This document shows positions 1 to 64,000 of a stretch of DNA of 64,000 nt, piece by piece. The DNA lies in contig OW121743.1 of NCBI GenBank assembly GCA_933228675.1, positions 59,328,081 through 59,392,080 of the forward strand. The letters are read 5' to 3'. The position numbers and the translations under genes were made by a program. Positions within the stretch are counted from its first letter, which is position 1. The number at the start of each line of letters is the position of its first letter. Source of the stretch: Stomorhina lunata (Eukaryota; Arthropoda; Insecta; Diptera; Rhiniidae). Below the pieces are notes generated by a model. It saw only the letters and a list, made by a program, of their open reading frames with translations, did no database searches and was not told where the DNA came from.

Positions 1-734
1 TACAAATTAATAACACACACTAATTTTGTAGCATAAAGAATTATAAAATAATCTATAACATCATCAACAACAGGAAAGTAAAAAGTAAAGTAAAGCAAAT
101 TGTAGTTGCCTCTTTTTTAAGATTTTTGTTGAAATTTTGCAAAAAATTATGAAAGAAAAAGAAATAAATTGTTTTTTTTTTTTAAATTTGATATTTTTAA
201 AATTTAATTTTTTTAATTTTTCATTTTTAACAAAATTTAATTGATGTATGTAGAAAGTATACATATTTATAGCAAGTAAAAACCATATAAAACAGTTTAT
301 ATACAATACATAATATTTTAAAGTATATATTTATAAATATATATTAAAAAACAAAACATCAACAAAAACATATAATAATAATAATAATATCCTAAGAATG
401 TAAAACTATTATATAATAACTATAAATTAAGTTAATATTACTGTGTAATAACAAAAATAATAATAATAATATAATAAAATAATATACATAACAATATATA
501 CATATATAAATAATAAATATACATACATATATATATTTAAAAATGAACAACAACAATATTAATAATATATATATATATACATACATATATTTGATCATTA
601 TTTAATATATTGTATACATTATAAAACATATTACATATATATATGATGTATGATTTAAAAACTAAAAACTGAAACATAAATAATAATAAAGTCAATAATT
701 TTTTAAAGTAGTAAAACATAAAGTGTTATTTTTC
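1..734. other. AT-rich intergenic DNA, no gene seen
   Basis: Very AT-rich sequence with short ATA/TAA and poly-A/poly-T runs and alternating TA stretches around 480-650. The open frames here are low-complexity (Ile/Tyr/Phe) and look like by-products of base composition. No conserved protein, RNA gene or clear transposon end was seen. Confidence 0.6.
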
Positions 735-3510
735 TAAAAACTGTTCCTATTTTTGAAAAATTTCCTATAAAAAAAGGAAACTTTTGAAAAAATTCCTATA
801 AAAAAAGGAAATTTTTGAAAAATTTCCTACAAAAAAAGGAAATTTTTGAAAAATTTCCTATGAAAAAAGAAAATTTTTAAAAATTTTCCTAAAAAAAGAA
901 CATTTTTGAAAAAATTCCTAAAAAAAAGGAAATTTTTGAAAAATTTGCTATCAAAAAAGCAAATTTTTAAAAAATTTCCTATCAAAAAAGGCAGTTTTTA
1001 AAAAATTTCCTATCAAAAAAGGAAATTTTTAAAAAATTTCCTAAAAAAATGAAATTTTTGAAAAATTTCCTATAATAAAAGGAAATTTTTAAAAAATTTC
1101 CTATAATAAAAGGAAATTTTTGAAAAATTTCCTATAAAAAAACGAAATTTTTGAAAAATTTTCTATAAAAAAATAAAATTTTTGAAAATTTTCATATAAA
1201 AAAAGAAAATTTTTGAAAATTTTCATATAAAAAAAGAAAATTTTTGAAAATTTTCATATAAAAAAAGAAAATTTTTGAAAATTTTCATATAAAAAAACGA
1301 AATTTTTGAAAAATTTCCTATAAAAAAAGAAAATTTTTTAAATATTTCCTTAAAAAAAAGAAAATTTTTAAAAATTTTCTGTAAAAAAAGGAAATTTTTT
1401 AAAAATTTCCTATAAAAAAAGGAAATTTTTGAAAAATTTCCTATAAAAATAGGAAATTTTTGAAAAATTTCCTATAAAAATAGGAAATTTTTGAAAAATT
1501 TCCTATAAAAATAGGAAATTTTTGAAAAATTTCCTATAAAAATAGGAAATTTTTGAAAAATTTCCTATAAAAATAGGAAATTTTTGAAAAATTTCCTATA
1601 AAAATAGGAAATTTTTGAAAAATTTCCTATAAAAATAGGAAATTTTTGAAAATTTTCCTATAAAAATAGGAAATTTTTGAAAAATTTCCTATAAAAAAAG
1701 AAAATTTTTGAAAAATTTCCTATACAAAAAGGAAATTTTTGAAAAATTTCCTATAAAAAAAGAAAATTTTTGAAAAATTTCCTATAAAAATAGGAAATTT
1801 TTGAAAAATTTCCTATAAAAATAGTAAATTTTTGAAAAATTTCCTATAAAAATAGTAAATTTTTGAAAAATTTCCTATAAAAATAGTAAATTTTTGAAAA
1901 ATTTCCTATAAAAATAGGAAATTTTTAAAAATAGGAAACTTTTGAAAAATTTCCTATAAAAAAAAAATTTTGAAAAATTTCCTATAAAAATAGGAAATTT
2001 TTGAAAAATTTCCTATAAAAATAGGAAATTTTTGAAAAATTTCTTATAAAAATATGAAATTTTTAAAATAGTAAATTTTTGAAAAATTTCCTATAAAAAT
2101 AGTAAATTTTTGAAAAATTTCCTATAAAAATAGTAAATTTTTGAAAAATTTCCTATAAAAATAGGAAATTTTTGAAAAATTTCCTATAAAAATAGGAAAT
2201 TTTTGAAAAATTTCCTATAAAAATAGGAAATTTTTGAAAAATTTCCTATAAAAATAGGAAATTTTTGAAAAATTTCCTATAAAAATAGGAAATTTTTGAA
2301 AAATTTCCTATAAAAATAGGAAATTTTTGAAAAATTTCCTATAAAAATAGGAAATTTTTGAAAAATTTCCTATAAAAATAGGAAATTTTTGAAAAATTTC
2401 CTATAAAAATAGGAAATTTTTGAAAAATTTCCTATAAAAATAGGAAATTTTTGAAAAATTTCCTATAAAAATAGGAAATTTTTGAAAAATTTCCTATAAA
2501 AATAGGAAATTTTTGAAAAATTTCCTATAAAAATAGGAAATTTTTGAAAAATTTCCTATAAAAATAGGAAATTTTTGAAAAATTTCCTATAAAAATAGGA
2601 AATTTTTGAAAAATTTCCTATAAAAATAGGAAATTTTTGAAAAATTTCCTATAAAAATAGGAAATTTTTGAAAAATTTCCTATAAAAATAGGAAATTTTT
2701 GAAAAATTTCCTATAAAAATAGGAAATTTTTGAAAAATTTCCTATAAAAATAGGAAATTTTTGAAAAATTTCCTATAAAAATAGGAAATTTTTGAAAAAT
2801 TTCCTATAAAAATAGGAAATTTTTGAAAAATTTCCTATAAAAATAGGAAATTTTTGAAAAATTTCCTATAAAAATAGGAAATTTTTGAAAAATTTCCTAT
2901 AAAAATAGGAAATTTTTGAAAAATTTCCTATAAAAATAGGAAATTTTTGAAAAATTTCCTATAAAAATAGGAAATTTTTGAAAAATTTCCTATAAAAATA
3001 GGAAATTTTTGAAAAATTTCCTATAAAAATAGGAAATTTTTGAAAAATTTCCTATAAAAATAGGAAATTTTTGAAAAATTTCCTATAAAAATAGGAAATT
3101 TTTGAAAAATTTCCTTAAAAATAGGAAATTTTTGAAAAATTTCGTATAAAATTAGGAAATTTTTGAAAAATTTCCTATAAAACTAGGAAATTTTTGAAAA
3201 ATTTCCTATAAAATTAGGAAATTTTTAAAAAATTTCCTATAAAAATAGGACATTTTTTTTGAAAAATTTCCTAAAAAAAAGAAAATTTTTGAAAAATTTC
3301 CTATAAAAATAGGAAATTTTTGAAAAATTTCCTATAAAAATTGGAAGTTTTTGAAAAATTTCCTATAAAAATATTAAATTTTTCCAATACAAATATTAAT
3401 TTTTTTGTTTAGTTTTAAAGAAATTTTTTGAAAAATGTCTTATTTTAAAGGAAATTTTTTAAAAGATTTCTTATTTTAATGGAAATTTTTTTAGAAAATT
3501 TCTTATTTTA
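735..3510. repeat. 31-bp AT-rich minisatellite array
   Basis: Tandem array with a unit of about 31 bp: GGAAATTTTTGAAAAATTT followed by CCTATAAAAATA. The half GGAAATTTTT-G-AAAAATTTCC is a near-perfect palindrome around one central base. Units are very uniform between about 1390 and 3110 and decay at both ends, where the period slips and TAGTAAATTTTTG variants appear. This is the usual pattern of an array homogenised in its core. The array at 53.8-55.9 kb is a 29-bp relative in the opposite orientation. Confidence 0.95.
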
Positions 3511-3544
3511 ATTGGAAATTTTTCTGACATGTATTTTCTGTTAT

Positions 3545-3880
3545 AAAAATTTTATTTTGAGAGGATCATCTATTTGAATCTAGGCGACTATAGTATTCGT
3601 AAAAGAGTGACTAGGGGTACTCCACAAGGAGGGGTTTTATCACCACTACTATGATTGCTGGCTGTCAATGTCATTCTGATAAGACCAGTTGGGAAGAAAG
3701 GTATTAGCCTCTGCCGATGACGTAGTTTTACTCTTATCAGGCAAATTTCTGTATACTATTAGGAGAACTATCTTCCTGGGCCAGTAATAAAAAGGACTGG
3801 GGATAAATCCTGACAAAACAGAGTTATGTAGTCCTCTTCATCAAAAGGTACAAGGCATAGAGTACCACATAGAGTGCAAT
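3545..3880 (+). pseudogene. LINE reverse-transcriptase fragment
   Basis: Translated pieces match conserved blocks of non-LTR reverse transcriptases: TRGTPQGGVLSPLL near 3610-3650, followed by a stop; ASADDVVLLLSG, the YADD-type catalytic block, near 3707-3745 in a shifted frame; and GINPDKTELC near 3800-3830. The order is right for an I/Jockey-like LINE, but stops and frameshifts break it and neither end is visible. It is a dead fragment. The clade is not resolved. Confidence 0.8.
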
Positions 3881-4167
3881 AAAAAAATGGAAAAAATAAC
3901 AAAAAACATGTATAAAGACATTTCTTATATAAAGATGACGTCTTTTAAATGTACCTTGACGTCTCTTAAGTGTACTTGACAGTTTCGTCCACAGTCTAGT
4001 TGTGGCTTATGGTTGATAATTTCAAACTACCGATGCTTGAATGGCGTAGAGTTGTGACTTTCGTCTTAGGCAAAATGTTTAGGGGTTATTTTAGTCATTT
4101 AAGTATTATATTTAAACATTTTTAATTTACTTTCTTTTTATTCCTTCCAAATTTTAGATAACAGAAA

Positions 4168-5244
4168 ATGCTCGAAATAAAAACACTTCACAGTCTGGAC
4201 ACGGAATATTCAGCAGATTCCATTGAATGGTGTCCACATTCCGATTTTAACAATTACTTTGTTTGTGGCACCTATCAATTGGAGGAACCCAAGGAAGACG
4301 GCAATTCTCTGGCAACACCGCCCTGTAATCGCAAGGGTCGTATATATCTCTATAAATTTGAACGTTTTACAAAATCTCTTGAAGAAGTGGATCGTTTAGA
4401 AACAGCTGCCATACTCGATATGAAATGGTTAAAGCAAGACGACAATGCCTCATTACCATTATTGGCTACAGCAGATGCTTTGGGGAAAATTGAAGTGTAT
4501 GCCTTGGAAAATTTTAAATTAAAACTTCTACATTCACTATCCTTAAACGAGAATGATGATAAGCTATTGGCTTTATCATTAGATTGGAGACGAATTTCCG
4601 ATATGTCAGAAAATAATACAAATCACATATTGGCTTCCGATTCAAAGGGCGGTATAAGCCTGTTGTCGTGGAGTAATGAAAGAACTTTAACCAATATACG
4701 ATCCTGGAAGGCTCATAATTTTGAAGCTTGGATATGTGCCTTTGATAAATGGGATAAAAATCGTGTTTACACGGGAGGCGATGATACATTTCTGCATGCC
4801 TACGATCTTCGTATGGAAAGTCGAATATTACTCAACAAATCACATATGGCCGGTGTCACTTGTCTGCTGAGTCATCCCAAACAAGAAAATATTCTACTGA
4901 CCGGTAGTTATGACGAGAATTTACGTATTTTCGATACACGTTCTATGAAACAGCCTTTGGGTGAAATTAACTTATCGGGTGGTATATGGCGCTTAAAATC
5001 ACATCCCCTGCATCATAATATGATCTTGGCTGCCTGTATGTATCATAATTTTAGTGTGGTTGACATGGAGAATTTTGATTCGCCACAATTGATTGGTGAA
5101 TATTACGAGCACAAAAGTATTTGCTATGGAGCCGATTGGTGTCTAGATTTCGGTGAAACTGAGGAGGATTTATATATGGCTACGTGCTCGTTTTATGATC
5201 ATAAACTTTGTGTTGCTAGTTTGGAGAGAAATTGTTTGAAATAA
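4168..5244 (+). CDS. Dph7: Diphthine methyltransferase (DPH7/WDR85 family)
   Basis: Intact 358-residue WD40 protein in a single coding exon. DPH7 acts late in diphthamide synthesis: it removes the methyl ester from the methylated diphthine intermediate on elongation factor 2 so that the final amidation can occur in the cytosol. Family landmarks seen in order: the N-terminal TLHSLDTEYSADSIEWCP block, CGTYQL near 33-38, AILDMKW near 81-87, SWKAHNFEAWICAF in the middle, YTGGDDTFLHAYDLR near 200, LTGSYDENLRIFDTR near 245, GGIWRLKSHP, and the terminal CSFYDHKL. The length is normal for an insect member. The ATG is the first in the frame and lies where the family's conserved N-terminus begins. A pyrimidine tract ending TTTTAG stands 12 bases before it, so a 5'-UTR intron is likely. 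The next gene is over 5 kb away. Identification is by pattern and is strong. Confidence 0.95.
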   Translation: MLEIKTLHSLDTEYSADSIEWCPHSDFNNYFVCGTYQLEEPKEDGNSLATPPCNRKGRIYLYKFERFTKSLEEVDRLETAAILDMKWLKQDDNASLPLLATADALGKIEVYALENFKLKLLHSLSLNENDDKLLALSLDWRRISDMSENNTNHILASDSKGGISLLSWSNERTLTNIRSWKAHNFEAWICAFDKWDKNRVYTGGDDTFLHAYDLRMESRILLNKSHMAGVTCLLSHPKQENILLTGSYDENLRIFDTRSMKQPLGEINLSGGIWRLKSHPLHHNMILAACMYHNFSVVDMENFDSPQLIGEYYEHKSICYGADWCLDFGETEEDLYMATCSFYDHKLCVASLERNCLK

Positions 5245-5245
5245 A
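5240..5245 (+). promoter_or_regulatory. Poly(A) signal overlapping the Dph7 stop codon
   Basis: AATAAA begins two bases before the TAA stop and contains it. A GT-rich stretch (TTGTGTGTTAATCGTC) follows about 20 bases downstream, as expected of a cleavage-site downstream element. If it is used, the 3' UTR would be only about 15-25 nt. No other AATAAA is closer. Confidence 0.6.
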
Positions 5246-5284
5246 GGAAGATTGAAAAAAATATTGTGTGTTAATCGTCTCTCT

Positions 5285-5367
5285 TTTTTTATGGGACTTT
5301 TCAAAACGACTATACGGCAAAGCAATGTAAGGAAGTGCAACATCTTTATATTATAGAGTCTTTGGTC
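5285..5367. mobile_element. Right-end fragment of the TATAGAGTC MITE family
   Basis: Matches the right half of the full-length 285-bp element at 53095-53379. Shared landmarks are GGGACTTTTC, the ACGGCA block, and GGAAGTGCAACATCTTTATA running into TTATAGAGTCTTT. The left half is missing here. It lies directly behind Dph7. Confidence 0.75.
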
Positions 5368-5380
5368 TAATATTTATACC

Positions 5381-6104
5381 TACCCAGCAAAACTTTTCAT
5401 TACCAAATAATGAGTTAAACAGCTAAACTATTGAACACGAACTACTTACTCATTCACTGTTTAAGTCATTACATTATCATGGGGATGTCATTGGAGGCAA
5501 GTACTTACCAACTGCAGAAGCCAATTGGGTAAGCAATTGGAAAACAACGACAACAATTTTTGTTGTTGTTTTATTTAAAAAAAATCTATTTTTAAACGAA
5601 ATACAAATTTGTTTTTTGACCCCATGGGGGCTCGAACCCAGACCCCTACGACTGCTAGGTGGAGACTCTTCCACTGAGCTACTTCATATATTGAAAACTT
5701 AGCAGCTTATAGTTTATATATACAATCAGTGTCCACAGTTGAGATGAAGGATGATCCAGATAAATTGGGCTTACCAAGTTAAGACCAATCAGAATCGTGT
5801 TTGGTATCCAACATCCTATGCATAATCAAAATTGACTCATGGTTTGGTTTTCCAAATTTTTTTTACAGAACGTAATATTTAAGTTCTTAAAATTCAAAAA
5901 CCATTTAAAAAACTCTTAATAAAAAAAATTTAAAAAAATTTGGTCTTGGTGGGATTTGAACCTTGGCCATTCAGTTTAACTTACCATCTTAATTACAAAT
6001 AAGTACTTCTGTAATAACTTATTAGTTATTCGGAGTTTATGTTGTAATCATTACAAGGTAACCTGTTACCAGAGTACTTGCCATTACCAAAGTTTTGCTG
6101 GGTA
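5381..6104. mobile_element. TIR element with an internal tRNA-like segment
   Basis: Bounded by an inverted repeat of about 16 bp: TACCCAGCAAAACTTT at 5381 and its complement ending at 6104. It holds no transposase. The left 130 bp is repeated almost base for base at 62153-62300. Both copies carry a tRNA-like segment with A and B boxes in reverse. A block near 5732-5815 (CCACAGTTGAGATGAAGGAT onward) recurs at 63060-63140 and in reverse at 32080-32170. It is probably a non-autonomous DNA element that carries or captured a SINE head. Confidence 0.7.
5618..5683 (-). repeat. tRNA-derived SINE-like head
   Basis: The minus strand reads GTAGCTCAGTGGAAGAGTCT (A-box type) and, about 35 bases on, GGGTTCGAGCC (B-box type), with CCTAGCAGTCGT between. 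The ends do not form a normal acceptor stem and the copy is embedded in a repeat, so it is a tRNA-derived repeat rather than a functional tRNA gene. Related copies lie at 31492-31562 and 62406-62478. Confidence 0.7.
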
Positions 6105-6507
6105 ATAAAACTTTTTTCTTGACTTGAGGTCTAATATCTTTAATATCATATATTTCTTAAAATCTTTCATCGAAAAATCGAAACTCGGTTTTTACTCCGG
6201 ATTATGAAGGTGTGATTGCAAAAGAATATAAATTTGAATTGCATTTTGAAAACTTTCTGTAATACGTTTTATATTTTACTTTAAATGAAATTGTGAGCTT
6301 AATAAATTGAAGAAAAAATTGCAGTCGTAATCATTTGAAATAAATCTGCTGATAGTGCAAGTTAAAAATTGAAAGCATAAAATTGAAATTGAATTCAATT
6401 TAATAAAAAAAATTAAAGAAATTCCCTTATAATAATCCGGTGAAATATCGATGTCAGATAACAAAGAAAAACAGGTAATATTCAAATCCTATAAATTTGT
6501 AAGATAT

Positions 6508-6639
6508 ATCGTCGTGCGGGAGTTTATGTGCTCTATACGCCAAAAATGCATTTTGAGAAAATCGATCTTGAAGTTTTACCTTAATTTTTCTAAAAAACTT
6601 TTTGAGATAGATAGAGCACATAAACTCCCGCACGACGAT
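6508..6639. mobile_element. 132-bp hairpin MITE with perfect 29-bp TIRs
   Basis: The first 29 bases (starting ATCGTCGTGCGGGAG) and the last 29 are exact inverted complements, separated by about 74 bases of AT-rich sequence. The exact arms suggest a fairly recent insertion. No coding capacity. Flanking target duplications are not clear. Confidence 0.85.
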
Positions 6640-6963
6640 GTTATAATCATTATATTAAAAACTATATATACTAGACTGTCCCCCCTTTTTGGCGAATATT
6701 TTCCGAATTTTCGAATCGCAATAATCAAAATATGAAATATTATTGAGAACCTATCTCCCCAGCTCCTAAATTTTCACTTTTCAAAACGACCATCTTTTGT
6801 TATTCTTGACTCCCAGTGGAGCATAGGGCCTCAACCATCTTTAATATCAGACTCTATTGCGAGATGTTAAGCATACGTCATTCCCAGAATACCTTGCTGC
6901 TTGCAGCTCCGCATCAATTGACCTTCTTCACGTTCTAGCAAATCTTCTTCACGTTCTAGGCAA

Positions 6964-7010
6964 ATCTATGTATGGAAGTGCAACATCTTTATATTTAAGA
7001 GTCTTAAACT
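6964..7010. mobile_element. TATAGAGTC-family MITE, right-end scrap
   Basis: ATGTATGGAAGTGCAACATC followed by TTTATATTTAAGAGTCTT matches the right terminal repeat of the family at 53095-53379. Only the end is preserved. Confidence 0.65.
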
Positions 7011-7279
7011 GAATTATTGTTGGTTAAAATTCCACCAAAACAAATAATACTCCTAATTTTTCATTTACAAAAGAGTCAATGGCTATTTGCGTTAATGGCG
7101 GCACGGATGCCCGTGGTCCTAGGTACATCAAATTTGTTGACAGTAGTTTTGAAACTCTAATATGCAAATTTACAAAGTTTGAGAGCTCTACTTATATATA
7201 AAAATACGCGACAATAAGTGGCATCTTTGTTTGGGGGGCTAAACTCCCCCTGCTCCTAACAAAAATATAATTAAAAGCC

Positions 7280-7567
7280 ATTAAACGGTAAATAGAAGAT
7301 ATCAGCATTGAAAGAAAACCTGGATCAGGAAGAAGAAAAAAAGGTCCCACAGGTATTGTCAAACTTAAAGAAGTCGAGCAACTTTTTCGAAGAGCGCCTG
7401 ACACTTCAATCATAAAAATAGATCATAAGGCTAAATGTTCTAGTACTTTGCTTCATAGAGCCAAGGCTTATGCTGGGCTGAAGTCATATAAAGTTTAGAA
7501 AGTTTCAGAAAGTTTAGAAGCAAAAAAAGTGAGTGAAAAACTAAAGACAAATTTTATAAAAAAAAAA
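7280..7567 (+). pseudogene. Tc1/mariner DD37E transposase fragment
   Basis: Translation contains ISIERKPGSGRRKKGP, KEVEQLFRRAPDTS and HRAKAYAGLKSYKV, then a stop, then SLEAKK and TNFIKK. It aligns block for block with the N-terminal helix-turn-helix half of the fuller transposase at 25005-26019. Only this DNA-binding half remains. Stops and missing catalytic residues make it dead. It is a second, older copy of the same family. Confidence 0.85.
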
Positions 7568-7568
7568 A

Positions 7569-8345
7569 CAAGTAAGAAAGTGCTATAGTCGGTCAAGCCC
7601 GACCATACGATACCCTTCACCACAAAGGTCAAAGGTGTTATTTTTCCTGTATAAAGACAAATATTTGCTAAATTTTGCAATCATACAAACATTTTCTCAC
7701 AACTTATACATATAAGATGTTTCCGTCATTTGGACTTATATGAGAAATGTGGGCCGATTATTCGAAATTTGGCAAATTGATTACAGTTTTTACCAAAATT
7801 ATGTGTGCAAACAGTAAACTAAAAAAAAATTCTCATTATCTTCAGATTTACGAGCGTTTTAGGGATTTTTGTCTCAGAAGAGTTTGTATGGGAGCTATGG
7901 TCAAATGTGGACCGATTTCAACGAAATTTAACAGTAATTGTGGTTTACATAAGCAGTATTTGTTTTAAATTTCATGAAAAATATTGATATTTGTGGCCAA
8001 AATATCAATTCCGGGAAGTGGGACCTATGGGAGGTACCATAAATAATGGACCGATTTTGACGAATTTCAATAGCCGTAGTCCCACTACCATCTGTGCCAA
8101 ATTTCATCAAATTATCTTTAGAATTGCGACCTGTACTTTGATTACATGTTTACATGGGGGTCCAGCTGTCCAGTCAGATGGACGGACGGACGGACGGACG
8201 GACTGACATCGTTAAATCGACTCAAAAAGTGATTCCAGGTCTATTGGTACTAAAAGGTGGGTCTAAGACAAATATTTCTATGCGTTACATACATCAGCAT
8301 AAACTAATAATACCCTTTCCACCTATGTTGGTGAAGGGTATAATT
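7569..8345. mobile_element. Dispersed repeat, ACCCTTCACC family
   Basis: Begins ACAAGTAAGAAAGTGCTATA and a GTCGGTCAAGCCCGACCATA block leading into TACCCTTCACC. It ends TTGGTGAAGGGTATAATT, so the ends share an inverted ACCCTTCACC motif. It contains a GGAC microsatellite and a TAAATCGACTCA block. Partial copies lie at 29419-29895 (reverse) and 42555-42720. Its open frames resemble no known protein. Class not assigned. Confidence 0.6.
8177..8204. repeat. (GGAC)n microsatellite
   Basis: GATGGACGGACGGACGGACG and onward, about six tetranucleotide units, inside the ACCCTTCACC-family repeat. Confidence 0.9.
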
Positions 8346-9940
8346 ACAAATTTTTTACTAAATTTGCTGAAATAAGCGTCTTTTATTCTATGTTACATAT
8401 GTACATAGGTTTCGGGATATGATATGAAACTTTATAACGTAAACAACATTAGTGCAAGGCCAGCATTATTGGACACATTTGCTTGGGGTTAGGAAAAATA
8501 TTTTTAAATCATGAAATTCAGTAACAAAAAAACCTCATAAAAGTTTACTCATAAATACTATTATGTTATAGATATTAAAATATTTATTGAAAAAAGTTAC
8601 GAATTTGAAGAAAAAATCTTAAACAATTTTATGTGTATTAAAAAGTTGTTAATGTCTCATAAGAAAATGTAAGAAAGTGCTTTACTCGGTCAAAGCAGAC
8701 AAAATTCAAGTTTTTGCTTTAGATTTTATCAACACTGTTGTTATTATTTGTGATGGTCTTCTGATTTTAAAAATACTTTAAATTATAGGGTATTATAAGT
8801 TTGTGCAACATTTTGAAATTCTAAAATCGTAGAGCCCGTAAAAGTTTTACCGATCGACTCAGAATCGGTAGGATTTGTCTTTCTGTCCGTCTGTATGTTG
8901 AAATCAAGTTTCTGAAGATGCTGGAGGATGGATTTCATGAGTTATATATCAGATTTTGGTAAATGGGGGTGCGGAATTCATTACATTGCTCCAGTACTCT
9001 TTATACTGTGTTGATTAGATCAACACAAGATCTATTCTCTCGGAACCCAAAGTGATTTTCGCGGAGTGTTTCAGAAACTGTGTAAGACGTTCTATTCAAA
9101 ATTGCTCATCTTGGTATTTTGCTCGGTATTGCACTCTTTGGGGTCACCCTTTTTTGGTATTTTGGCTAGTATACCTTCATTCCAGGAGGTTGGTAGAGCT
9201 TCTTCTTCACATATTTTACGCACAAATGGGTGCTACAGATATTTGAGAGCATTCGATGAACCTCAGCCGCAGGTTTCTTCATATTAAACTTCCAGCAAAT
9301 GACGAGAATTTGGCTCGTAACCTGGCATGTTTAATCGAGAAGAACTTTTAAGATACAGACACAAATCAAATACCTAAGCTTATTGTATGACATCTACGAT
9401 CTATAAGCGTTTTTGTAATTTTTGGGGTATATTAGAGTTGCTCTTATATGTGAAGATACATATTTATATTTATGCTGCACATTATTAAAATACATATCTG
9501 TGGCAATAAATGATAATGGCTTAAGTTGACATAAGTGCTTTTTTATTTTATTACATATTATCATTTTCTAGATCAAGAAATATCACTCAGCTAAATTTCA
9601 AGTATAAAATGGAATTATTAATAAAACTATACACATTTATATATTAACTTTTTTATACAAAACCTTATAATATTATAGATAAAACATTTACTATCTCAAA
9701 AGACGAAATTTCGACTTAAGCAATTATTATTTATTGCCACAGATATAAATTTGTGACTGTAAAATCTCAAAATCTCTATTTCGATAAGTTAACCCTATGT
9801 TAAGTAGCCGAAAAAATAGTCCAATTCGATTCAAATAGTATAAGAACCACTCTTACATCACAAGCTTCCACGGAGAGACAGCCAAGTATCCAGACTTACA
9901 CTGTTAAATCGAACCAAGTGATTCGAACGGTATACTTACC
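8346..9940. other. Intergenic DNA without a recognised gene
   Basis: AT-rich unique-looking sequence. A short fragment near 8668-8700 (GTAAGAAAGTGCTTTACTCG) resembles the start of the ACCCTTCACC-family repeat. Open frames at about 9052-9287 overlap in two frames and match nothing recognised. No RNA gene was seen. Confidence 0.5.
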
Positions 9941-10048
9941 TCCTAATTCATAAACGAATTATAAAATTTTGTCTAATAGTAGAATTTCTATAAGGAAATT
10001 TTGAATTATGAACTTGTCATAGCTATATATTTCGTTTATGAATTAGGA
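9941..10048. mobile_element. Small hairpin MITE
   Basis: TCCTAATTCATAAACGA at the left and its exact complement at the right, with about 75 AT-rich bases between them. It lies about 400 bp upstream of the large gene starting at 10446. Confidence 0.7.
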
Positions 10049-10137
10049 AGCTAATATTTTTGTGCGTGACAAACATTAGCACAAACCCAAAGCTATAAAA
10101 TGCCGTATTTTAAACTTCCACATTAAAATGCTAAGCT

Positions 10138-10150
10138 GGCCACACTGGTC
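10138..10150. promoter_or_regulatory. Candidate motif-1-like promoter element
   Basis: GGCCACACTGGTC resembles, with one mismatch, the fly core-promoter motif 1 (GGTCACACT). It lies about 300 bp upstream of the ATG at 10446, a reasonable promoter distance. Weak single-motif evidence. Confidence 0.3.
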
Positions 10151-10445
10151 ATCAATCATTTTTTGCAAAAGATCTGGCAATACTATAATCGCGTCTTTTT
10201 TGCACAATTATAACGGTTTTAAGAATTTCTCAATCGACACGCGCTGTCCGGAAAAATATTTAAGTTAATTTAATTTACAAGATTTTAAACAAAAGGCGTT
10301 TATTTTTTTTAAATCTTCATGAAAGTTAACCACAACAGATACTTTAACTAATTGAGTGAATATGTAAATAAAAACTTTTTGCGGCCATCTTGAAATGTGC
10401 GAAAATTTTGTGTGAGTTTTTTTGTTTTTGGAAATATAAGAAATC

Positions 10446-12026
10446 ATGGATTGTAATTCTGTTGACGATTTGGAACGCTTGGAGGAGCAAATTTTTGCTT
10501 ATAAACCTTTACTGAAGTCCGCGGATCAAAAGCAAAATGTTAGTAAACGTTTGCGTGAACAGTTGGTGGAGTCCAAGGCGGTGGTCAGGATACAGAAAAT
10601 GGATGCAGAATGTGAAACTTTGATGTTGAGTTTGAAGCAGAGATTATTGTTATTGCAAGATATTTTGAAGCCCAAGGAGAAGGATAAACCTTTGTCATTA
10701 CAGTCTTTAAAATCTAAGGAATTGAAGAAAACTAGCCATGTGAATGAGGAAATAAAGCTAAATTTATCCTCTGATTCTAGTGATGATGATGAAACCTTAG
10801 GCAGTATAATATCCAGGCAAAAAGCGGCAAGAGTCTCTCATCAATCTAAAGTACAAAATAGTGAAATGCAGATGACGGATATCTCACAACCAAAAGATGC
10901 CAATATACCTTTGGCCTTGCGACGAAATCCTAGAGAAAGAAAATTAAGCTATAAAAGCTTTAGTAGCTCGGCATCTACATCACTGTCGAAAAATCGTCAT
11001 ACCAAGCTGCAAAATAAACAAGAACAAACAGTAACCACTTCGGGAGTAACATTTCATAGTGAGGAGACTTTGGTTGAACATGAGCAAGTCGACACAACTC
11101 CCACAATTCATATAAAAATACCATCTCTGCATCGCGGTAATGTTCATTATATTATTTTGGATAGTTTGGATTTTGCCCGCAAAGCTTTTAATTATCGGGC
11201 CAATGAAGTAAAACAGCTGCAACAGCAACAACATTCTTCCATAACACATAACCAGAAATTAAGTAAATCGCGTAAAAAACAGGTGAAGCCCTCAAGCAGC
11301 GACTCGCTACTACAGCAATTCACTCAACAGGAACAAGAATTGGAACTTTCTCAACTTATACAAGATGTAATGGCTGAAGCCTGCAGTGATGAGACCTTGC
11401 AAGCAACCAGTGCTTTAGAGAATATCAATAATAATCTTATGGACAATTATCAACCAGAGGCTAATGAAAATTTCGTAGCATACTCACAGTCATCACAAGA
11501 TATAACATTATCACAAAATTCTAACATAATTATTGATAATTTACTCTGCAGCAGTAGTGGTACGAGTAACTTACCCAACAAGCAACGCAAAAATTCCAGA
11601 CGTTCCACCGAACGACGAGATCCTAATGAACCGCCCAAGAAACGTGGACGCAAGTCTAAAAAGAAAATTGATGCAGAAGCTGGTTGTCAACTATTGCAGC
11701 CACAACCTCCAACTAAAAGTAATTTGGCTAAGTACGTTGAATATTTTGCTAACGATTGTGAACTAATGCCTGGTTCTACTACACCGGCTGCATCTTCAAC
11801 GAGATCACAACCTTTGGTTAGCTCCACAACTCATAACTTTGAAGTTGTCGATCAACAACCGCAAGCAGATGAACAACAAACTTCGTCACAGCAACCAATT
11901 ACTTATTATATTGATGGTGATTGGGCTAATGGTGGTCCATGCCAATTGGTTGCTACAAACACAATGTCTGTTGAGTCCAGACAACAATTAAATCAAGATG
12001 ATTTGAATGCACCATTTCAGGATTTT
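10446..12026 (+). CDS. Exon 1 of the 1,852-aa protein
   Basis: Encodes residues 1-527. It starts at the first ATG (context AAATCATGG, with G at +4) and ends at TTT|GTAAGT in phase 0. Reading on into the intron stays open for 21 codons, but those residues (SRFKLHMYVF...) are hydrophobic and unlike the rest. This supports the splice. Confidence 0.85.
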
Positions 12027-15000
12027 GTAAGTAGATTTAAATTGCATATGTATGTATTTAGTTTTGCATTTTTAGTTTTAAAAGTTTTGTGAACAACTAT
12101 TGACATTCCTGATTACATGTGAGCACAGATTTATTAATTAGTAATTAAATTACAATAGATACCTATTTGGTGCTATTTTAGTTAACATTTTATTACCAAT
12201 TTTTTTTAACAAAAATCCTCTTTTTTATAAGTTGTCTTGCTATGGCAACTCTACATACATTAACATTATGTGCCAGAGCTGTAAAATTCAATGCATTTGC
12301 AATTCTTCAGTATTTTTTTTTTTTTTTTTGTTCATAATAATTTATTTTCAAAAAGCATACAAATAAAATATTCGTTATTAGGAATTGTCTTATAAACCTA
12401 TTACTAGGGTGTTTCTTAACTTTCAGGGTAAGTTTGAACAAATGAGAGTAACTTATGAATTACTCTCTCATATAACTATACTTCCCCAAAAGTACAGAAA
12501 CGCAAAACATTAAAATTTCACCCCGCTATTGATTTATCTTTAAGATTATATAAACAAATGTTTTTAAACTATTAAAACTCTTTTTTCTTGTTTTGTTTAG
12601 GTTTTTTTATTTTTTGATTTAAATTTCTCAAACAAATTTTTTATTGTTAATTGACTTCCATCAAAATATTTTTTTACCCAAAACAAAAGTCTGTGTAGTT
12701 TTGAGTAAGAGAAATGAAATTACATACTTCTACAATTTAGTAAAGGCTTAAACCGAAACAAAGTACGAGAACACAATTAGGTAATTTTTGGGTAGCTTCG
12801 GACTGGTTTGGGTAGCTCCGTTAAGGTGGGCACACACTTCGTTCTTTTGAACAGTTTTAATCGAACGGGTAAAACTGTTCGGTTTGACACGTGCAACGAC
12901 CATGCACACACTATCGTTTTTTTTTCTTTATCGCAATAATCAAAATAAAATAAAACAATGTATGTTATCACGCAAATTACCAATTTTTACATTTTCAGTA
13001 TTTTACCCTGACAAATGCTGTCCTTTTTTTTACTGTTTGGCCCACTCTCAAGCAGTTTAAATAAAACACATGTAAAAACCGACGGTAAAAATCAAGGCGA
13101 GACAGATTTTTCACACGTTTCAAAAAAATATCGGTTTTTGTCCAATTGCTAGCAAATTTAACCGAACAGTTTGAACCGTACGGTTGAAATTGTGGAAAAA
13201 GAGCGATGTCTGTGGGGCCCTTTAGCGTACGGAAACACAACTATTAATCGTATAACTTTTAAAACATTTTGTCGTTTTCATGTCATATCTTTTTGATAAT
13301 ATATATTTGGTTACATTTGCTTAACGTTTGAGTTACAAGCTAAGTTTGATAGAAAATAAAGATTCCTAGCTTATAAATTTATAAACGCAACTAACATTTT
13401 ATACGAATAATAAAAACTATATGTATAAATTCAAATAAATAAGTCGTTCAAACCCGGCTTTTTAATAGTTTTTTTTACATATCTTAATTTTGAGTACGAC
13501 TATATGTCATTTCCAGCATCTGGTCTAATATAAAAGCTAGAGTCTAAAAGTTGACGGATTATCGCGAAATATGGATTAACGTTTTAGATTTCAAGGCTAT
13601 ATATGTAATTTTTAGTGTATTTAAGTGTTTTTTGTGAGTCGATCGTGTGTCTGAGATATGGTCAAATGTAGGCCGATTCCAACAAATGTTTTGTCTATCA
13701 TATAACACGACAACTTCCTTACAATCAATTAGAAATAATTAATATTTTTTTCTAAAAAACTTAAAATTTAATTTTTTATTAAATATTTTTTTAAAAAGTT
13801 ATCGATAAATTTTCAATAGAAATTAAATTTAAATTAAGAATTATCGATAACTTCAATGTTTTTTGTTACATTAATATGCAATATTAAACACAAATAAAAA
13901 GGACTCATTTACTTGTTACCAGAGAACTTCACTTGCTGATTAAAAAACATTCAACAATAACAAAGGCACAAAAAACTTGTCTTTTATTTGTAAAAGATCA
14001 AACTTGCCTACACACACTCTTTTGCTGTTCATTTTAAAGCAACCGAACATATTTCCCTTCATTGAAAATGATTTTCTTTAAACTGGGAGTGAATGAATTA
14101 ATCAAACTTGTTCGAACTTGTATACATGTTGTTCATTTTAAGGCAATCGAACAACTCGCATGTTGAATACAGTCTTATTTTTGTCATAGGTCGAATCAAA
14201 CTTGTCCATTCGTGTGCTTTGCTTTTCCACTAAACATACAAAAATCTGATAAACATTGAAATGCAAAAAGCAAGAAATCATTGTGTATGAATTTGTTCAA
14301 AGGTAAGATCTTTTTTTTATTTTAGTTTACATTGGTTTTTGATGTCTATTCGTATTGCCTAGACAAAATAGGTAATTTTTGTAAGAAAATGTTAATTTAA
14401 TTTTTTTATAGAAAAACTTACGTTTTCTATAGAAAAACTTACTTTTTCTATAGAAAAACTTACTTTTTCTATAGAAAAACTTACTTTTTCTATAGAAAAA
14501 CTTACTTTTTCAATAGAAAAACATACGTTTTCTATACAAAAACTTACTTTTTCTATAGAAAAACTTACTTTTTCTATAGAAAAACTTACTTTTTCTATAG
14601 AAAAACTTACTTTTTCTATAGAAAAACTTACTTTTTCTATAGAAAAACTTACTTTTTCTATAGAAAAACTTACTTTTTCTATAGAAAAACTTACGTTTTC
14701 TATAGAAAAACTTACGTTTTCTATAGAAAAACTTACTTTTTCTATAGAAAAACTTACTTTTTCTATAGAAAAACTTACTTTTTCTACAGAAAAACTTACT
14801 TTTTCTATAGAAAAACGTACTTTTTCTATAGAAAAACTTACTTTTTCTATAGAAAAACTTACTTTTTCTATAGAAAAACTTACTTTTTCTATAGAAAAAC
14901 TTACTTTTTCTATAGAAAAACTTACTTTTTTTCTATAGAAAAACTTACTTTTTCTATAGAAAAACTTACTTTTTCTATAGAAAAACTTACTTTTTCTATA

Positions 15001-18000
15001 GAAAAACTTACTTTTTCTATTGAAAAACTTACTTTTTCTATAGAAAAACTTACATTTTCTATAGAAAAACTTACTTTTTCTATAGAAAAACTTACTTTTT
15101 CTATAGAAAAACTTACGTTTTCTATAGAAAAACTTACGTTTTCTATAGAAAAACATACTTTTTCTATATAAAAACTTACTTTTTCTATAGAAAAACTTAC
15201 TTTTTCTATAGAAAAACTTACTTTTTCTATAGAAAAACTTACTTTTTCTATAGAAAAACTTACTTTTTCTATAGAAAAACTTACTTTTTCTATAGAAAAA
15301 CTTACTTTTTCTATAGAAAAACTTACTTTTTCTATAGAAAAACTTACGTTTTCTATAGAAAAACTTACGTTTTCTATAGAAAAACTTACGTTTTCTATAG
15401 AAAAACTTACTTTTTCTATAGAAAAACTTACTTTTTCTATAGAAAAACTTACTTTTTCTATAGAAAAACTTACTTTTTCTATAGAAAAACGTACTTTTTC
15501 TATAGAAAAACTTACTTTTTCTATAGAAAAACTTACTTTTTCTATAGAAAAACTTACTTTTTCTATAGAAAAACTTACTTTTTCTATAGAAAAACTTACT
15601 TTTTTTCTATAGAAAAACTTACTTTTTCTATAGAAAAACTTACTTTTTCTATAGAAAAACTTACTTTTTCTATAGAAAAACTTACTTTTTCTATAGAAAA
15701 ACTTACTTTTTCTATAAAGAAAATATAAACGTATTTTTTACTTAAAAAATAAAATATTTTCTATAAAAACGATTGAATGTTTAGCATAAAAATAATTTTT
15801 CTATATATTCCATCTCACTGTGTATATATATATATTTTTCTGAATAACTCTTATTGCTCTATTCAATTATACAATTAGAATGTTATATAATTGTTATATA
15901 ATATATATAATAATTATACATTCACATTTTTCTCTATTTACTACGTCAATTAAAAAGTTACCAAACTAATAAAAAAAAATCTTATAAACCACTGTGCATT
16001 TTCCAATGCGTATTCCTTCTAATTTTGCCTTTGATAAACAAATTCAAAATGATGAAAAATTCAAATAAGCTCACTTATCAATGTTGAATTGTAAATGTTG
16101 TTTGTATTGTTGGCATATTATATTGCTCAATTCATATAGACGTTCGGTTCAAACATGTTGTGTGTGTTAATGAGAATAAGATCGTTTGGACACGATGAAT
16201 TTACTGCAAGCCCTTCTCTTGCCTGTGCGAACTTGTTCATAAAATGCTTTTGTTAATTATTCACAAAATCAGAATTTGATTGTACAGTAGAATGAATATG
16301 ATTTTTAATCACGTTGAATTTTTCTTTATTCTTTAAAATGAACAAAAATTTTTGTGCTGAATGAAATCAAGAAATCCCATGATTTTGAAGTTCTCTGCTT
16401 GTTACATATAATTAAATAACATTTAAATATCTGAAATTCCCATCCCTGTAAAATGTGCATGCACAATGTTTGTATTTTTTTTTTGTGATTCCTTAATTCT
16501 CATTTAGTTCAACTATTTCTTGGTATATGTATTTTACTTTCTGCATAATAAATTTAAAAAGGGTGCTCGTCTTTGCACAAGACACATTTGTTTTAACAGA
16601 GTTTTACTTAAAATTCTGAGTGCAGACGCATTGCAGCATTGCTATTTTTACAAGCATTAACTGGAACATACGCGTTCGTTGTTTAGAAGTTAATGTAAAT
16701 AGCTAATGCTCCAGTGGGGTATGGCTTTGCATATCCAGTGCGTAATTTTTGTATAAATGAGAATGGGGGCTGTCGCAGATAAGTGAATTGCAGTTGTTAA
16801 ACTTGCGTGTCACTTATTGAACGCCCTTTATTCTCATATAAATAAATACATTTATTGAATTATAATTGTTTGTTTTTGTATTGTTTTTTAGGTAAATTAT
16901 ATTGACAACAACAGCGATTCTGGCAGTAATAATGTTATTGCGAGGGTCTTGGAATCGAATAACAGTTTGCCCGTTTCAATTCCATTACTCAATCTTCAAA
17001 ATAGAATTGTACATCATCAAGTTCAAGCAACTCGTCCACCACCACAACCTACTATTGTACAACAAAATTCATTATTACCAGTTATAAATATTCAAATTCC
17101 AACATTGCCCAACAATATTGTTTGTCCTTCAGCACCACCTCCCGCTCATACTCAAAAAGAGGTTTTAGACTTAAGTGTCAAACCAAAGTCCAGTGTTAAC
17201 ACTGAAGTTTTAAATCTCAACCAAATAACAAACAACCTTGAATATTCCATACTTAATAACGAAGAAGAAGATTGTTTGCCACTAGATTTGTCTGCAAAGG
17301 GAGCTTCAATAGCACAGGAAAATATAGCAGAAAAAAGTCATGTTACTATCGATAAACAGGATGAAGAATTTATACGTCGTCTCATTGAACAAAGTGATTT
17401 TGAATACAGAAATGATGATTTAAAAAAGGCTAATGACATTGTAGATTTGTCATACGACACTGCCAATAGTAAATCATTTAAGGCGGCATTGGATATGCCT
17501 TTACTTGAATTTGATGCCGCAGATTTGGCAGAGTTTGTAGAAAATACATCTGCATGTGGCAATAGTCATTCGGAGAATTTAACAGGTATAGTAGTTTAAG
17601 ATGCAATTTGAAATTTAAATTAACAAAACATTTTTGCTTTAGATAAAGTTAATTACAACGACTGTACAAACAATGACAATGATTCCAATTATGTTTCCAT
17701 GACGACTGCAGATTCAGCCATGGAGAGTAATTTACATTTTGCTGACCAAACAACATCAGAAATGTTTGATAAATTATTGAATATCTGTCCGGCTAATACA
17801 TTTTTGGAGGATATAAATCAAGAATTTATTTCTAATGATGATTTAAATGAAAGTGTTTTCGATCAGTGCAGCGTTAAGAATTCAACGATGTGTGAAAATG
17901 TTAATGTAGCAAAAGAAAAGGTAAATATTTTTTATAGAAAAAAAAAAAAAATTTCGATGTAGGAATAGAAAATCATCAACTACTTTTCTATAGAACTATA

Positions 18001-21000
18001 AGGTTACCGATAATATTAAACGACCGAAATATAAATTAAACGACAACTTCTTTAAAAATAAAAATTTATCGATGACATTCCTATAGAAATGAAGGGTTAT
18101 CGGTTACTTTTTTACAGAAGTATGTGGTTATCGATGACTTTTTATAAAAATATAATGTTTTCAATAACTTTTCTGTACAAAAAGAAAGTTGTCTATAATT
18201 TTTTTAGAAATATAAAATAAACGATGAATTTTCTATAGAAATATAAATTTATTTGTAAATTTTCTGCAAAAATATACAGTTATTAATAACTTTTCTGCAG
18301 AAATATACAATTTTCAATAATTTCTCTATAAAAATGGAGAGTTATCGATAACATTTCTTGAGAAATATAAAGTTAAAGATAACTTTTCTTTATAGAAATA
18401 CAAGGAAATCGGTTAATTTTCTACGGAAGTATAAGGTTCCGATAACTTTTCTATAAAAATATAAAATTATCAATAAATATTCTACAGAAAAATAAAATTA
18501 TCGATAACATTTCGAAAGAAAAATAAAGTACACGATGACTTAAATATAAATTTATCGATAACTTTTTCTTAAAAATAGAAAGTTATCCATAAATTTTCTA
18601 TAGAAATAGAAAGTTATCAATAAATTTACTATGAAAATTTCAAATTATCGATAACGTTTCTACAGAAAAAAGTTATCGATAACATTATACAGAAATAAAA
18701 AGTTATTGCTAACTTTTCTACAGAAAATAAAAGTTATCGACAATTTTTTTACAGAAATTAAAATAAATTTTCTATAAAATTTTAAAATAATTAAAATTTG
18801 ATTATAATTTCTAGAATATGAAAGTCGATTGTGATACTTCACTACTTTCTGAAAAGCAGCAAAACGATAATGCTTTACTTCAAACATCTGATGACTCACC
18901 ACACGGTACATCATTAATCGTTCAAATAGATAATTCTAATAAAACTGCAGATTTCAATATTTCGGCATCTTCTGAAACATCCAAAGAAGATAATAATAAA
19001 ATATTTGAAAATGGTGTCATTGAAAATAGTAAAAATTGTAAAAATTTAACACAAATCTCTGCGACGTTTATGGATAAAGAAAAAATATTTAAAAAAGAAA
19101 ATGAAGCAAAAGATGATAAAATTGTAAAAGAAGATTTAAAATCTAATCAAGAGCAAAATGATAAAACTAATAAAGACAGAAGCGATAGATTGGAAAACAA
19201 TAATCCAACTTTAGCAGCCAAAATGATTGAAAAATCCCATAATAATAACAATATAACAACAAAAATCTTAAATGTTCAAGGCTCCAATGACAAAACTGAG
19301 CAACAAATCGAACAAAATAAAAAAAACAAAGATGATAATGATAAATGTTTAACTAGCTGCGAAAATTATGTAAACAATAATAAGAATGAAACATCACCAG
19401 ATAAAGTTTTTAAAGAATTAGACAATAATAAAAAAAGTACTGAAATATCAAATGATAAAGATAATAAGAAGTCGTTAAGTACTGATATAAAAACTGTAAC
19501 TTATAAGCAAAAGGATGTTACAAATAATAAAATATCAGAAATTAAAACCGGTAAAATGAGTCAGAAAAAGATTAATTCAGATTCAATGAAATCAAGATTT
19601 AAAACTAATGAAAATGTTGTATTTTCCGTTGTAAAAATAACATTGAGTGATGATGATAATCTGTATAGCACAGACAGTGATACTGCCAGTGGAAATTCAA
19701 TTGATGGATGTGATTTAAAACCAATGGAATCTGATAGGGACATACAAAATGAAAAATCGAAATCAATTAATGTAAATAAAGATGAAAAATCGACTAAGTC
19801 TTTATATCCAAATTCGACGGAAAGTAATGAGATACAAGAAAGATTAGAATCTCCTAAAGAGGATAATCAGTGCAAAATAACTCCATTCCAATATTCCGAT
19901 GGACAATCAGGCGAAACTAATCAGAATAAAAATATCAAAAATGAAACGTCGAATTCAGACAAAAATAGTATCGAAAAACGTTTCAACGAACTTAAGTCAA
20001 ATACATCTTCTAATACTATCATTCAAAATGAACTTGAAAGTACTGGACAAATTGAAAATCCTTTAGATGGTAACGAGAAAGATAGTAATGAAACCAACAC
20101 AATAATTAATAATATTAAAATTTGTGACAGTTTTTCCGAAGATATTTTAAATCTTAGTAATTCCCAATCAATTGATAATTTTGATATTGAAATCGAAGAT
20201 TTGTCAACTAAAGATCTCGGTAAAACGGCTGATAAAAGTGATATTCACTATAGACCAAATAATTCATGTTACAAGCTTAAAACAAAAGATACTCCTGAAA
20301 ATATTGAAATTGAATGTGTAGCGAATAACCCAAATTCTACGAACGATAATGAATATTCTAATGACGCACATAATACCGAGGAAGATGATTACTGTAATGA
20401 GGTTATAAATTTGAGTATTTTAGCAAAACCTGATGAAGAAAATTATGAGAAAAATTTGGATCTCTATAATAACGATGAAGACTTTGTAGAAATTAATGCT
20501 GAACAATTTTTTAAGAATGATAGTGCAGATAAAGAAGAATTTGTGGATTCTACCAATTGTCTCCAAGGTATTTTATATAATTTTAAATTGTTTAATTATA
20601 AAAGTATGATTTTTTTTCTAATTTTATAGATTTAAATTATGTTTCTATTATTTTTTTTTCTATTTATTTTAGTTGTTAACAGTGACAATCAAGCTAAATC
20701 TACTTCTATTGATGTAGTTAGCAGCGAAGAAAAGTTCACTCTTTTGGAATTAGAATCTAAATTGGAAGGTTCATTAGATTTTGAAGAAGATTTTGATGAT
20801 GCCTTATCCTTGGCTACCTCTTGTTTTGAGTAAGTTCCATAAATTAATATATGTACTATAATTTTTCAATGGGAATATCAAGATTTCAATAACTTTTTTA
20901 ATAGAAATAGAAAGTTAATGTTAACTTTGATATAAAATTTGAAAGTTATCAATAACTTTTCTATAGAAATAGAAAGTAAAATTTAACTTCCCTAAATAAT

Positions 21001-23165
21001 AAGAAAGTTGTCGATAAGTTTAATTGAGAAATATAAATGTATAGACATTTTTTTTTAGAGAATTAGATAACTGTCGATAACTTTTCTTGAGGTTTGAGAA
21101 GACATCGACACTTTTTTTATAGAAATATAAAGCTATCAATAACTTTTTGTGAGAAAAATAAATTTATCGATAACTTATTGAGAAATAGAAATTTATCAAA
21201 AACTTTTATAGAGAATTATAAAATTATCGATAACTTTTCTAATAAAATAAGAATATTGTCGATAACCTTACTTAAGATTTAGAAAGTTGTCGATAAATTT
21301 TCTTGAGATTTAGGATGTTATCGATAACTTTTCCATTGAATTATAAAATTATCGATAACTTTTATTGAGAAATAAGATTTTATCAACAACTTTTCTGGAA
21401 AATAAGAAATTTGTCAATAACTTTCCTTGAGATTTAGGAATACATCGAAACTTTTCTGTAGAACTGGAAAATTATCGATAACTTTTATTTATTTATTTAT
21501 TTATTAAAAAAAAAAAATGGATGCCGCAAGCCCGTAGGGCCTAATTGGCTAGTCAACAATGAGATAATTTAGAACTTAAATATATATTAGACAATTTTAT
21601 ATAGAAAATTTTCGGTAACAAAATTTTTGATAACAAAATTTCATACAGAAAATTTTCGGACAAAATTTTATATAGAATATTTTTGGTGACAAAATTTTAT
21701 ATAGAAAATTTTTAGTGACAAAATTTTATATAGAAAATTTTTGGTGACAAAATTTTATATAGAAAATTTTCGGTGAAATTATCAATAATATTATATATAA
21801 GTAGAAAGTCATCTTAACATTTTTATAGAAATAGAAAGTCATAGACAACTTTAATATAAAGTGTTTGATAACTTTTCTATAGAAATATAAAATTTTTAAT
21901 AAATTTTCTATAGAAGTATAATATTATGGATAGCTTTTTATTATCTAAATAAATATCTAAAATAAATAAGAAAATAAAAGTTATAGATAGTTTTTTATAG
22001 CAAATGAAAAGCTAACGATAAGATTTTTATGAAAACCTGAGAGTAATTGTCTGCCATTTTTGTTTATAGTTCTCCAAACGACGATCGCTTTGAGGACTCC
22101 GTTGTTAATGTTGACAACTCTCAATCACAGCCAATAAGAGACCCATCAGTAGAGACAACATCAGAGCAAACTGTGAACGCGAATACTCCTTTGACAAAAG
22201 ATTTAAAAAGCTTTAAAATACCAAAATTAAATAGCAGCAACATTGATTTAATAGCAACAACATCCAAAGTTTCAACAAATGAAACCACAAATTTAGAATC
22301 TCCAGACTATATCGCTACGACTTCCAAGTCCATACCAAAAGTAACACTTCCAAATAACATGGAAAACATAATAAGAACCGTAACAAATGATTTAATACAA
22401 ACAAAAAATCAATGTGTACAGCCATCAAATTTTAACATGCACGAATTAAATGTAATAAAAGATTTACCCCAGGAAATATCGCCTTTTGCAAGAGTTATTC
22501 ACAAAGTTTTTGGTATAACATGTTTACCCTTTTTGGTTGACAAATGCTATGCCATCACCCATTGCCAATTATTGCATCAGTTTAATAATGCCGATGCTGT
22601 ATACCAAAATCTAAGTACTTTAGACAAATCGGATATAATTATAGCCTATCAAGCCGCTTATAATCATGCCAAGTTATTTCAAGTTTATTTCTCAGTATTT
22701 TGTTCCTATTACTCAAATAAAAACGAACGCCTTAAACTGATCAATATGGTAAATGATTGTGAACGTTATCCGGAATATGGAGAATTTATTGGATTGATCT
22801 ATGAAGCTCTCGTTAAATGTGGCTTGAATCGTGTTAATGCCTGTCGTCTTATACTTAAACGAATACGAGAATCAACCACTGCTGCAGCAATAATAGAAGT
22901 GCTAGTCGCTATAATTATAAAATCGGATTGGACTATGTTTACAGACTTCATAGAAAAATACACACAAGAATTTTATAAATTTAATTTTCGTATAGGCGTT
23001 TTGGAACAAATGGCTCCTTCAGTATTAAACAGCAAAGGTTCGCATCTGAAGCAGGTCTTTGGAAAGTGTGTGCAAACTTTACATTGTGACGACACTGGGC
23101 TTTTGCTAAATTCTCCAAAACTTATTCAATGTGTGGCTCTTTTGACCACCACCACGAATACGTAA
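10446..23165 (+). CDS. Unrecognised large protein, six coding exons, 1,852 aa
   Basis: Joined from exons 10446-12026, 16892-17585, 17643-17920, 18815-20567, 20673-20829 and 22070-23165. All junctions are GT-AG, the phases agree, and the frame stays open to TAA at 23165. The family was not recognised. Visible parts: a Leu-rich, probably coiled-coil N-terminus (residues 1-80); Ser/Gln-rich disorder; an AT-hook-like basic stretch PPKKRGRKSKKKID near residue 395; two short DLS(V/A)K motifs in exon 2; a 580-residue Asn/Asp/Lys/Ser-rich acidic region in exon 4; and a structured, helix-rich C-terminal block of about 230 residues with many Leu, Cys and Phe. A disordered chromatin- or transcription-associated nuclear protein is plausible but not shown. 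Introns 1, 3 and 5 carry minisatellites. The C-terminal block is the part most likely to reveal an orthologue. Confidence 0.85.
12100..14390. other. Intron 1, first part: AT-rich, one weak inverted repeat
   Basis: Lies in intron 1 (12027-16891). A loose inverted repeat spans about 12825-13235: AAGGTGGGCACACACT on the left, a degenerate GGGCCCCACAGAC complement on the right, and TCGAACGG/CCGTACGG-type and GAACAGTTT motifs inside. It may be an old MITE. The rest shows no exon, RNA gene or clear transposon. Confidence 0.45.
14396..15722. repeat. 21-bp minisatellite in intron 1
   Basis: About 63 copies of a 21-bp unit, CTTACTTTTTCTATAGAAAAA, with few substitutions (CTTACG, CATAC). The 16-base core TTTTTCTATAGAAAAA is a perfect palindrome. 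Because 21 is divisible by 3, the minus strand gives a long open frame of seven-residue repeats. This is an artefact and not a gene. On the plus strand each unit ends in a pyrimidine tract plus TATAG, like a 3' splice site. Confidence 0.95.
15723..16891. other. Intron 1, second part
   Basis: AT-rich DNA between the minisatellite and exon 2, with TA-rich runs near 15820-15925. No gene, RNA or clear transposon was seen. It ends in TTGTTTTTTAG, the acceptor used by exon 2. Confidence 0.5.
16892..17585 (+). CDS. Exon 2 of the 1,852-aa protein
   Basis: Follows acceptor TTTTTTAG in phase 0 (VNYIDNNSDSG...) and ends ACA G|GTATAG in phase 1. It carries the twin motifs VLDLSVKPKS and LPLDLSAKGA about 50 residues apart. 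PLDLS-type motifs of this kind can bind the corepressor CtBP; that is a suggestion from the motif only. Confidence 0.82.
17643..17920 (+). CDS. Exon 3 of the 1,852-aa protein
   Basis: Short 57-base intron upstream (acceptor TTTTTGCTTTAG). Reads DKVNYNDCTNN... to NVAKEK and ends AAG|GTAAAT in phase 0. Acidic, Asn/Ser-rich. Confidence 0.8.
17960..18790. repeat. Degenerate ATCGAT minisatellite in intron 3
   Basis: Roughly 31-bp units built from AGTTATCGATAACTTTTCTA and TAGAAATATAA, heavily diverged. TTATCGATAA and TTTCTATAGAAA are both palindromic. It fills almost the whole intron (17921-18814). A second block of the same family is in intron 5. Confidence 0.85.
18815..20567 (+). CDS. Exon 4 of the 1,852-aa protein
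   Basis: Acceptor ATAATTTCTAG, phase 0. It runs for 584 codons and ends CTC CAA G|GTATTT in phase 1. Extremely rich in Asn, Asp, Lys, Ser and Glu, with no hydrophobic core: a long intrinsically disordered region. AAT and AAA codons dominate, as expected in an AT-driven genome. Confidence 0.85.
20673..20829 (+). CDS. Exon 5 of the 1,852-aa protein
   Basis: Acceptor TATTTATTTTAG, phase 1. Encodes VNSDNQAKSTS... and the acidic LDFEEDFDDALSLATSCFE, then GTAAGT in phase 2. Confidence 0.8.
20860..21490. repeat. Degenerate ATCGAT minisatellite in intron 5
   Basis: Same family as 17960-18790: repeated AAAGTTATCGATAACTTTTC and (T)TGAGAAAT variants, with a period near 31. It ends at a short poly-A/TTTA tract near 21485-21520. 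Confidence 0.85.
21595..22030. repeat. 29-bp family copies and degenerate units in intron 5
   Basis: 21595-21780 holds about six units of the 29-bp family seen at 23.9 kb (GACAAAATTTTATATAGAAA plus TTTTCGGT). It then grades into diverged TTTTCTATAGAAAT units up to the exon 6 acceptor. Two minisatellite families thus meet inside one intron. Confidence 0.8.
22070..23165 (+). CDS. Exon 6 of the 1,852-aa protein, C-terminal domain
   Basis: Acceptor TTTTTGTTTATAG, phase 2, open for 365 codons to TAA. The first 130 residues are Ser/Thr/Asn-rich. From about ISPFARVIHKVFGI onward the composition changes to a compact, probably all-helical domain, containing IIIAYQAAYNHAKLFQVYFS, YPEYGEFIGLIYEAL and RVNACRLILKRI. 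This block is the best query for finding the protein's family. Confidence 0.88.
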
Positions 23166-23877
23166 TATAAGTAACACTTAATTACAGCCTCAAAGATAAG
23201 TCGTAATGACTTTTAATTTTAGTTTTTAAATACAATTTTTTTACGCCATTAAGACGACCCAAGCAGAGATGAACTAACGACGACGGTATGTTTGAATTAA
23301 TTTATTTTCTTTTCTTTACATTTTTTAAAAAATTGAAGAACTATTTTTTCTACTTTTTTTTATTGCAGAATTACCTTATGGAAAGGTATTAATTTATATT
23401 TTTTTTAATTTGTTATTTTTACATTTTTTTATACTCTAAACTCATAATTAGTTTTTATTGATTTATTTTAAATCTAAATTATAATAACAACAAGTTTGTG
23501 CCAATGAATTATTTTTTTCCTTTTTATGTCTAGTGTGTTTATTATGCAAGTATTATGCAATATTATGCATATTAAAAAATATGAAATTAAATAAATTTAA
23601 ATACGAAATTCGCTACTTTTTCTTGACAAATTGTAAATTTTCTTAACAAGCTGTGGCTTAATACTTTGTTTGAAATTTTTTCGTATAATTTATTTTGTCA
23701 TGGGTTGTTCAAAGTTTAAGATTTGTTTCGAAACTGGCCTTTGCAAAAACATTTATTTAAATATGTTATAAATACCTCTATAATAACATTTGCTGTAAAA
23801 TATTATAAATAAAAGTTTTATAAAAGTTTTTGTTAAAAAAATATAATAAAATGTGTAATTTTGAATGCTAGTTTTTA
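23166..23877. other. 3' flank of the large gene
   Basis: AT-rich. The nearest AATAAA-type signal is around 23588-23595, about 420 bases after the stop. Otherwise no feature is recognised before the 29-bp array. Confidence 0.5.
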
Positions 23878-24871
23878 TATAAAATTTAGTGACAAAATTT
23901 TATATAGAAAATTTTCGGTGACAAAATTTTATATAGAAAATTTTGAGAGACAAAATTTTATATAGAAAATTTTGGGTGACAAAATTTTATATAGACAATT
24001 TTCGGTGACAAAATTTTATATAGAAGTTTTTGAATGACAAAATAATAATATATACAAATTTTCGGTGATAAAATTTTATATTAAAAATTTTCGGTAACAA
24101 AATTTTATATAGAAAATTTTCGGTGACAAAATTTTATATAGAAAATTTTCGGTGACAAAATTTTATATAGAAAATTTTCGGTGACAAAATTTTATATAGA
24201 AAATTTTCGGTGACAAAATTTTATATAGAAAATTTTCGGTGACAAAATTTTATATAGAAAATTTTCGGTGACGAAATTTTATATAGAAAATTTTCAGTGA
24301 CAAAATTTTATATAGAAAATTTTCGGTGACACAATTTTATATAGAAAACTTTCGGTGACAAAATTTTATATAGAAAACTTTCGGTGACAAAATTTTATAT
24401 AGAAAACTTTATGTAAAATTTTCGGTGACAAAATTTTATATGTAAAATTTTCGGTGACAAAATTTTATATGTAAAATTTTCGGTGACAAAGTTTTATATA
24501 GAAAATTTTCGGTGACAAAATTTTGTATAGAAAATTTTCAGTGACAAAATTTTATATTGAAAATTTTCGATGATCAAATTTTATGTAGAAAATTTTCGGT
24601 GACAAAATTATATAAAAAATTTTCCGTATAGAAAATTTTCGGTAACAAAATTTTATATAGAAACTTTTCGGTAACAAAATTTTATATAAAAAATTTTTGG
24701 TAACAAAATTTTATATAGAAAATTTTCGGTGACAAAATTTTATATAGAAAATTTTCAGTGACAAAATTTTATATAGAAAATTTTCGGTGTCAAAATTTTA
24801 TATAGAAAATTTTCAGTGACAAAATTTTATATAGAAAATTTTCAGTGACAAAATTTTAGGTGACAAAATTT
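23878..24871. repeat. 29-bp minisatellite array, first segment
   Basis: Units of 29 bp, GACAAAATTTTATATAGAAA plus ATTTTCGGT, with scattered variants (TTCAGTGA, ATGTAAAA). It is continuous in register with 26177-26410 and 27712-27790: one array cut by two transposon insertions. Confidence 0.95.
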
Positions 24872-24873
24872 TA

Positions 24874-26174
24874 AAGAGTGCTCTAAATAAAATTTGTAAT
24901 TGGATTTTCTTAAATAAAAATCAAACCTTTTAATATAAAAACTCTACAAAATACGCAAATATAATGACATATTATACAAAATCATTTAGCATTAAAATGT
25001 TTACTTAGTACTCGGGTTTTGCAAAATTATCGACTTTTTTCGGAAACCCTCCCATTAAAGATTTTACAGTTGCTTCTGATACCTTTTTGGAGCATGTGTT
25101 CCACCTGCGCTTAAAATCGGACATGTTCTTGGAAATCTTTCCTGTGTTCTTCAATTCCTTTTTCACCAGAGCCCAATACCTTTCTACAGGCCGAAGTTCT
25201 GGACAGTTAGGTGGATTTGCCTCTCGTGGTACAAAAATGACATTATTCTTTGAGTACCACTCAAGTGCCCTTTTTCCATAATGGCATGATGCCAAATCGG
25301 GCCAAAAAAATGTATAGTCACTCTATGCTCTCTTAAAAAGGGTAACAACCGTTTTTGTAGGCACTCCTTTATATAATTTTCTGTGTTTATTGTGCCAGAT
25401 GCCACAAATACTTTACTTCTTTTGCCACAACTGCAAATAGTTTGCCACACGAGAAACTTCTTAGGGAATTTTGTTTTTTTTTTTTTGTGCGAAACTCTTG
25501 CCGAACATTGCCCCGTTTATCAGCAACATAAAAATCTTGACCAGGAAGTTGAGAAAAGTCTGCCAGTTCGTATGTTTCATCATCCATTACACAACAGGTG
25601 TACTTTTTTATAAAATCAGACTTAAATTTTTTCGCTCGTTTTTTTGCTTCTAAGTTCTTTATAGCATTGCAATCTGGAACCTTTTGGACTTTGTATGTCT
25701 TCAGTCCAGCATAAGCTTTGATTCTATGTGCAAAATTCGTAGAACATTTCACCGTACGAGCTGATTTTCTTAAAGAAGTGTTAGGGGCTCTTCGAAAGAG
25801 TCGCTCGACTTCTTTTGCCTTACCAATATCTGCAGGACCTTTTTTCCTCCCTGATCCAGGTTTTCTTTCAATGCTCAGGTTTTCCTTATACCGTCTGATG
25901 ACATTAGAAACCGCTCGAGGGTCAACTTTCAAATTTTTAGCTATTTTTTTAAAAGTCCATGACTGATTTTTTTGAAAAGTTTTAATTATATTTTCACGAA
26001 CTTTTTTTTCGCAGTCCATTTTGATTGAAATAACTATTGAAAATTAATAATTTCTAAAATAATAGTATCTGACATATCTATAGAAATTAACTTGATCAAA
26101 AAATAAATTATTTCTTGCACTATGGATAAATTTTGTCTAAAACAGTAAATGCATATTTTTTTTAGAACACTCTT
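24874..26174 (-). mobile_element. Tc1/mariner DD37E transposon, 1.3 kb
   Basis: A 1,301-bp element with terminal inverted repeats (AAGAGTGCTCTAAATAAAAT on the left, AAGAGTGTTCTAAAAAAAAT read inward from the right), flanked on both sides by TA, the hallmark target duplication of the group. It sits inside the 29-bp array. The transposase is on the minus strand and broken. The two TIRs differ at about two positions, so the copy is not brand new. Confidence 0.92.
25005..26019 (-). pseudogene. DD37E-type transposase, frameshifted
   Basis: Starts ATG at 26019 (MDCEKKVRENII...). The N-terminal half carries helix-turn-helix DNA-binding blocks (TFKKIAKNLKVDPRAVSNVI; SIERKPGSGRKKGP). The first catalytic Asp is in CCVMDDETY. 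The reading frame shifts near 25390-25450 and again near 25290. The second Asp is in FWPDLASCHYGK and the Glu in CPELRPVERYW, with 37 residues between them, hence DD37E. All catalytic residues survive but in different frames, so the copy is inactive. A poly-A run near 25470-25490 is a likely slippage site. Confidence 0.9.
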
Positions 26175-26176
26175 TA

Positions 26177-26410
26177 TAATGAAAACTTTCGGTGAGAAAA
26201 TTTTATATAGAAAATTTTCGGTGAGAAAATTTTATATAGAAAATTTTCGGTGATTAAATTTTATATAGAAAATTTTCGGTGACAAAATTTTATATGTAAA
26301 ATTTTCGGTGACAAAATTTTATATGTAAAATTTTCGGTGACAAAATTTTATATGTAAAATTTTCGGTGACAAAATTTTATATAGAAATTTTTCGGTAACA
26401 AAATTTTATA
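26177..26410. repeat. 29-bp minisatellite, middle segment
   Basis: About eight units of the family at 23.9 kb, with GAGAAAATTTTATATAGAAA and TATGTAAAATTTTCGGTGA variants, between the two transposons. Confidence 0.92.
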
Positions 26411-27711
26411 TGAGGGGCTTGGAGCACAAGGGGTCTAAGTGCCTTTTTTAAAAAAATTGAGTTAGCATGTGGAATTAGTTCGTGAAGTACAGGGAAATTT
26501 GGAGCATAAAAGGTGGTGGATTGCCATCCAATAGTGAGATATGGCGACCATATCTAAACTTGCCAACTAAAATACCTGTTTTGGTTGGAGCACAAGGGGT
26601 ATATGTGCACTTGAACCCCTTGTGCTCCAACAACATTTTAAAATTAATGTTTCACATGGACTATGTACTTGGGTCAATGAAAAGTTTTGAGTTAAAATTT
26701 ACCTGGACTTTGTATAAGATAATTTGTAAATTAATTCATTATTAAATCTACTTACATTAACAAATTAATCATGTTTATTTCTAATAAGTAAACTCAAAAA
26801 CTAATGCACCGAATTGGACCAAAATTAACCTGTGTATTATATATGACGTGAGCAGCGTTTGTGTGGAGTTCTATTTTCGTTCGATAGATGGCGCCAAAGT
26901 TCTACGTATTGGTCAATTGAGCGGTAACTGCTGAGCCGATCGTCATAATATTTAAACGTGGTATAGATCTTTCAGTGAGCTTTAGTGTAGACATAACTAT
27001 TCATGGAAATTTTAAACATGTTGAAAATTTATTCATTTTATTCCAAAGTGAGGATGAAGTTGAACCCGATGATGTAATGGAATCTGATTATAACGACTAA
27101 AAAATTTAACAAAGCAGCCTTAAAGCTTTTCTTAATAAAATGTTGTTTTAAAAACTTTATCCTTCCTGTTTTCATGAAAGAAGTTACTTACAGGATATTA
27201 CATTCGTTTGTGGTACAAGTAAGATTATTTAGAAATTAAAAAAAAGTTGGAGCACAAGGGGAATAAGTGCTAGTTGCTTATTTCAAGAGTAATTTTTGGG
27301 TATTTGCAAATGCAGAAAGTGGTATTTTGTTAATTAATCAATTAAAAATATATCTCAGGATCTCTACTCATTAAAAAATAATAATCCGTGTTGTTTTCTT
27401 TTAAGACGTTACATATAACATATAACATTATTTTGGGGTACAAGTAAAATTATTTAAAAATTAAAAAAAAGTTGGAGCACAAGGGGAATAAGTGCTAGGT
27501 GCTTACTTCAAGAGTAATTTTTGGATATTTGCAAATGCAGAATATGGTATTTTTTTAAATAATCAGTTAAAAATATATCTCAAGATCTCTACTCATTAAA
27601 AAATAATAATCCACACAGCATCCAACATTTTTTATTGCAATTTAACTTTAACCTTTCATTTCACATTATTAGAAAAAAGTCACTTAGATCCCTTGTGCTC
27701 CAAGCCCCTCA
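26411..27711. mobile_element. DNA element with TGAGGGGCTTGG inverted ends
   Basis: Ends are inverted repeats of about 28 bp (TGAGGGGCTTGGAGCACAAG at the left). The flanks are ATAT/ATAT, so the target duplication is TA or ATAT. The array sequence is restored exactly if the element is removed. The subterminal motif TTGGAGCACAAGGGG recurs inside: a near-perfect 48-bp palindrome at 26584-26632 and single copies near 27247 and 27474. A segment of about 185 bp is tandemly duplicated (27210-27390 and 27432-27615). Near 27045-27100 an acidic tail SEDEVEPDDVMESDYND precedes a stop and AATAAA, perhaps a remnant of a transposase C-terminus. Superfamily not assigned. Confidence 0.82.
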
Positions 27712-27795
27712 TATAGAAAATTTTTGGTAACAAAATTTTATATAGAAAATTTTCGTTAACAAAATTTTGTATAGAAAGTTTTAAAAATTCCCAAA
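27712..27795. repeat. 29-bp minisatellite, last segment
   Basis: About three diverged units (TATAGAAAATTTTTGGTAAC) continue the array after the second insertion. Confidence 0.85.
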
Positions 27796-28463
27796 ATTTT
27801 ATATTTTGAACCAGAAAGTCACAAAACCGCTTATAAATCTAAAACGTTGCACAAGCAAATCATTTGTAAACACAAATCTATAACCGAAATTTGGCAACAT
27901 TTGGGCTACATTTGACTCTAACTCATTCTAAGTGTTAGAGGTGAATTTTATAAAAAATTGTCAAACATCAGCACAAATCCAATATAACTTCCCACAACGA
28001 AAAAAGATGATTAACACCAAAAGTGAACAAATTTGATAAGCACAATTTTTTATCAGGTCTAATTAAATTATTAAATGATTAATGGAACGGCAGCGTGCTG
28101 AAATAGTGGATCTCATTGAAAGCCATGCGTATGAAATGTTTATATCTGATTACATACATAAATTTAGTAGTTCTTAGAAATAAAACAAATTGTTTTTGTG
28201 ATAACAAGTTTTTTTTATTAATATAATATTTATCACTTTTTGCGTTTTAAACAATTGTACAAAAAACAAACAAAAAATAGGCTATTGAATTTGTTTTTCT
28301 TAAAATAATGAATAATTTGGGGGTTTTAATATAAAAAAAAATATTTGAGTCCAAAAAATACTTAAAAACAACTAAAAATAAAGCATTTTACTTTAAAGTA
28401 CTATGTATTAAGATTTACAAGAATAAAGTCAAATCCCAGGTATACATATCAAATATAAACAAA

Positions 28464-28469
28464 TTTATT
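28464..28469 (-). promoter_or_regulatory. Poly(A) signal of the DNL zinc-finger gene
   Basis: TTTATT on the plus strand is AATAAA on the minus strand, about 30 bases past the stop codon of the gene at 28500-29033. Confidence 0.6.
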
Positions 28470-28499
28470 TTTTTTTTCAAAAAATTATAAGACTAGAAA

Positions 28500-29033
28500 C
28501 TAGATCAATTCACCATTTTCATTGACCTTAATAACTTTAACACTGGCCTTCTTTTCGGCTAAAACTTCATCGAATGTCTTGCCCTTAGTGTTGGCAAACC
28601 ATCCCAGATTATCAATAATTAAATGATTAACCGCACAGCCATCACACTGTAATATAACCACACCACCAGTGTAGGCTGCCTCCGAGATTTGTTTAACATT
28701 TCGGGTATTGCAGATTTTACAGCGATAGACGATATCTAATTTACGGGAAACACGTTCATAATTCTTTAAGGTAGTTGGAGATATTGAACCTGTAGAGGAG
28801 GTAGTTTTTGGAAACTTTTTACCCGTAAAGACGGTAGCATCTAGTATAGATTTTGGTATAAGCAATGGCTCCTTGGGTCTATTCTCTGACTTGTTTGCAG
28901 CATTTTGCTGGAAGGCCGCTGTTTGTGTGCTGGCATTGTCTACTGGCTGTGTTAGGTTAATAAGTGCGTTTTGACCATTTTGCCGGAGGTAGTTGATAGT
29001 ACGAGATGTGAAAATGTTACGCAACGTATTCAT
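28500..29033 (-). CDS. DNLZ: DNL-type zinc-finger protein, mitochondrial Hsp70 escort
   Basis: Intact 177-residue protein, one exon. The family (Zim17/Tim15/Hep1 in yeast, DNLZ in mammals) keeps mitochondrial Hsp70 soluble and supports matrix import. The DNL zinc domain is clear: VYRCKIC with Cys 105 and 108, AYTGGVVILQCDGC with Cys 130 and 133, then NHLIIDNLGWF containing the name-giving DNL (141-143). Residues 1-20 (MNTLRNIFTSRTINYLRQNG) have Arg, Ser/Thr and hydrophobic residues and no acidic residue, fitting a matrix-targeting presequence. Residues 30-90 are a low-complexity linker. The start is the first ATG of the frame. The fly gene name was not recalled, so the symbol is that of the family. 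It stands alone on this strand between repeats. Confidence 0.94.
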   Translation of the reverse strand: MNTLRNIFTSRTINYLRQNGQNALINLTQPVDNASTQTAAFQQNAANKSENRPKEPLLIPKSILDATVFTGKKFPKTTSSTGSISPTTLKNYERVSRKLDIVYRCKICNTRNVKQISEAAYTGGVVILQCDGCAVNHLIIDNLGWFANTKGKTFDEVLAEKKASVKVIKVNENGELI

Positions 29034-29238
29034 TTTGTTGTTGTTTATTTATTTATTTACAAAGGTCATTGCGATTTTTGATTTTCTTTTTAATTATATA
29101 CAGATCGTGTTTTTATGTACTTAAACAATTAGGTTTTATTTTGGTTACTCTTCTTTTTCTCCGCAAATCAAACACAACAACTGAATGGTTTTGTCGTTGG
29201 TGTTGGAAGTTGTTTGATCCAGGACGGAGAAATAGATA

Positions 29239-29248
29239 AACAGCTGAT
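29239..29248. promoter_or_regulatory. Candidate E-box-type core promoter motif
   Basis: AACAGCTGAT matches the fly core-promoter E-box motif (motif 5) exactly. It lies about 205 bp upstream of the DNL zinc-finger gene start (minus strand). Confidence 0.4.
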
Positions 29249-29418
29249 TGATAAGAAATTCGTGATGCCACAATTTTTGAATACTATAGTCTTGGCATTG
29301 CCATGTTTTGTAAGCAAAAATGGCAATGCCGCATCATACAAGTTCTTAAATGTTTGATGAATAATTTTAATAAAGTCTATACGATTTTAAGAGACACTTG
29401 AGTTTTATTTTGTTAATA

Positions 29419-29895
29419 ATTATACCCTTCACCAACATGGGTGGAAAGGGTATATTGGGTTTGTGCTGATGTTTGTAACGCATAGAAATGATCTCAGACC
29501 CATCTTTAAGCATACTGATCGACACAGAATCACTCCCTGAGTTGTTTTAACAAAGTTCGAGTCGAGTCGTAACTTTTAAAATAATTTGATGAAATTTTGC
29601 ACAGACTCATAGTTTGGTGAAAGAACGATCCCTCCATTTTTTTTTGACAAAATCGGATCACTATTTCGGGTACCTCCCATAGGGATGCCATCTCGGAATA
29701 GAGTTTTTGACCCTTTCAATTGAATATCGACGCTTTATATTCAAAAATTGCTATCTGCATTTTCGACCAAAATCGGATCACTATTTCGGGTACCTCCCAT
29801 AGGAATGCCATCTCGGAATAGAGTTTTTGACCCTTTCAATTGCATTTCGACGCTTTATATTCAAAAAGTGCTATCTGCATTTTCGACCAAAATGG
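29419..29895. mobile_element. ACCCTTCACC-family repeat copy, reverse, with a 119-bp duplication
   Basis: Begins AATTATACCCTTCACCAACA, the complement of the right end of 7569-8345, and matches inward (CGCATAGAAAT, GATCGACACAGAATCACT). A block starting AAAATCGGATCACTATTTCG occurs twice, 119 bp apart (about 29648 and 29768). A fragment of it (AGATAGCACTTTTTGAATAT) is seen again in reverse near 32530. Confidence 0.65.
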
Positions 29896-30437
29896 TTTTT
29901 AATAGAAACGAGTTCCTTGGCTTATCTGTCACATGCCATATTAATTTTAAAAAAGAAAAATAATTCTAATTTTTTTTTTTTAATTGTGTTTGTTATCTAC
30001 ACACTTTCAGCCTAATTTATAAACAAACTATAATAGGTTTTAAAGCTACTATAAGTTAAAATGGCAATAATTGAATTTATAAAAGGAAAAATATTTTATT
30101 AAACTGTTATAACCTATCATAAAATTTGAAATTTTTATTGTGGCCTCTACCCAACTATAAGCATATAATAAAAAGTTTAGTTGCTTAAAAATTTGATAAT
30201 TGCGATTTTTTTTATTTTTAACACATTTGATGGCAAACAAAATGAATTTTATATAAATTTTAATACATTAGTTGAAAAAAAGGAATAAGATTTTTATATT
30301 ATTTAATACTATTTATCTGCGATTAAAGAAAAAAGACTTTATGAATGCATTTTTCATTGATCCTTACAACAAATCGATAATTCATTTCTCCTTATTCAAA
30401 AATATGTTGATTCTACCTAAAGTAACGCCTTACCATA

Positions 30438-31247
30438 TATACATATGGCCAAGGCCGCGGAAAAGGGGAATTCAATGAAAATTTTTTTTCTTATTATCTA
30501 GTGCTTTTGTAATTGTCATTTCTTTGTTTACAGTCCAAAGCCTCACAAAACAAAGAGAGTACATTTGTGAAGTATTAATATATCAACATTTTTGAGCATC
30601 GGTTTCTATTTTATTTTATTTAATTTTTTCTTTACAACTTTATGAGAAAATAATTTCACTTAATATTGTTTTTGAAAGAATTTACGTACCTACTGAATAG
30701 TATAATCAAACATGAAGTGATGTTGTTTTTTTTTATCCAATAAAAAATAAACAAATAAAATTTTTTAAGTAAATTTAGTGTTTTATTTATTCACATTGGT
30801 CGTTTTTGCATGGCTCCTAAGTAATAGAACTTTATGTGTTGTTCCAGTCTTTTTTTTGGTGACGTTCCAGTCTCGCATTTTTGCATCCAAAACAACTATA
30901 AATGCAATTTTTTATAATTTTTTTGTGCGTAGAGTATTCTTTGATCTTTCACCTACGATATGTTAGAGGGAAACGTGTCCAGGTTCTTGAAAACATTACG
31001 AAATTTTGGAAAATGTTGTACAAGCTCTTAGACCACTTCTCTTTTAGTGTGACGTTCCAGTTAACTTCAAATGGCTGTAACTTTTAATTTGCAAGAAATA
31101 GAAGCACATTTTTTTGCGCCAAAGTTACAGCCTGACAATATATTTTGAGTGAACAAAAGTTATCGCTACTTTTTTACTTTGTTCATCAAATATACGTCGA
31201 AAATTGCGCTGGTGACGTTCCAGCCCACGGCCTTGGCCATATGTATA
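30438..31247. mobile_element. 810-bp element with perfect 20-bp TIRs
   Basis: Left end TATACATATGGCCAAGGCCG; the right end is its exact complement. The motif GTGACGTTCCAG occurs three times inside (about 30858, 31049, 31211), the last close to the right TIR, which suggests subterminal binding sites. No transposase. Possible target duplications are obscured by the TATA-like ends. Confidence 0.85.
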
Positions 31248-31491
31248 CTTTCACAGTATATCTTATATTAAATCAGTAGATTGCTTAGCGGCACGATTTT
31301 CCAAAATCTTGAAAAAATTAACCAGATTGGAGTAAATTTTCTTCAAAATGTTTTTTAATTAAAAACTAATTTTTAATAAGAAAAATTAAAAAAGTGAAAA
31401 TGACCTGGTCCGATTTGAACACTGGCATCAATGAAGATACATTTTTTAATGTAATTAAAGAACTAAATTAAAAAAAAATTTCTTGCTCAAT

Positions 31492-31562
31492 TCTTCACTG
31501 AGATTTGAACTCACGACTTACGACTGCTAGGCGGAGACACTACCCACTGAGCTACTTCATAT
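31492..31562 (-). repeat. tRNA-derived SINE-like head
   Basis: The minus strand carries GAAGTAGCTCAGTGGGTAGT (A box), CCGCCTAGCAGTCGTAAG, and GAGTTCAAATCTC (B box). It shares CCTAGCAGTCGT with 5618-5683 and 62406-62478, but the flanks differ. No proper acceptor stem, so not called as a tRNA gene. Confidence 0.68.
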
Positions 31563-32700
31563 ACCGAAATTTTTTCAAATTGTAATTTACTTATATAATT
31601 TTTATTTGAACAGCACAAAATGACAATTTGAAACGTGGTATTACCAACATAAAAGCACAAAAACTATAAAAGTGTGTAATTGTTATAATATGTTCATAAC
31701 ATGTTTATAAAATCAAATTTTTATTAATGGCTTATTAAACAATAAGTGTATGATAAATATTGTAAGCTTATATGCCAAAATATAAAATTTTTATAAATTG
31801 CACCGTTTGTCTTCATAATCAAAAAATAGTGCTATCTACATTAAAAATATTTGTGAAAATAATAAAAATTGTTATCAAATATACATTGTAATTTGTGACA
31901 AACCAACAAAATGGACCACAATTACCTACAAAGTATTGTAATCGATTATGGGTCAGCCAAGATTAGGAAATTTAAGAAGTGGAAGCACTGCAGGCGTTAA
32001 ATACTGTTACTCAACAAGAATATCATGTTTTTTTATGATAATTTAAAACATTTACAGAAAGATAACGTGTGATACACGGGAAGTTGAATACCAAGGAACG
32101 GTTCTAATTGGTCTTAGCTTGGTAAGTCCAGACTTATCTTGGTTATCCTTCATCCCAACTACGGACACTGGCCTTCTCGTGGTATTAACAGGTTGTAATA
32201 CATTACATATAAGTAAGTAGAACGAGAATAACTTGAATTCCATTAACATAATTATAATAAATTTTGTTTTGTTCAAAAAGCTTATTATTTTAATTAAAAT
32301 TCGTGATGTTTAAATAAAAGCCTCAATTTTCATATTTTAGTTGGCCTTATTACGGTTGTCGAATACAAGGCTCATATATACAGGATAACGCATGGCTCTG
32401 AAACGATAAAATTTTAACTCGTAAAAAGTGCTATCCACTATAGAAGCGCAAATATAAGGAGTTAATAGTTACTACTCTTATAGTTAATGACAAAAACAGT
32501 TTTTTCGCTTTCCAGTAAAATTGTGAATTTGCAGATAGCACTTTTTGAATATAAACCCTCGATATCTTATTCATATTCATGAACAGCCGCTGGTACAAAA
32601 AGCTTACCCGCCAGAACTTAGTTGAAGTAGTCCAAATCTATCAGTGTGGCAACCATACGTCAAAAATTTTTGCAATTATACACAGATGATTGATGTAAAC
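31563..32700. other. Intergenic DNA with repeat scraps
   Basis: AT-rich. 32080-32170 is a reverse copy of the block at 5732-5815 and 63060-63140. A fragment near 32500-32560 matches the repeat at 29.8 kb in reverse. AGTGTGGCAACC near 32643, about 130 bp upstream of the PRORP start, faintly resembles promoter motif 1. No gene seen. Confidence 0.5.
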
Positions 32701-32771
32701 AAAAACATAACCTACGAAATTACTCGGGAGTAATTCTAATTCTTGAATATATTTAAGTGTTAATAAACAAA

Positions 32772-33914
32772 ATGAATTTTTTTAAATTAAACCGGTTCCT
32801 TAAAACAACAACAATACTAAATAAATTTCAAACTCCAAATCCAAAACGACAGGCTGGCAATTTTAAGAGGCCTCAATTAAATCCAAAAAGCGATCAATTG
32901 GAGGAAATAAAAAACACATATTTTCGTAATCGTTCAGAGCTAACAAGTAATGATTGGCAAACGATAAAAGAACTATTAGTTAAAAACTATAAACATATAA
33001 ATAAAAATAATGTAGATGCAGTTGTAGTGGGAGTGTGCAACGAAGCGGAACAGTTGTCATTGGCCAAAAGTTATATAAAACATTTGCAGGCAAATGGTAA
33101 GCAGCCAAATGATGCTACTTTGGGTAAATTGCTAAGAGTGTACAATGCGGCCTATCACGCTAGAGGAGGAACCCCGGATGCTTTAAACAAAGAGGAACAA
33201 AATGAAGTCTTGGCGATTTGTAACAGCATCAAATCTAAACATGAAGTTTTAGATTCCATGTCTTGTGAAAATCTTATCCATGGTCTAGTGACAACAGAGC
33301 AATGGCAGAGGGGTATAGAATTACTAGAAATGATGAAAATAACCAGTAATGCCCCCAGTTTAGCTGCCTTTAGCGAAATGATAGTAAAATCTTTTGCTAC
33401 TAATCATATGTCTTTGGGTTGGCAACTAATGCATCAGATGCTGGAGCAAAGAAAACAACCAAAATGTGAAATATTTCTGGCACTACTTAACACAATTGTT
33501 GAAAAGCATTTAAAAAATTTTCCCCACGAAATGGAGAAGTTGTTAACATTTTTGGAAACTTATGATATTGTAATAACACAAAGAGTTGTTAATAAAATAC
33601 AGGACTTGGCTTTAAAATACCCTAAACTCCTAACGGTTTCTGCGACCAGCTTAAAACGTTATGGCAAATGTACTTCCTGTGGTCTACATATGGAAAATGT
33701 TTCACTAAGCACTGACGACTTTAAGAGACTTCAAGAATCTTTTCTAGATAAGGTATTAATACGCAATGATATTTTTCAAAAGTCCACACCGCAAGAGGTT
33801 AAGCAGTTTTGTGATTATGTTGAACGTACCGGCCCGTTTGATTGTGTTATAGATGGTCTTAATGTAGCCTACTCGATTGGTAGTAAGAAACCAATACAGG
33901 CATTGGCTAATTTG
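32772..33914 (+). CDS. mldr: PRORP exon 1 (presequence, PPR region, start of NYN)
   Basis: 381 codons ending in AAT TTG|GTAAGA in phase 0, just after [20 protein letters not shown], the first catalytic block of the nuclease domain. Confidence 0.93.
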
Positions 33915-34948
33915 GTAAGATTTTGTTATTTTCGCGATATCTTTCTATATATCTGAAAAAATTTTTTTTCGAAATTTTCAGCTATTTTCGAAATTTTGTT
34001 TTTGAGTCATAAAATTTCGAAAAGTTAGCTAATTTTTCGAAATTTTCAGCTAATTTTTCGAAATTTTGTTTTTGAGTCATAAGCCACTTTTCATTTCTAA
34101 AAATGAATGTTTGTCGGTCTGTATGTCTTTTATAGAACAGTAAACTATGCATTTGATCATGTTACGATCTTACGAAAAGTTGTTGCGCATGAGCCGGCGA
34201 ACATTACTAAGTTTGGTTAGTGGCGCCACTCAAAATCGCTTAAAGTTAATCTTTAGCAAAGTTGTTGCGCATAAGCCGACAAAGGTTTCTAAGTTGGTAT
34301 AACCGTTTTCCGACTGGTGGCGCCACTGAAAATTACTCAAAATAAATTAAATCGTAAACTGTGCCTTTGACGAGTCACTTATCAAAAGCTAATTAAAATA
34401 TTCTAATTTCTAGTTGGCTGCTGTTGTCAAATATTTCCACAATAAAAATCAACACGTTTTAGTGTTAGGACGCAGGCACATGAACCAGTGGCCTAAAAAA
34501 ACTATGCAATATATAAAAGAAAATGCAGCCATATTTCTAGCAAACGATATGTAAGTTTATCTTGAATATAAAGTAAAATAACAAAAATATTTCTTACCTT
34601 CATTTTAACTAAAATACTAGCTCTCAGGATGATCCATTTCTTTTGTATGCCACCTTAAAAAGTGGTCAATCAACTGATTTCTTTTCGAGGGATTTAATGC
34701 GTCAGCATGCTTATTTACTGGGGCCTGAACTTAAAATTATCTTTCGACGTTGGCAGCAGGAACATCAATACGCCCTGGTAACACAAACCGAAAGCGGTAA
34801 AATAATTGTTAAGGAACCGATACGTCATCTAATATGCGCCCATAAGGTACAAGATAATTGGCATTTGCCTTGTAAAAAGGAATTTTCTCCGCATATTACG
34901 GATAATTTTGAAGTACCCGAGCAATGGTTGTGTTTGAAAATTACTTAA
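32772..34948 (+). CDS. mldr: Mitochondrial protein-only RNase P nuclease (PRORP)
   Basis: Three exons: 32772-33914, 34414-34550 and 34621-34948, GT-AG, 535 residues. PRORP is the metallonuclease subunit of animal mitochondrial RNase P; it cleaves the 5' leaders of mitochondrial tRNA precursors. Seen: a basic, Asn-rich presequence-like N-terminus; a helical PPR-type region (about residues 40-290); zinc-site residues in KCTSCGLHM and, at the C-terminus, HLPCKK and WLCLKI; and the NYN nuclease domain. Its acidic residues are present in [23 protein letters not shown] and [14 protein letters not shown], so it should be active. Start choice: an in-frame GTG lies 15 bases upstream, but AACAAAATGA at 32772 is the good eukaryotic start. 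The fly orthologue is mulder. An orphan gene follows 350 bp downstream on the same strand. Confidence 0.95.
33957..34375. repeat. Repeats in PRORP intron 1
   Basis: 33957-34090 has duplicated TTTCGAAATTTTCAGCTA and TTTTGAGTCATAA blocks related to the MITE at 52696-52854. 34095-34375 has two units of the 131-bp repeat (GTTGTTGCGCATGAGCCG, GTGGCGCCACT, AATCGTAAACTGTGC) also found at 38.2, 59.6 and 61.1 kb. Together they fill most of the 499-bp intron. Confidence 0.8.
34414..34550 (+). CDS. mldr: PRORP exon 2
   Basis: Acceptor TTCTAATTTCTAG. Reads [20 protein letters not shown] and on to FLANDI, part of the NYN fold. Ends GAT AT|GTAAGT in phase 2. Confidence 0.92.
34621..34948 (+). CDS. mldr: PRORP exon 3 (catalytic Asp pair and zinc residues)
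   Basis: Acceptor AAAATACTAG. The first base completes Ile, followed by [16 protein letters not shown] downstream AG at 34629 (CTCTCAG) would drop three conserved residues, so the first AG is preferred. Ends WLCLKIT then TAA. Confidence 0.92.
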
Positions 34949-34952
34949 TAAA
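34947..34952 (+). promoter_or_regulatory. Poly(A) signal overlapping the PRORP stop codon
   Basis: The stop TAA (34946-34948) shares its last two bases with AATAAA. T-rich and GT-containing sequence follows (TTTTTTTGTTATTTTACG). A very short 3' UTR is implied, as for Dph7. Confidence 0.6.
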
Positions 34953-35067
34953 TATATTTTTTTGTTATTTTACGTTAAAAAAGACTTTTTGGGGGGGTTT
35001 TGTAATTGAAAGTGTACGGCAAGAGCCCCAAAACACTTCAGAAGCTTCACATTAACATTATCGATCC

Positions 35068-35075
35068 TATCGATA
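35068..35075. promoter_or_regulatory. DRE-type promoter motif TATCGATA
   Basis: An exact TATCGATA, the DNA replication-related element of fly housekeeping promoters, with a second near-copy (TATCGATC) nine bases before it. It is 223 bp upstream of the ATG at 35298. Confidence 0.5.
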
Positions 35076-35297
35076 TTAATATTTGAGATCTCAGATAGAT
35101 CGCGTATTTTACACTTACATCATGTGTCTACTTATGTATCTACCTTGGTCTTGTCTGTTAGGGGGTTAATTTCAAAATTTCAAATCGATAATTTTAAATT
35201 TAAATCAATCATTTTTATGACAAATATTTCAATAAAAATTGTATATTTTTTAATTAAAAATTGTTTGTGAAAAAAGTATAAATTCTAATTTGCGAAA

Positions 35298-35617
35298 ATG
35301 ACAACTCCAGTTGATATTGATTGGGATTCACCTTTACCCACCCCCGAAGACGAGCCAAGTGATGATTCCAATGACGGTCTAACTTTTAACGAGAGAAAAA
35401 CGAAGATGACCCAAAAAAAGATGAAAAAATATCTTAAAAAAATGGCTTATATACCAAGTAAACCAGTTAAAACTTCAGAATATACAAATTATCTTTCGGC
35501 TGCTAAGACAAGATCTTTGACGGACAATGCAAAACAATTTAAAGATTATATGGTGCCGAAAGAAAGGGGTGAACGTATAAAACGTCTAGCGGACCGGGAA
35601 GAAACAATCACGCTTGA
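35298..35617 (+). CDS. Exon 1 of the 280-aa orphan gene
   Basis: 106 codons plus two bases, ending CTT GA|GTAAGT. Reading through would stop two codons later, so the splice is needed. Confidence 0.83.
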
Positions 35618-36204
35618 GTAAGTGACATATAATGTGTTTATATTTGTAAATCTGTCTAAACTTATCGCCAACAACTTCCAGACAACTTGAAGATATAATT
35701 CAAAAGGAAAAGTCTAAAGAAAAAAGAATTGAGAATATTCAAAAACGTAAACATGAAATCTACTATGAAATGCTGACGAAACTAGAACAGCAATGTCGTT
35801 CACAATATTTGAATATGGTATTAACAAAATTCGCCGATTTTATTGCGAAATTGGCAACAACTATGCATATACCGCAAGTGTTATTAGATCCTTATTCTCG
35901 AATGCAACGTGGTCTATTCTGCAATATTCTGTGTACAATCGATGTGGACCCTGCAATGCAGAATGCCATTTTTAATAATACCGCTGATGCTAGTCAATTT
36001 GATGTATGCCATAAATTATCGCATGCATTACTAAGTCTTATCGTCAAAGCCTTAGATTCGGCTTCCACGCGTAAAGTGGATGATATCGAAGCTATAGAGG
36101 TCGATTTTAAAATGGACGATTACATAAAAGAACGCTTAATGTGTGCAGCGGAAAAGAAAATAAAAAACTATAAACGTGAAAGAGAAGAAAAATTTTGCAA
36201 TTAA
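35298..36204 (+). CDS. Unrecognised 280-aa protein, two exons
   Basis: Exons 35298-35617 and 35682-36204, joined through a 64-base GT-AG intron in phase 2 (LE|Q). It starts at ATG in good context (GAAAATGAC). The family was not recognised. The N-terminus is acidic (PTPEDEPSDDSND), followed by a strongly basic stretch TKMTQKKMKKYLKKMAYIPS. A charged, probably coiled-coil segment (DIIQKEKSKEKRIENIQKRK) spans the exon junction region. The C-terminal half is a compact helical domain with several Cys residues and a final Lys/Glu-rich helix. The position is between PRORP and the ZAD gene, all on the plus strand, with a DRE motif upstream, as in housekeeping genes. Intactness, normal splicing and amino-acid variety support a real gene. 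Confidence 0.85.
35682..36204 (+). CDS. Exon 2 of the 280-aa orphan gene
   Basis: Acceptor ACAACTTCCAG. The first base completes Glu, then QLEDIIQKE. Open to TAA at 36204. Confidence 0.83.
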
Positions 36205-36318
36205 AACAGTAATGTTCTGCAGCATAATGATAAATTATACAATATTATAATACATATGAATGACAACAACAAATTCTATTACGGCTGATAGGAGAACAGA
36301 AATTTTGCCCTCCACTGC

Positions 36319-36416
36319 ATTAAACTCTTAAATGCAATTTTTCTTATTAATTTAGATTCTTTATGAATTAAACTCTTTAATGCAATTTTTCTTATTAATT
36401 TAGATTCTTTATGACT
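36319..36416. repeat. 49-bp tandem duplication
   Basis: ATTAAACTCTTAAATGCAAT and the following bases to TTAGATTCTTTATGA occur twice in direct tandem with one or two differences, in the spacer (36205-36844) between the orphan gene and the ZAD gene. The rest of that spacer is AT-rich with AATAAA near 36462; no gene seen. Confidence 0.85.
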
Positions 36417-36844
36417 TAGGCCCTGGTGTTGGCGAAAAAAAACGCAAATTTTCAAACAGGCAATAAATATTTTTCCTATTAAACATTATCAGAAATTTTG
36501 AACAATTAAATAAATTAAATGTGTATTACTAATTGTGAAATTTATACCTATTACGTACCTAGTTTTGTACCAAAAGTTTATATTTATTAAACAAAACACA
36601 ATTTATGTTTGAAAGTAAAATATTTTTGTTGTATAAAAACCAGTTTCATTTAAAAGTCAAAAACTTATCATTTTACCCTCGTATCTTAGTCATTTGGTTG
36701 CCCTGTATATGAATGTTATCATTTCAATGTGAATAGACTGTCAATAAAAGAAGAGGATTTTAATACACATCTGTACACGAAAAAATTTTCTTTTATGAAT
36801 TTTCATAAAAATTTCCAAGAGAAAAAATAAAAAAATCCTCAAAA

Positions 36845-36970
36845 ATGATTTGTCGTCTATGTTTAAAAGACATTCCGAAAGAATCTAGTATTAAATTATT
36901 TGGAAATTTAGACATATCGAGTGAATCAATAGAAATGGTTAAACTAATCGAAAAATATCTGGAAATCGAA
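36845..36970 (+). CDS. ZAD gene exon 1 (first half of ZAD)
   Basis: 42 codons from ATG (context TCAAAAATGAT), MICRLCLKDIPKESS..., ending GAA|GTAAGT in phase 0. It holds the first Cys pair of the ZAD. Confidence 0.9.
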
Positions 36971-39900
36971 GTAAGTACAAACAATGTAATTATCTTCGTT
37001 TTTTTTTTCATTAGTGTACTTAATTTTTAATTGGTTTCATATTAACGCGTCACCCGACTAGATAAAGCGTAATGATATTATATCTACCATTATATGCCAA
37101 GATTGCTATGATCATTTGGAAGACTTTCATCAATTTTCACAACAAGTGGCCGATAAACAGCTAACACTACGCAATGAATTCTTAGATGTGAATCTTAAGA
37201 AAGAGTACAATTTAGACGAAGACGGCAGCGGTGTTGATGGCTGGGATAATGATGACCAGGAAAACAAACTAGATATAGATCCAAAGGAAGCCTCACAAGA
37301 AATTACTGTTAACTGTCCCATAAGTATGTTTAAAGATGAGTCGGATTTGGATGAAAAGGATGAACAGGAAATGCCTACCGAAGATTTGATGGACTCTATT
37401 GTGACCAATAATGAAAAAGATATTATAGCGCCAGATAGCGTAGCGGTTAATGATGATGACTATGTACCGGAACCACTGACTTCAGAAGGTATGTTTTTAA
37501 TGATTAATTTTTAAATTACACCGCCAATGGTAGGTGTCCATTTTCGCATAAATTTAAAACAATTCTATTAGAATGGTTTTAACTTTTATCTGAAAAATTC
37601 AAAAGACTTCAAAAAATAAAAGAATATTTTTCAATCGAAATCAGTTACTCTACCTCCGTTTATACAAATAATAGGTATATTCGTTTACTTTCCAGTAAAA
37701 GTCCAGTAAACTGAGTATTTACTGAGTAAATGAACGAATTTACTCTCACCAAATCATTTGTACAAAAAAAGTAAACGAACAGAAAATTTGTAAAAATCCA
37801 GTAAGTAAATCGAGGCAATAAGAAAAAAAAAACAATACAATAGAGAAAAAAATAAATAAAAAATTACCTAAGCTTTTCATTTTTAATTAGTTATATACTT
37901 TTTAACTTTAATTTAGTTAATTTTATTTCTTTTACTTAAAATTTTTAACTAAATAACAATTAAGGCAAATTTTCAGTTGCCTGTTTTTCATTTTTTTTCG
38001 CCTTTTATTCATGTTGTTTTTGTTACTGAACTTTTACAAGCAAAAATTTTCCCCGTAATTTTTGAGAAAAAGTGACAGTTTACACTTTTTCTCAAAAATT
38101 CTCTCTGTTTACATTTCCCCTCTTACTGAGTTTTGGGTAAACGAACAACTTTCCGTAATATTTTGTAATAATTTGTACAAATTTTAACGTAAACGAATGA
38201 ACATATTTATTTCTTAGTTGGTATGACCAATTTCCGATAGGTGGCGCCACTGAAAATTAATCAATATTAATTTAATCGTAAACTGTGCATTTGGTCATGC
38301 TATGATCTTTAATAAAGTTGTTGCGCATGAGCCGACGATGTTTTATAAGTAGGTATGGCTAATTTCCGATAGGTGGCGCCACTGAAAATTACTCAACATG
38401 AATTAAATCGTAAACTGTGCATTTGATCATGCTATGATCTTTTGCAAAGTTGTTGCGCATAAGCCGATGGAGGTGTCTATGTTGGTACGATTAATTCCAT
38501 ATAGATGGCGATACTAAAAAATGTTAAAAATGAACTATGCATATGGGCATTTCCAGAAAAAAGTCCACCTTGATCGAAAAATTAAAAGTTAACCAACAGA
38601 TTTTTTTTTATGCATTATAAAGAAAAGAGAAGCATCTAAAATATATTAAATTTAAGATTTCAAAGATTTCCTTTGTTTGGATGGTGAAATACTGAGCTAC
38701 AAATTCGAAGTTCTCGTTTTAGTAAGTGTTTCTTAATTTCAAGGGTAGTTTCTCTCTAAAATTAACATTCCAAAGAGCAATTGCAACTTTCATTGCAAAA
38801 CTCTTGCTGCAATAACATTGAATCAGAAAACAATTGCAAAAAGTAAATTTAGTATCTATTAACGGTAAAATTTTGTTTTTCTTTAACACGTTCCCTGCCG
38901 CGTGTACCGAAACCAGTACACGCGTAGCTTCATTTTTACGCCAACGTGTTTTTTTTTTAAATTAAATTTTTTTTCTCTAAATTTTCATTCCCGTTATGAT
39001 TGTTTTATGTTATTTAGTGATGTTTAGAGGAATTTTTGCATCGTGTACTGATAACGGTACAGTTTTATATAATAACGGTAACGGTACGGTTTTATATAAT
39101 ACAAAAAGCAATAATCCAATTTCACTATTAGAATACAGAAAGAAATTAATTTTATATTTATGCAATATAGGTAATGATTCATATACTGAAGAAGATGCCC
39201 ATAAACCACGTTGTAGAAAACGTCATGAATTACAAAAAGACAGTAAAAAACCAGCAAGAAGAAACCGCTGCACATCATGCTATACAAAATGTGTGAAAGA
39301 TCATAATAGCGAAATCGCGCGAAATACTGTAAAAAGGGTGACGACATTTTGTAATGATTGTCCTAATAAGCCATTCTTATGCATTCCATGTTTTAACAAA
39401 ATTCATCGCTACATGAAAACGTAAATGAAATACTTTGGAATCATGTTCTTTTCTGTACTTCATTTTATTTAATTATTCAATCTGAAATAAATATTATTTT
39501 TTGATGTTACTATGTATGCATTATTGTTTTAATATTAATAATCTCGAAAATAATATAAATAATACCGAAAACAGTACACGGTACGTAGAAATGACACCTA
39601 GTGAAAAACAGCTTGGCAGGGAACGTGTTAAAAGATATTCCAATGTAACGTAACGCCAGAAAAATAACATTTATTTTCATTATCTCTACGCTGACGATGA
39701 GAAGTGAGTGAAATTTTGCGTTTTAAACAAGTTTTACTTTCCTACGTGTTTACAACTAAAAACTCGCTTATTAAACAAATAATTAATTTAATATAATTTT
39801 TCAAAAGTTTGTAACGATTGTGAGTAATTTCTTTGCATGTTTTTGTTGTTTTTAAATTCACATAAAATTTTGGTTTCTGCAGATGAAATCTTCGACGGAA

Positions 39901-42900
39901 AGCAAAAACTACTCAAAGCGCTATAGGGACAAATTAAAATTGGTTCCCCGTAGACTTCAAATAAGCCGTGAAAAAACTAGGGAAAGAGTATACAGATGCA
40001 GGAAAAATCTTTCGAAATCAAACCACAGAAAAAGCAAAAGAACAAAATCGTAAAAGGCAAGAAAAATTTCAAATTATAAAATCAAAAAATTTAATCCTAG
40101 AAAATTCATTGGCTTTTTATGAATAACATATTTCGAATTAATTTAATTTACATTTCCTCGGAGCAAATCGACTCATTTTCAACATTGCTATATGAAAATT
40201 GGAAGAATGAACACAGCATGTCCGCAGACACGAGTACTCCTTTTAAGCTCCTTATGGAGTACTCCCTTTAGTCTTGAAAATGACGACAGATGGAGTAATC
40301 GTTTTTGTCTCCTAAAGGAGCATAAAGGGAAACATTCATATAAAATACAAATTTGGTTATTTTTTACAAAAATAAGAAAATATTGATTTTTATTTATATT
40401 GGAAACGTGTCTTTAAGTGCTTCTGCAAGAAAATTAAAGAAAAGACAACGCGTAATATATTATTTAAAACATGCAATTAAAAATTCACCAATTACCGAAA
40501 CAAAAAAAGTAAACAAATTTGTATTTGTTTATTTTTTGATCCATTCCAATTTAATTTGAGCAAAATATTTTTTGTTATGTCAAAGAAAAAAAAAACTAAC
40601 TGATGCATCCCTTGTTGATCCATTTGGAGTATTAAGCGAGGCATAAACAACAAAACAAAATAAAAAGTTTCGATAGCTCGCTTATTACTCCAAATGGATG
40701 AACAAGTCATTACTCCTTTGTTGCTCAAATATGGATTAATCCATATATTTTTTACTGGGATCCCAGTAAAAAATAGGATCATCCAAAGAGTACTCTTGTA
40801 GCGCTCCTTTGCGAGTAATGGATTACTCCATAAAACTCCGAAACTCATAGAATTTTTAACACAGCATGTCCGCAGATACGAGTACTCCTTTTAAGCTCCT
40901 TATGGAGTACTCCCTTTAGTTATTTGGGAATTAATTATTCGAACTTTAGAATTAATTGAAAAATTAGGTTTCATCAGGCTTGAGTTCATTTAATTTTCAA
41001 ATTATTAATTTTGAAAATTAGAAAGTAAATTATGGAGAAAAACTGAAAAAATTATTTTTTGAACGCGGCTAGTGGATTGCAATTTCTGTCCCGCCACAGG
41101 ACGTCATCAGCACTTAGCGCCCTCGACCACAGTCGAGTTGTCAAATTGCAGAGATAATCATCAATTTAACTCATTGAGTTTGATCGAACATCCCTACGTT
41201 TAATTGATTGTGTATTCTCCACTAGCCGCGTTCATAAAATAATTTTTTCAGTTTTTCTCCATAATTTACTTTCTAATTTTCAAAATTAATAATTTGAAAA
41301 TTAAATGAACTCAAGCCTGATGAAACCTAATTTTTCAAGTACTCCCTTTAGTCTTGAAAATGACGACAGAGGGAGTAATCGTTTTTGTCTCCTAAAGGAG
41401 CATTCATATAAAATACAAATTTGGTAATTTTTTACAAAAATAAGAAAATATTGATTTTTATTTATATTGGAAACGTGTTTTTAAGTGCTTCTGCAATACA
41501 TATTATTTAAAACAGCAATTGAAAAGTCACAAATTACCGAAACAAAAAAAAGTAAACAAATTTGTATCTGTTTATTTTTTTATCCGTTCCAATTTAATTT
41601 GAGCAAAATATTTTTTGTTATGTCAAAGAAAAAAAAAACTAACTGATGCATCCCTTGTTGATCCATTTGGAGTAGTAAGCGAGGCATAAACAACAAAACA
41701 AAATAAAAAGTTTCGATAGCTCGCTTATTACTCCAAATGGATGAACAAGTCATTACTCCTTTGTTGCTCGGTTATGGATTAATTCATATATTTTTTACTG
41801 GGATATTCATAAATAATAAATATGTATGTATGTACCATATATACATACACAAATAATAAATGTTTTTATATAATTTTCTAATTTCTGTGCCTTTTTCCTT
41901 TCCTAAATAACGTAACGCCAGTTACGTAACGCCAGTAACGTAACGCCAGACCAATTTTCCTAAAAGAAAAAAAAGGAAAAAAGATTTGTTGAATTTATAA
42001 CTTGGAAAAGAAATGTATATTGGTCCAAAACCTACAAAAAAAAATTTTATTAAAAATACTTGCCCAATTCGCAGAGTTCAACAATTTTGTTATCAAAGTC
42101 AAATCGCACGTCCGTTTTTTATAACGTAACGCCAGGTCACTTTTTTCTTAGGCTCAACTATTTCCATTTTTAGGCTAAATATAGAGCTATCCAATCACTT
42201 CTCTGATGTAAGAAAAAAACTTTTTTAAATTCTGGTTTTTAAAGTTTTTTTTTTAATATATTGCTGTACAAAAGTAACGTAACGCCAAAATGGAAATGCC
42301 CATATAAAATATATCACGATCTTAAGTAAAGTTTCTGGCATGAGCAGCAATGCGCGCTGGGTATAGCTAGTAGGTCTATTCGTTTACTTTCCAGCAGTGA
42401 TGCCATCCAAAAATTTTACTTTGTGGGAGATTCGACATTAAAAAGCAGTAGATTAAAAAGTAGTAGAAAAAGTGGTAGATCTACCACTTTTATTATTCAA
42501 GCTTTTGAAGAATTTTAAAGTTAGAATATTTACGCTTTTATTCAATGTTTTGTTTAAAAACAAGTAAGAGAGCACTATAGTCGGCCAAGCCCGACCATAC
42601 GATACCCTTCACCACTAAGGTCAAAGGTGTTATTTTTCCTGTATAAAGACAAATATTTGCTAAATTTTGCTATCATACAAACATTTTCTCAAAACTTATA
42701 TATTCAACCTGTTTCCGTCATTTGGACTTATATGAACATTGGCTTTAATAATTGTGGAAAAAATATTGACTTCTACTTAATTATTTTGGATAACATTTGG
42801 TTTTTTGGCTCTCCTTAAAAATATTCTGGTTGGTTCATAGTCGGTATTGAATATAGGCTCAAGATTTACAACCTGTTAAGATTAAAGGCCGAAAATAATT

Positions 42901-45900
42901 TAAAAATTCCATAAGCTTCGATTTTGCTCTTATATTCTCTCATTTTTTAGGCCAAGCTTTAAAAGAGTTTGCTCAACTTCCGACCAGCGAAGATTAAAAT
43001 TTCCTTTGGAATTTTCGAACACTTTTCTTGTTGAATTATTTTCATCCTGGGCATGTAGCCGCTGCTGTTTAATTTATTTTTCTATGAATCAAAGATTCCG
43101 ACTTCACCGATTACAAAAAAGTTCTAACATGTAATTATTTAATAACTAGCAATATTTCTTACTTACAGATGACGATGATGACTTACCTTTAATAAAACTC
43201 AAGTCCACTAAATCCACCAAAAAATCAACTCCAAAAAGGAAACGCAAAAAGACACCAGCTAAGCCTCGTGAGGTTAAGGAAAGGAAGCCTAAAGCCAAAA
43301 AGAAATCTATACAGGAAGAAGTGGCCATGGCCATAGATCTAATATGTGACATTTGTCAAACGCGTGTTGATACCTGGAAGGCCTTACGAGAACATTTCTT
43401 ACTAGCACACACTAAAACACCATATATAAAGTGTTGCGATATTGTCTATAGAAAACCAAGAGATCTTAGTGAACATCTTGAGTGGCATAAAAATCCCGAT
43501 ATGTTTAAGTATGTACCAAATTTATTATTTTATTTATTTTTTTGTATTAACTCTTTTGTTTTCTTTCCTAATTTCACACAGATGTCAAGTTTGCAATGAA
43601 AATATGTCTAGCGTCCGCAATTTAACAATACACATTACATCTGAACATCCCGATGAAGCAGAGGACTTAGTAGAGTTCTATGAGTGTGAACACTGTTCCA
43701 AACGTATACGCAATTATAACTTATTTAAAAAGCATTTACGCTCTCACAATCAGGAAAAAGAAGTTGAATGCCACATTTGCAACAAAAGGTAAGCGAGTTT
43801 TGTTGATTTTAATATGAAATTGTAAAAGTTACCAAGTAACTATACAATTAATGTGCTAGAAAATAAGATAGGGTGCCAAATATTATTCAATAGATGCTCC
43901 AGAGACATGTAAAATGTCTAGGAAGACGATGCAAATTTTATATTAAATTAAAAAGTGGACCAACACTTGCTTATACGTCCATTGTATTAGGTTAAGTCTT
44001 ATGTACTCTTTTTTTCGTTATTTGAATTTTTTTATTCTTCGTGAAGAAATCATAAATGAAAATTTCATTGGGAATTTTTAAATGATTTTCAAGTATTTTT
44101 AAATTGTCTTTTTCCTATTATTTTAAATATTGTCTTAAATATAAGAAAAAGTGCTAAAGAGTACATCGGTTTCGTGAATTTGGTCAAAACTAAACTATTT
44201 CTTAAGGAACGTTATTTTTCAAATCATTATTAATTACACTGTGCTGGTTGAAAAAAAAAAAACAAAACGACAAACGGGACACCTAGTGGGTAAAGATAAA
44301 TCCAGTAAGCTAAATCCAATAGTGCTAGGTCAGCTCTAGTTTTCGAGATGTAGCGGGAATAGAATCCAATCGTTAGCACCATTAAATTCAGCGTACTCGA
44401 TTTGTCTTTACCCACTAGGTGTCCCGTTTGTCGTTTTTGTTTTTTGTCGAAAAAAGTCTCAAAATCGAGCACAGTGTTATCATTATTTATCATTTGAGTG
44501 TCAGACGCTTAATTTTGGGCTTTTGTAAAATTTGTTTTAAACTAATTTTAGGCAAAACTTCCCGTCCACTGTTTTTTTTAATAGTTTTTAACCGATCTTG
44601 CAACATGTGACGAAGCGTTGTCATAATAGAAGATTGTGGCCTTGTGTCTGATCATTTTTCGTTGATTGCTCGCTTCAAACGAATCAATTATTTCTGGTAC
44701 AGGTCCTTAGTCTGATCAAATTGATGATAAAAAACATTGATGTCATAAACATTGAGTATCTATCAATTTTTTTATCGCCAGTAACTATTAGATGCAAAAA
44801 TGACTTCTTTTTGTAGCGTCTCTTGGCTTCAATTCATTTTTGACCCAATTTCTTGCTTTTTCATGAATCCCAATGCTTATTGTAAGACTCCCATTAATAA
44901 TGGAGTTTTTTTTCCGTTTGACAATAATCTTTATTGAATAATGCTTTAAAATCCTCATCACCGGCTAACCAGGCCGGTATTTTATCGAAATTACCGCCCA
45001 AAACATCGTTCACAAACTTTTTGAGTTGGTGCATGTTTAACGTAATCTTTTACCAATGATCGATAACTTTCGGCAGCCGTTTTCTTTAAATGAAAGAATG
45101 TTTAAAGACTCCCCCGCAAAACGTATTTTTTAGGTACAAAGTCCCACATTATAATTGAAAACAATGTGTGTTTACACTTTGGCGTCTATCGAATACTGAA
45201 CTAAAATGGCCCTTTAAAATACCATATTCGTTATTAAAGACACAAACCATATGTGATAGTTATGCTATATTTTGTTAATTTTAGTGGGATGCAAACCTTC
45301 GAACATGTAATACTCATAATATTTTAATCCCAAGAAAAAAATCAGCGATTTTATTCCTCGTATCATCCCGCAACCAAAACTACTTTAAAGGAAAAGAAAT
45401 AAGCTTTTTTCGAGCGCAAAAAAAGGTCGTATAAAAAAAATATTTTTCTGTGAAAATTGTCGATAAAAATATTTTTCTGTTGAAAAATTTTCGATTAGAT
45501 AAATTTTTGATAAACAAATTTTCTATATAAAAATTTTTGATAGAAAAATTTGTGATAAAAAAAATTTTCTATAGAAAAATTTTTGATAACAAAATTTTCT
45601 ATAGAAACATTTTTGATAACAAATTTTCTGTAGAAAAATTTTTGATAAAAAATTTTCTATAGAAAAATTATTGATAAAAAATTTTCTATAAAACAATTAT
45701 TGATAAAAAATTTTCTATAGAAAAATTATTGATAAAAAATTTTCTAAAAAACAATTATTGATAAAAAATTTTCTATAGAAAAATTATTGATAAAAAATTT
45801 TCTATTGAAAAACTTTTGATAAAAAAATTTTCTATAGAAAAATTATCGATAAAAAATTTTTCTATAGAAAAATTTTGGATAAAAAAATTTTTTATAGAAA

Positions 45901-48900
45901 AATTTTTGTATAAAAAAAATTTTCTATAGAGAAATTTTTGATAAAAAAAATGTTCTATAGAAAAATTTTTGATAAAAAAATTTTCTATAGAAAAATTTTT
46001 AATAAAAAATTTTCTATAGAAAAATTATTGATAAAAAATTTTCTATTGAAAAATTATCGATAAAAAAATTTTCTATAGAAACATTTTCGATAAAAAATTT
46101 TTTATAGAAAAATTTTCGATAAAAAATTTTCTATAACAAAATTTTTTATAAAAAAATTTTGATAAAAAAAATGTTCTATAGAAAAATTTTTGATAAAAAA
46201 ATTTTCTACAGAAAATTTTTTGATAAAAACATTTTCTATAGAAAAATTTTTGATAAAATAATTTTCTATAGAAAAATTTTTGATAAAAAAATTTTCTATA
46301 GAAAAATTTTTGATAAAAACATTTTCTATAGAAAAATTATTGATAAAAAATTTTCTATAGAAAAATTATTGATAAAAAATTTTTTATTGAAAAATTTTTG
46401 AAAAAAAAATTTTCTATTGAAAAATTATCGATAAAAAATTTTTCTATAGAAACATTTTCGATAAAAAATTTTTTATAGAAAAATTTTCGATAAAAACATT
46501 TTCTATAGAAAAATTTTTGATACAAATTTTTTCTATAGAAAATTTTTTCATAAATTTTTTTTCTATAAATAAATTTTTAATAAAAATTTTTTCTATAGAA
46601 AAATTTTTGATAAAAAAATTTTCTATAAAAAAATTTTTGATTAAAAAATTTTCTATACAAAAGTTTTTAATAAAAAAATTTTCTATAGAAAAATTTTTAT
46701 TAAAAAAATTTTCTATAGAAAAATTTTTAATAAGAAAATTTTCTATAGAAACATTTTTGATAAAAAAAATCTTCTATAGAAACATTTTTGATAAAAAAAA
46801 TCTTCTATAGAAACATTTTTGATAAAAAAATTTTCTATAGAAAAATTTTTGATAAAAAAATATATATTTTGATAAAAAAATTTTCTATAGAAAAAAAAAG
46901 TTATAACCTTAATGTACATCTGTATACTTTAAAATATTCTCTTATTTGATATTCTTCTCCACTAGTTTCTCTGACTCAGAGTAAAACTTTTTATTTTTTT
47001 AATGGTATTTTTGAAAAATCCCATTCAAAATTTATTACCGACATTTTAATATATAGAAGTGCAACATCTTTATATTATAGAGTCTGATTTTACTTTATTG
47101 ATAAAGTGTATCAAATAGAAGGTCTTGATCGACTATAGCTTGTTTTTATTAAAGACAATTTTCTTGTAGACCAGTGTAATTTGTTTATTGAAAATAAAAT
47201 TTTGAAACATTTGAACATGAATTTAGTAATATTAAAAAAAGTGGTATTAACAAGGCTTTTACAAGCTAAGTAAAATAGCTAAAGATTTATTAGCAAAGTC
47301 AATTATTAAAGACTTAAACCAAATCGCATTGCATTCAAATAAACATAAAACCCTAATACAGTAAACCCCCCTATAACACGGTTTACTGGGACCGTGTTAT
47401 AGGGGGGCCGTTTTACTACCCCGTATAACACGGTTTCTACAAATAATTGATAATATAAGAGCATAATTAGCAAAATAGTACAATATAAGAATATAAAATG
47501 CAGTGGCTCCCAACTATGTGCAAATGTCCCATACATTATGTATGTACTATTTGGGCAAAAACCGTGTTATAGGGGGTAAAGATCGTGTTATAGGGGGGAC
47601 ATGAAACCGTGTTATACGGGGGCCGTGTTATAAGGGGCCGTGTTATAGGGGAGTTTACTGTACATGCAATAACATACAATAACTCTTAAAACAGTGTAAT
47701 ATTTCATATTTGATTTTTCTATTGTTTCTTTTGCTCATTTATTCATGCAATAGTAGTTGCGTTGTAAATATCGCTAATAAAATGTTAGTGCTAAATAAAT
47801 AACTACTTTATGTTTTAAATTAAATTTCATACCTATAGATTTTGCTCGGAAGGTAATTTAACTCGTCACAACGAAAACTTACACAAGTACGTTAAACGAG
47901 ATACTATTTGCGATATTTGTGGCCAAACATTTAAAGACAAAGATCGCTTTAAACGTCATTACGCAGAACATCAAGGCATCATCGAGCCACCTGTCCAATG
48001 TACTATATGCCACAAATGGCTTAAAAATAAAAACAGTCTAAGTTTACATCGGTTTTATTTACACGAGAAAGCTCAGATGTCATGTAACATATGTGGAAAG
48101 ATGTTCGACAACCGAAATAGTCTGCGTGTACATAAGTCCTATTGGCACAAGACAAATTTAAATTTAAAGTGTAATTTTTGCGATAAGGTATTTCGACAAG
48201 AGCGTAATCTTCAAGAGCATATGGCTATACATACGGGTGTACAGCTCTATAATTGTCCACATTGTCAGAAGGAATCACGTTCCAAATCAAATATGTACGT
48301 TCATATAAAAAGACAACATCCAGAAGAATGGTGGAAATCTAAAATGGAACGTTTAAATTTAGATGGAATTACTAAAACCAATACATTTAATCAATAGCAA
48401 TAAGAAACTGTTTAGAACTATTTTCTTAAATGTTTAACATTATATATGACACGCAAATACAATTTATAAAAGAAAGTACTATTCAAATTTAAGTCATTTA
48501 TTAAGATGTGAAGGGTTTAGAGAATGATTCTTGTAAACGATACTGATGTTTGCTTTCCAGCGGGTTCTCTTATATCAACACGGCTTTTAGTCTAGCTTGA
48601 AATAAATACTATAACTTTTAGTTTGATTAGTCTCTTATAGACACTGCAAAGTTACTATGAATCTATTTAAAAAATAATATCAAATTTTCTCAAAACTATG
48701 TTTTTTGACATTGGCCCTTTTAGCACCAAGCCACAGATTTAAGGTGCTACCTATAATAAAACAAAATTATATTTTTAAAGCATTGTCAATCAAATAATTT
48801 CAGATGAAATTATTAAGCCTATTGAAACAAAAACGGACACCGGACTAATTACACTGGTCAAGAGCCAAAATTACGTTTTTGTTAAACTATTTTTTATGAG

Positions 48901-51900
48901 TTTGGAACACTAAATACAAAAACCCAGATTTGGGATTTTTAATGAGTTGTCTATTTTACCATTTAGCCAAATCCGAAAAACCTTAAACCAAGGACAAAAT
49001 GTTACAACTGCAAAAATCACATAGAATATAAAAAGAATACAATTTTTGATTAGTCTCTTCGTGAATGCAGGACCAAAGACTATATTTTATAAAGACATAG
49101 CACTCCATACATTTGTTTTCTGTCAAAAGTGAAATTAAAGTGGATAAAGAACAATTAAAAACTCATAGGTTAGGTTAAAAAGGAGGTGTCAAGCGACACC
49201 TTCATTTGGAGGCCCCTAGGGGTCCATTGTGATTCTTTACTAAAAAAGGAGAAAAAAGAAGATTGAAGATAGAGGAAGAGAAACGATAAAAGAATAGTGC
49301 AGATGGAGAAGGAGAGTACCCTATCTAGGCCAGTTGAGACCAGTGGTAAACCCTACAATATCTTGCAAACTGCACTGTTGCAGGTCCTGAAGTTCAGAAA
49401 ATAATCTGCTGCCTAGATGTTTGAGCCTTGGATTTTGCAGCCTTGGACAGTGACGGAGAATGTGTTCTACATACTCGGACGAATCCTCATCTAGATATAG
49501 TCGGCAGATATCCGGGATGGTACTATCCCACCTATTTAACCTCGAATTTAAGGCACAGTGTCCCGTTAGGAACCCTATACATTAGAGCGTTTCGCCGTAC
49601 ATACACGAAAAAAAAATTGTGTCAGTCACCCCCTAAATTAAATGTTAAATTAATGTTAAAACAATTCTAATTTTTTTTTTATTTTTTACCACGCCTGCAA
49701 ATACCGCCCTTTTAGTATTTTGTTCACTGTGTCGCCATTTTAAGTCCGATAATAATATTTTATATATCGGTGTTCGCGGCTCTGTAGGGACTACATTTCT
49801 CTCTTTGATATTTTTTCTACCACTTCAATTTATAGTCATAACTTCTAAAAACTAGATTTGTACTCGATTCGATTAGGGTGGGTACGAATCGAATTTTCAA
49901 AATTTATGACTAGAAGTTGACGTTGTAGTAAAAAACTATCAAAGGGAGAAATGTAGGCCTTACAGATACGTGAATACCGATTTATAAAGTTATATGATAG
50001 GTCTACAATAGGCGTGGTAAAAAAACAAAAAAAAAAATATTTTTAGATTTATTTTGACATTATCTTTAATCCTAGGGGGTGACTAGCTCAACATTTTTTT
50101 TCGAACCACTCTACTATACATCTTTTTAAGCTTGCCTATTCAGATCTAGTAGAATTTTGGTTCCATTAATGTCCGGCTTAGTCCATAGAGCTCTGGACGT
50201 CCTACAAGTAACCATGTTTCCCCATGTCCTTGTGATTTCCTTGCTTATCCAAGACTAAATGCCTAAATAAAAGTGACAGATAGGTGGAGCCATATCTGTC
50301 ACTTTCGACTTAAGTCTTGGTTCAAGCCTAGTCTAGCGACGTCCAGCGATGTCGCAATGACCCGGAAACCAACACGATCTAATCCTATAACTGAAAGATA
50401 GGTCTAAAAGAGCTATCCTACATTTTTTAACTAGTTTAGAGGTAATACTATGTTCGATGTATATTGTCACCTCACTATTTCAGATATAAGATCCTTGATG
50501 AGCTCTGTAGCCTTCCAAATGGCAAAAATCTCTGCCTGGAAGACACTGCATTCATCCGCTAGTCTGAAGGATTTTCTAACATTTTGATCCATCAGGAAAA
50601 CACCAGATTCAGTACCGCAATCCATTTTAGAACGATTCGTGAAGATCGAAAAGCCTTGAAAAAGTGCTGTTTGACCCTTCCAGTCGGATCTATCAGGGAT
50701 TACGATTTCTGGCGCTGTGCTAAACAGTAGCTCTTTGACTAAACAGTCAGATCTTGGTAAACCTGACACATAAGCGCACAAACAAACATACACTTAATGA
50801 GCACGTGTATGTGCCTTAGCTTTCTCTCATTGGATAAACATCTGCATTAGTTGTTTCCGAATTCGAGTAAAAGCGGTATGCTGTCTTTTTAAAGGTATAC
50901 GGCTAATCAAGGTATGGAAGTGCAACATATTTATCATATAGAGGGTTCCATTTTTTGTAGTGTCCGTCACAGCACTTTAAGTGCGAATATTTTTTTTCCC
51001 CAAAACAAGTTTGTAAACAAACAAATGCCACTCGAAAGTGCAATCGATAGGCTATAATTCTCTGAAATCTGAGCAAACATATAACAAATCTGTACAAATG
51101 TAACGTCAGCCACGCAGGATTTGCACATATATTGAAAACGACTTATTCACGTTTATTATAAAAAACATTAAAGGATTAAGGACAAATTTGCTCTTAAGAT
51201 GTGCTATGACAAGTTTTTTAATCTAATCAACGGTTTTGGAGTTATTTACATTGCAATTAAAAAAAAAAATTAAAAATTCATAAAAAATATACCTTTGAAA
51301 CAAAATTGTGTGTTTTTAACTCCAACCCAAAAATAGTCGATCGCACACTAAGAGACTCCCTTAACGACCAAAAATAAAGCAGATCGTTACTTTCTTCATC
51401 CACTGAGAACAGCCAACTATTACTGGTATTTGCTTTTCTTATATTGTCAGTTTAAGAGAGATGTTACTATACCACACTACCCGCAGTTATTCTATTTGTA
51501 GATGACATCGAAATTTCTTTGTAGTACATGCAGTAAAAGCTTAGTTAGTTCTTAAATATTTAGGTATAAATTGATTATTTTCGTAATCGACTAACAAATT
51601 GCCTTTAGTTTAGTTTAGTTAGATTTCTGTTAAGTTGGAGTTTGTTGGAATTTCTTCGTTGAACTTTTCGTTTGCATTTTAAAAGAGATTTTTTTTTTTT
51701 AATTTTGTTAATTGATATTTTGTTAAATTAAAAAAAAAAAAAAACTTGTAACTACAAACATTTTGTTTTGTTTTGAATTAAATTCCATATAGATTACGTT
51801 CAGCACACAATTTAAATCATCATATCGAAAACATACACAATAATAATATTAAATGTAATATTTGTGATGTTTGTGGACAAAAGTTTAAAAACAAAGATTC

Positions 51901-54900
51901 ATTCAAACGTCACATTGCCCAGCATCAAGGCATCATTGAACCGCCCGCCCAATGTTCCATATGCCATAAATGGCTTAAAAATCAAAACAGTCTTAGAATA
52001 CATCGATTTACACATGAGAAAAAACCAATTGCCTGTGATACTTGTGGAAAGATATTTGATACCAAACGTAAACTGCGTAAACACGAAGACTACTGGCATA
52101 AGACAGATCTAAATTTGCATTGTAACTTTTGCGATAAAGTTTTTCGAGATCAGCGCAATCTAAAAGAGCACATGGCAATACATACTGGCGAGCAGCTGTA
52201 TAACTGTCCACATTGCCCCAAAGAATCACGTTCCAAATCGAATATGTATGTCCATATAAAGAGACAACATCCAACGGAATGGTGGAAATCAAAGATGGAA
52301 CGTTTAAATTTAGATCCAAATGCTATAAATCCTCAATTAGATAAATAGTCTTAAGTAATTTTTATTAAAACATACATATTAGTTTTCGTTGGTAATAAAT
52401 GTACATATGCTGTGTCATATAGTTAATTTTGAATTAAAGAAACAAAAAAAACAATTAGATCTGGGGGGTCAGATTGAAATCGAAATTGCGCTGAAAATGT
52501 TTATTGTATAGTTTAAGTTACGAAATCCTAGTAATGCTTATTTACTTTTCTAGTCAATTCTAGAATTAAGAAGTAACAACAATTACTAGCCAAAAAAAAA
52601 CGTACTCCTCCATATAAAATTATTATATTGTAAATAACACGGGTCAACAGCCATAATTTGGGATTTTTGAAAAGGTTGTCCTAGTTATATAACCATATGT
52701 GACCCGGTCTATGATTAGGTGGCTTATGACTCAAAAACAAAATTTTGAAAAATTTGCTAATTTTTCCAAATTTTTAGCTAATTTTCGAAATCTGAGTAAT
52801 GTGAGTTTTTGAGTCATACGCAACCTTTTCCCTTTTTATAGACCGGGTCACATACATATATTGAAAACGACTTATCGAATATTATTGAAAATCACAATAA
52901 TGGATTAAGAACAAAATTGCCCTAAAGTTTATGCGATTAATGACTTTAGATTTATTTACATCGCAAAATAATTGTTTTTCAAAATCAAAAATTTTTATTT
53001 TTGAAAAATTATTTTAAAAAATTAAATGGCCGAAACTTTCTTGTTGATCGTAAAACTTAAATCTTCTAAAGAACATAGTACAAGCCATATAGCAAAGATT
53101 CTATAATATAAAGATATTGCACTCCATACATTTGTTTTCTGTCAAAAGTCAAATTAAAGTGGATAAAATACAATGAAAAACACATTAACGCACAAACAAA
53201 CATAGACTTAATGAACACCTGTGTGTGCCTTAGCTTTCTCTCATTGGATAATCGTCTGCATTAGTTGTTTCCGAATTAGGGTAAAAGCGGTATACTGTCT
53301 TTTTTGTGGGACTTTTCGAAAAGACCAAACGGCATATCAATTTATGGAAGTGCAACATCTTTATATTATAGAGTCTTTGCTTAAAGTAAGTTCTTAAATC
53401 AAAATCGATTTATTAGCTTTACTCAGTTTAATAAATTTCAACTCATAAAATAAAAACCTGTTTAAAATGGAACGAGGAAAGCTATTAACATTAGAAGAAA
53501 GAGAAAAAATTCAAGCCTATTTTGAACAAAAGTTGTTCTTTAGAAAAATTGGTGAGAAAATCGGAAGAAGTGCTCGCATTGACTTTAATAACATTAAAAC
53601 CCGGGATTCCTATGGGAAAAATGTGAAAGGAAGACCGGCTGACACAGCATTTCAAAACAATGTTATGAAATGCTGTGATTCCGTACCAAAAATTAAGGCT
53701 TAAACCGGAGTTTCTGCTAGTATTACGACTGTTCGGCAATTGGTTGTGAATGTTCGGTATATCCAGAGAATAAAAACTTAAAACAAATCTGTAAAAAAAA
53801 CACAAGAAAAAAATTTTCAAAAATTTACTTTTTATAGGAAATTTTTCAAAAATTTACTTTTTATAGAAAATTTTTCAAAAATTTACTTTTTATAGGAAAT
53901 TTTTCAAAAATTTACTTTTTATAGAAAATTTTTCAAAAATTTACTTTTTATAGGAAATTTTTCAAAAATTTACTTTTTATAGGAAATTTTTCAAAAATTT
54001 ACTTTTTATAGGAAATTTTTCAAAAATTTACTTTTTNNNNNNNNNNNNNNNNNNNNNNNNNNNNNNNNNNNNNNNNNNNNNNNNNNNNNNNNNNNNNNNN
54101 NNNNNNNNNNNNNNNNNNNNNNNNNNNNNNNNNNNNNNNNNNNNNNNNNNNNNNNNNNNNNNNNNNNNNNNNNNNNNNNNNNNNNNNNNNNNNNNNNNNN
54201 NNNNNNNNNNNNNNNNNNNNNNNNNNNNNNNNNNNNAAAAATTTACTTTTTATAGGAAATTTTTCAAAAATTTACTTTTTATAGGAAATTTTTCAAAAAT
54301 TTACTTTTTATAGGAAATTTTTCAAAAATTTACTTTTTATAGGAAATTTTTCAAAAATTTACTTTTTATAGGAAATTTTTCAAAAATTTACTTTTTATAG
54401 GAAATTTTTCAAAAATTTACTTTTTATAGGAAATTTTTCAAAAATTTACTTTTTATAGGAAATTTTTCAAAAATTTACTTTTTATAGGAAATTTTTCAAA
54501 AATTTACTTTTTATAGGAAATTTTTCAAAAATTTACTTTTTATAGGAAATTTTTCAAAAATTTACTTTTTATAGGAAATTTTTCAAAAATTTACTTTTTA
54601 TAGGAAATTTTTCAAAAATTTACTTTTTATAGGAAATTTTTCAAAAATTTACTTTTTATAGGAAATTTTTCAAAAATTTACTTTTTATAGGAAATTTTTC
54701 AAAAATTTACTTTTTATAGGAAATTTTTCAAAAATTTACTTTTTATAGGAAATTTTTCAAAAATTTACTTTTTATAGGAAATTTTTCAAAAATTTACTTT
54801 TTATAGGAAATTTTTCAAAAATTTACTTTTTATAGGAAATTTTTCAAAAATTTACTTTTTATAGGAAATTTTTCAAAAATTTACTTTTTATAGGAAATTT

Positions 54901-57900
54901 TTCAAAAATTTACTTTTTATAGGAAATTTTTCAAAAATTTACTTTTTATAGGAAATTTTTCAAAAATTTACTTTTTATAGGAAATTTTTCAAAAATTTAC
55001 TTTTTATAGGAAATTTTTCAAAAATTTACTTTTTATAGGAAATTTTTCAAAAATTTACTTTTTATAGGAAATTTTTCAAAAATTTACTTTTTATAGGAAA
55101 TTTTTTCAAAAATTTACTTTTTATAGGAAATTTTTCAAAAATTTACTTTTTATAGGAAATTTTTCAAAAATTTACTTTTTATAGGAAATTTTTCAAAAAT
55201 TTACTTTTTATAGGAAATTTTTCAAAAATTTACTTTTTATAGGAAATTTTTCAAAAATTTACTTTTTATAGGAAATTTTTCAAAAATTTACTTTTTATAG
55301 GAAATTTTTCAAAAATTTACTTTTTATAGGAAATTTTTCAAAAATTTACTTTTTATAGGAAATTTTTCAAAAATTTACTTTTTATAGGAAATTTTTCAAA
55401 AATTTACTTTTTATAGGAAATTTTTCAAAAATTTACTTTTTATAGGAAATTTTTCAAAAATTTACTTTTTGTAGGAAATTTTTCAAAAATTTACTTTTTA
55501 TAGGAAATTTTTCAAAAATTTACTTTTTATAGGAAATTTTTCAAAAATTTACTTTTTATAGGAAATTTTTCAAAAATTAACTTTTTATAGGAAGTTTTTC
55601 AAAAATTTACTTTTTATAGGAAATTTTTCAAAAATTTACTTTTTATAGGAAATTTTTCAAAAATTTACTTTTTATAGGAAATTTTTCAAAAATTTACTTT
55701 TTATAGGAAATTTTTCAAAAATTTACTTTTTATAGGAAATTTTTCCAAAATTTACTTTTTATAGGAAATTTTTCAAAAATTTACTTTTTATAGGAAATTT
55801 TTCAAAAATTTACTTTTTATAGAAATTTTTAAAAAATTTACTTTTTCGAGGAAATTTTTCAAAAATTTACTTTTTCGAGGAAATTTTTCAAAAATTTACT
55901 TTTTCGAGGAAATTTTTTAAAAATTTACTTTTTATAGGAATTTCGCTATGAAATATATCTCAATTTAAAAAAAATGGACTTAGGGGCTGCTCACATATTA
56001 CGTAATGCTATTTTTGAGAAACGTACTTACTCTATATATATATATATAATATAATTCCCCGACAACATTCCAATTGGAACAAGGGGTACTTCTCTCAGAC
56101 AATGAGCTGCATCCGATTCTATTTTTGACTCATTGAAAGGGACCTACGTTTTAACGCCGGCTCCGAACGGCAAATGCATTAGTTAGAGAAGTTTTTCATA
56201 GCCTAATACTCAATAACCAGTGGCTAGCTGAGTTATGAGGTGAACCGCCGCTTTTTGAAAATTAATTTTTTTCAAGTGGGTCTGACAGGGATTGAACTTG
56301 GGACCTCTGGTATGCTAGGCGGATGACTAACCTGCTATACCACGGCGGTTCTACTTACTCTATAGCCAATTATTTTATTTTAAATAACACTGGTCAACAA
56401 CCATTTTAGGTAAATTATGTTTATACTCACCATCAAAAAGAATGAGTTACATTAAGTTTGTCATTCCGTTTTTAATTCCCATCAAAATCAGAAGACCATA
56501 ATGAATAATATAAAATATAGTGGTGGTCAAAGGTAACGCACAAAGTTGAATTTTGAGAATTAGTGTTAGTAATAGTTTATCTAATGGCTCGATTGGGTAT
56601 TACAAGTCAACTTCAAATGTGTTCCTAAAATGACATTACGTATGGGAGCTAATAACCGATAAAAGAAACTCAGTTGCCTTGAAAATTATTATTCATATTG
56701 TAGATGTCAACAAGAGTCAATTCTAGCTGCCAGTTATAGGTTATTTTAGCAAAAACGGATTTATATTTATATTTTTTTCACTTTTTTTCATTAAAATGGC
56801 TATTTTTTCTACACTTTTTCTTGTTCTTCTTAGTTGCCAGTCACAATTTTCGATAACTATTCGCAACTGACATGTGTTGCCATATACAATACAACTTTTT
56901 TTTGTTGGTTGTGTTGCCAGTTGAAGAAGCAACTAAAATTCGGTTGCAATACACAATCGAGCCATTAGTAGAGATGGGTTTAGACCTGGGTATTTACCTA
57001 ACGATGGGTATTTACACCCACGTTCATACCCGGGTATTTATCTAATTTCGAGTAAATACTCATTTGAATAACAAATACTACTCGTTGTTACGTAGAGCAA
57101 AAGAATTTTGAACATTTTCGAATTTATCTGAGGTACCTCCTGCATTGGAATTCATTTGCACAATGTCACAGGCGCTAAACATAAATGTAATGGCATATTT
57201 TGTCAATTACAAGGCCAGAAATGATTTTCGGGCCAAAACTTTTGTTTGGATGAAATTTCTCCAGTAAATTAGTGGAAAGAAATTTGTGGAAGTACGCAAT
57301 TAAGCAAATTAGATGTTCGAATTTTAACAGCTCCCTGTACTTCAGGACGTTCAGAAGTCCCCTTAGCACCCACAGCTTCTTCTTTTAAATTTTTTTTATT
57401 TTGATTTATACCCACATTTTGGGTAAATACCCAAGTGCTTGGGTAAATAACTGGGTATTTACCTTTTAATACCAAATTTACAATTTGAGTATTTACCCTT
57501 GTCCCATCACTAGCCATTAGTAATTGTCCTTCATAAGCTTTAAAATTATTTTTCCGATTTTCAGGAGATTTCAGAATTTGATGGATTTGATTTGTGCTTT
57601 GAATCTTTTGATAACTTTAGGAACAATAACTCTTCTTCTTACAAAAAAATTAGTAACTACATCATTTTTATTTTGAATTAAATTCCATTTAGATTCCGCT
57701 CGGATCATTATTTAAACCGTCATACCGAAACCATCCACAATAATAGACAAATTTATATTTGTGACGTTTGTGGTCAAAAGTTTAAACACAACGACTCATT
57801 CAAACGTCACGTAGCTCAACACCAAGGCAAGATTGAGCCACCCGTCCAATGTTCAATATGCCAACGATGGCTAAAAAATCAACACAGTCTAAGATCACAT

Positions 57901-58239
57901 CGTTTAAGGCATGTACAATTTGCAATAGCTTGTGCGACATGTGGAAAAGAGTTCGACGCCAAGCATAAACTGAGAAGACACATAAAATACTGGCATAAGT
58001 CAGATCTAAACTTGCATTGTAGCTTTTGTGATAAAGTTTTTCGAGATCAGCGCAATCTAAAAGAACATATGGCCATACATACGGGTGAACTGCTCTACAA
58101 CTGTCCATTTTGTCATAAAGAATCGCGTTCTCAATCGAATATGTACGCCCATATAAAGAGACAACATCCCAACGAATGGTGGAAATCCAAAATGGAACGT
58201 TTAAATTTGGATCCGAATACAAAGAAAGAAATTAATTAA
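36845..58239 (+). CDS. ZAD C2H2 zinc-finger factor with three alternative last exons
   Basis: Common exons 36845-36970, 37062-37488, 43169-43508 and 43582-43788 can be joined to any one of three last exons: 47839-48397 (552 aa), 51793-52348 (551 aa) or 57693-58239 (548 aa). All acceptors are AG, all phases match, and no stop interrupts. The ZAD, an insect dimerisation and zinc-binding domain, has CRLC (3-6) and CQDC (54-57). Then come an acidic linker, a Lys/Pro basic linker, and fingers arranged as in grauzone-like ZAD factors, including the atypical CC finger (YIKCCDIVYRK). Each isoform would have about ten fingers. A sequence-specific nuclear DNA-binding factor is the expected role; targets are unknown. 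Known: insect ZAD genes often duplicate in tandem. Inferred: here only the last exon was duplicated, giving mutually exclusive ends. Alternatively, only one exon is used and two are relics, but all are intact. Confidence 0.85.
37062..37488 (+). CDS. ZAD gene exon 2 (second half of ZAD, acidic linker)
   Basis: Acceptor CACCCGACTAG. IKRNDIISTIICQDCYDHLE completes the ZAD. The rest is Asp/Glu-rich (DEDGSGVDGWDNDDQEN). Ends TCA GAA G|GTATGT in phase 1. Confidence 0.88.
37665..38210. mobile_element. Probable TIR element in ZAD intron 2
   Basis: ATATTCGTTTACTTTCC at the left and an imperfect complement (GTAAACGAATGAACATAT) at the right, with AGTAAA/TTTACT-rich interior and an internal inverted AAAGTGACAGTTTACACTTT. 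A further ATTCGTTTACTTTCCAG stands at 42373. Non-coding. Confidence 0.5.
38215..38540. repeat. 131-bp repeat units in ZAD intron 2
   Basis: Two and a half units with GGTGGCGCCACTGAAAATTA, AATCGTAAACTGTGCAT and GTTGTTGCGCATGAGCCGA. The GTTGTTGCGCAT landmarks are 131 bp apart (38318 and 38449). Confidence 0.85.
38883..39631 (+). mobile_element. piggyBac-type element, internally deleted
   Basis: TTAA at both outer edges (38883-38886, 39628-39631), the exact target duplication of piggyBac, next to 13-bp inverted ends CACGTTCCCTGCC. Subterminal ACCGAAACCAGTACACG is repeated directly near the right end as ACCGAAAACAGTACACG. Only the 3' part of the transposase is kept. Confidence 0.92.
38996..39424 (+). 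pseudogene. piggyBac transposase C-terminal remnant
   Basis: Encodes the Cys-rich C-terminal domain typical of piggyBac transposases: RNRCTSCYTKC, TFCNDCPNKPFLCIPCF and NKIHRYM. The catalytic Asp domain is absent, so it cannot act. The open start is arbitrary (no proper N-terminus). The surviving Cys pattern looks undamaged, consistent with a fairly young deletion derivative. Confidence 0.88.
40212..41815. repeat. Tandem duplication (about 640 bp), second copy interrupted
   Basis: Both copies begin ACACAGCATGTCCGCAGA (40212, 40859) and share AAGCTCCTTATGGAGTACTC, GACGACAGANGGAGTAATCG and TTACTCCAAATGGATGAACA. Copy 1 ends at 40858; copy 2 continues after an insertion (about 40920-41336) to about 41815. 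Both are rich in GGAGTA/TACTCC inverted motifs. Confidence 0.85.
40920..41336. mobile_element. Foldback insertion with arms of about 115 bp
   Basis: Arms at about 40960-41072 and 41213-41336 are long inverted complements (GAAAAATTAGGTTTCATCAG on the left; GATGAAACCTAATTTTTC on the right) around a GC-richer centre of about 140 bp. The insertion is flanked by a direct repeat AGTACTCCCTTTAG (14 bp) on each side, longer than most DNA transposons leave. Confidence 0.8.
42555..42720. mobile_element. ACCCTTCACC-family repeat fragment
   Basis: ACAAGTAAGAGAGCACTATA, GTCGGCCAAGCCCGACCATA and TACCCTTCACCACTAAGG match the left 150 bp of 7569-8345. Confidence 0.8.
42840..43010. repeat. Dispersed repeat shared with 62715-62880
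   Basis: TTACAACCTGTTAAGATTAA, AATTCCATAAGCTTCGATTT and TAGGCCAAGCTTTAAAA occur here and, with changes, near 62723-62820. Family unknown; perhaps a retrotransposon scrap. Confidence 0.6.
43169..43508 (+). CDS. ZAD gene exon 3 (basic linker, fingers 1-2)
   Basis: Acceptor TTTCTTACTTACAG. The Gly/Asp junction codon gives DDDDDLPLIKLK. A Lys/Pro-rich, nuclear-localisation-like stretch (TPKRKRKKTPAKPREVKERK) follows. Then finger CDICQTRVDTWKALREHFLL-AH and the atypical CC finger ending HLEWH, and NPDMFK. Ends TTT AA|GTATGT in phase 2. Confidence 0.9.
43582..43788 (+). CDS. ZAD gene exon 4 (fingers 3-4 and the Cys half of finger 5)
   Basis: Acceptor TAATTTCACACAG. Fingers CQVCNENMSSVRNLTI-H-ITSE-H and CEHCSKRIRNYNLFKK-H-LRS-H, then CHICNK and a split Arg codon at AAA AG|GTAAGC. 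Without splicing, the frame stops at once (KR then TAA), giving a possible truncated isoform. Confidence 0.9.
44263..44438. mobile_element. MITE with TIRs of about 38 bp inside a mariner relic
   Basis: CAAAACGACAAACGGGACAC, CTAGTGGGTAAAGA and the complement at the right end. About 100 bases of non-coding sequence lie between. Poly-A/poly-T edges flank it. Confidence 0.82.
44470..45150 (-). pseudogene. Mariner transposase relic
   Basis: On the minus strand the N-terminal blocks FHLKKTAAESYRSLVKDY, HAPTQKVCERCFGR, and, in another frame, GNFDKIPAWLAGDEDFKAL and NKDYCQTEKKL match the DNA-binding half of mariner transposases. Further on, RLKRAINEK and SIMTTLRHMLQDRLK, then GREVLPK, look like the eroded catalytic half. 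There are many stops and frameshifts. A different family from the DD37E copies. Confidence 0.75.
45425..46895. repeat. 30-bp minisatellite in the ZAD gene, upstream of last exon A
   Basis: Units of about 29-30 bp, TTTTCTATAGAAAAATTTTT plus GATAAAAAAA, moderately diverged with slips in poly-A length. The TTTTCTATAGAAAA core is palindromic. It ends about 940 bp before last exon A. Long open frames through it are artefacts of the repeat. Confidence 0.93.
47050..47092. mobile_element. TATAGAGTC-family MITE, right-end scrap
   Basis: GAAGTGCAACATCTTTATAT followed by TATAGAGTCTGAT, the right terminus of the family at 53095-53379. Confidence 0.7.
47359..47660. mobile_element. pogo-like MITE with TA duplication
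   Basis: 302 bp, flanked by TA on both sides. It starts CAGTAAACCCCCCTATAACA and ends with the near-complement GGGGAGTTTACTG. CCGTGTTATAGGGGG is repeated five or more times inside in both orientations. CAGT ends with a TA target fit the pogo/Tigger branch. It stops about 180 bp before last exon A. Confidence 0.85.
47839..48397 (+). CDS. ZAD gene alternative last exon A
   Basis: Acceptor TTTCATACCTATAG. The first A completes the split Arg, then FCSEGNLTRHNENLH completes finger 5. Five further fingers: CDICGQTFKDKDRFKRH, CTICHKWLKNKNSLSLH, CNICGKMFDNRNSLRVH, CNFCDKVFRQERNLQEH and CPHCQKESRSKSNMYVH. Tail EEWWKSKMERLNLDG...FNQ and TAG. It is the most diverged of the three. No canonical AATAAA was seen within about 150 bases. 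Confidence 0.9.
49167..50761 (-). pseudogene. LINE ORF2 3' part (RNase H and C-terminal region)
   Basis: Read on the minus strand. RNase H-like sequence (FTNRSKMDCGTESGVF, SFRLADECSVFQAEIFAIWKA) lies near 50660-50480; the first catalytic Asp of a TDGS-type motif is replaced by TNRS. WFPGHCDIAG follows near 50350. Then come KILLDLNRQ and, after an insertion, LTGHCALNSRLNRWD, then CRLYLDEDSSEYVEHILRHC and PRLQNPRLKHLGSRLFSELQ (49570-49330). This order fits an I/Jockey-like LINE with an RNase H domain, 5'-truncated, with its 3' end near 49167. Stops and the MITE insertion make it dead. Confidence 0.88.
49605..50108. mobile_element. Foldback MITE inserted in the LINE
   Basis: Nearly the whole 504 bp is an inverted repeat. 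The left arm (CGAAAAAAAAATTGTGTCAG, TCACCCCCTAAA, ACCACGCCT, TTTCTCTCTTTGATA) pairs with the right arm (TATCAAAGGGAGAAATG, AGGCGTGGT, AGGGGGTGACTAGCTC). It separates the conserved LINE blocks NRQA.KDV and LTGHC. Confidence 0.85.
51793..52348 (+). CDS. ZAD gene alternative last exon B
   Basis: Acceptor AATTCCATATAG. Split Arg, then LRSAHNLNHHIENIH completes finger 5. Then CDVCGQKFKNKDSFKRH, CSICHKWLKNQNSLRIH, CDTCGKIFDTKRKLRKH, CNFCDKVFRDQRNLKEH and CPHCPKESRSKSNMYVH. Tail TEWWKSKMERLNLDPNAI and TAG. A second frame and the minus strand are also open, but only this frame has the finger pattern. Confidence 0.9.
52394..52399 (+). promoter_or_regulatory. Poly(A) signal of last exon B
   Basis: AATAAA 46 bases after the stop, followed by TGTACATATGCTGTGTCAT, a GT-rich stretch. 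It supports exon B as a true terminal exon. Confidence 0.6.
52696..52854. mobile_element. 159-bp MITE with GTGACCCGGTCTAT ends
   Basis: TATGTGACCCGGTCTAT and its complement at the far end, extended inward by imperfect TATGACTCAAAAAC arms. The centre GCTAATTTTTCCAAATTTTT resembles the repeat in PRORP intron 1 (33957-34090). Confidence 0.85.
53095..53379. mobile_element. Full-length TATAGAGTC-family MITE
   Basis: Ends AAAGATTCTATAATATAAAG and CTTTATATTATAGAGTCTTT form inverted repeats of about 35 bp with few mismatches. 285 bp, non-coding. Used as the reference for the copies at 5.3, 7.0, 47.05, 49.1/50.8 and 58.4 kb. Confidence 0.88.
53467..53785 (+). pseudogene. Tc1/Tc3-like transposase N-terminal fragment
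   Basis: MERGKLLTLEEREKIQAYFE and KIGEKIGRSARIDFNNI resemble the paired helix-turn-helix start of Tc3-type transposases. SYGKNVKGRPADTAFQN follows, then a stop, then SASITTVRQLVVN. There is no catalytic domain. The 78-residue open frame ends just before the minisatellite. Confidence 0.72.
53795..55945. repeat. 29-bp minisatellite between last exons B and C
   Basis: Over 60 nearly identical 29-bp units, GGAAATTTTTCAAAAATTTA plus CTTTTTATA, with rare single changes (GTAGG, AATTAACTT) and a decayed right edge (TTTTTCGAGG). It is related to the 31-bp array at 0.7-3.5 kb, read from the other strand. On the plus strand each unit contains a pyrimidine tract ending ATAG. The true length is unknown because of the gap. 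Confidence 0.95.
54037..54236. other. Assembly gap (200 N)
   Basis: Exactly 200 N within the 29-bp array, with the same repeat on both sides. 200 is likely a placeholder, so the array size cannot be read from this sequence. Confidence 0.98.
56272..56352 (-). repeat. tRNA-like SINE head
   Basis: The minus strand gives GCCGTGGTATAGCAGGTTAG, CCGCCTAGCATACC, and AAGTTCAATCCCTG (B box). The terminal stem does not pair, so it is more likely a tRNA-derived repeat than a gene. It differs from the GTAGCTCAGTGG family at 5.6, 31.5 and 62.4 kb. Confidence 0.6.
56969..57512. mobile_element. hAT-type MITE with 8-bp target duplication
   Basis: 544 bp. Ends TAGAGATGGG and CCCATCACTA are short imperfect inverted repeats typical of hAT elements. 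GCCATTAG stands directly on both sides (56961-56968, 57513-57520): an exact 8-bp duplication. The interior is full of GGGTATTTACC/GGTAAATACCC motifs in both orientations near each end. No transposase. It ends 180 bp before last exon C. Confidence 0.93.
57693..58239 (+). CDS. ZAD gene alternative last exon C
   Basis: Acceptor AATTCCATTTAG. Split Arg, then FRSDHYLNRHTETIH completes finger 5. Then CDVCGQKFKHNDSFKRH, CSICQRWLKNQHSLRSH, CATCGKEFDAKHKLRRH, CSFCDKVFRDQRNLKEH and CPFCHKESRSQSNMYAH. Tail NEWWKSKMERLNLDPNTKKE and TAA. It is closest to exon B; the fifth full-finger helix DQRNLKE is identical to that in B. Confidence 0.9.
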
Positions 58240-58404
58240 ATATAGAGAAAGTGAGGGTAATGTGGTATAGCTATTTATTTTTAGATCCACATGATACATG
58301 TGTACAATTTCAGAGATATTTTAGCCTTTTACGTTCATGTAAGTAATGACGTTAACTAGAGTCCCTTACCTTTTGTATTTGTTCAGAGATAACTTTTATT
58401 AATT

Positions 58405-58636
58405 CTACCAAAAGTAAAATTAAAGTGGATAAAGAACATTGAAAAACACATAAACGCACAAACAAACATACATTTCATGAGTGTGCCTTAACTTCCTCTC
58501 ATTGTATAATCGTCCATATTAGTTGTTTCCAAATTAGAGTAAAAGCGGTATATTACCATTTTATGGAACTTTTTTAGAAGACCATACGGCAAATCAATGT
58601 ATGGAAGTGCAACATCTTTATATTATAGAGTCTTTG
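58405..58636. mobile_element. TATAGAGTC-family MITE, left end lost
   Basis: AAAAGTAAAATTAAAGTGGA, ACGCACAAACAAACATACAT and GTATGGAAGTGCAACATCTT through TATAGAGTCTTTG match the intact copy at 53.1 kb, minus the left 40 bases or so. It starts about 165 bp after last exon C. Confidence 0.82.
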
Positions 58637-59360
58637 TTTAAAGGTTAGAAAATTCATTTTAATTGAATATATCGAGCCCTTAGATTTAAATAATCGTAAG
58701 TGACATTCCGTTAAATATCTCTTAAACTATTAGAGTAAGAATATTTTTCTTCCTTTCTTAAGTAGTTTGCGAATGTGTAAAAATCTTTTCGATAGGTTTA
58801 TATTTACGAAATTTATACGGTCCAAAAGGTTTTACATACAATGGTGCTCAACTTTGGCTCAGTGTAGAGGCCACTGTGCTAAAAATAGACATGTTTTTAA
58901 AAATTGGTGTAAAACTCCAACTACCCATTGGCGGATTTCTGCATATTACGTCACAATCCGCCCAGTAGCTTAAAAGTTATTTAAGTTAAACTAAAAAACT
59001 TTTGTTTAATTAAGATTCTTTGTCGCTTACGATCAATATTTTTCATTTTAATCTAAGGGCTTCATATTATAATGTACAAATTTATAGCACTAGTCAACAA
59101 AATTCATATTTTTTTATTTGTTATGGTCTTCTGATTACAAAAAACTGTCGAAAATTTTTTTTCATGATTGTTTAAAATTTTGTTTACAAAATTTCATATT
59201 TTTGAAAACGTTGGTCCATTAGAGCTGCAAAACTATCAATAGTCACCCCACTCGATAGTTTCGATAGTCGATAGTGGCCACATTCGTTAGTTTTGATAGT
59301 CTGTCATAAAACTATCGATAGTATCGAATTCTAAAAGTTGCATGCAGAAACAATTGCTAA
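58637..59360. other. Intergenic DNA, TATCGATAG-rich patch
   Basis: No gene seen. 59215-59335 holds repeated ACTATCGATAGT-like motifs (CGATAGTTTCGATAGTCGAT), perhaps an old hAT-like scrap with GAGCTGCAAAACTAT at its edge. Confidence 0.45.
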
Positions 59361-59364
59361 CTTT

Positions 59365-60778
59365 AAGTACAGTACCTGGTTGACCGAGCCTTGCTCGGAG
59401 CTTTATGATAAGCATTTTGAGGCAAATTTTAAAGTTTTTATATATGTATTTAATTTTATAAAGTTAATTTTGAATTATTTTATTTATTTTGTCCGACCAA
59501 CACATAGTTTGCATAGTTTACAGTTTAACTCATTTTAATAATTTTGGAAATTGGTCATATCAACAGAAACCTCCGTCGACTCATTCGCAACAACTTTGCT
59601 AAAGATTATAGTCTGATCAAATGCACAGTTTATGATTTATTTCATTTTAAGTAGTTTTCAGTGGCGCCACCTAAAGTTGTTCATACCAACTAAGAAACCT
59701 TCGTTTGCTTATGCGTAACAACTTTGCTTATGATTATAACATGATCAAATGCACAGTTTACGATTTAATTCACTTTGAATAATTTTCTGTGGCGTCACCT
59801 GTCGGACGTTGCTCATTCCAATTCATAAACCTCGTCGGCTTATCCGCAACAACTTTGCTGAAGATTATAGCATGATTAAATGTACAGCTTACGATTAAAT
59901 TGACTTTGAGTAAATTTCAGTAGCGCCACCTGTCGAAATTTTCTTCATACCAACTAAGAAACCTTCGTAGGCTCATGGGCAACAACTTTGCTAAAGATTG
60001 TAGCATGATCAAATGTACAGTTTACGATTTAATTAATTTTTAGTAATTTTCAGTGACGCCATCTATCGGAAATTAGTCTTATCAACTTTTAAACCTTCGC
60101 CGGCTTATCCGCAACATCTTCGCTAAAGAGCATAACATGATCAAATGCACAGTTTACTATTCTATAAAGAACATACATACAGACAAACATTCATTTGTTT
60201 AAAAGGTATAACATTACTAATTTTTTCCCGTTTTTATCCCCTAATTTCAAAAAAGTTCCATATGCATATTTGATACTTCTTTGGTACCAATTGAATTCGG
60301 TACATTTTATTAAAACGCAGTTAACATAATGTTTCTATTCATATTACTTTTTGAGATGTTAAGTTATCATTTTATCCCTTTTTTACCTATTTTGGCCCCA
60401 AAATCAAAAAAGCACCAAATACGTGTTTAAAGTTTCTTTCACATCTATTGATTGCAGTACAAAGTTTCTTTCTATATTCCTTAGTTTAAAATATAAGAGT
60501 GGGTTAAAAAGGTACCAAAAAAACTATTTTCACCCTTTTTTACCCCCTATCGGACATAGTTTCAAAAAAGTACCAAACACCTGTCCTTTTATTTTCATAG
60601 CTGTTTAAATTACTTAAGGATTTATAGCGTTTTCGATTTTTCCCCTTTTTACCCGTTTTTACTCTCTTAGAGCCAAAGGTTCCAAAAGTCCCTTCTTCTT
60701 CGACCTATATATCAAAAAAGATACCCACTGTTTAAATTTTTATCAAAATCGTTAGAGCCGTTTTCGAGATAGTCATTC

Positions 60779-60822
<44 letters not shown>

Positions 60823-60830
60823 CATACAAT
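59365..60830 (-). repeat. Dispersed element with five 131-bp units, copy 1
   Basis: Starts AGTACCTGGTTGACCGAGCC then TTGCTCGGAG. 59560-60150 holds about five units near 131 bp (CAACAACTTTGCTAAAGATT, GTGGCGCCACCT), in the opposite orientation to 34.2 and 38.3 kb. A pyrimidine-rich tail with CCCTTTTTACCC and TTAGAGCCGTTTTCGAGATA follows, ending in a TA microsatellite (60782-60817). Confidence 0.78.
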
Positions 60831-60899
60831 TATTGCTCGTTTAAGAATATAAGATATGTCTTGGACTTGTCATTTTCTACAAATATTTACTTTAAATTA

Positions 60900-61945
60900 T
60901 AGTACCTGGGTGACCGAGCCTTGCTCGGAATTTTATAATAAGCATTTTGAAGCAAGTTTTAAAGGTTTCATACATATATTTTATTTCATGAAGTACTAAC
61001 AAACTAAAATAAATTTAGAGGAAAGACATTACACAAATATCGAATTAATTTTTAATCATTTCATTCATTTTGTCCAATCAAAACATCAGATCAAATGCAT
61101 AGTTACAGTTCAATTAATTTTGAATAGTTTTGAAAATTGATAATACCAACTTAAAAATCTCCGTCTACTCATGTGCACGAACATTGCTAAAGATCATAGC
61201 CAGATCAAATGCACAGTTAACTATTTAATTCAATTTGAGTTATTTTCAGTTGAGCCACCTGCCGAAAATTAGTCATACCAACTTAGAAACCTTCGTCGGC
61301 TCATGCGCAACAACTTTGCTAAAATCAAATACATAGTTTACTATCCTATAAAGGTCATACAAACATTCATTTGTTTAAAAGTAATAACATTACCAATTTT
61401 TCCTCTTTTTTCCTAATTTCAAAAAAGTTCCATATGCATATATAGTACTTGGTACCATTTGAATTTTTATAAAAACGCAGTCAACATATTGGTCCTATTC
61501 ATATTACTTCATGAAGTGTTATCATTTATCCCTTTTTACCCATCTTGGACCCCAAAATCAAAAAAGTACCAAAGACGTGTTCAATATTTTTTTCACATTT
61601 ATTTCTATATTCATTGCTTTAAAAGATAAGAATGGCTTAAAAATAGTACCAAAAAAACTATTTTCACCCTTATTTACCCCCTATCGGGCATAGTTCCAAA
61701 AAAGTACCAGTTCGATTATTTTAACAGCTGTTGAAAACATAACTCAAATTTTGTTTATATGATTATCACTTTAGTAGATATAGCATTTTCGATTTTTTTT
61801 TCCCCTTTTTACCCCCTTAGAGGCAAAGTTTCCAAAAGTCCCTTCTTACTCGACTTATACATCGAAAAAGATACCCACTGTCTTAATTTTATTAAAATCG
61901 TTAGAGCCGTTTTCGAGATAGCCATTCTATATATATATGGACAAA
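60900..61945 (-). repeat. Dispersed element, copy 2 (tandem)
   Basis: Starts AGTACCTGGGTGACCGAGCC then TTGCTCGGAA and follows the same order as copy 1: about two 131-bp units (61085-61370), CCCTTTTTACCC, and TTAGAGCCGTTTTCGAGATA before ATATATAT. A shorter version directly behind copy 1 in the same orientation. Confidence 0.78.
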
Positions 61946-62152
61946 AATCAAATAGTTTTAATTAAAGGAATTAAAAAAATTCAAAAAATTTTTTGATCGC
62001 TCACTAATTTTTTTTTTTTTTTGGGGTTCTATTAAGGGAGCTTAGGGAATGTAAAATCCGTTCGCGTTAATGATTTTACGCGATGTGCGCAGAAGTTATC
62101 ACGGTGAAAACAAAAATTTCTAAAAAAAATTAAAAACTATTTTATTTTTATT

Positions 62153-62520
62153 ATTACCCAGTAAAACTTTTCATTACCAAATAATGAGTTAACAGTTAAA
62201 CTATTGAACACGAACTACTTACTCATTCGCTGTTTAAGTCATTACATTAACATGGCGATGTCATTGGAGGCAAGTACTTACCAATTGCAGAAAAGTAATG
62301 ACTTGGGTAAGCAATCTGAAAGCAACAACAACAACAGCAACTACTTTTTTGTTGTTGTTTTATTAAAAACATGTATTTTTAAACGAAATACAAAAATTTT
62401 TTTTTATGATCCCATGGAGGCTCGAACCCAGACCCTCCGACTGCTAGGCAGAGACTCTTCCACTGAGCTACTTCATATGTTGAAAACTAAGCAGTTTATA
62501 ATTAATATAAACAATTTTTA
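62153..62520. mobile_element. Second copy of the TACCCAGCAAAACTTT element, truncated
   Basis: TACCCAGTAAAACTTTTCAT, AATAATGAGTTAACAG and GATGTCATTGGAGGCAAGTA match 5381-5520. The tRNA-like segment (minus strand, 62406-62478: GTAGCTCAGTGGAAGAGTCT, GGGTTCGAGCC) is in the same place. The right TIR is missing. The block at 63060-63140 matches 5732-5815, so the copy may continue beyond an insertion. Confidence 0.75.
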
Positions 62521-64000
62521 TTTTTAGATCCAAAATCATGTGAAAATAACTTTGTTTTTCTCTGCTTTTTTTTTTGCTTTGTTGTAATTTTTGGAAAAAT
62601 ATTTTTATACGATTTTTTGTAATTATTTTAAAACTTTTTTAAAATTATTTTAAGACTTAAACAATTTAAATCTTCTTTTTTGTATAAGTTTTTACATAAG
62701 ATTGACTCTTACTTACTTAAATGTTACAACCTGTTAAGGTCAAAGTCCGAGCATATTTTAGAATTCCATGGATTTCGATCTTGTGCGAATATTCTCCAAT
62801 TTTATAGGCCAAGCTTTGAAAAATGTTCCTCTACTTGGTCTTTCTATCGAAGTTTCGGACATCCTCCTCTAATATTAGGCAGTGGGACATTTCAATTCTA
62901 ATTTTATCCTCTTCATTGTATTTTTTTTTCAAGAGATGGTTACTAGCCCGTAATCCTAACCCATTTTTATCGATCTTATGGAACAACTCTCGGAACATGT
63001 TAACTCACAATATTAATGGGTGTTAAACTAGCTCCCCGGGTGATACCATGAGGAGGTGTGTGTCCACAGTTGAGATGAAGGATGACCCAGATAAGTTGGG
63101 CTTACCAAGTTAAGACCAATTAGAATCGTGTTTGTTATGCAAGTGAAAAAAAAAATATTTTTTAACAATATTTTTTTTATTTTTTTAACCGCGATTTTCG
63201 CGAAATTTGACAAAATGTGAGACTTTGCGAAATTCTGCTGCCTTGACTTATGGACAAATTTAATTTAAAAGATTTTTTTATTTAAATAAAAGTTTTAATA
63301 GGTACATATCTTTTCAAGATATAAAGTTCTTATTTGGTCCACAAAATCGTTAATCCTTATAATATTTTGGTGCGCTTCAAATCTAAGGTAAAGCCTTATT
63401 AAAGAACAGTTTTAAGAACATTCCTGATAAATTTTGAGCTAAATTCGCGATGTGCTTCATTGAAATGTTTTTAGATAAAACCTTCGCGTTCTCAGTTAAT
63501 AAAGAGATTTTTGACAAACTTTTGATGCAAATCGGTTATAAATGACATCGCTTTCATGCCTTATGTGATTTTGTCTCAGTTTGCAATCTAAAACCATTTA
63601 AACCAATATACACTTTTTTGCACGATTTTCAAAATCTTCATAAAATTTTAGCAAACAACGATTTTTTGGTGCGCTTTTGCTTTTAGGTGCTAAATGGCAA
63701 AAAACTCGGTTTACGCGGTAGTTTGGAAATTTTCATTCATATTTGCGAGTGTGCTCCACGAAAAACCTGTATTTTGAAAAATTTACACTCAAAAACTCCT
63801 CATTTACACCTGTCGTATGTTATACCTATATAGAGCACATTAACGAGATATATATCAAACGACGTGAAATTAAAATATCTACAAATCATTATCTAATTTT
63901 TTTGGAATTCTTTGAGGCGGCCAAAGAATATGTGAAAAAAATTAAAAAGTGGCGAAAACGAGCTTCAAATTTTGACAGCCATTAAGTAGTATTAGAAGTG
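62521..64000. other. Window end, no gene recognised
   Basis: Contains the repeat shared with 42.85-43.0 kb (62715-62880) and the 63060-63140 block. 63150-64000 is AT-rich unique-looking sequence with an open frame of 80 codons at the end (63743-63985, non-ATG start at best) that resembles nothing known. Confidence 0.5.

Follow-up and report, generated by a model that had tools for sequence, protein, structure and literature searches.

Two Drosophila BTB genes, mod(mdg4) and lola, each combine a constant dimerising N-terminus with one of many terminal exons encoding DNA-binding or zinc-finger domains. Isoforms of Broad, which also carries a BTB domain, have different C-terminal zinc fingers behind a shared N-terminus. 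ZAD genes make up a very large insect family of zinc-finger genes, usually said to diversify by whole-gene duplication. In the available text of PMC4667647, the variable exons of mod(mdg4) are described as mostly of the FLYWCH type, with some located on the opposite strand; trans-splicing is reported for mod(mdg4) and lola (PMC4667647, PMC11426971, available parts). The BTB gene fruitless yields isoforms with a common N-terminus and differing C-terminal zinc fingers (PMC3852243, available part). As far as the accessible parts of two papers describe it, cucoid of culicine mosquitoes is a ZAD C2H2 gene (PMC9810180) whose transcript isoforms have alternative last exons (PMC6783274); depending on the end used, the one array is shortened by finger 5, or by fingers 5 and 4 together with half of finger 3 (PMC9810180).

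The locus analysed here, in the fly Stomorhina lunata, appears to be a single ZAD C2H2 gene in which one N-terminus is followed by alternative terminal exons, by whatever route these are joined. We put the probability of this reading, which is drawn from sequence, at about 0.88. The window, that is, the whole 64,000-nucleotide stretch of DNA analysed, is C10:59328081-59392080 of a 728-Mb assembly. Four common exons (Table 1) join in frame to give 366 complete codons plus two bases. The product has both features of a ZAD-ZNF transcription factor, an N-terminal ZAD and a C-terminal C2H2 array, and runs from the ZAD through an acidic linker and a basic stretch to the fingers. PF07776 matched the ZAD with E = 3e-11 and 43.9 bits (cut-off 28), at residues 2-79 once the exons are spliced, and the nearest solved structure is that of the grauzone ZAD (PDB 1pzw, E = 2.6e-8). 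Pfam identified zf-AD and zinc fingers, and no BTB domain in the common part. As the first-pass annotation had stated, exon 4 breaks off both within a codon and within a finger: its 3′ end encodes CHICNK followed by two bases of an Arg codon (...TGC AAC AAA AG/GTAAGC, the slash marking the exon end).

Three terminal exons, A, B and C, had been described in that annotation, each with its own acceptor, entering in the same phase, restoring the same Arg codon, completing the split finger, adding five more and ending at its own stop; all three were said to be fully open and to share their architecture and tail. These features were recovered in full and at the stated coordinates, the tail being EWWKSKMERLNLD in all three, and the exons are real. 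The number three did not hold, since the array is larger and continues with exons D-H in the next 17 kb of the chromosome. The additional exons lie 4.8-17.2 kb past the end of the window, which truncates the array; they were found by searching 170 kb starting 1 kb before the window end (233 kb together with the window), with the terminal exons of the S. lunata gene and those of relatives as queries. The array A-H spans about 33 kb, the distance from the start codon to the end of H is 44 kb (36845 to 81221), and D and E are separated by just 428 bp.

All eight terminal exons share strand and phase, have an AG at the exact base and restore the same split Arg codon, AG/A. Every one is open to its own stop and contains six out of six canonical C2H2 fingers by motif; in a Pfam scan of A-C, PF00096 scored above cut-off in each. 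The predicted isoforms, from A to H, are 552, 551, 548, 550, 549, 552, 545 and 578 residues long, and the tails of the eight exons are close to that of A-C. Upstream of each of the eight acceptors a stop occurs at 4-7 codons with no ATG between, so no terminal exon can start its own protein upstream. AATAAA or ATTAAA was present within 400 bases after each stop, as plain hexamer matches that are a weak sign in AT-rich DNA.

Table 1. Exons and acceptor modules of the locus. Window numbering is continued past 64000 for exons D-H; a slash marks the exon end.
Feature	Position (window numbering)	Position (C10)	Strand	Description
Common exon 1	36845..36970		+	Start codon and first ZAD half; ORF, donor GAA/GTAAGT
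Common exon 2	37062..37488		+	Remaining ZAD and acidic linker; in-frame join, donor AAG/GTATGT
Common exon 3	43169..43508		+	Basic stretch and first C2H2 finger; in-frame join, donor TAA/GTATGT
Common exon 4	43582..43788		+	Two more fingers and first half of split finger; donor AAG/GTAAGC
Acceptor module of A	47818..47838		+	AATTAAATTTCATACCTATAG
Terminal exon A	47839..48397		+	559 nt; 6 fingers including split one; own stop
Acceptor module of B	51776..51792		+	AATTAAATTCCATATAG
Terminal exon B	51793..52348		+	556 nt; 6 fingers including split one; own stop
Acceptor module of C	57676..57692		+	AATTAAATTCCATTTAG
Terminal exon C	57693..58239		+	547 nt; 6 fingers including split one; own stop
Terminal exon D	68814-69366	59396894-59397446	+	Beyond window
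Terminal exon E	69795-70344	59397875-59398424	+	Beyond window
Terminal exon F	73045-73603	59401125-59401683	+	Beyond window
Terminal exon G	75280-75817	59403360-59403897	+	Beyond window
Terminal exon H	80585-81221	59408665-59409301	+	Beyond window

Minisatellite arrays with units of 31, 21, 29, 15 and 29 bases were observed at 749-3383, 14397-15716, 23889-24858, 45463-46895 and 53810-55940, respectively, and TATAGRAAA occurs within the units of those starting at 14397, 23889 and 53810. The last of these arrays, between B and C, contains a 200-N assembly gap (54037-54236), because of which the real B-C distance is uncertain. Intron 2 holds a Cys-rich reading frame (38981-39424) that has no Pfam match and presumably resembles the tail of a piggyBac-type transposase. 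Overlapping frames on the minus strand at 25005-26043 look like what we take to be a broken Tc1/mariner-type transposase.

A short sequence module precedes the acceptors. The pattern AATTAAATTYCATN{0,6}TAGATT, which was derived from the A-C acceptors themselves, matched these three acceptors as its sole occurrences in the window and was not found in any of 100 shuffles. Across the eight exons, TTTTAAATTAAATTTCATATAG matched at 22 of 22 positions in A, D and F (the 4-base insertion of A being omitted), with agreement at 20 in B, 19 in C, 15 in both E and G, and 12 in H; in E, G and H the module is poorly conserved. B and C are identical at 17 of the 18 bases directly upstream of the exon, compared to 16 of 36 at four-fold degenerate sites. 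Aligning A at the best of 17 shifts gave only 12/18 with B and 11/18 with C, and the corresponding four-fold sites agree at 14/31 and 16/31. The B and C acceptors agree better than expected under neutral divergence, with local gene conversion as a possible alternative. The only 9-mer common to the 400 bases upstream of A, B and C was AATTAAATT; the intron 43789-47838 does not contain its complement, and no docking/selector pairing was found when A-C were compared. Terminal exons need no docking/selector device of the Dscam type.

When the isoforms were used as tblastn queries, the terminal exons matched one another with E values of 2e-69 to 4e-86. These values, the acceptor pattern and a genome-wide search with exon B exclude a chance resemblance of the terminal exons. 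The exon B search returned exactly eight places with at least 63% identity among the best 150 of 732 candidates, all at this locus and on one strand; within the same 150, the ninth by score had 39% identity, and pieces of about 50 residues elsewhere reached up to 55%. At the nucleotide level, the exons are homologous to one another over a stretch that begins a few dozen bases upstream of the acceptor and ends near the stop (only the inner part in pairs with H), and outside it there are just scattered repeat and flank matches. These limits identify the terminal exon plus its acceptor as the unit of duplication. Over the 233 kb, blastn (up to E = 1) gave short matches, many of which lay in AT-rich flanks; the strongest covered 84 bases of flank right after F. 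The 20 best other tblastn rows in the 233 kb (down to E = 0.03) revealed no further terminal exon, intact or decayed, and all fell within one distant zinc-finger gene at 223.8-224.4 kb. Elsewhere, related zinc-finger arrays, many of them split in two and some accompanied by ZAD fragments, were noted in dense clusters on G000:C11 at ~30.40, 52.42-52.45 and 55.38-55.54 Mb; these are possibly other ZAD gene clusters, for which alternative ends of their own are conceivable.

In a one-way database search, the nine best relatives, from Calliphora, Lucilia, Cochliomyia, Musca domestica and Stomoxys, were all named grauzone or grauzone-like; proteins of Musca autumnalis and Haematobia without stated function came next, and a D. 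busckii match is named CG2889. The 13 best matches align over 98-100% of the query. Among the C. vicina records, X2 and X5 were compared: no residue differs between them in the 356 that lead up to the junction Arg or in the 11 that follow, after which they differ within the terminal exon; their terminal parts are 84% identical. Because of these 11 shared residues, the exact splice point cannot be read from the protein records. A pair of L. cuprina records shows 362/364 identities before the junction and 109/187 after it, differing from the first post-junction residue. The 'isoform' labels of the relatives are database annotation. Very high isoform numbers were also observed for ZAD zinc-finger proteins of Tribolium (P0220, isoform X27) and Cryptotermes (P0222, isoform X12), which are possible further loci with many alternative ends.

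Phylogenetic trees were built separately for the N-terminal and terminal parts. In the N-terminal tree, Lcup_X1 and Lcup_gb are sisters (100/96) and Mdom groups with Maut_X1 (99/98). In the terminal-exon tree, Lcup_X1 groups with exon H (win_H) and Maut_X1 (100/99), and exons A-G group with C. vicina X2 and X5, L. sericata X4 and Cochliomyia isoform 2 (100/98). AU tests, with groups chosen once the trees were known and with a warning from the tree tool about long branches, including A and C, rejected the N-terminal pairing on the terminal data (p = 1.3e-48) and the converse (p = 4e-5). Terminal exons group across fly families and N-termini by species; this conflict suggests a small family of terminal exons behind one N-terminus. 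The H class and at least one other class look as though they predate the split of these muscid and calliphorid flies.

Pairwise NG86 dN/dS was 0.08-0.22 in 22 of the 28 exon pairs, with dS of at least 0.77; dS was not computable in the other six. A crude neutral simulation started from B and F (2000 runs each, 0.3 substitutions per site) left 0.05% (B) and 0.1% (F) of runs free of stops. The open frames and low dN/dS lead us to reject pseudo-exons. Residues at the DNA-contact positions are nearly fixed in the last two fingers ([DQE]RNE and SSN[VA]); in fingers 1-4 the contact positions -1, 2, 3 and 6 vary among exons, those of finger 4 reading NNSV, TRKK, AHKR, THRR, AHRT, THRR, AHRK and TKNR from A to H. 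Faster change at contact positions was not significant for A-C pairwise (p = 0.25-0.61) or with every finger of all eight exons counted (p = 0.083); for fingers 1-4 only, a restriction made after the fact, the excess gave p = 0.012. In these counts the 'other' positions exclude the hydrophobic core (except in the split finger, A-C test) and the split-finger residues contributed by exon 4. To judge from the residues themselves, the arrays likely have different DNA targets.

The first-pass annotation had proposed that one ZAD-bearing N-terminus could be delivered to three arrays. Delivery to several arrays is supported by the phase and split codon shared by all eight exons together with their low dN/dS, by the single common part in the genome (among the best 111 of 555 candidates), and by the records of C. 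vicina and L. cuprina along with the tree conflict. Alternatively, each of exons B-H could close a complete gene of its own, with a 5′ part that escaped detection. Other flies do seem to have whole-gene duplicates of the family: P0004 and P0007 of Cochliomyia are listed on contigs of equal length, as are P0008 and P0014 of Musca. P0007 appears to be a gene separate from P0004 and its whole-gene duplicate, so that this family also multiplies by whole genes. At the S. lunata locus, however, the genome-wide search with the common part identified this place only, in four pieces with 86-99% identity, the next best place having 31% (best 111 of 555 candidates), and tblastn detected no second copy in the 233 kb. 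The stop shortly ahead of each acceptor argues against separate genes as well. There are 93 ZAD matches genome-wide, and the other ZAD genes are distant; those in the 233 kb, at ~103.8 kb (39 residues, 44%) and ~225.1-225.3 kb, are on the opposite strand, and neither sits among the terminal exons. Separate genes are thereby largely refuted and seem to us extremely improbable.

It is also conceivable that one exon, A or another, is used and that the others are unused duplicates of the last exon, and the exons were clearly made by tandem duplication. Yet all eight have remained open with six intact fingers each, with the low dN/dS found in every computable pair; the 20 best other tblastn rows held no further copies, the protein records of relatives show different terminal parts behind the same N-terminus, and the H class has been kept across families. 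We consider the use of a single exon quite improbable. Trans-splicing as at mod(mdg4) and lola, with the terminal exons transcribed from their own promoters as separate pre-mRNAs and then attached to the common 5′ part of another transcript, would be a variant of the preferred reading. It is the mode of the best-known insect loci of similar shape, in the available parts of PMC4667647 and PMC11426971, and the length of the S. lunata locus from start codon to the end of H is in its favour. Against it, all eight exons are in line with the donor on one strand, where ordinary cis-splicing suffices, and the short distance between D and E leaves little room for a promoter; it appears unlikely. Choice among alternative last exons is the simplest mechanism for a gene with eight terminal exons behind one N-terminus.

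Under the single-gene reading, the locus would be a calyptrate gene for a ZAD C2H2 transcription factor with four common 5′ exons followed by eight alternative terminal exons. In each mRNA, donor 43788 would be joined in cis to a single acceptor out of eight, and the exon selected would supply the acceptor, the six-finger array, the stop and probably its own poly(A) site. With stop and poly(A) site within the chosen exon, the choices would be mutually exclusive without further machinery, and every terminal exon is predicted to be used. Each protein would then have the same ZAD and first fingers and a different main DNA-binding array, and mixed dimers might form through the shared ZAD. The exons arose by repeated duplication of the last exon, carrying just a few dozen intronic bases; the H class would be older than the split between house flies and blow flies, and A-G group with blow-fly exons.

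This arrangement would offer ZAD genes another route of diversification, in which only the DNA-binding exon is duplicated behind one dimerisation domain. A small set of regulators with the same partner-binding part, each reading different DNA, could probably be produced from one gene. The eight closely related arrays form a natural series within a single gene, including an older class that would predate the blow-fly/house-fly split, and the locus allows the birth, retention and regulation of alternative DNA-binding arrays to be tested outside BTB genes. It also bears on how generally such loci come to use trans-splicing.

The first-pass annotation had called such a structure unusual for a ZAD gene. 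Within the open-licence literature searched, in the parts available, this stands, as no ZAD gene with several complete alternative finger arrays was recognised there; it is qualified by cucoid, a precedent of sorts (PMC6783274, PMC9810180, accessible parts). The arrangement thus seems unrecognised in print within that literature and partly present in database annotation. Fly proteins named CG2889 or 'transcription factor grauzone' have the same layout as the S. lunata product; an unsystematic look at the Drosophila, tephritid and Glossina matches, where 90% clustering could hide isoforms, turned up no same-species pair with the same N-terminus and different ends.

Unlike the truncating ends of cucoid, each S. 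lunata terminal exon supplies a complete six-finger array. fruitless and Broad, likened here by description rather than by sequence, differ by their BTB domain. In anatomy alone, the S. lunata locus has the layout of mod(mdg4) and lola, constant exons followed by several DNA-binding terminal exons; those genes carry a BTB domain and the S. lunata locus a ZAD, and it is therefore not a member of that group. We lean slightly towards regarding it as the ZAD counterpart of lola and mod(mdg4) in calyptrates, with a set of eight or more arrays that grows and turns over, birth and death at the level of exons, diversifying contacts in fingers 1-4, constancy of the last two fingers and the tail, and possible mixed dimers. 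In contrast to mod(mdg4) and lola, its variable exons lie in line on one strand, are close relatives of one another and share a common six-finger layout.
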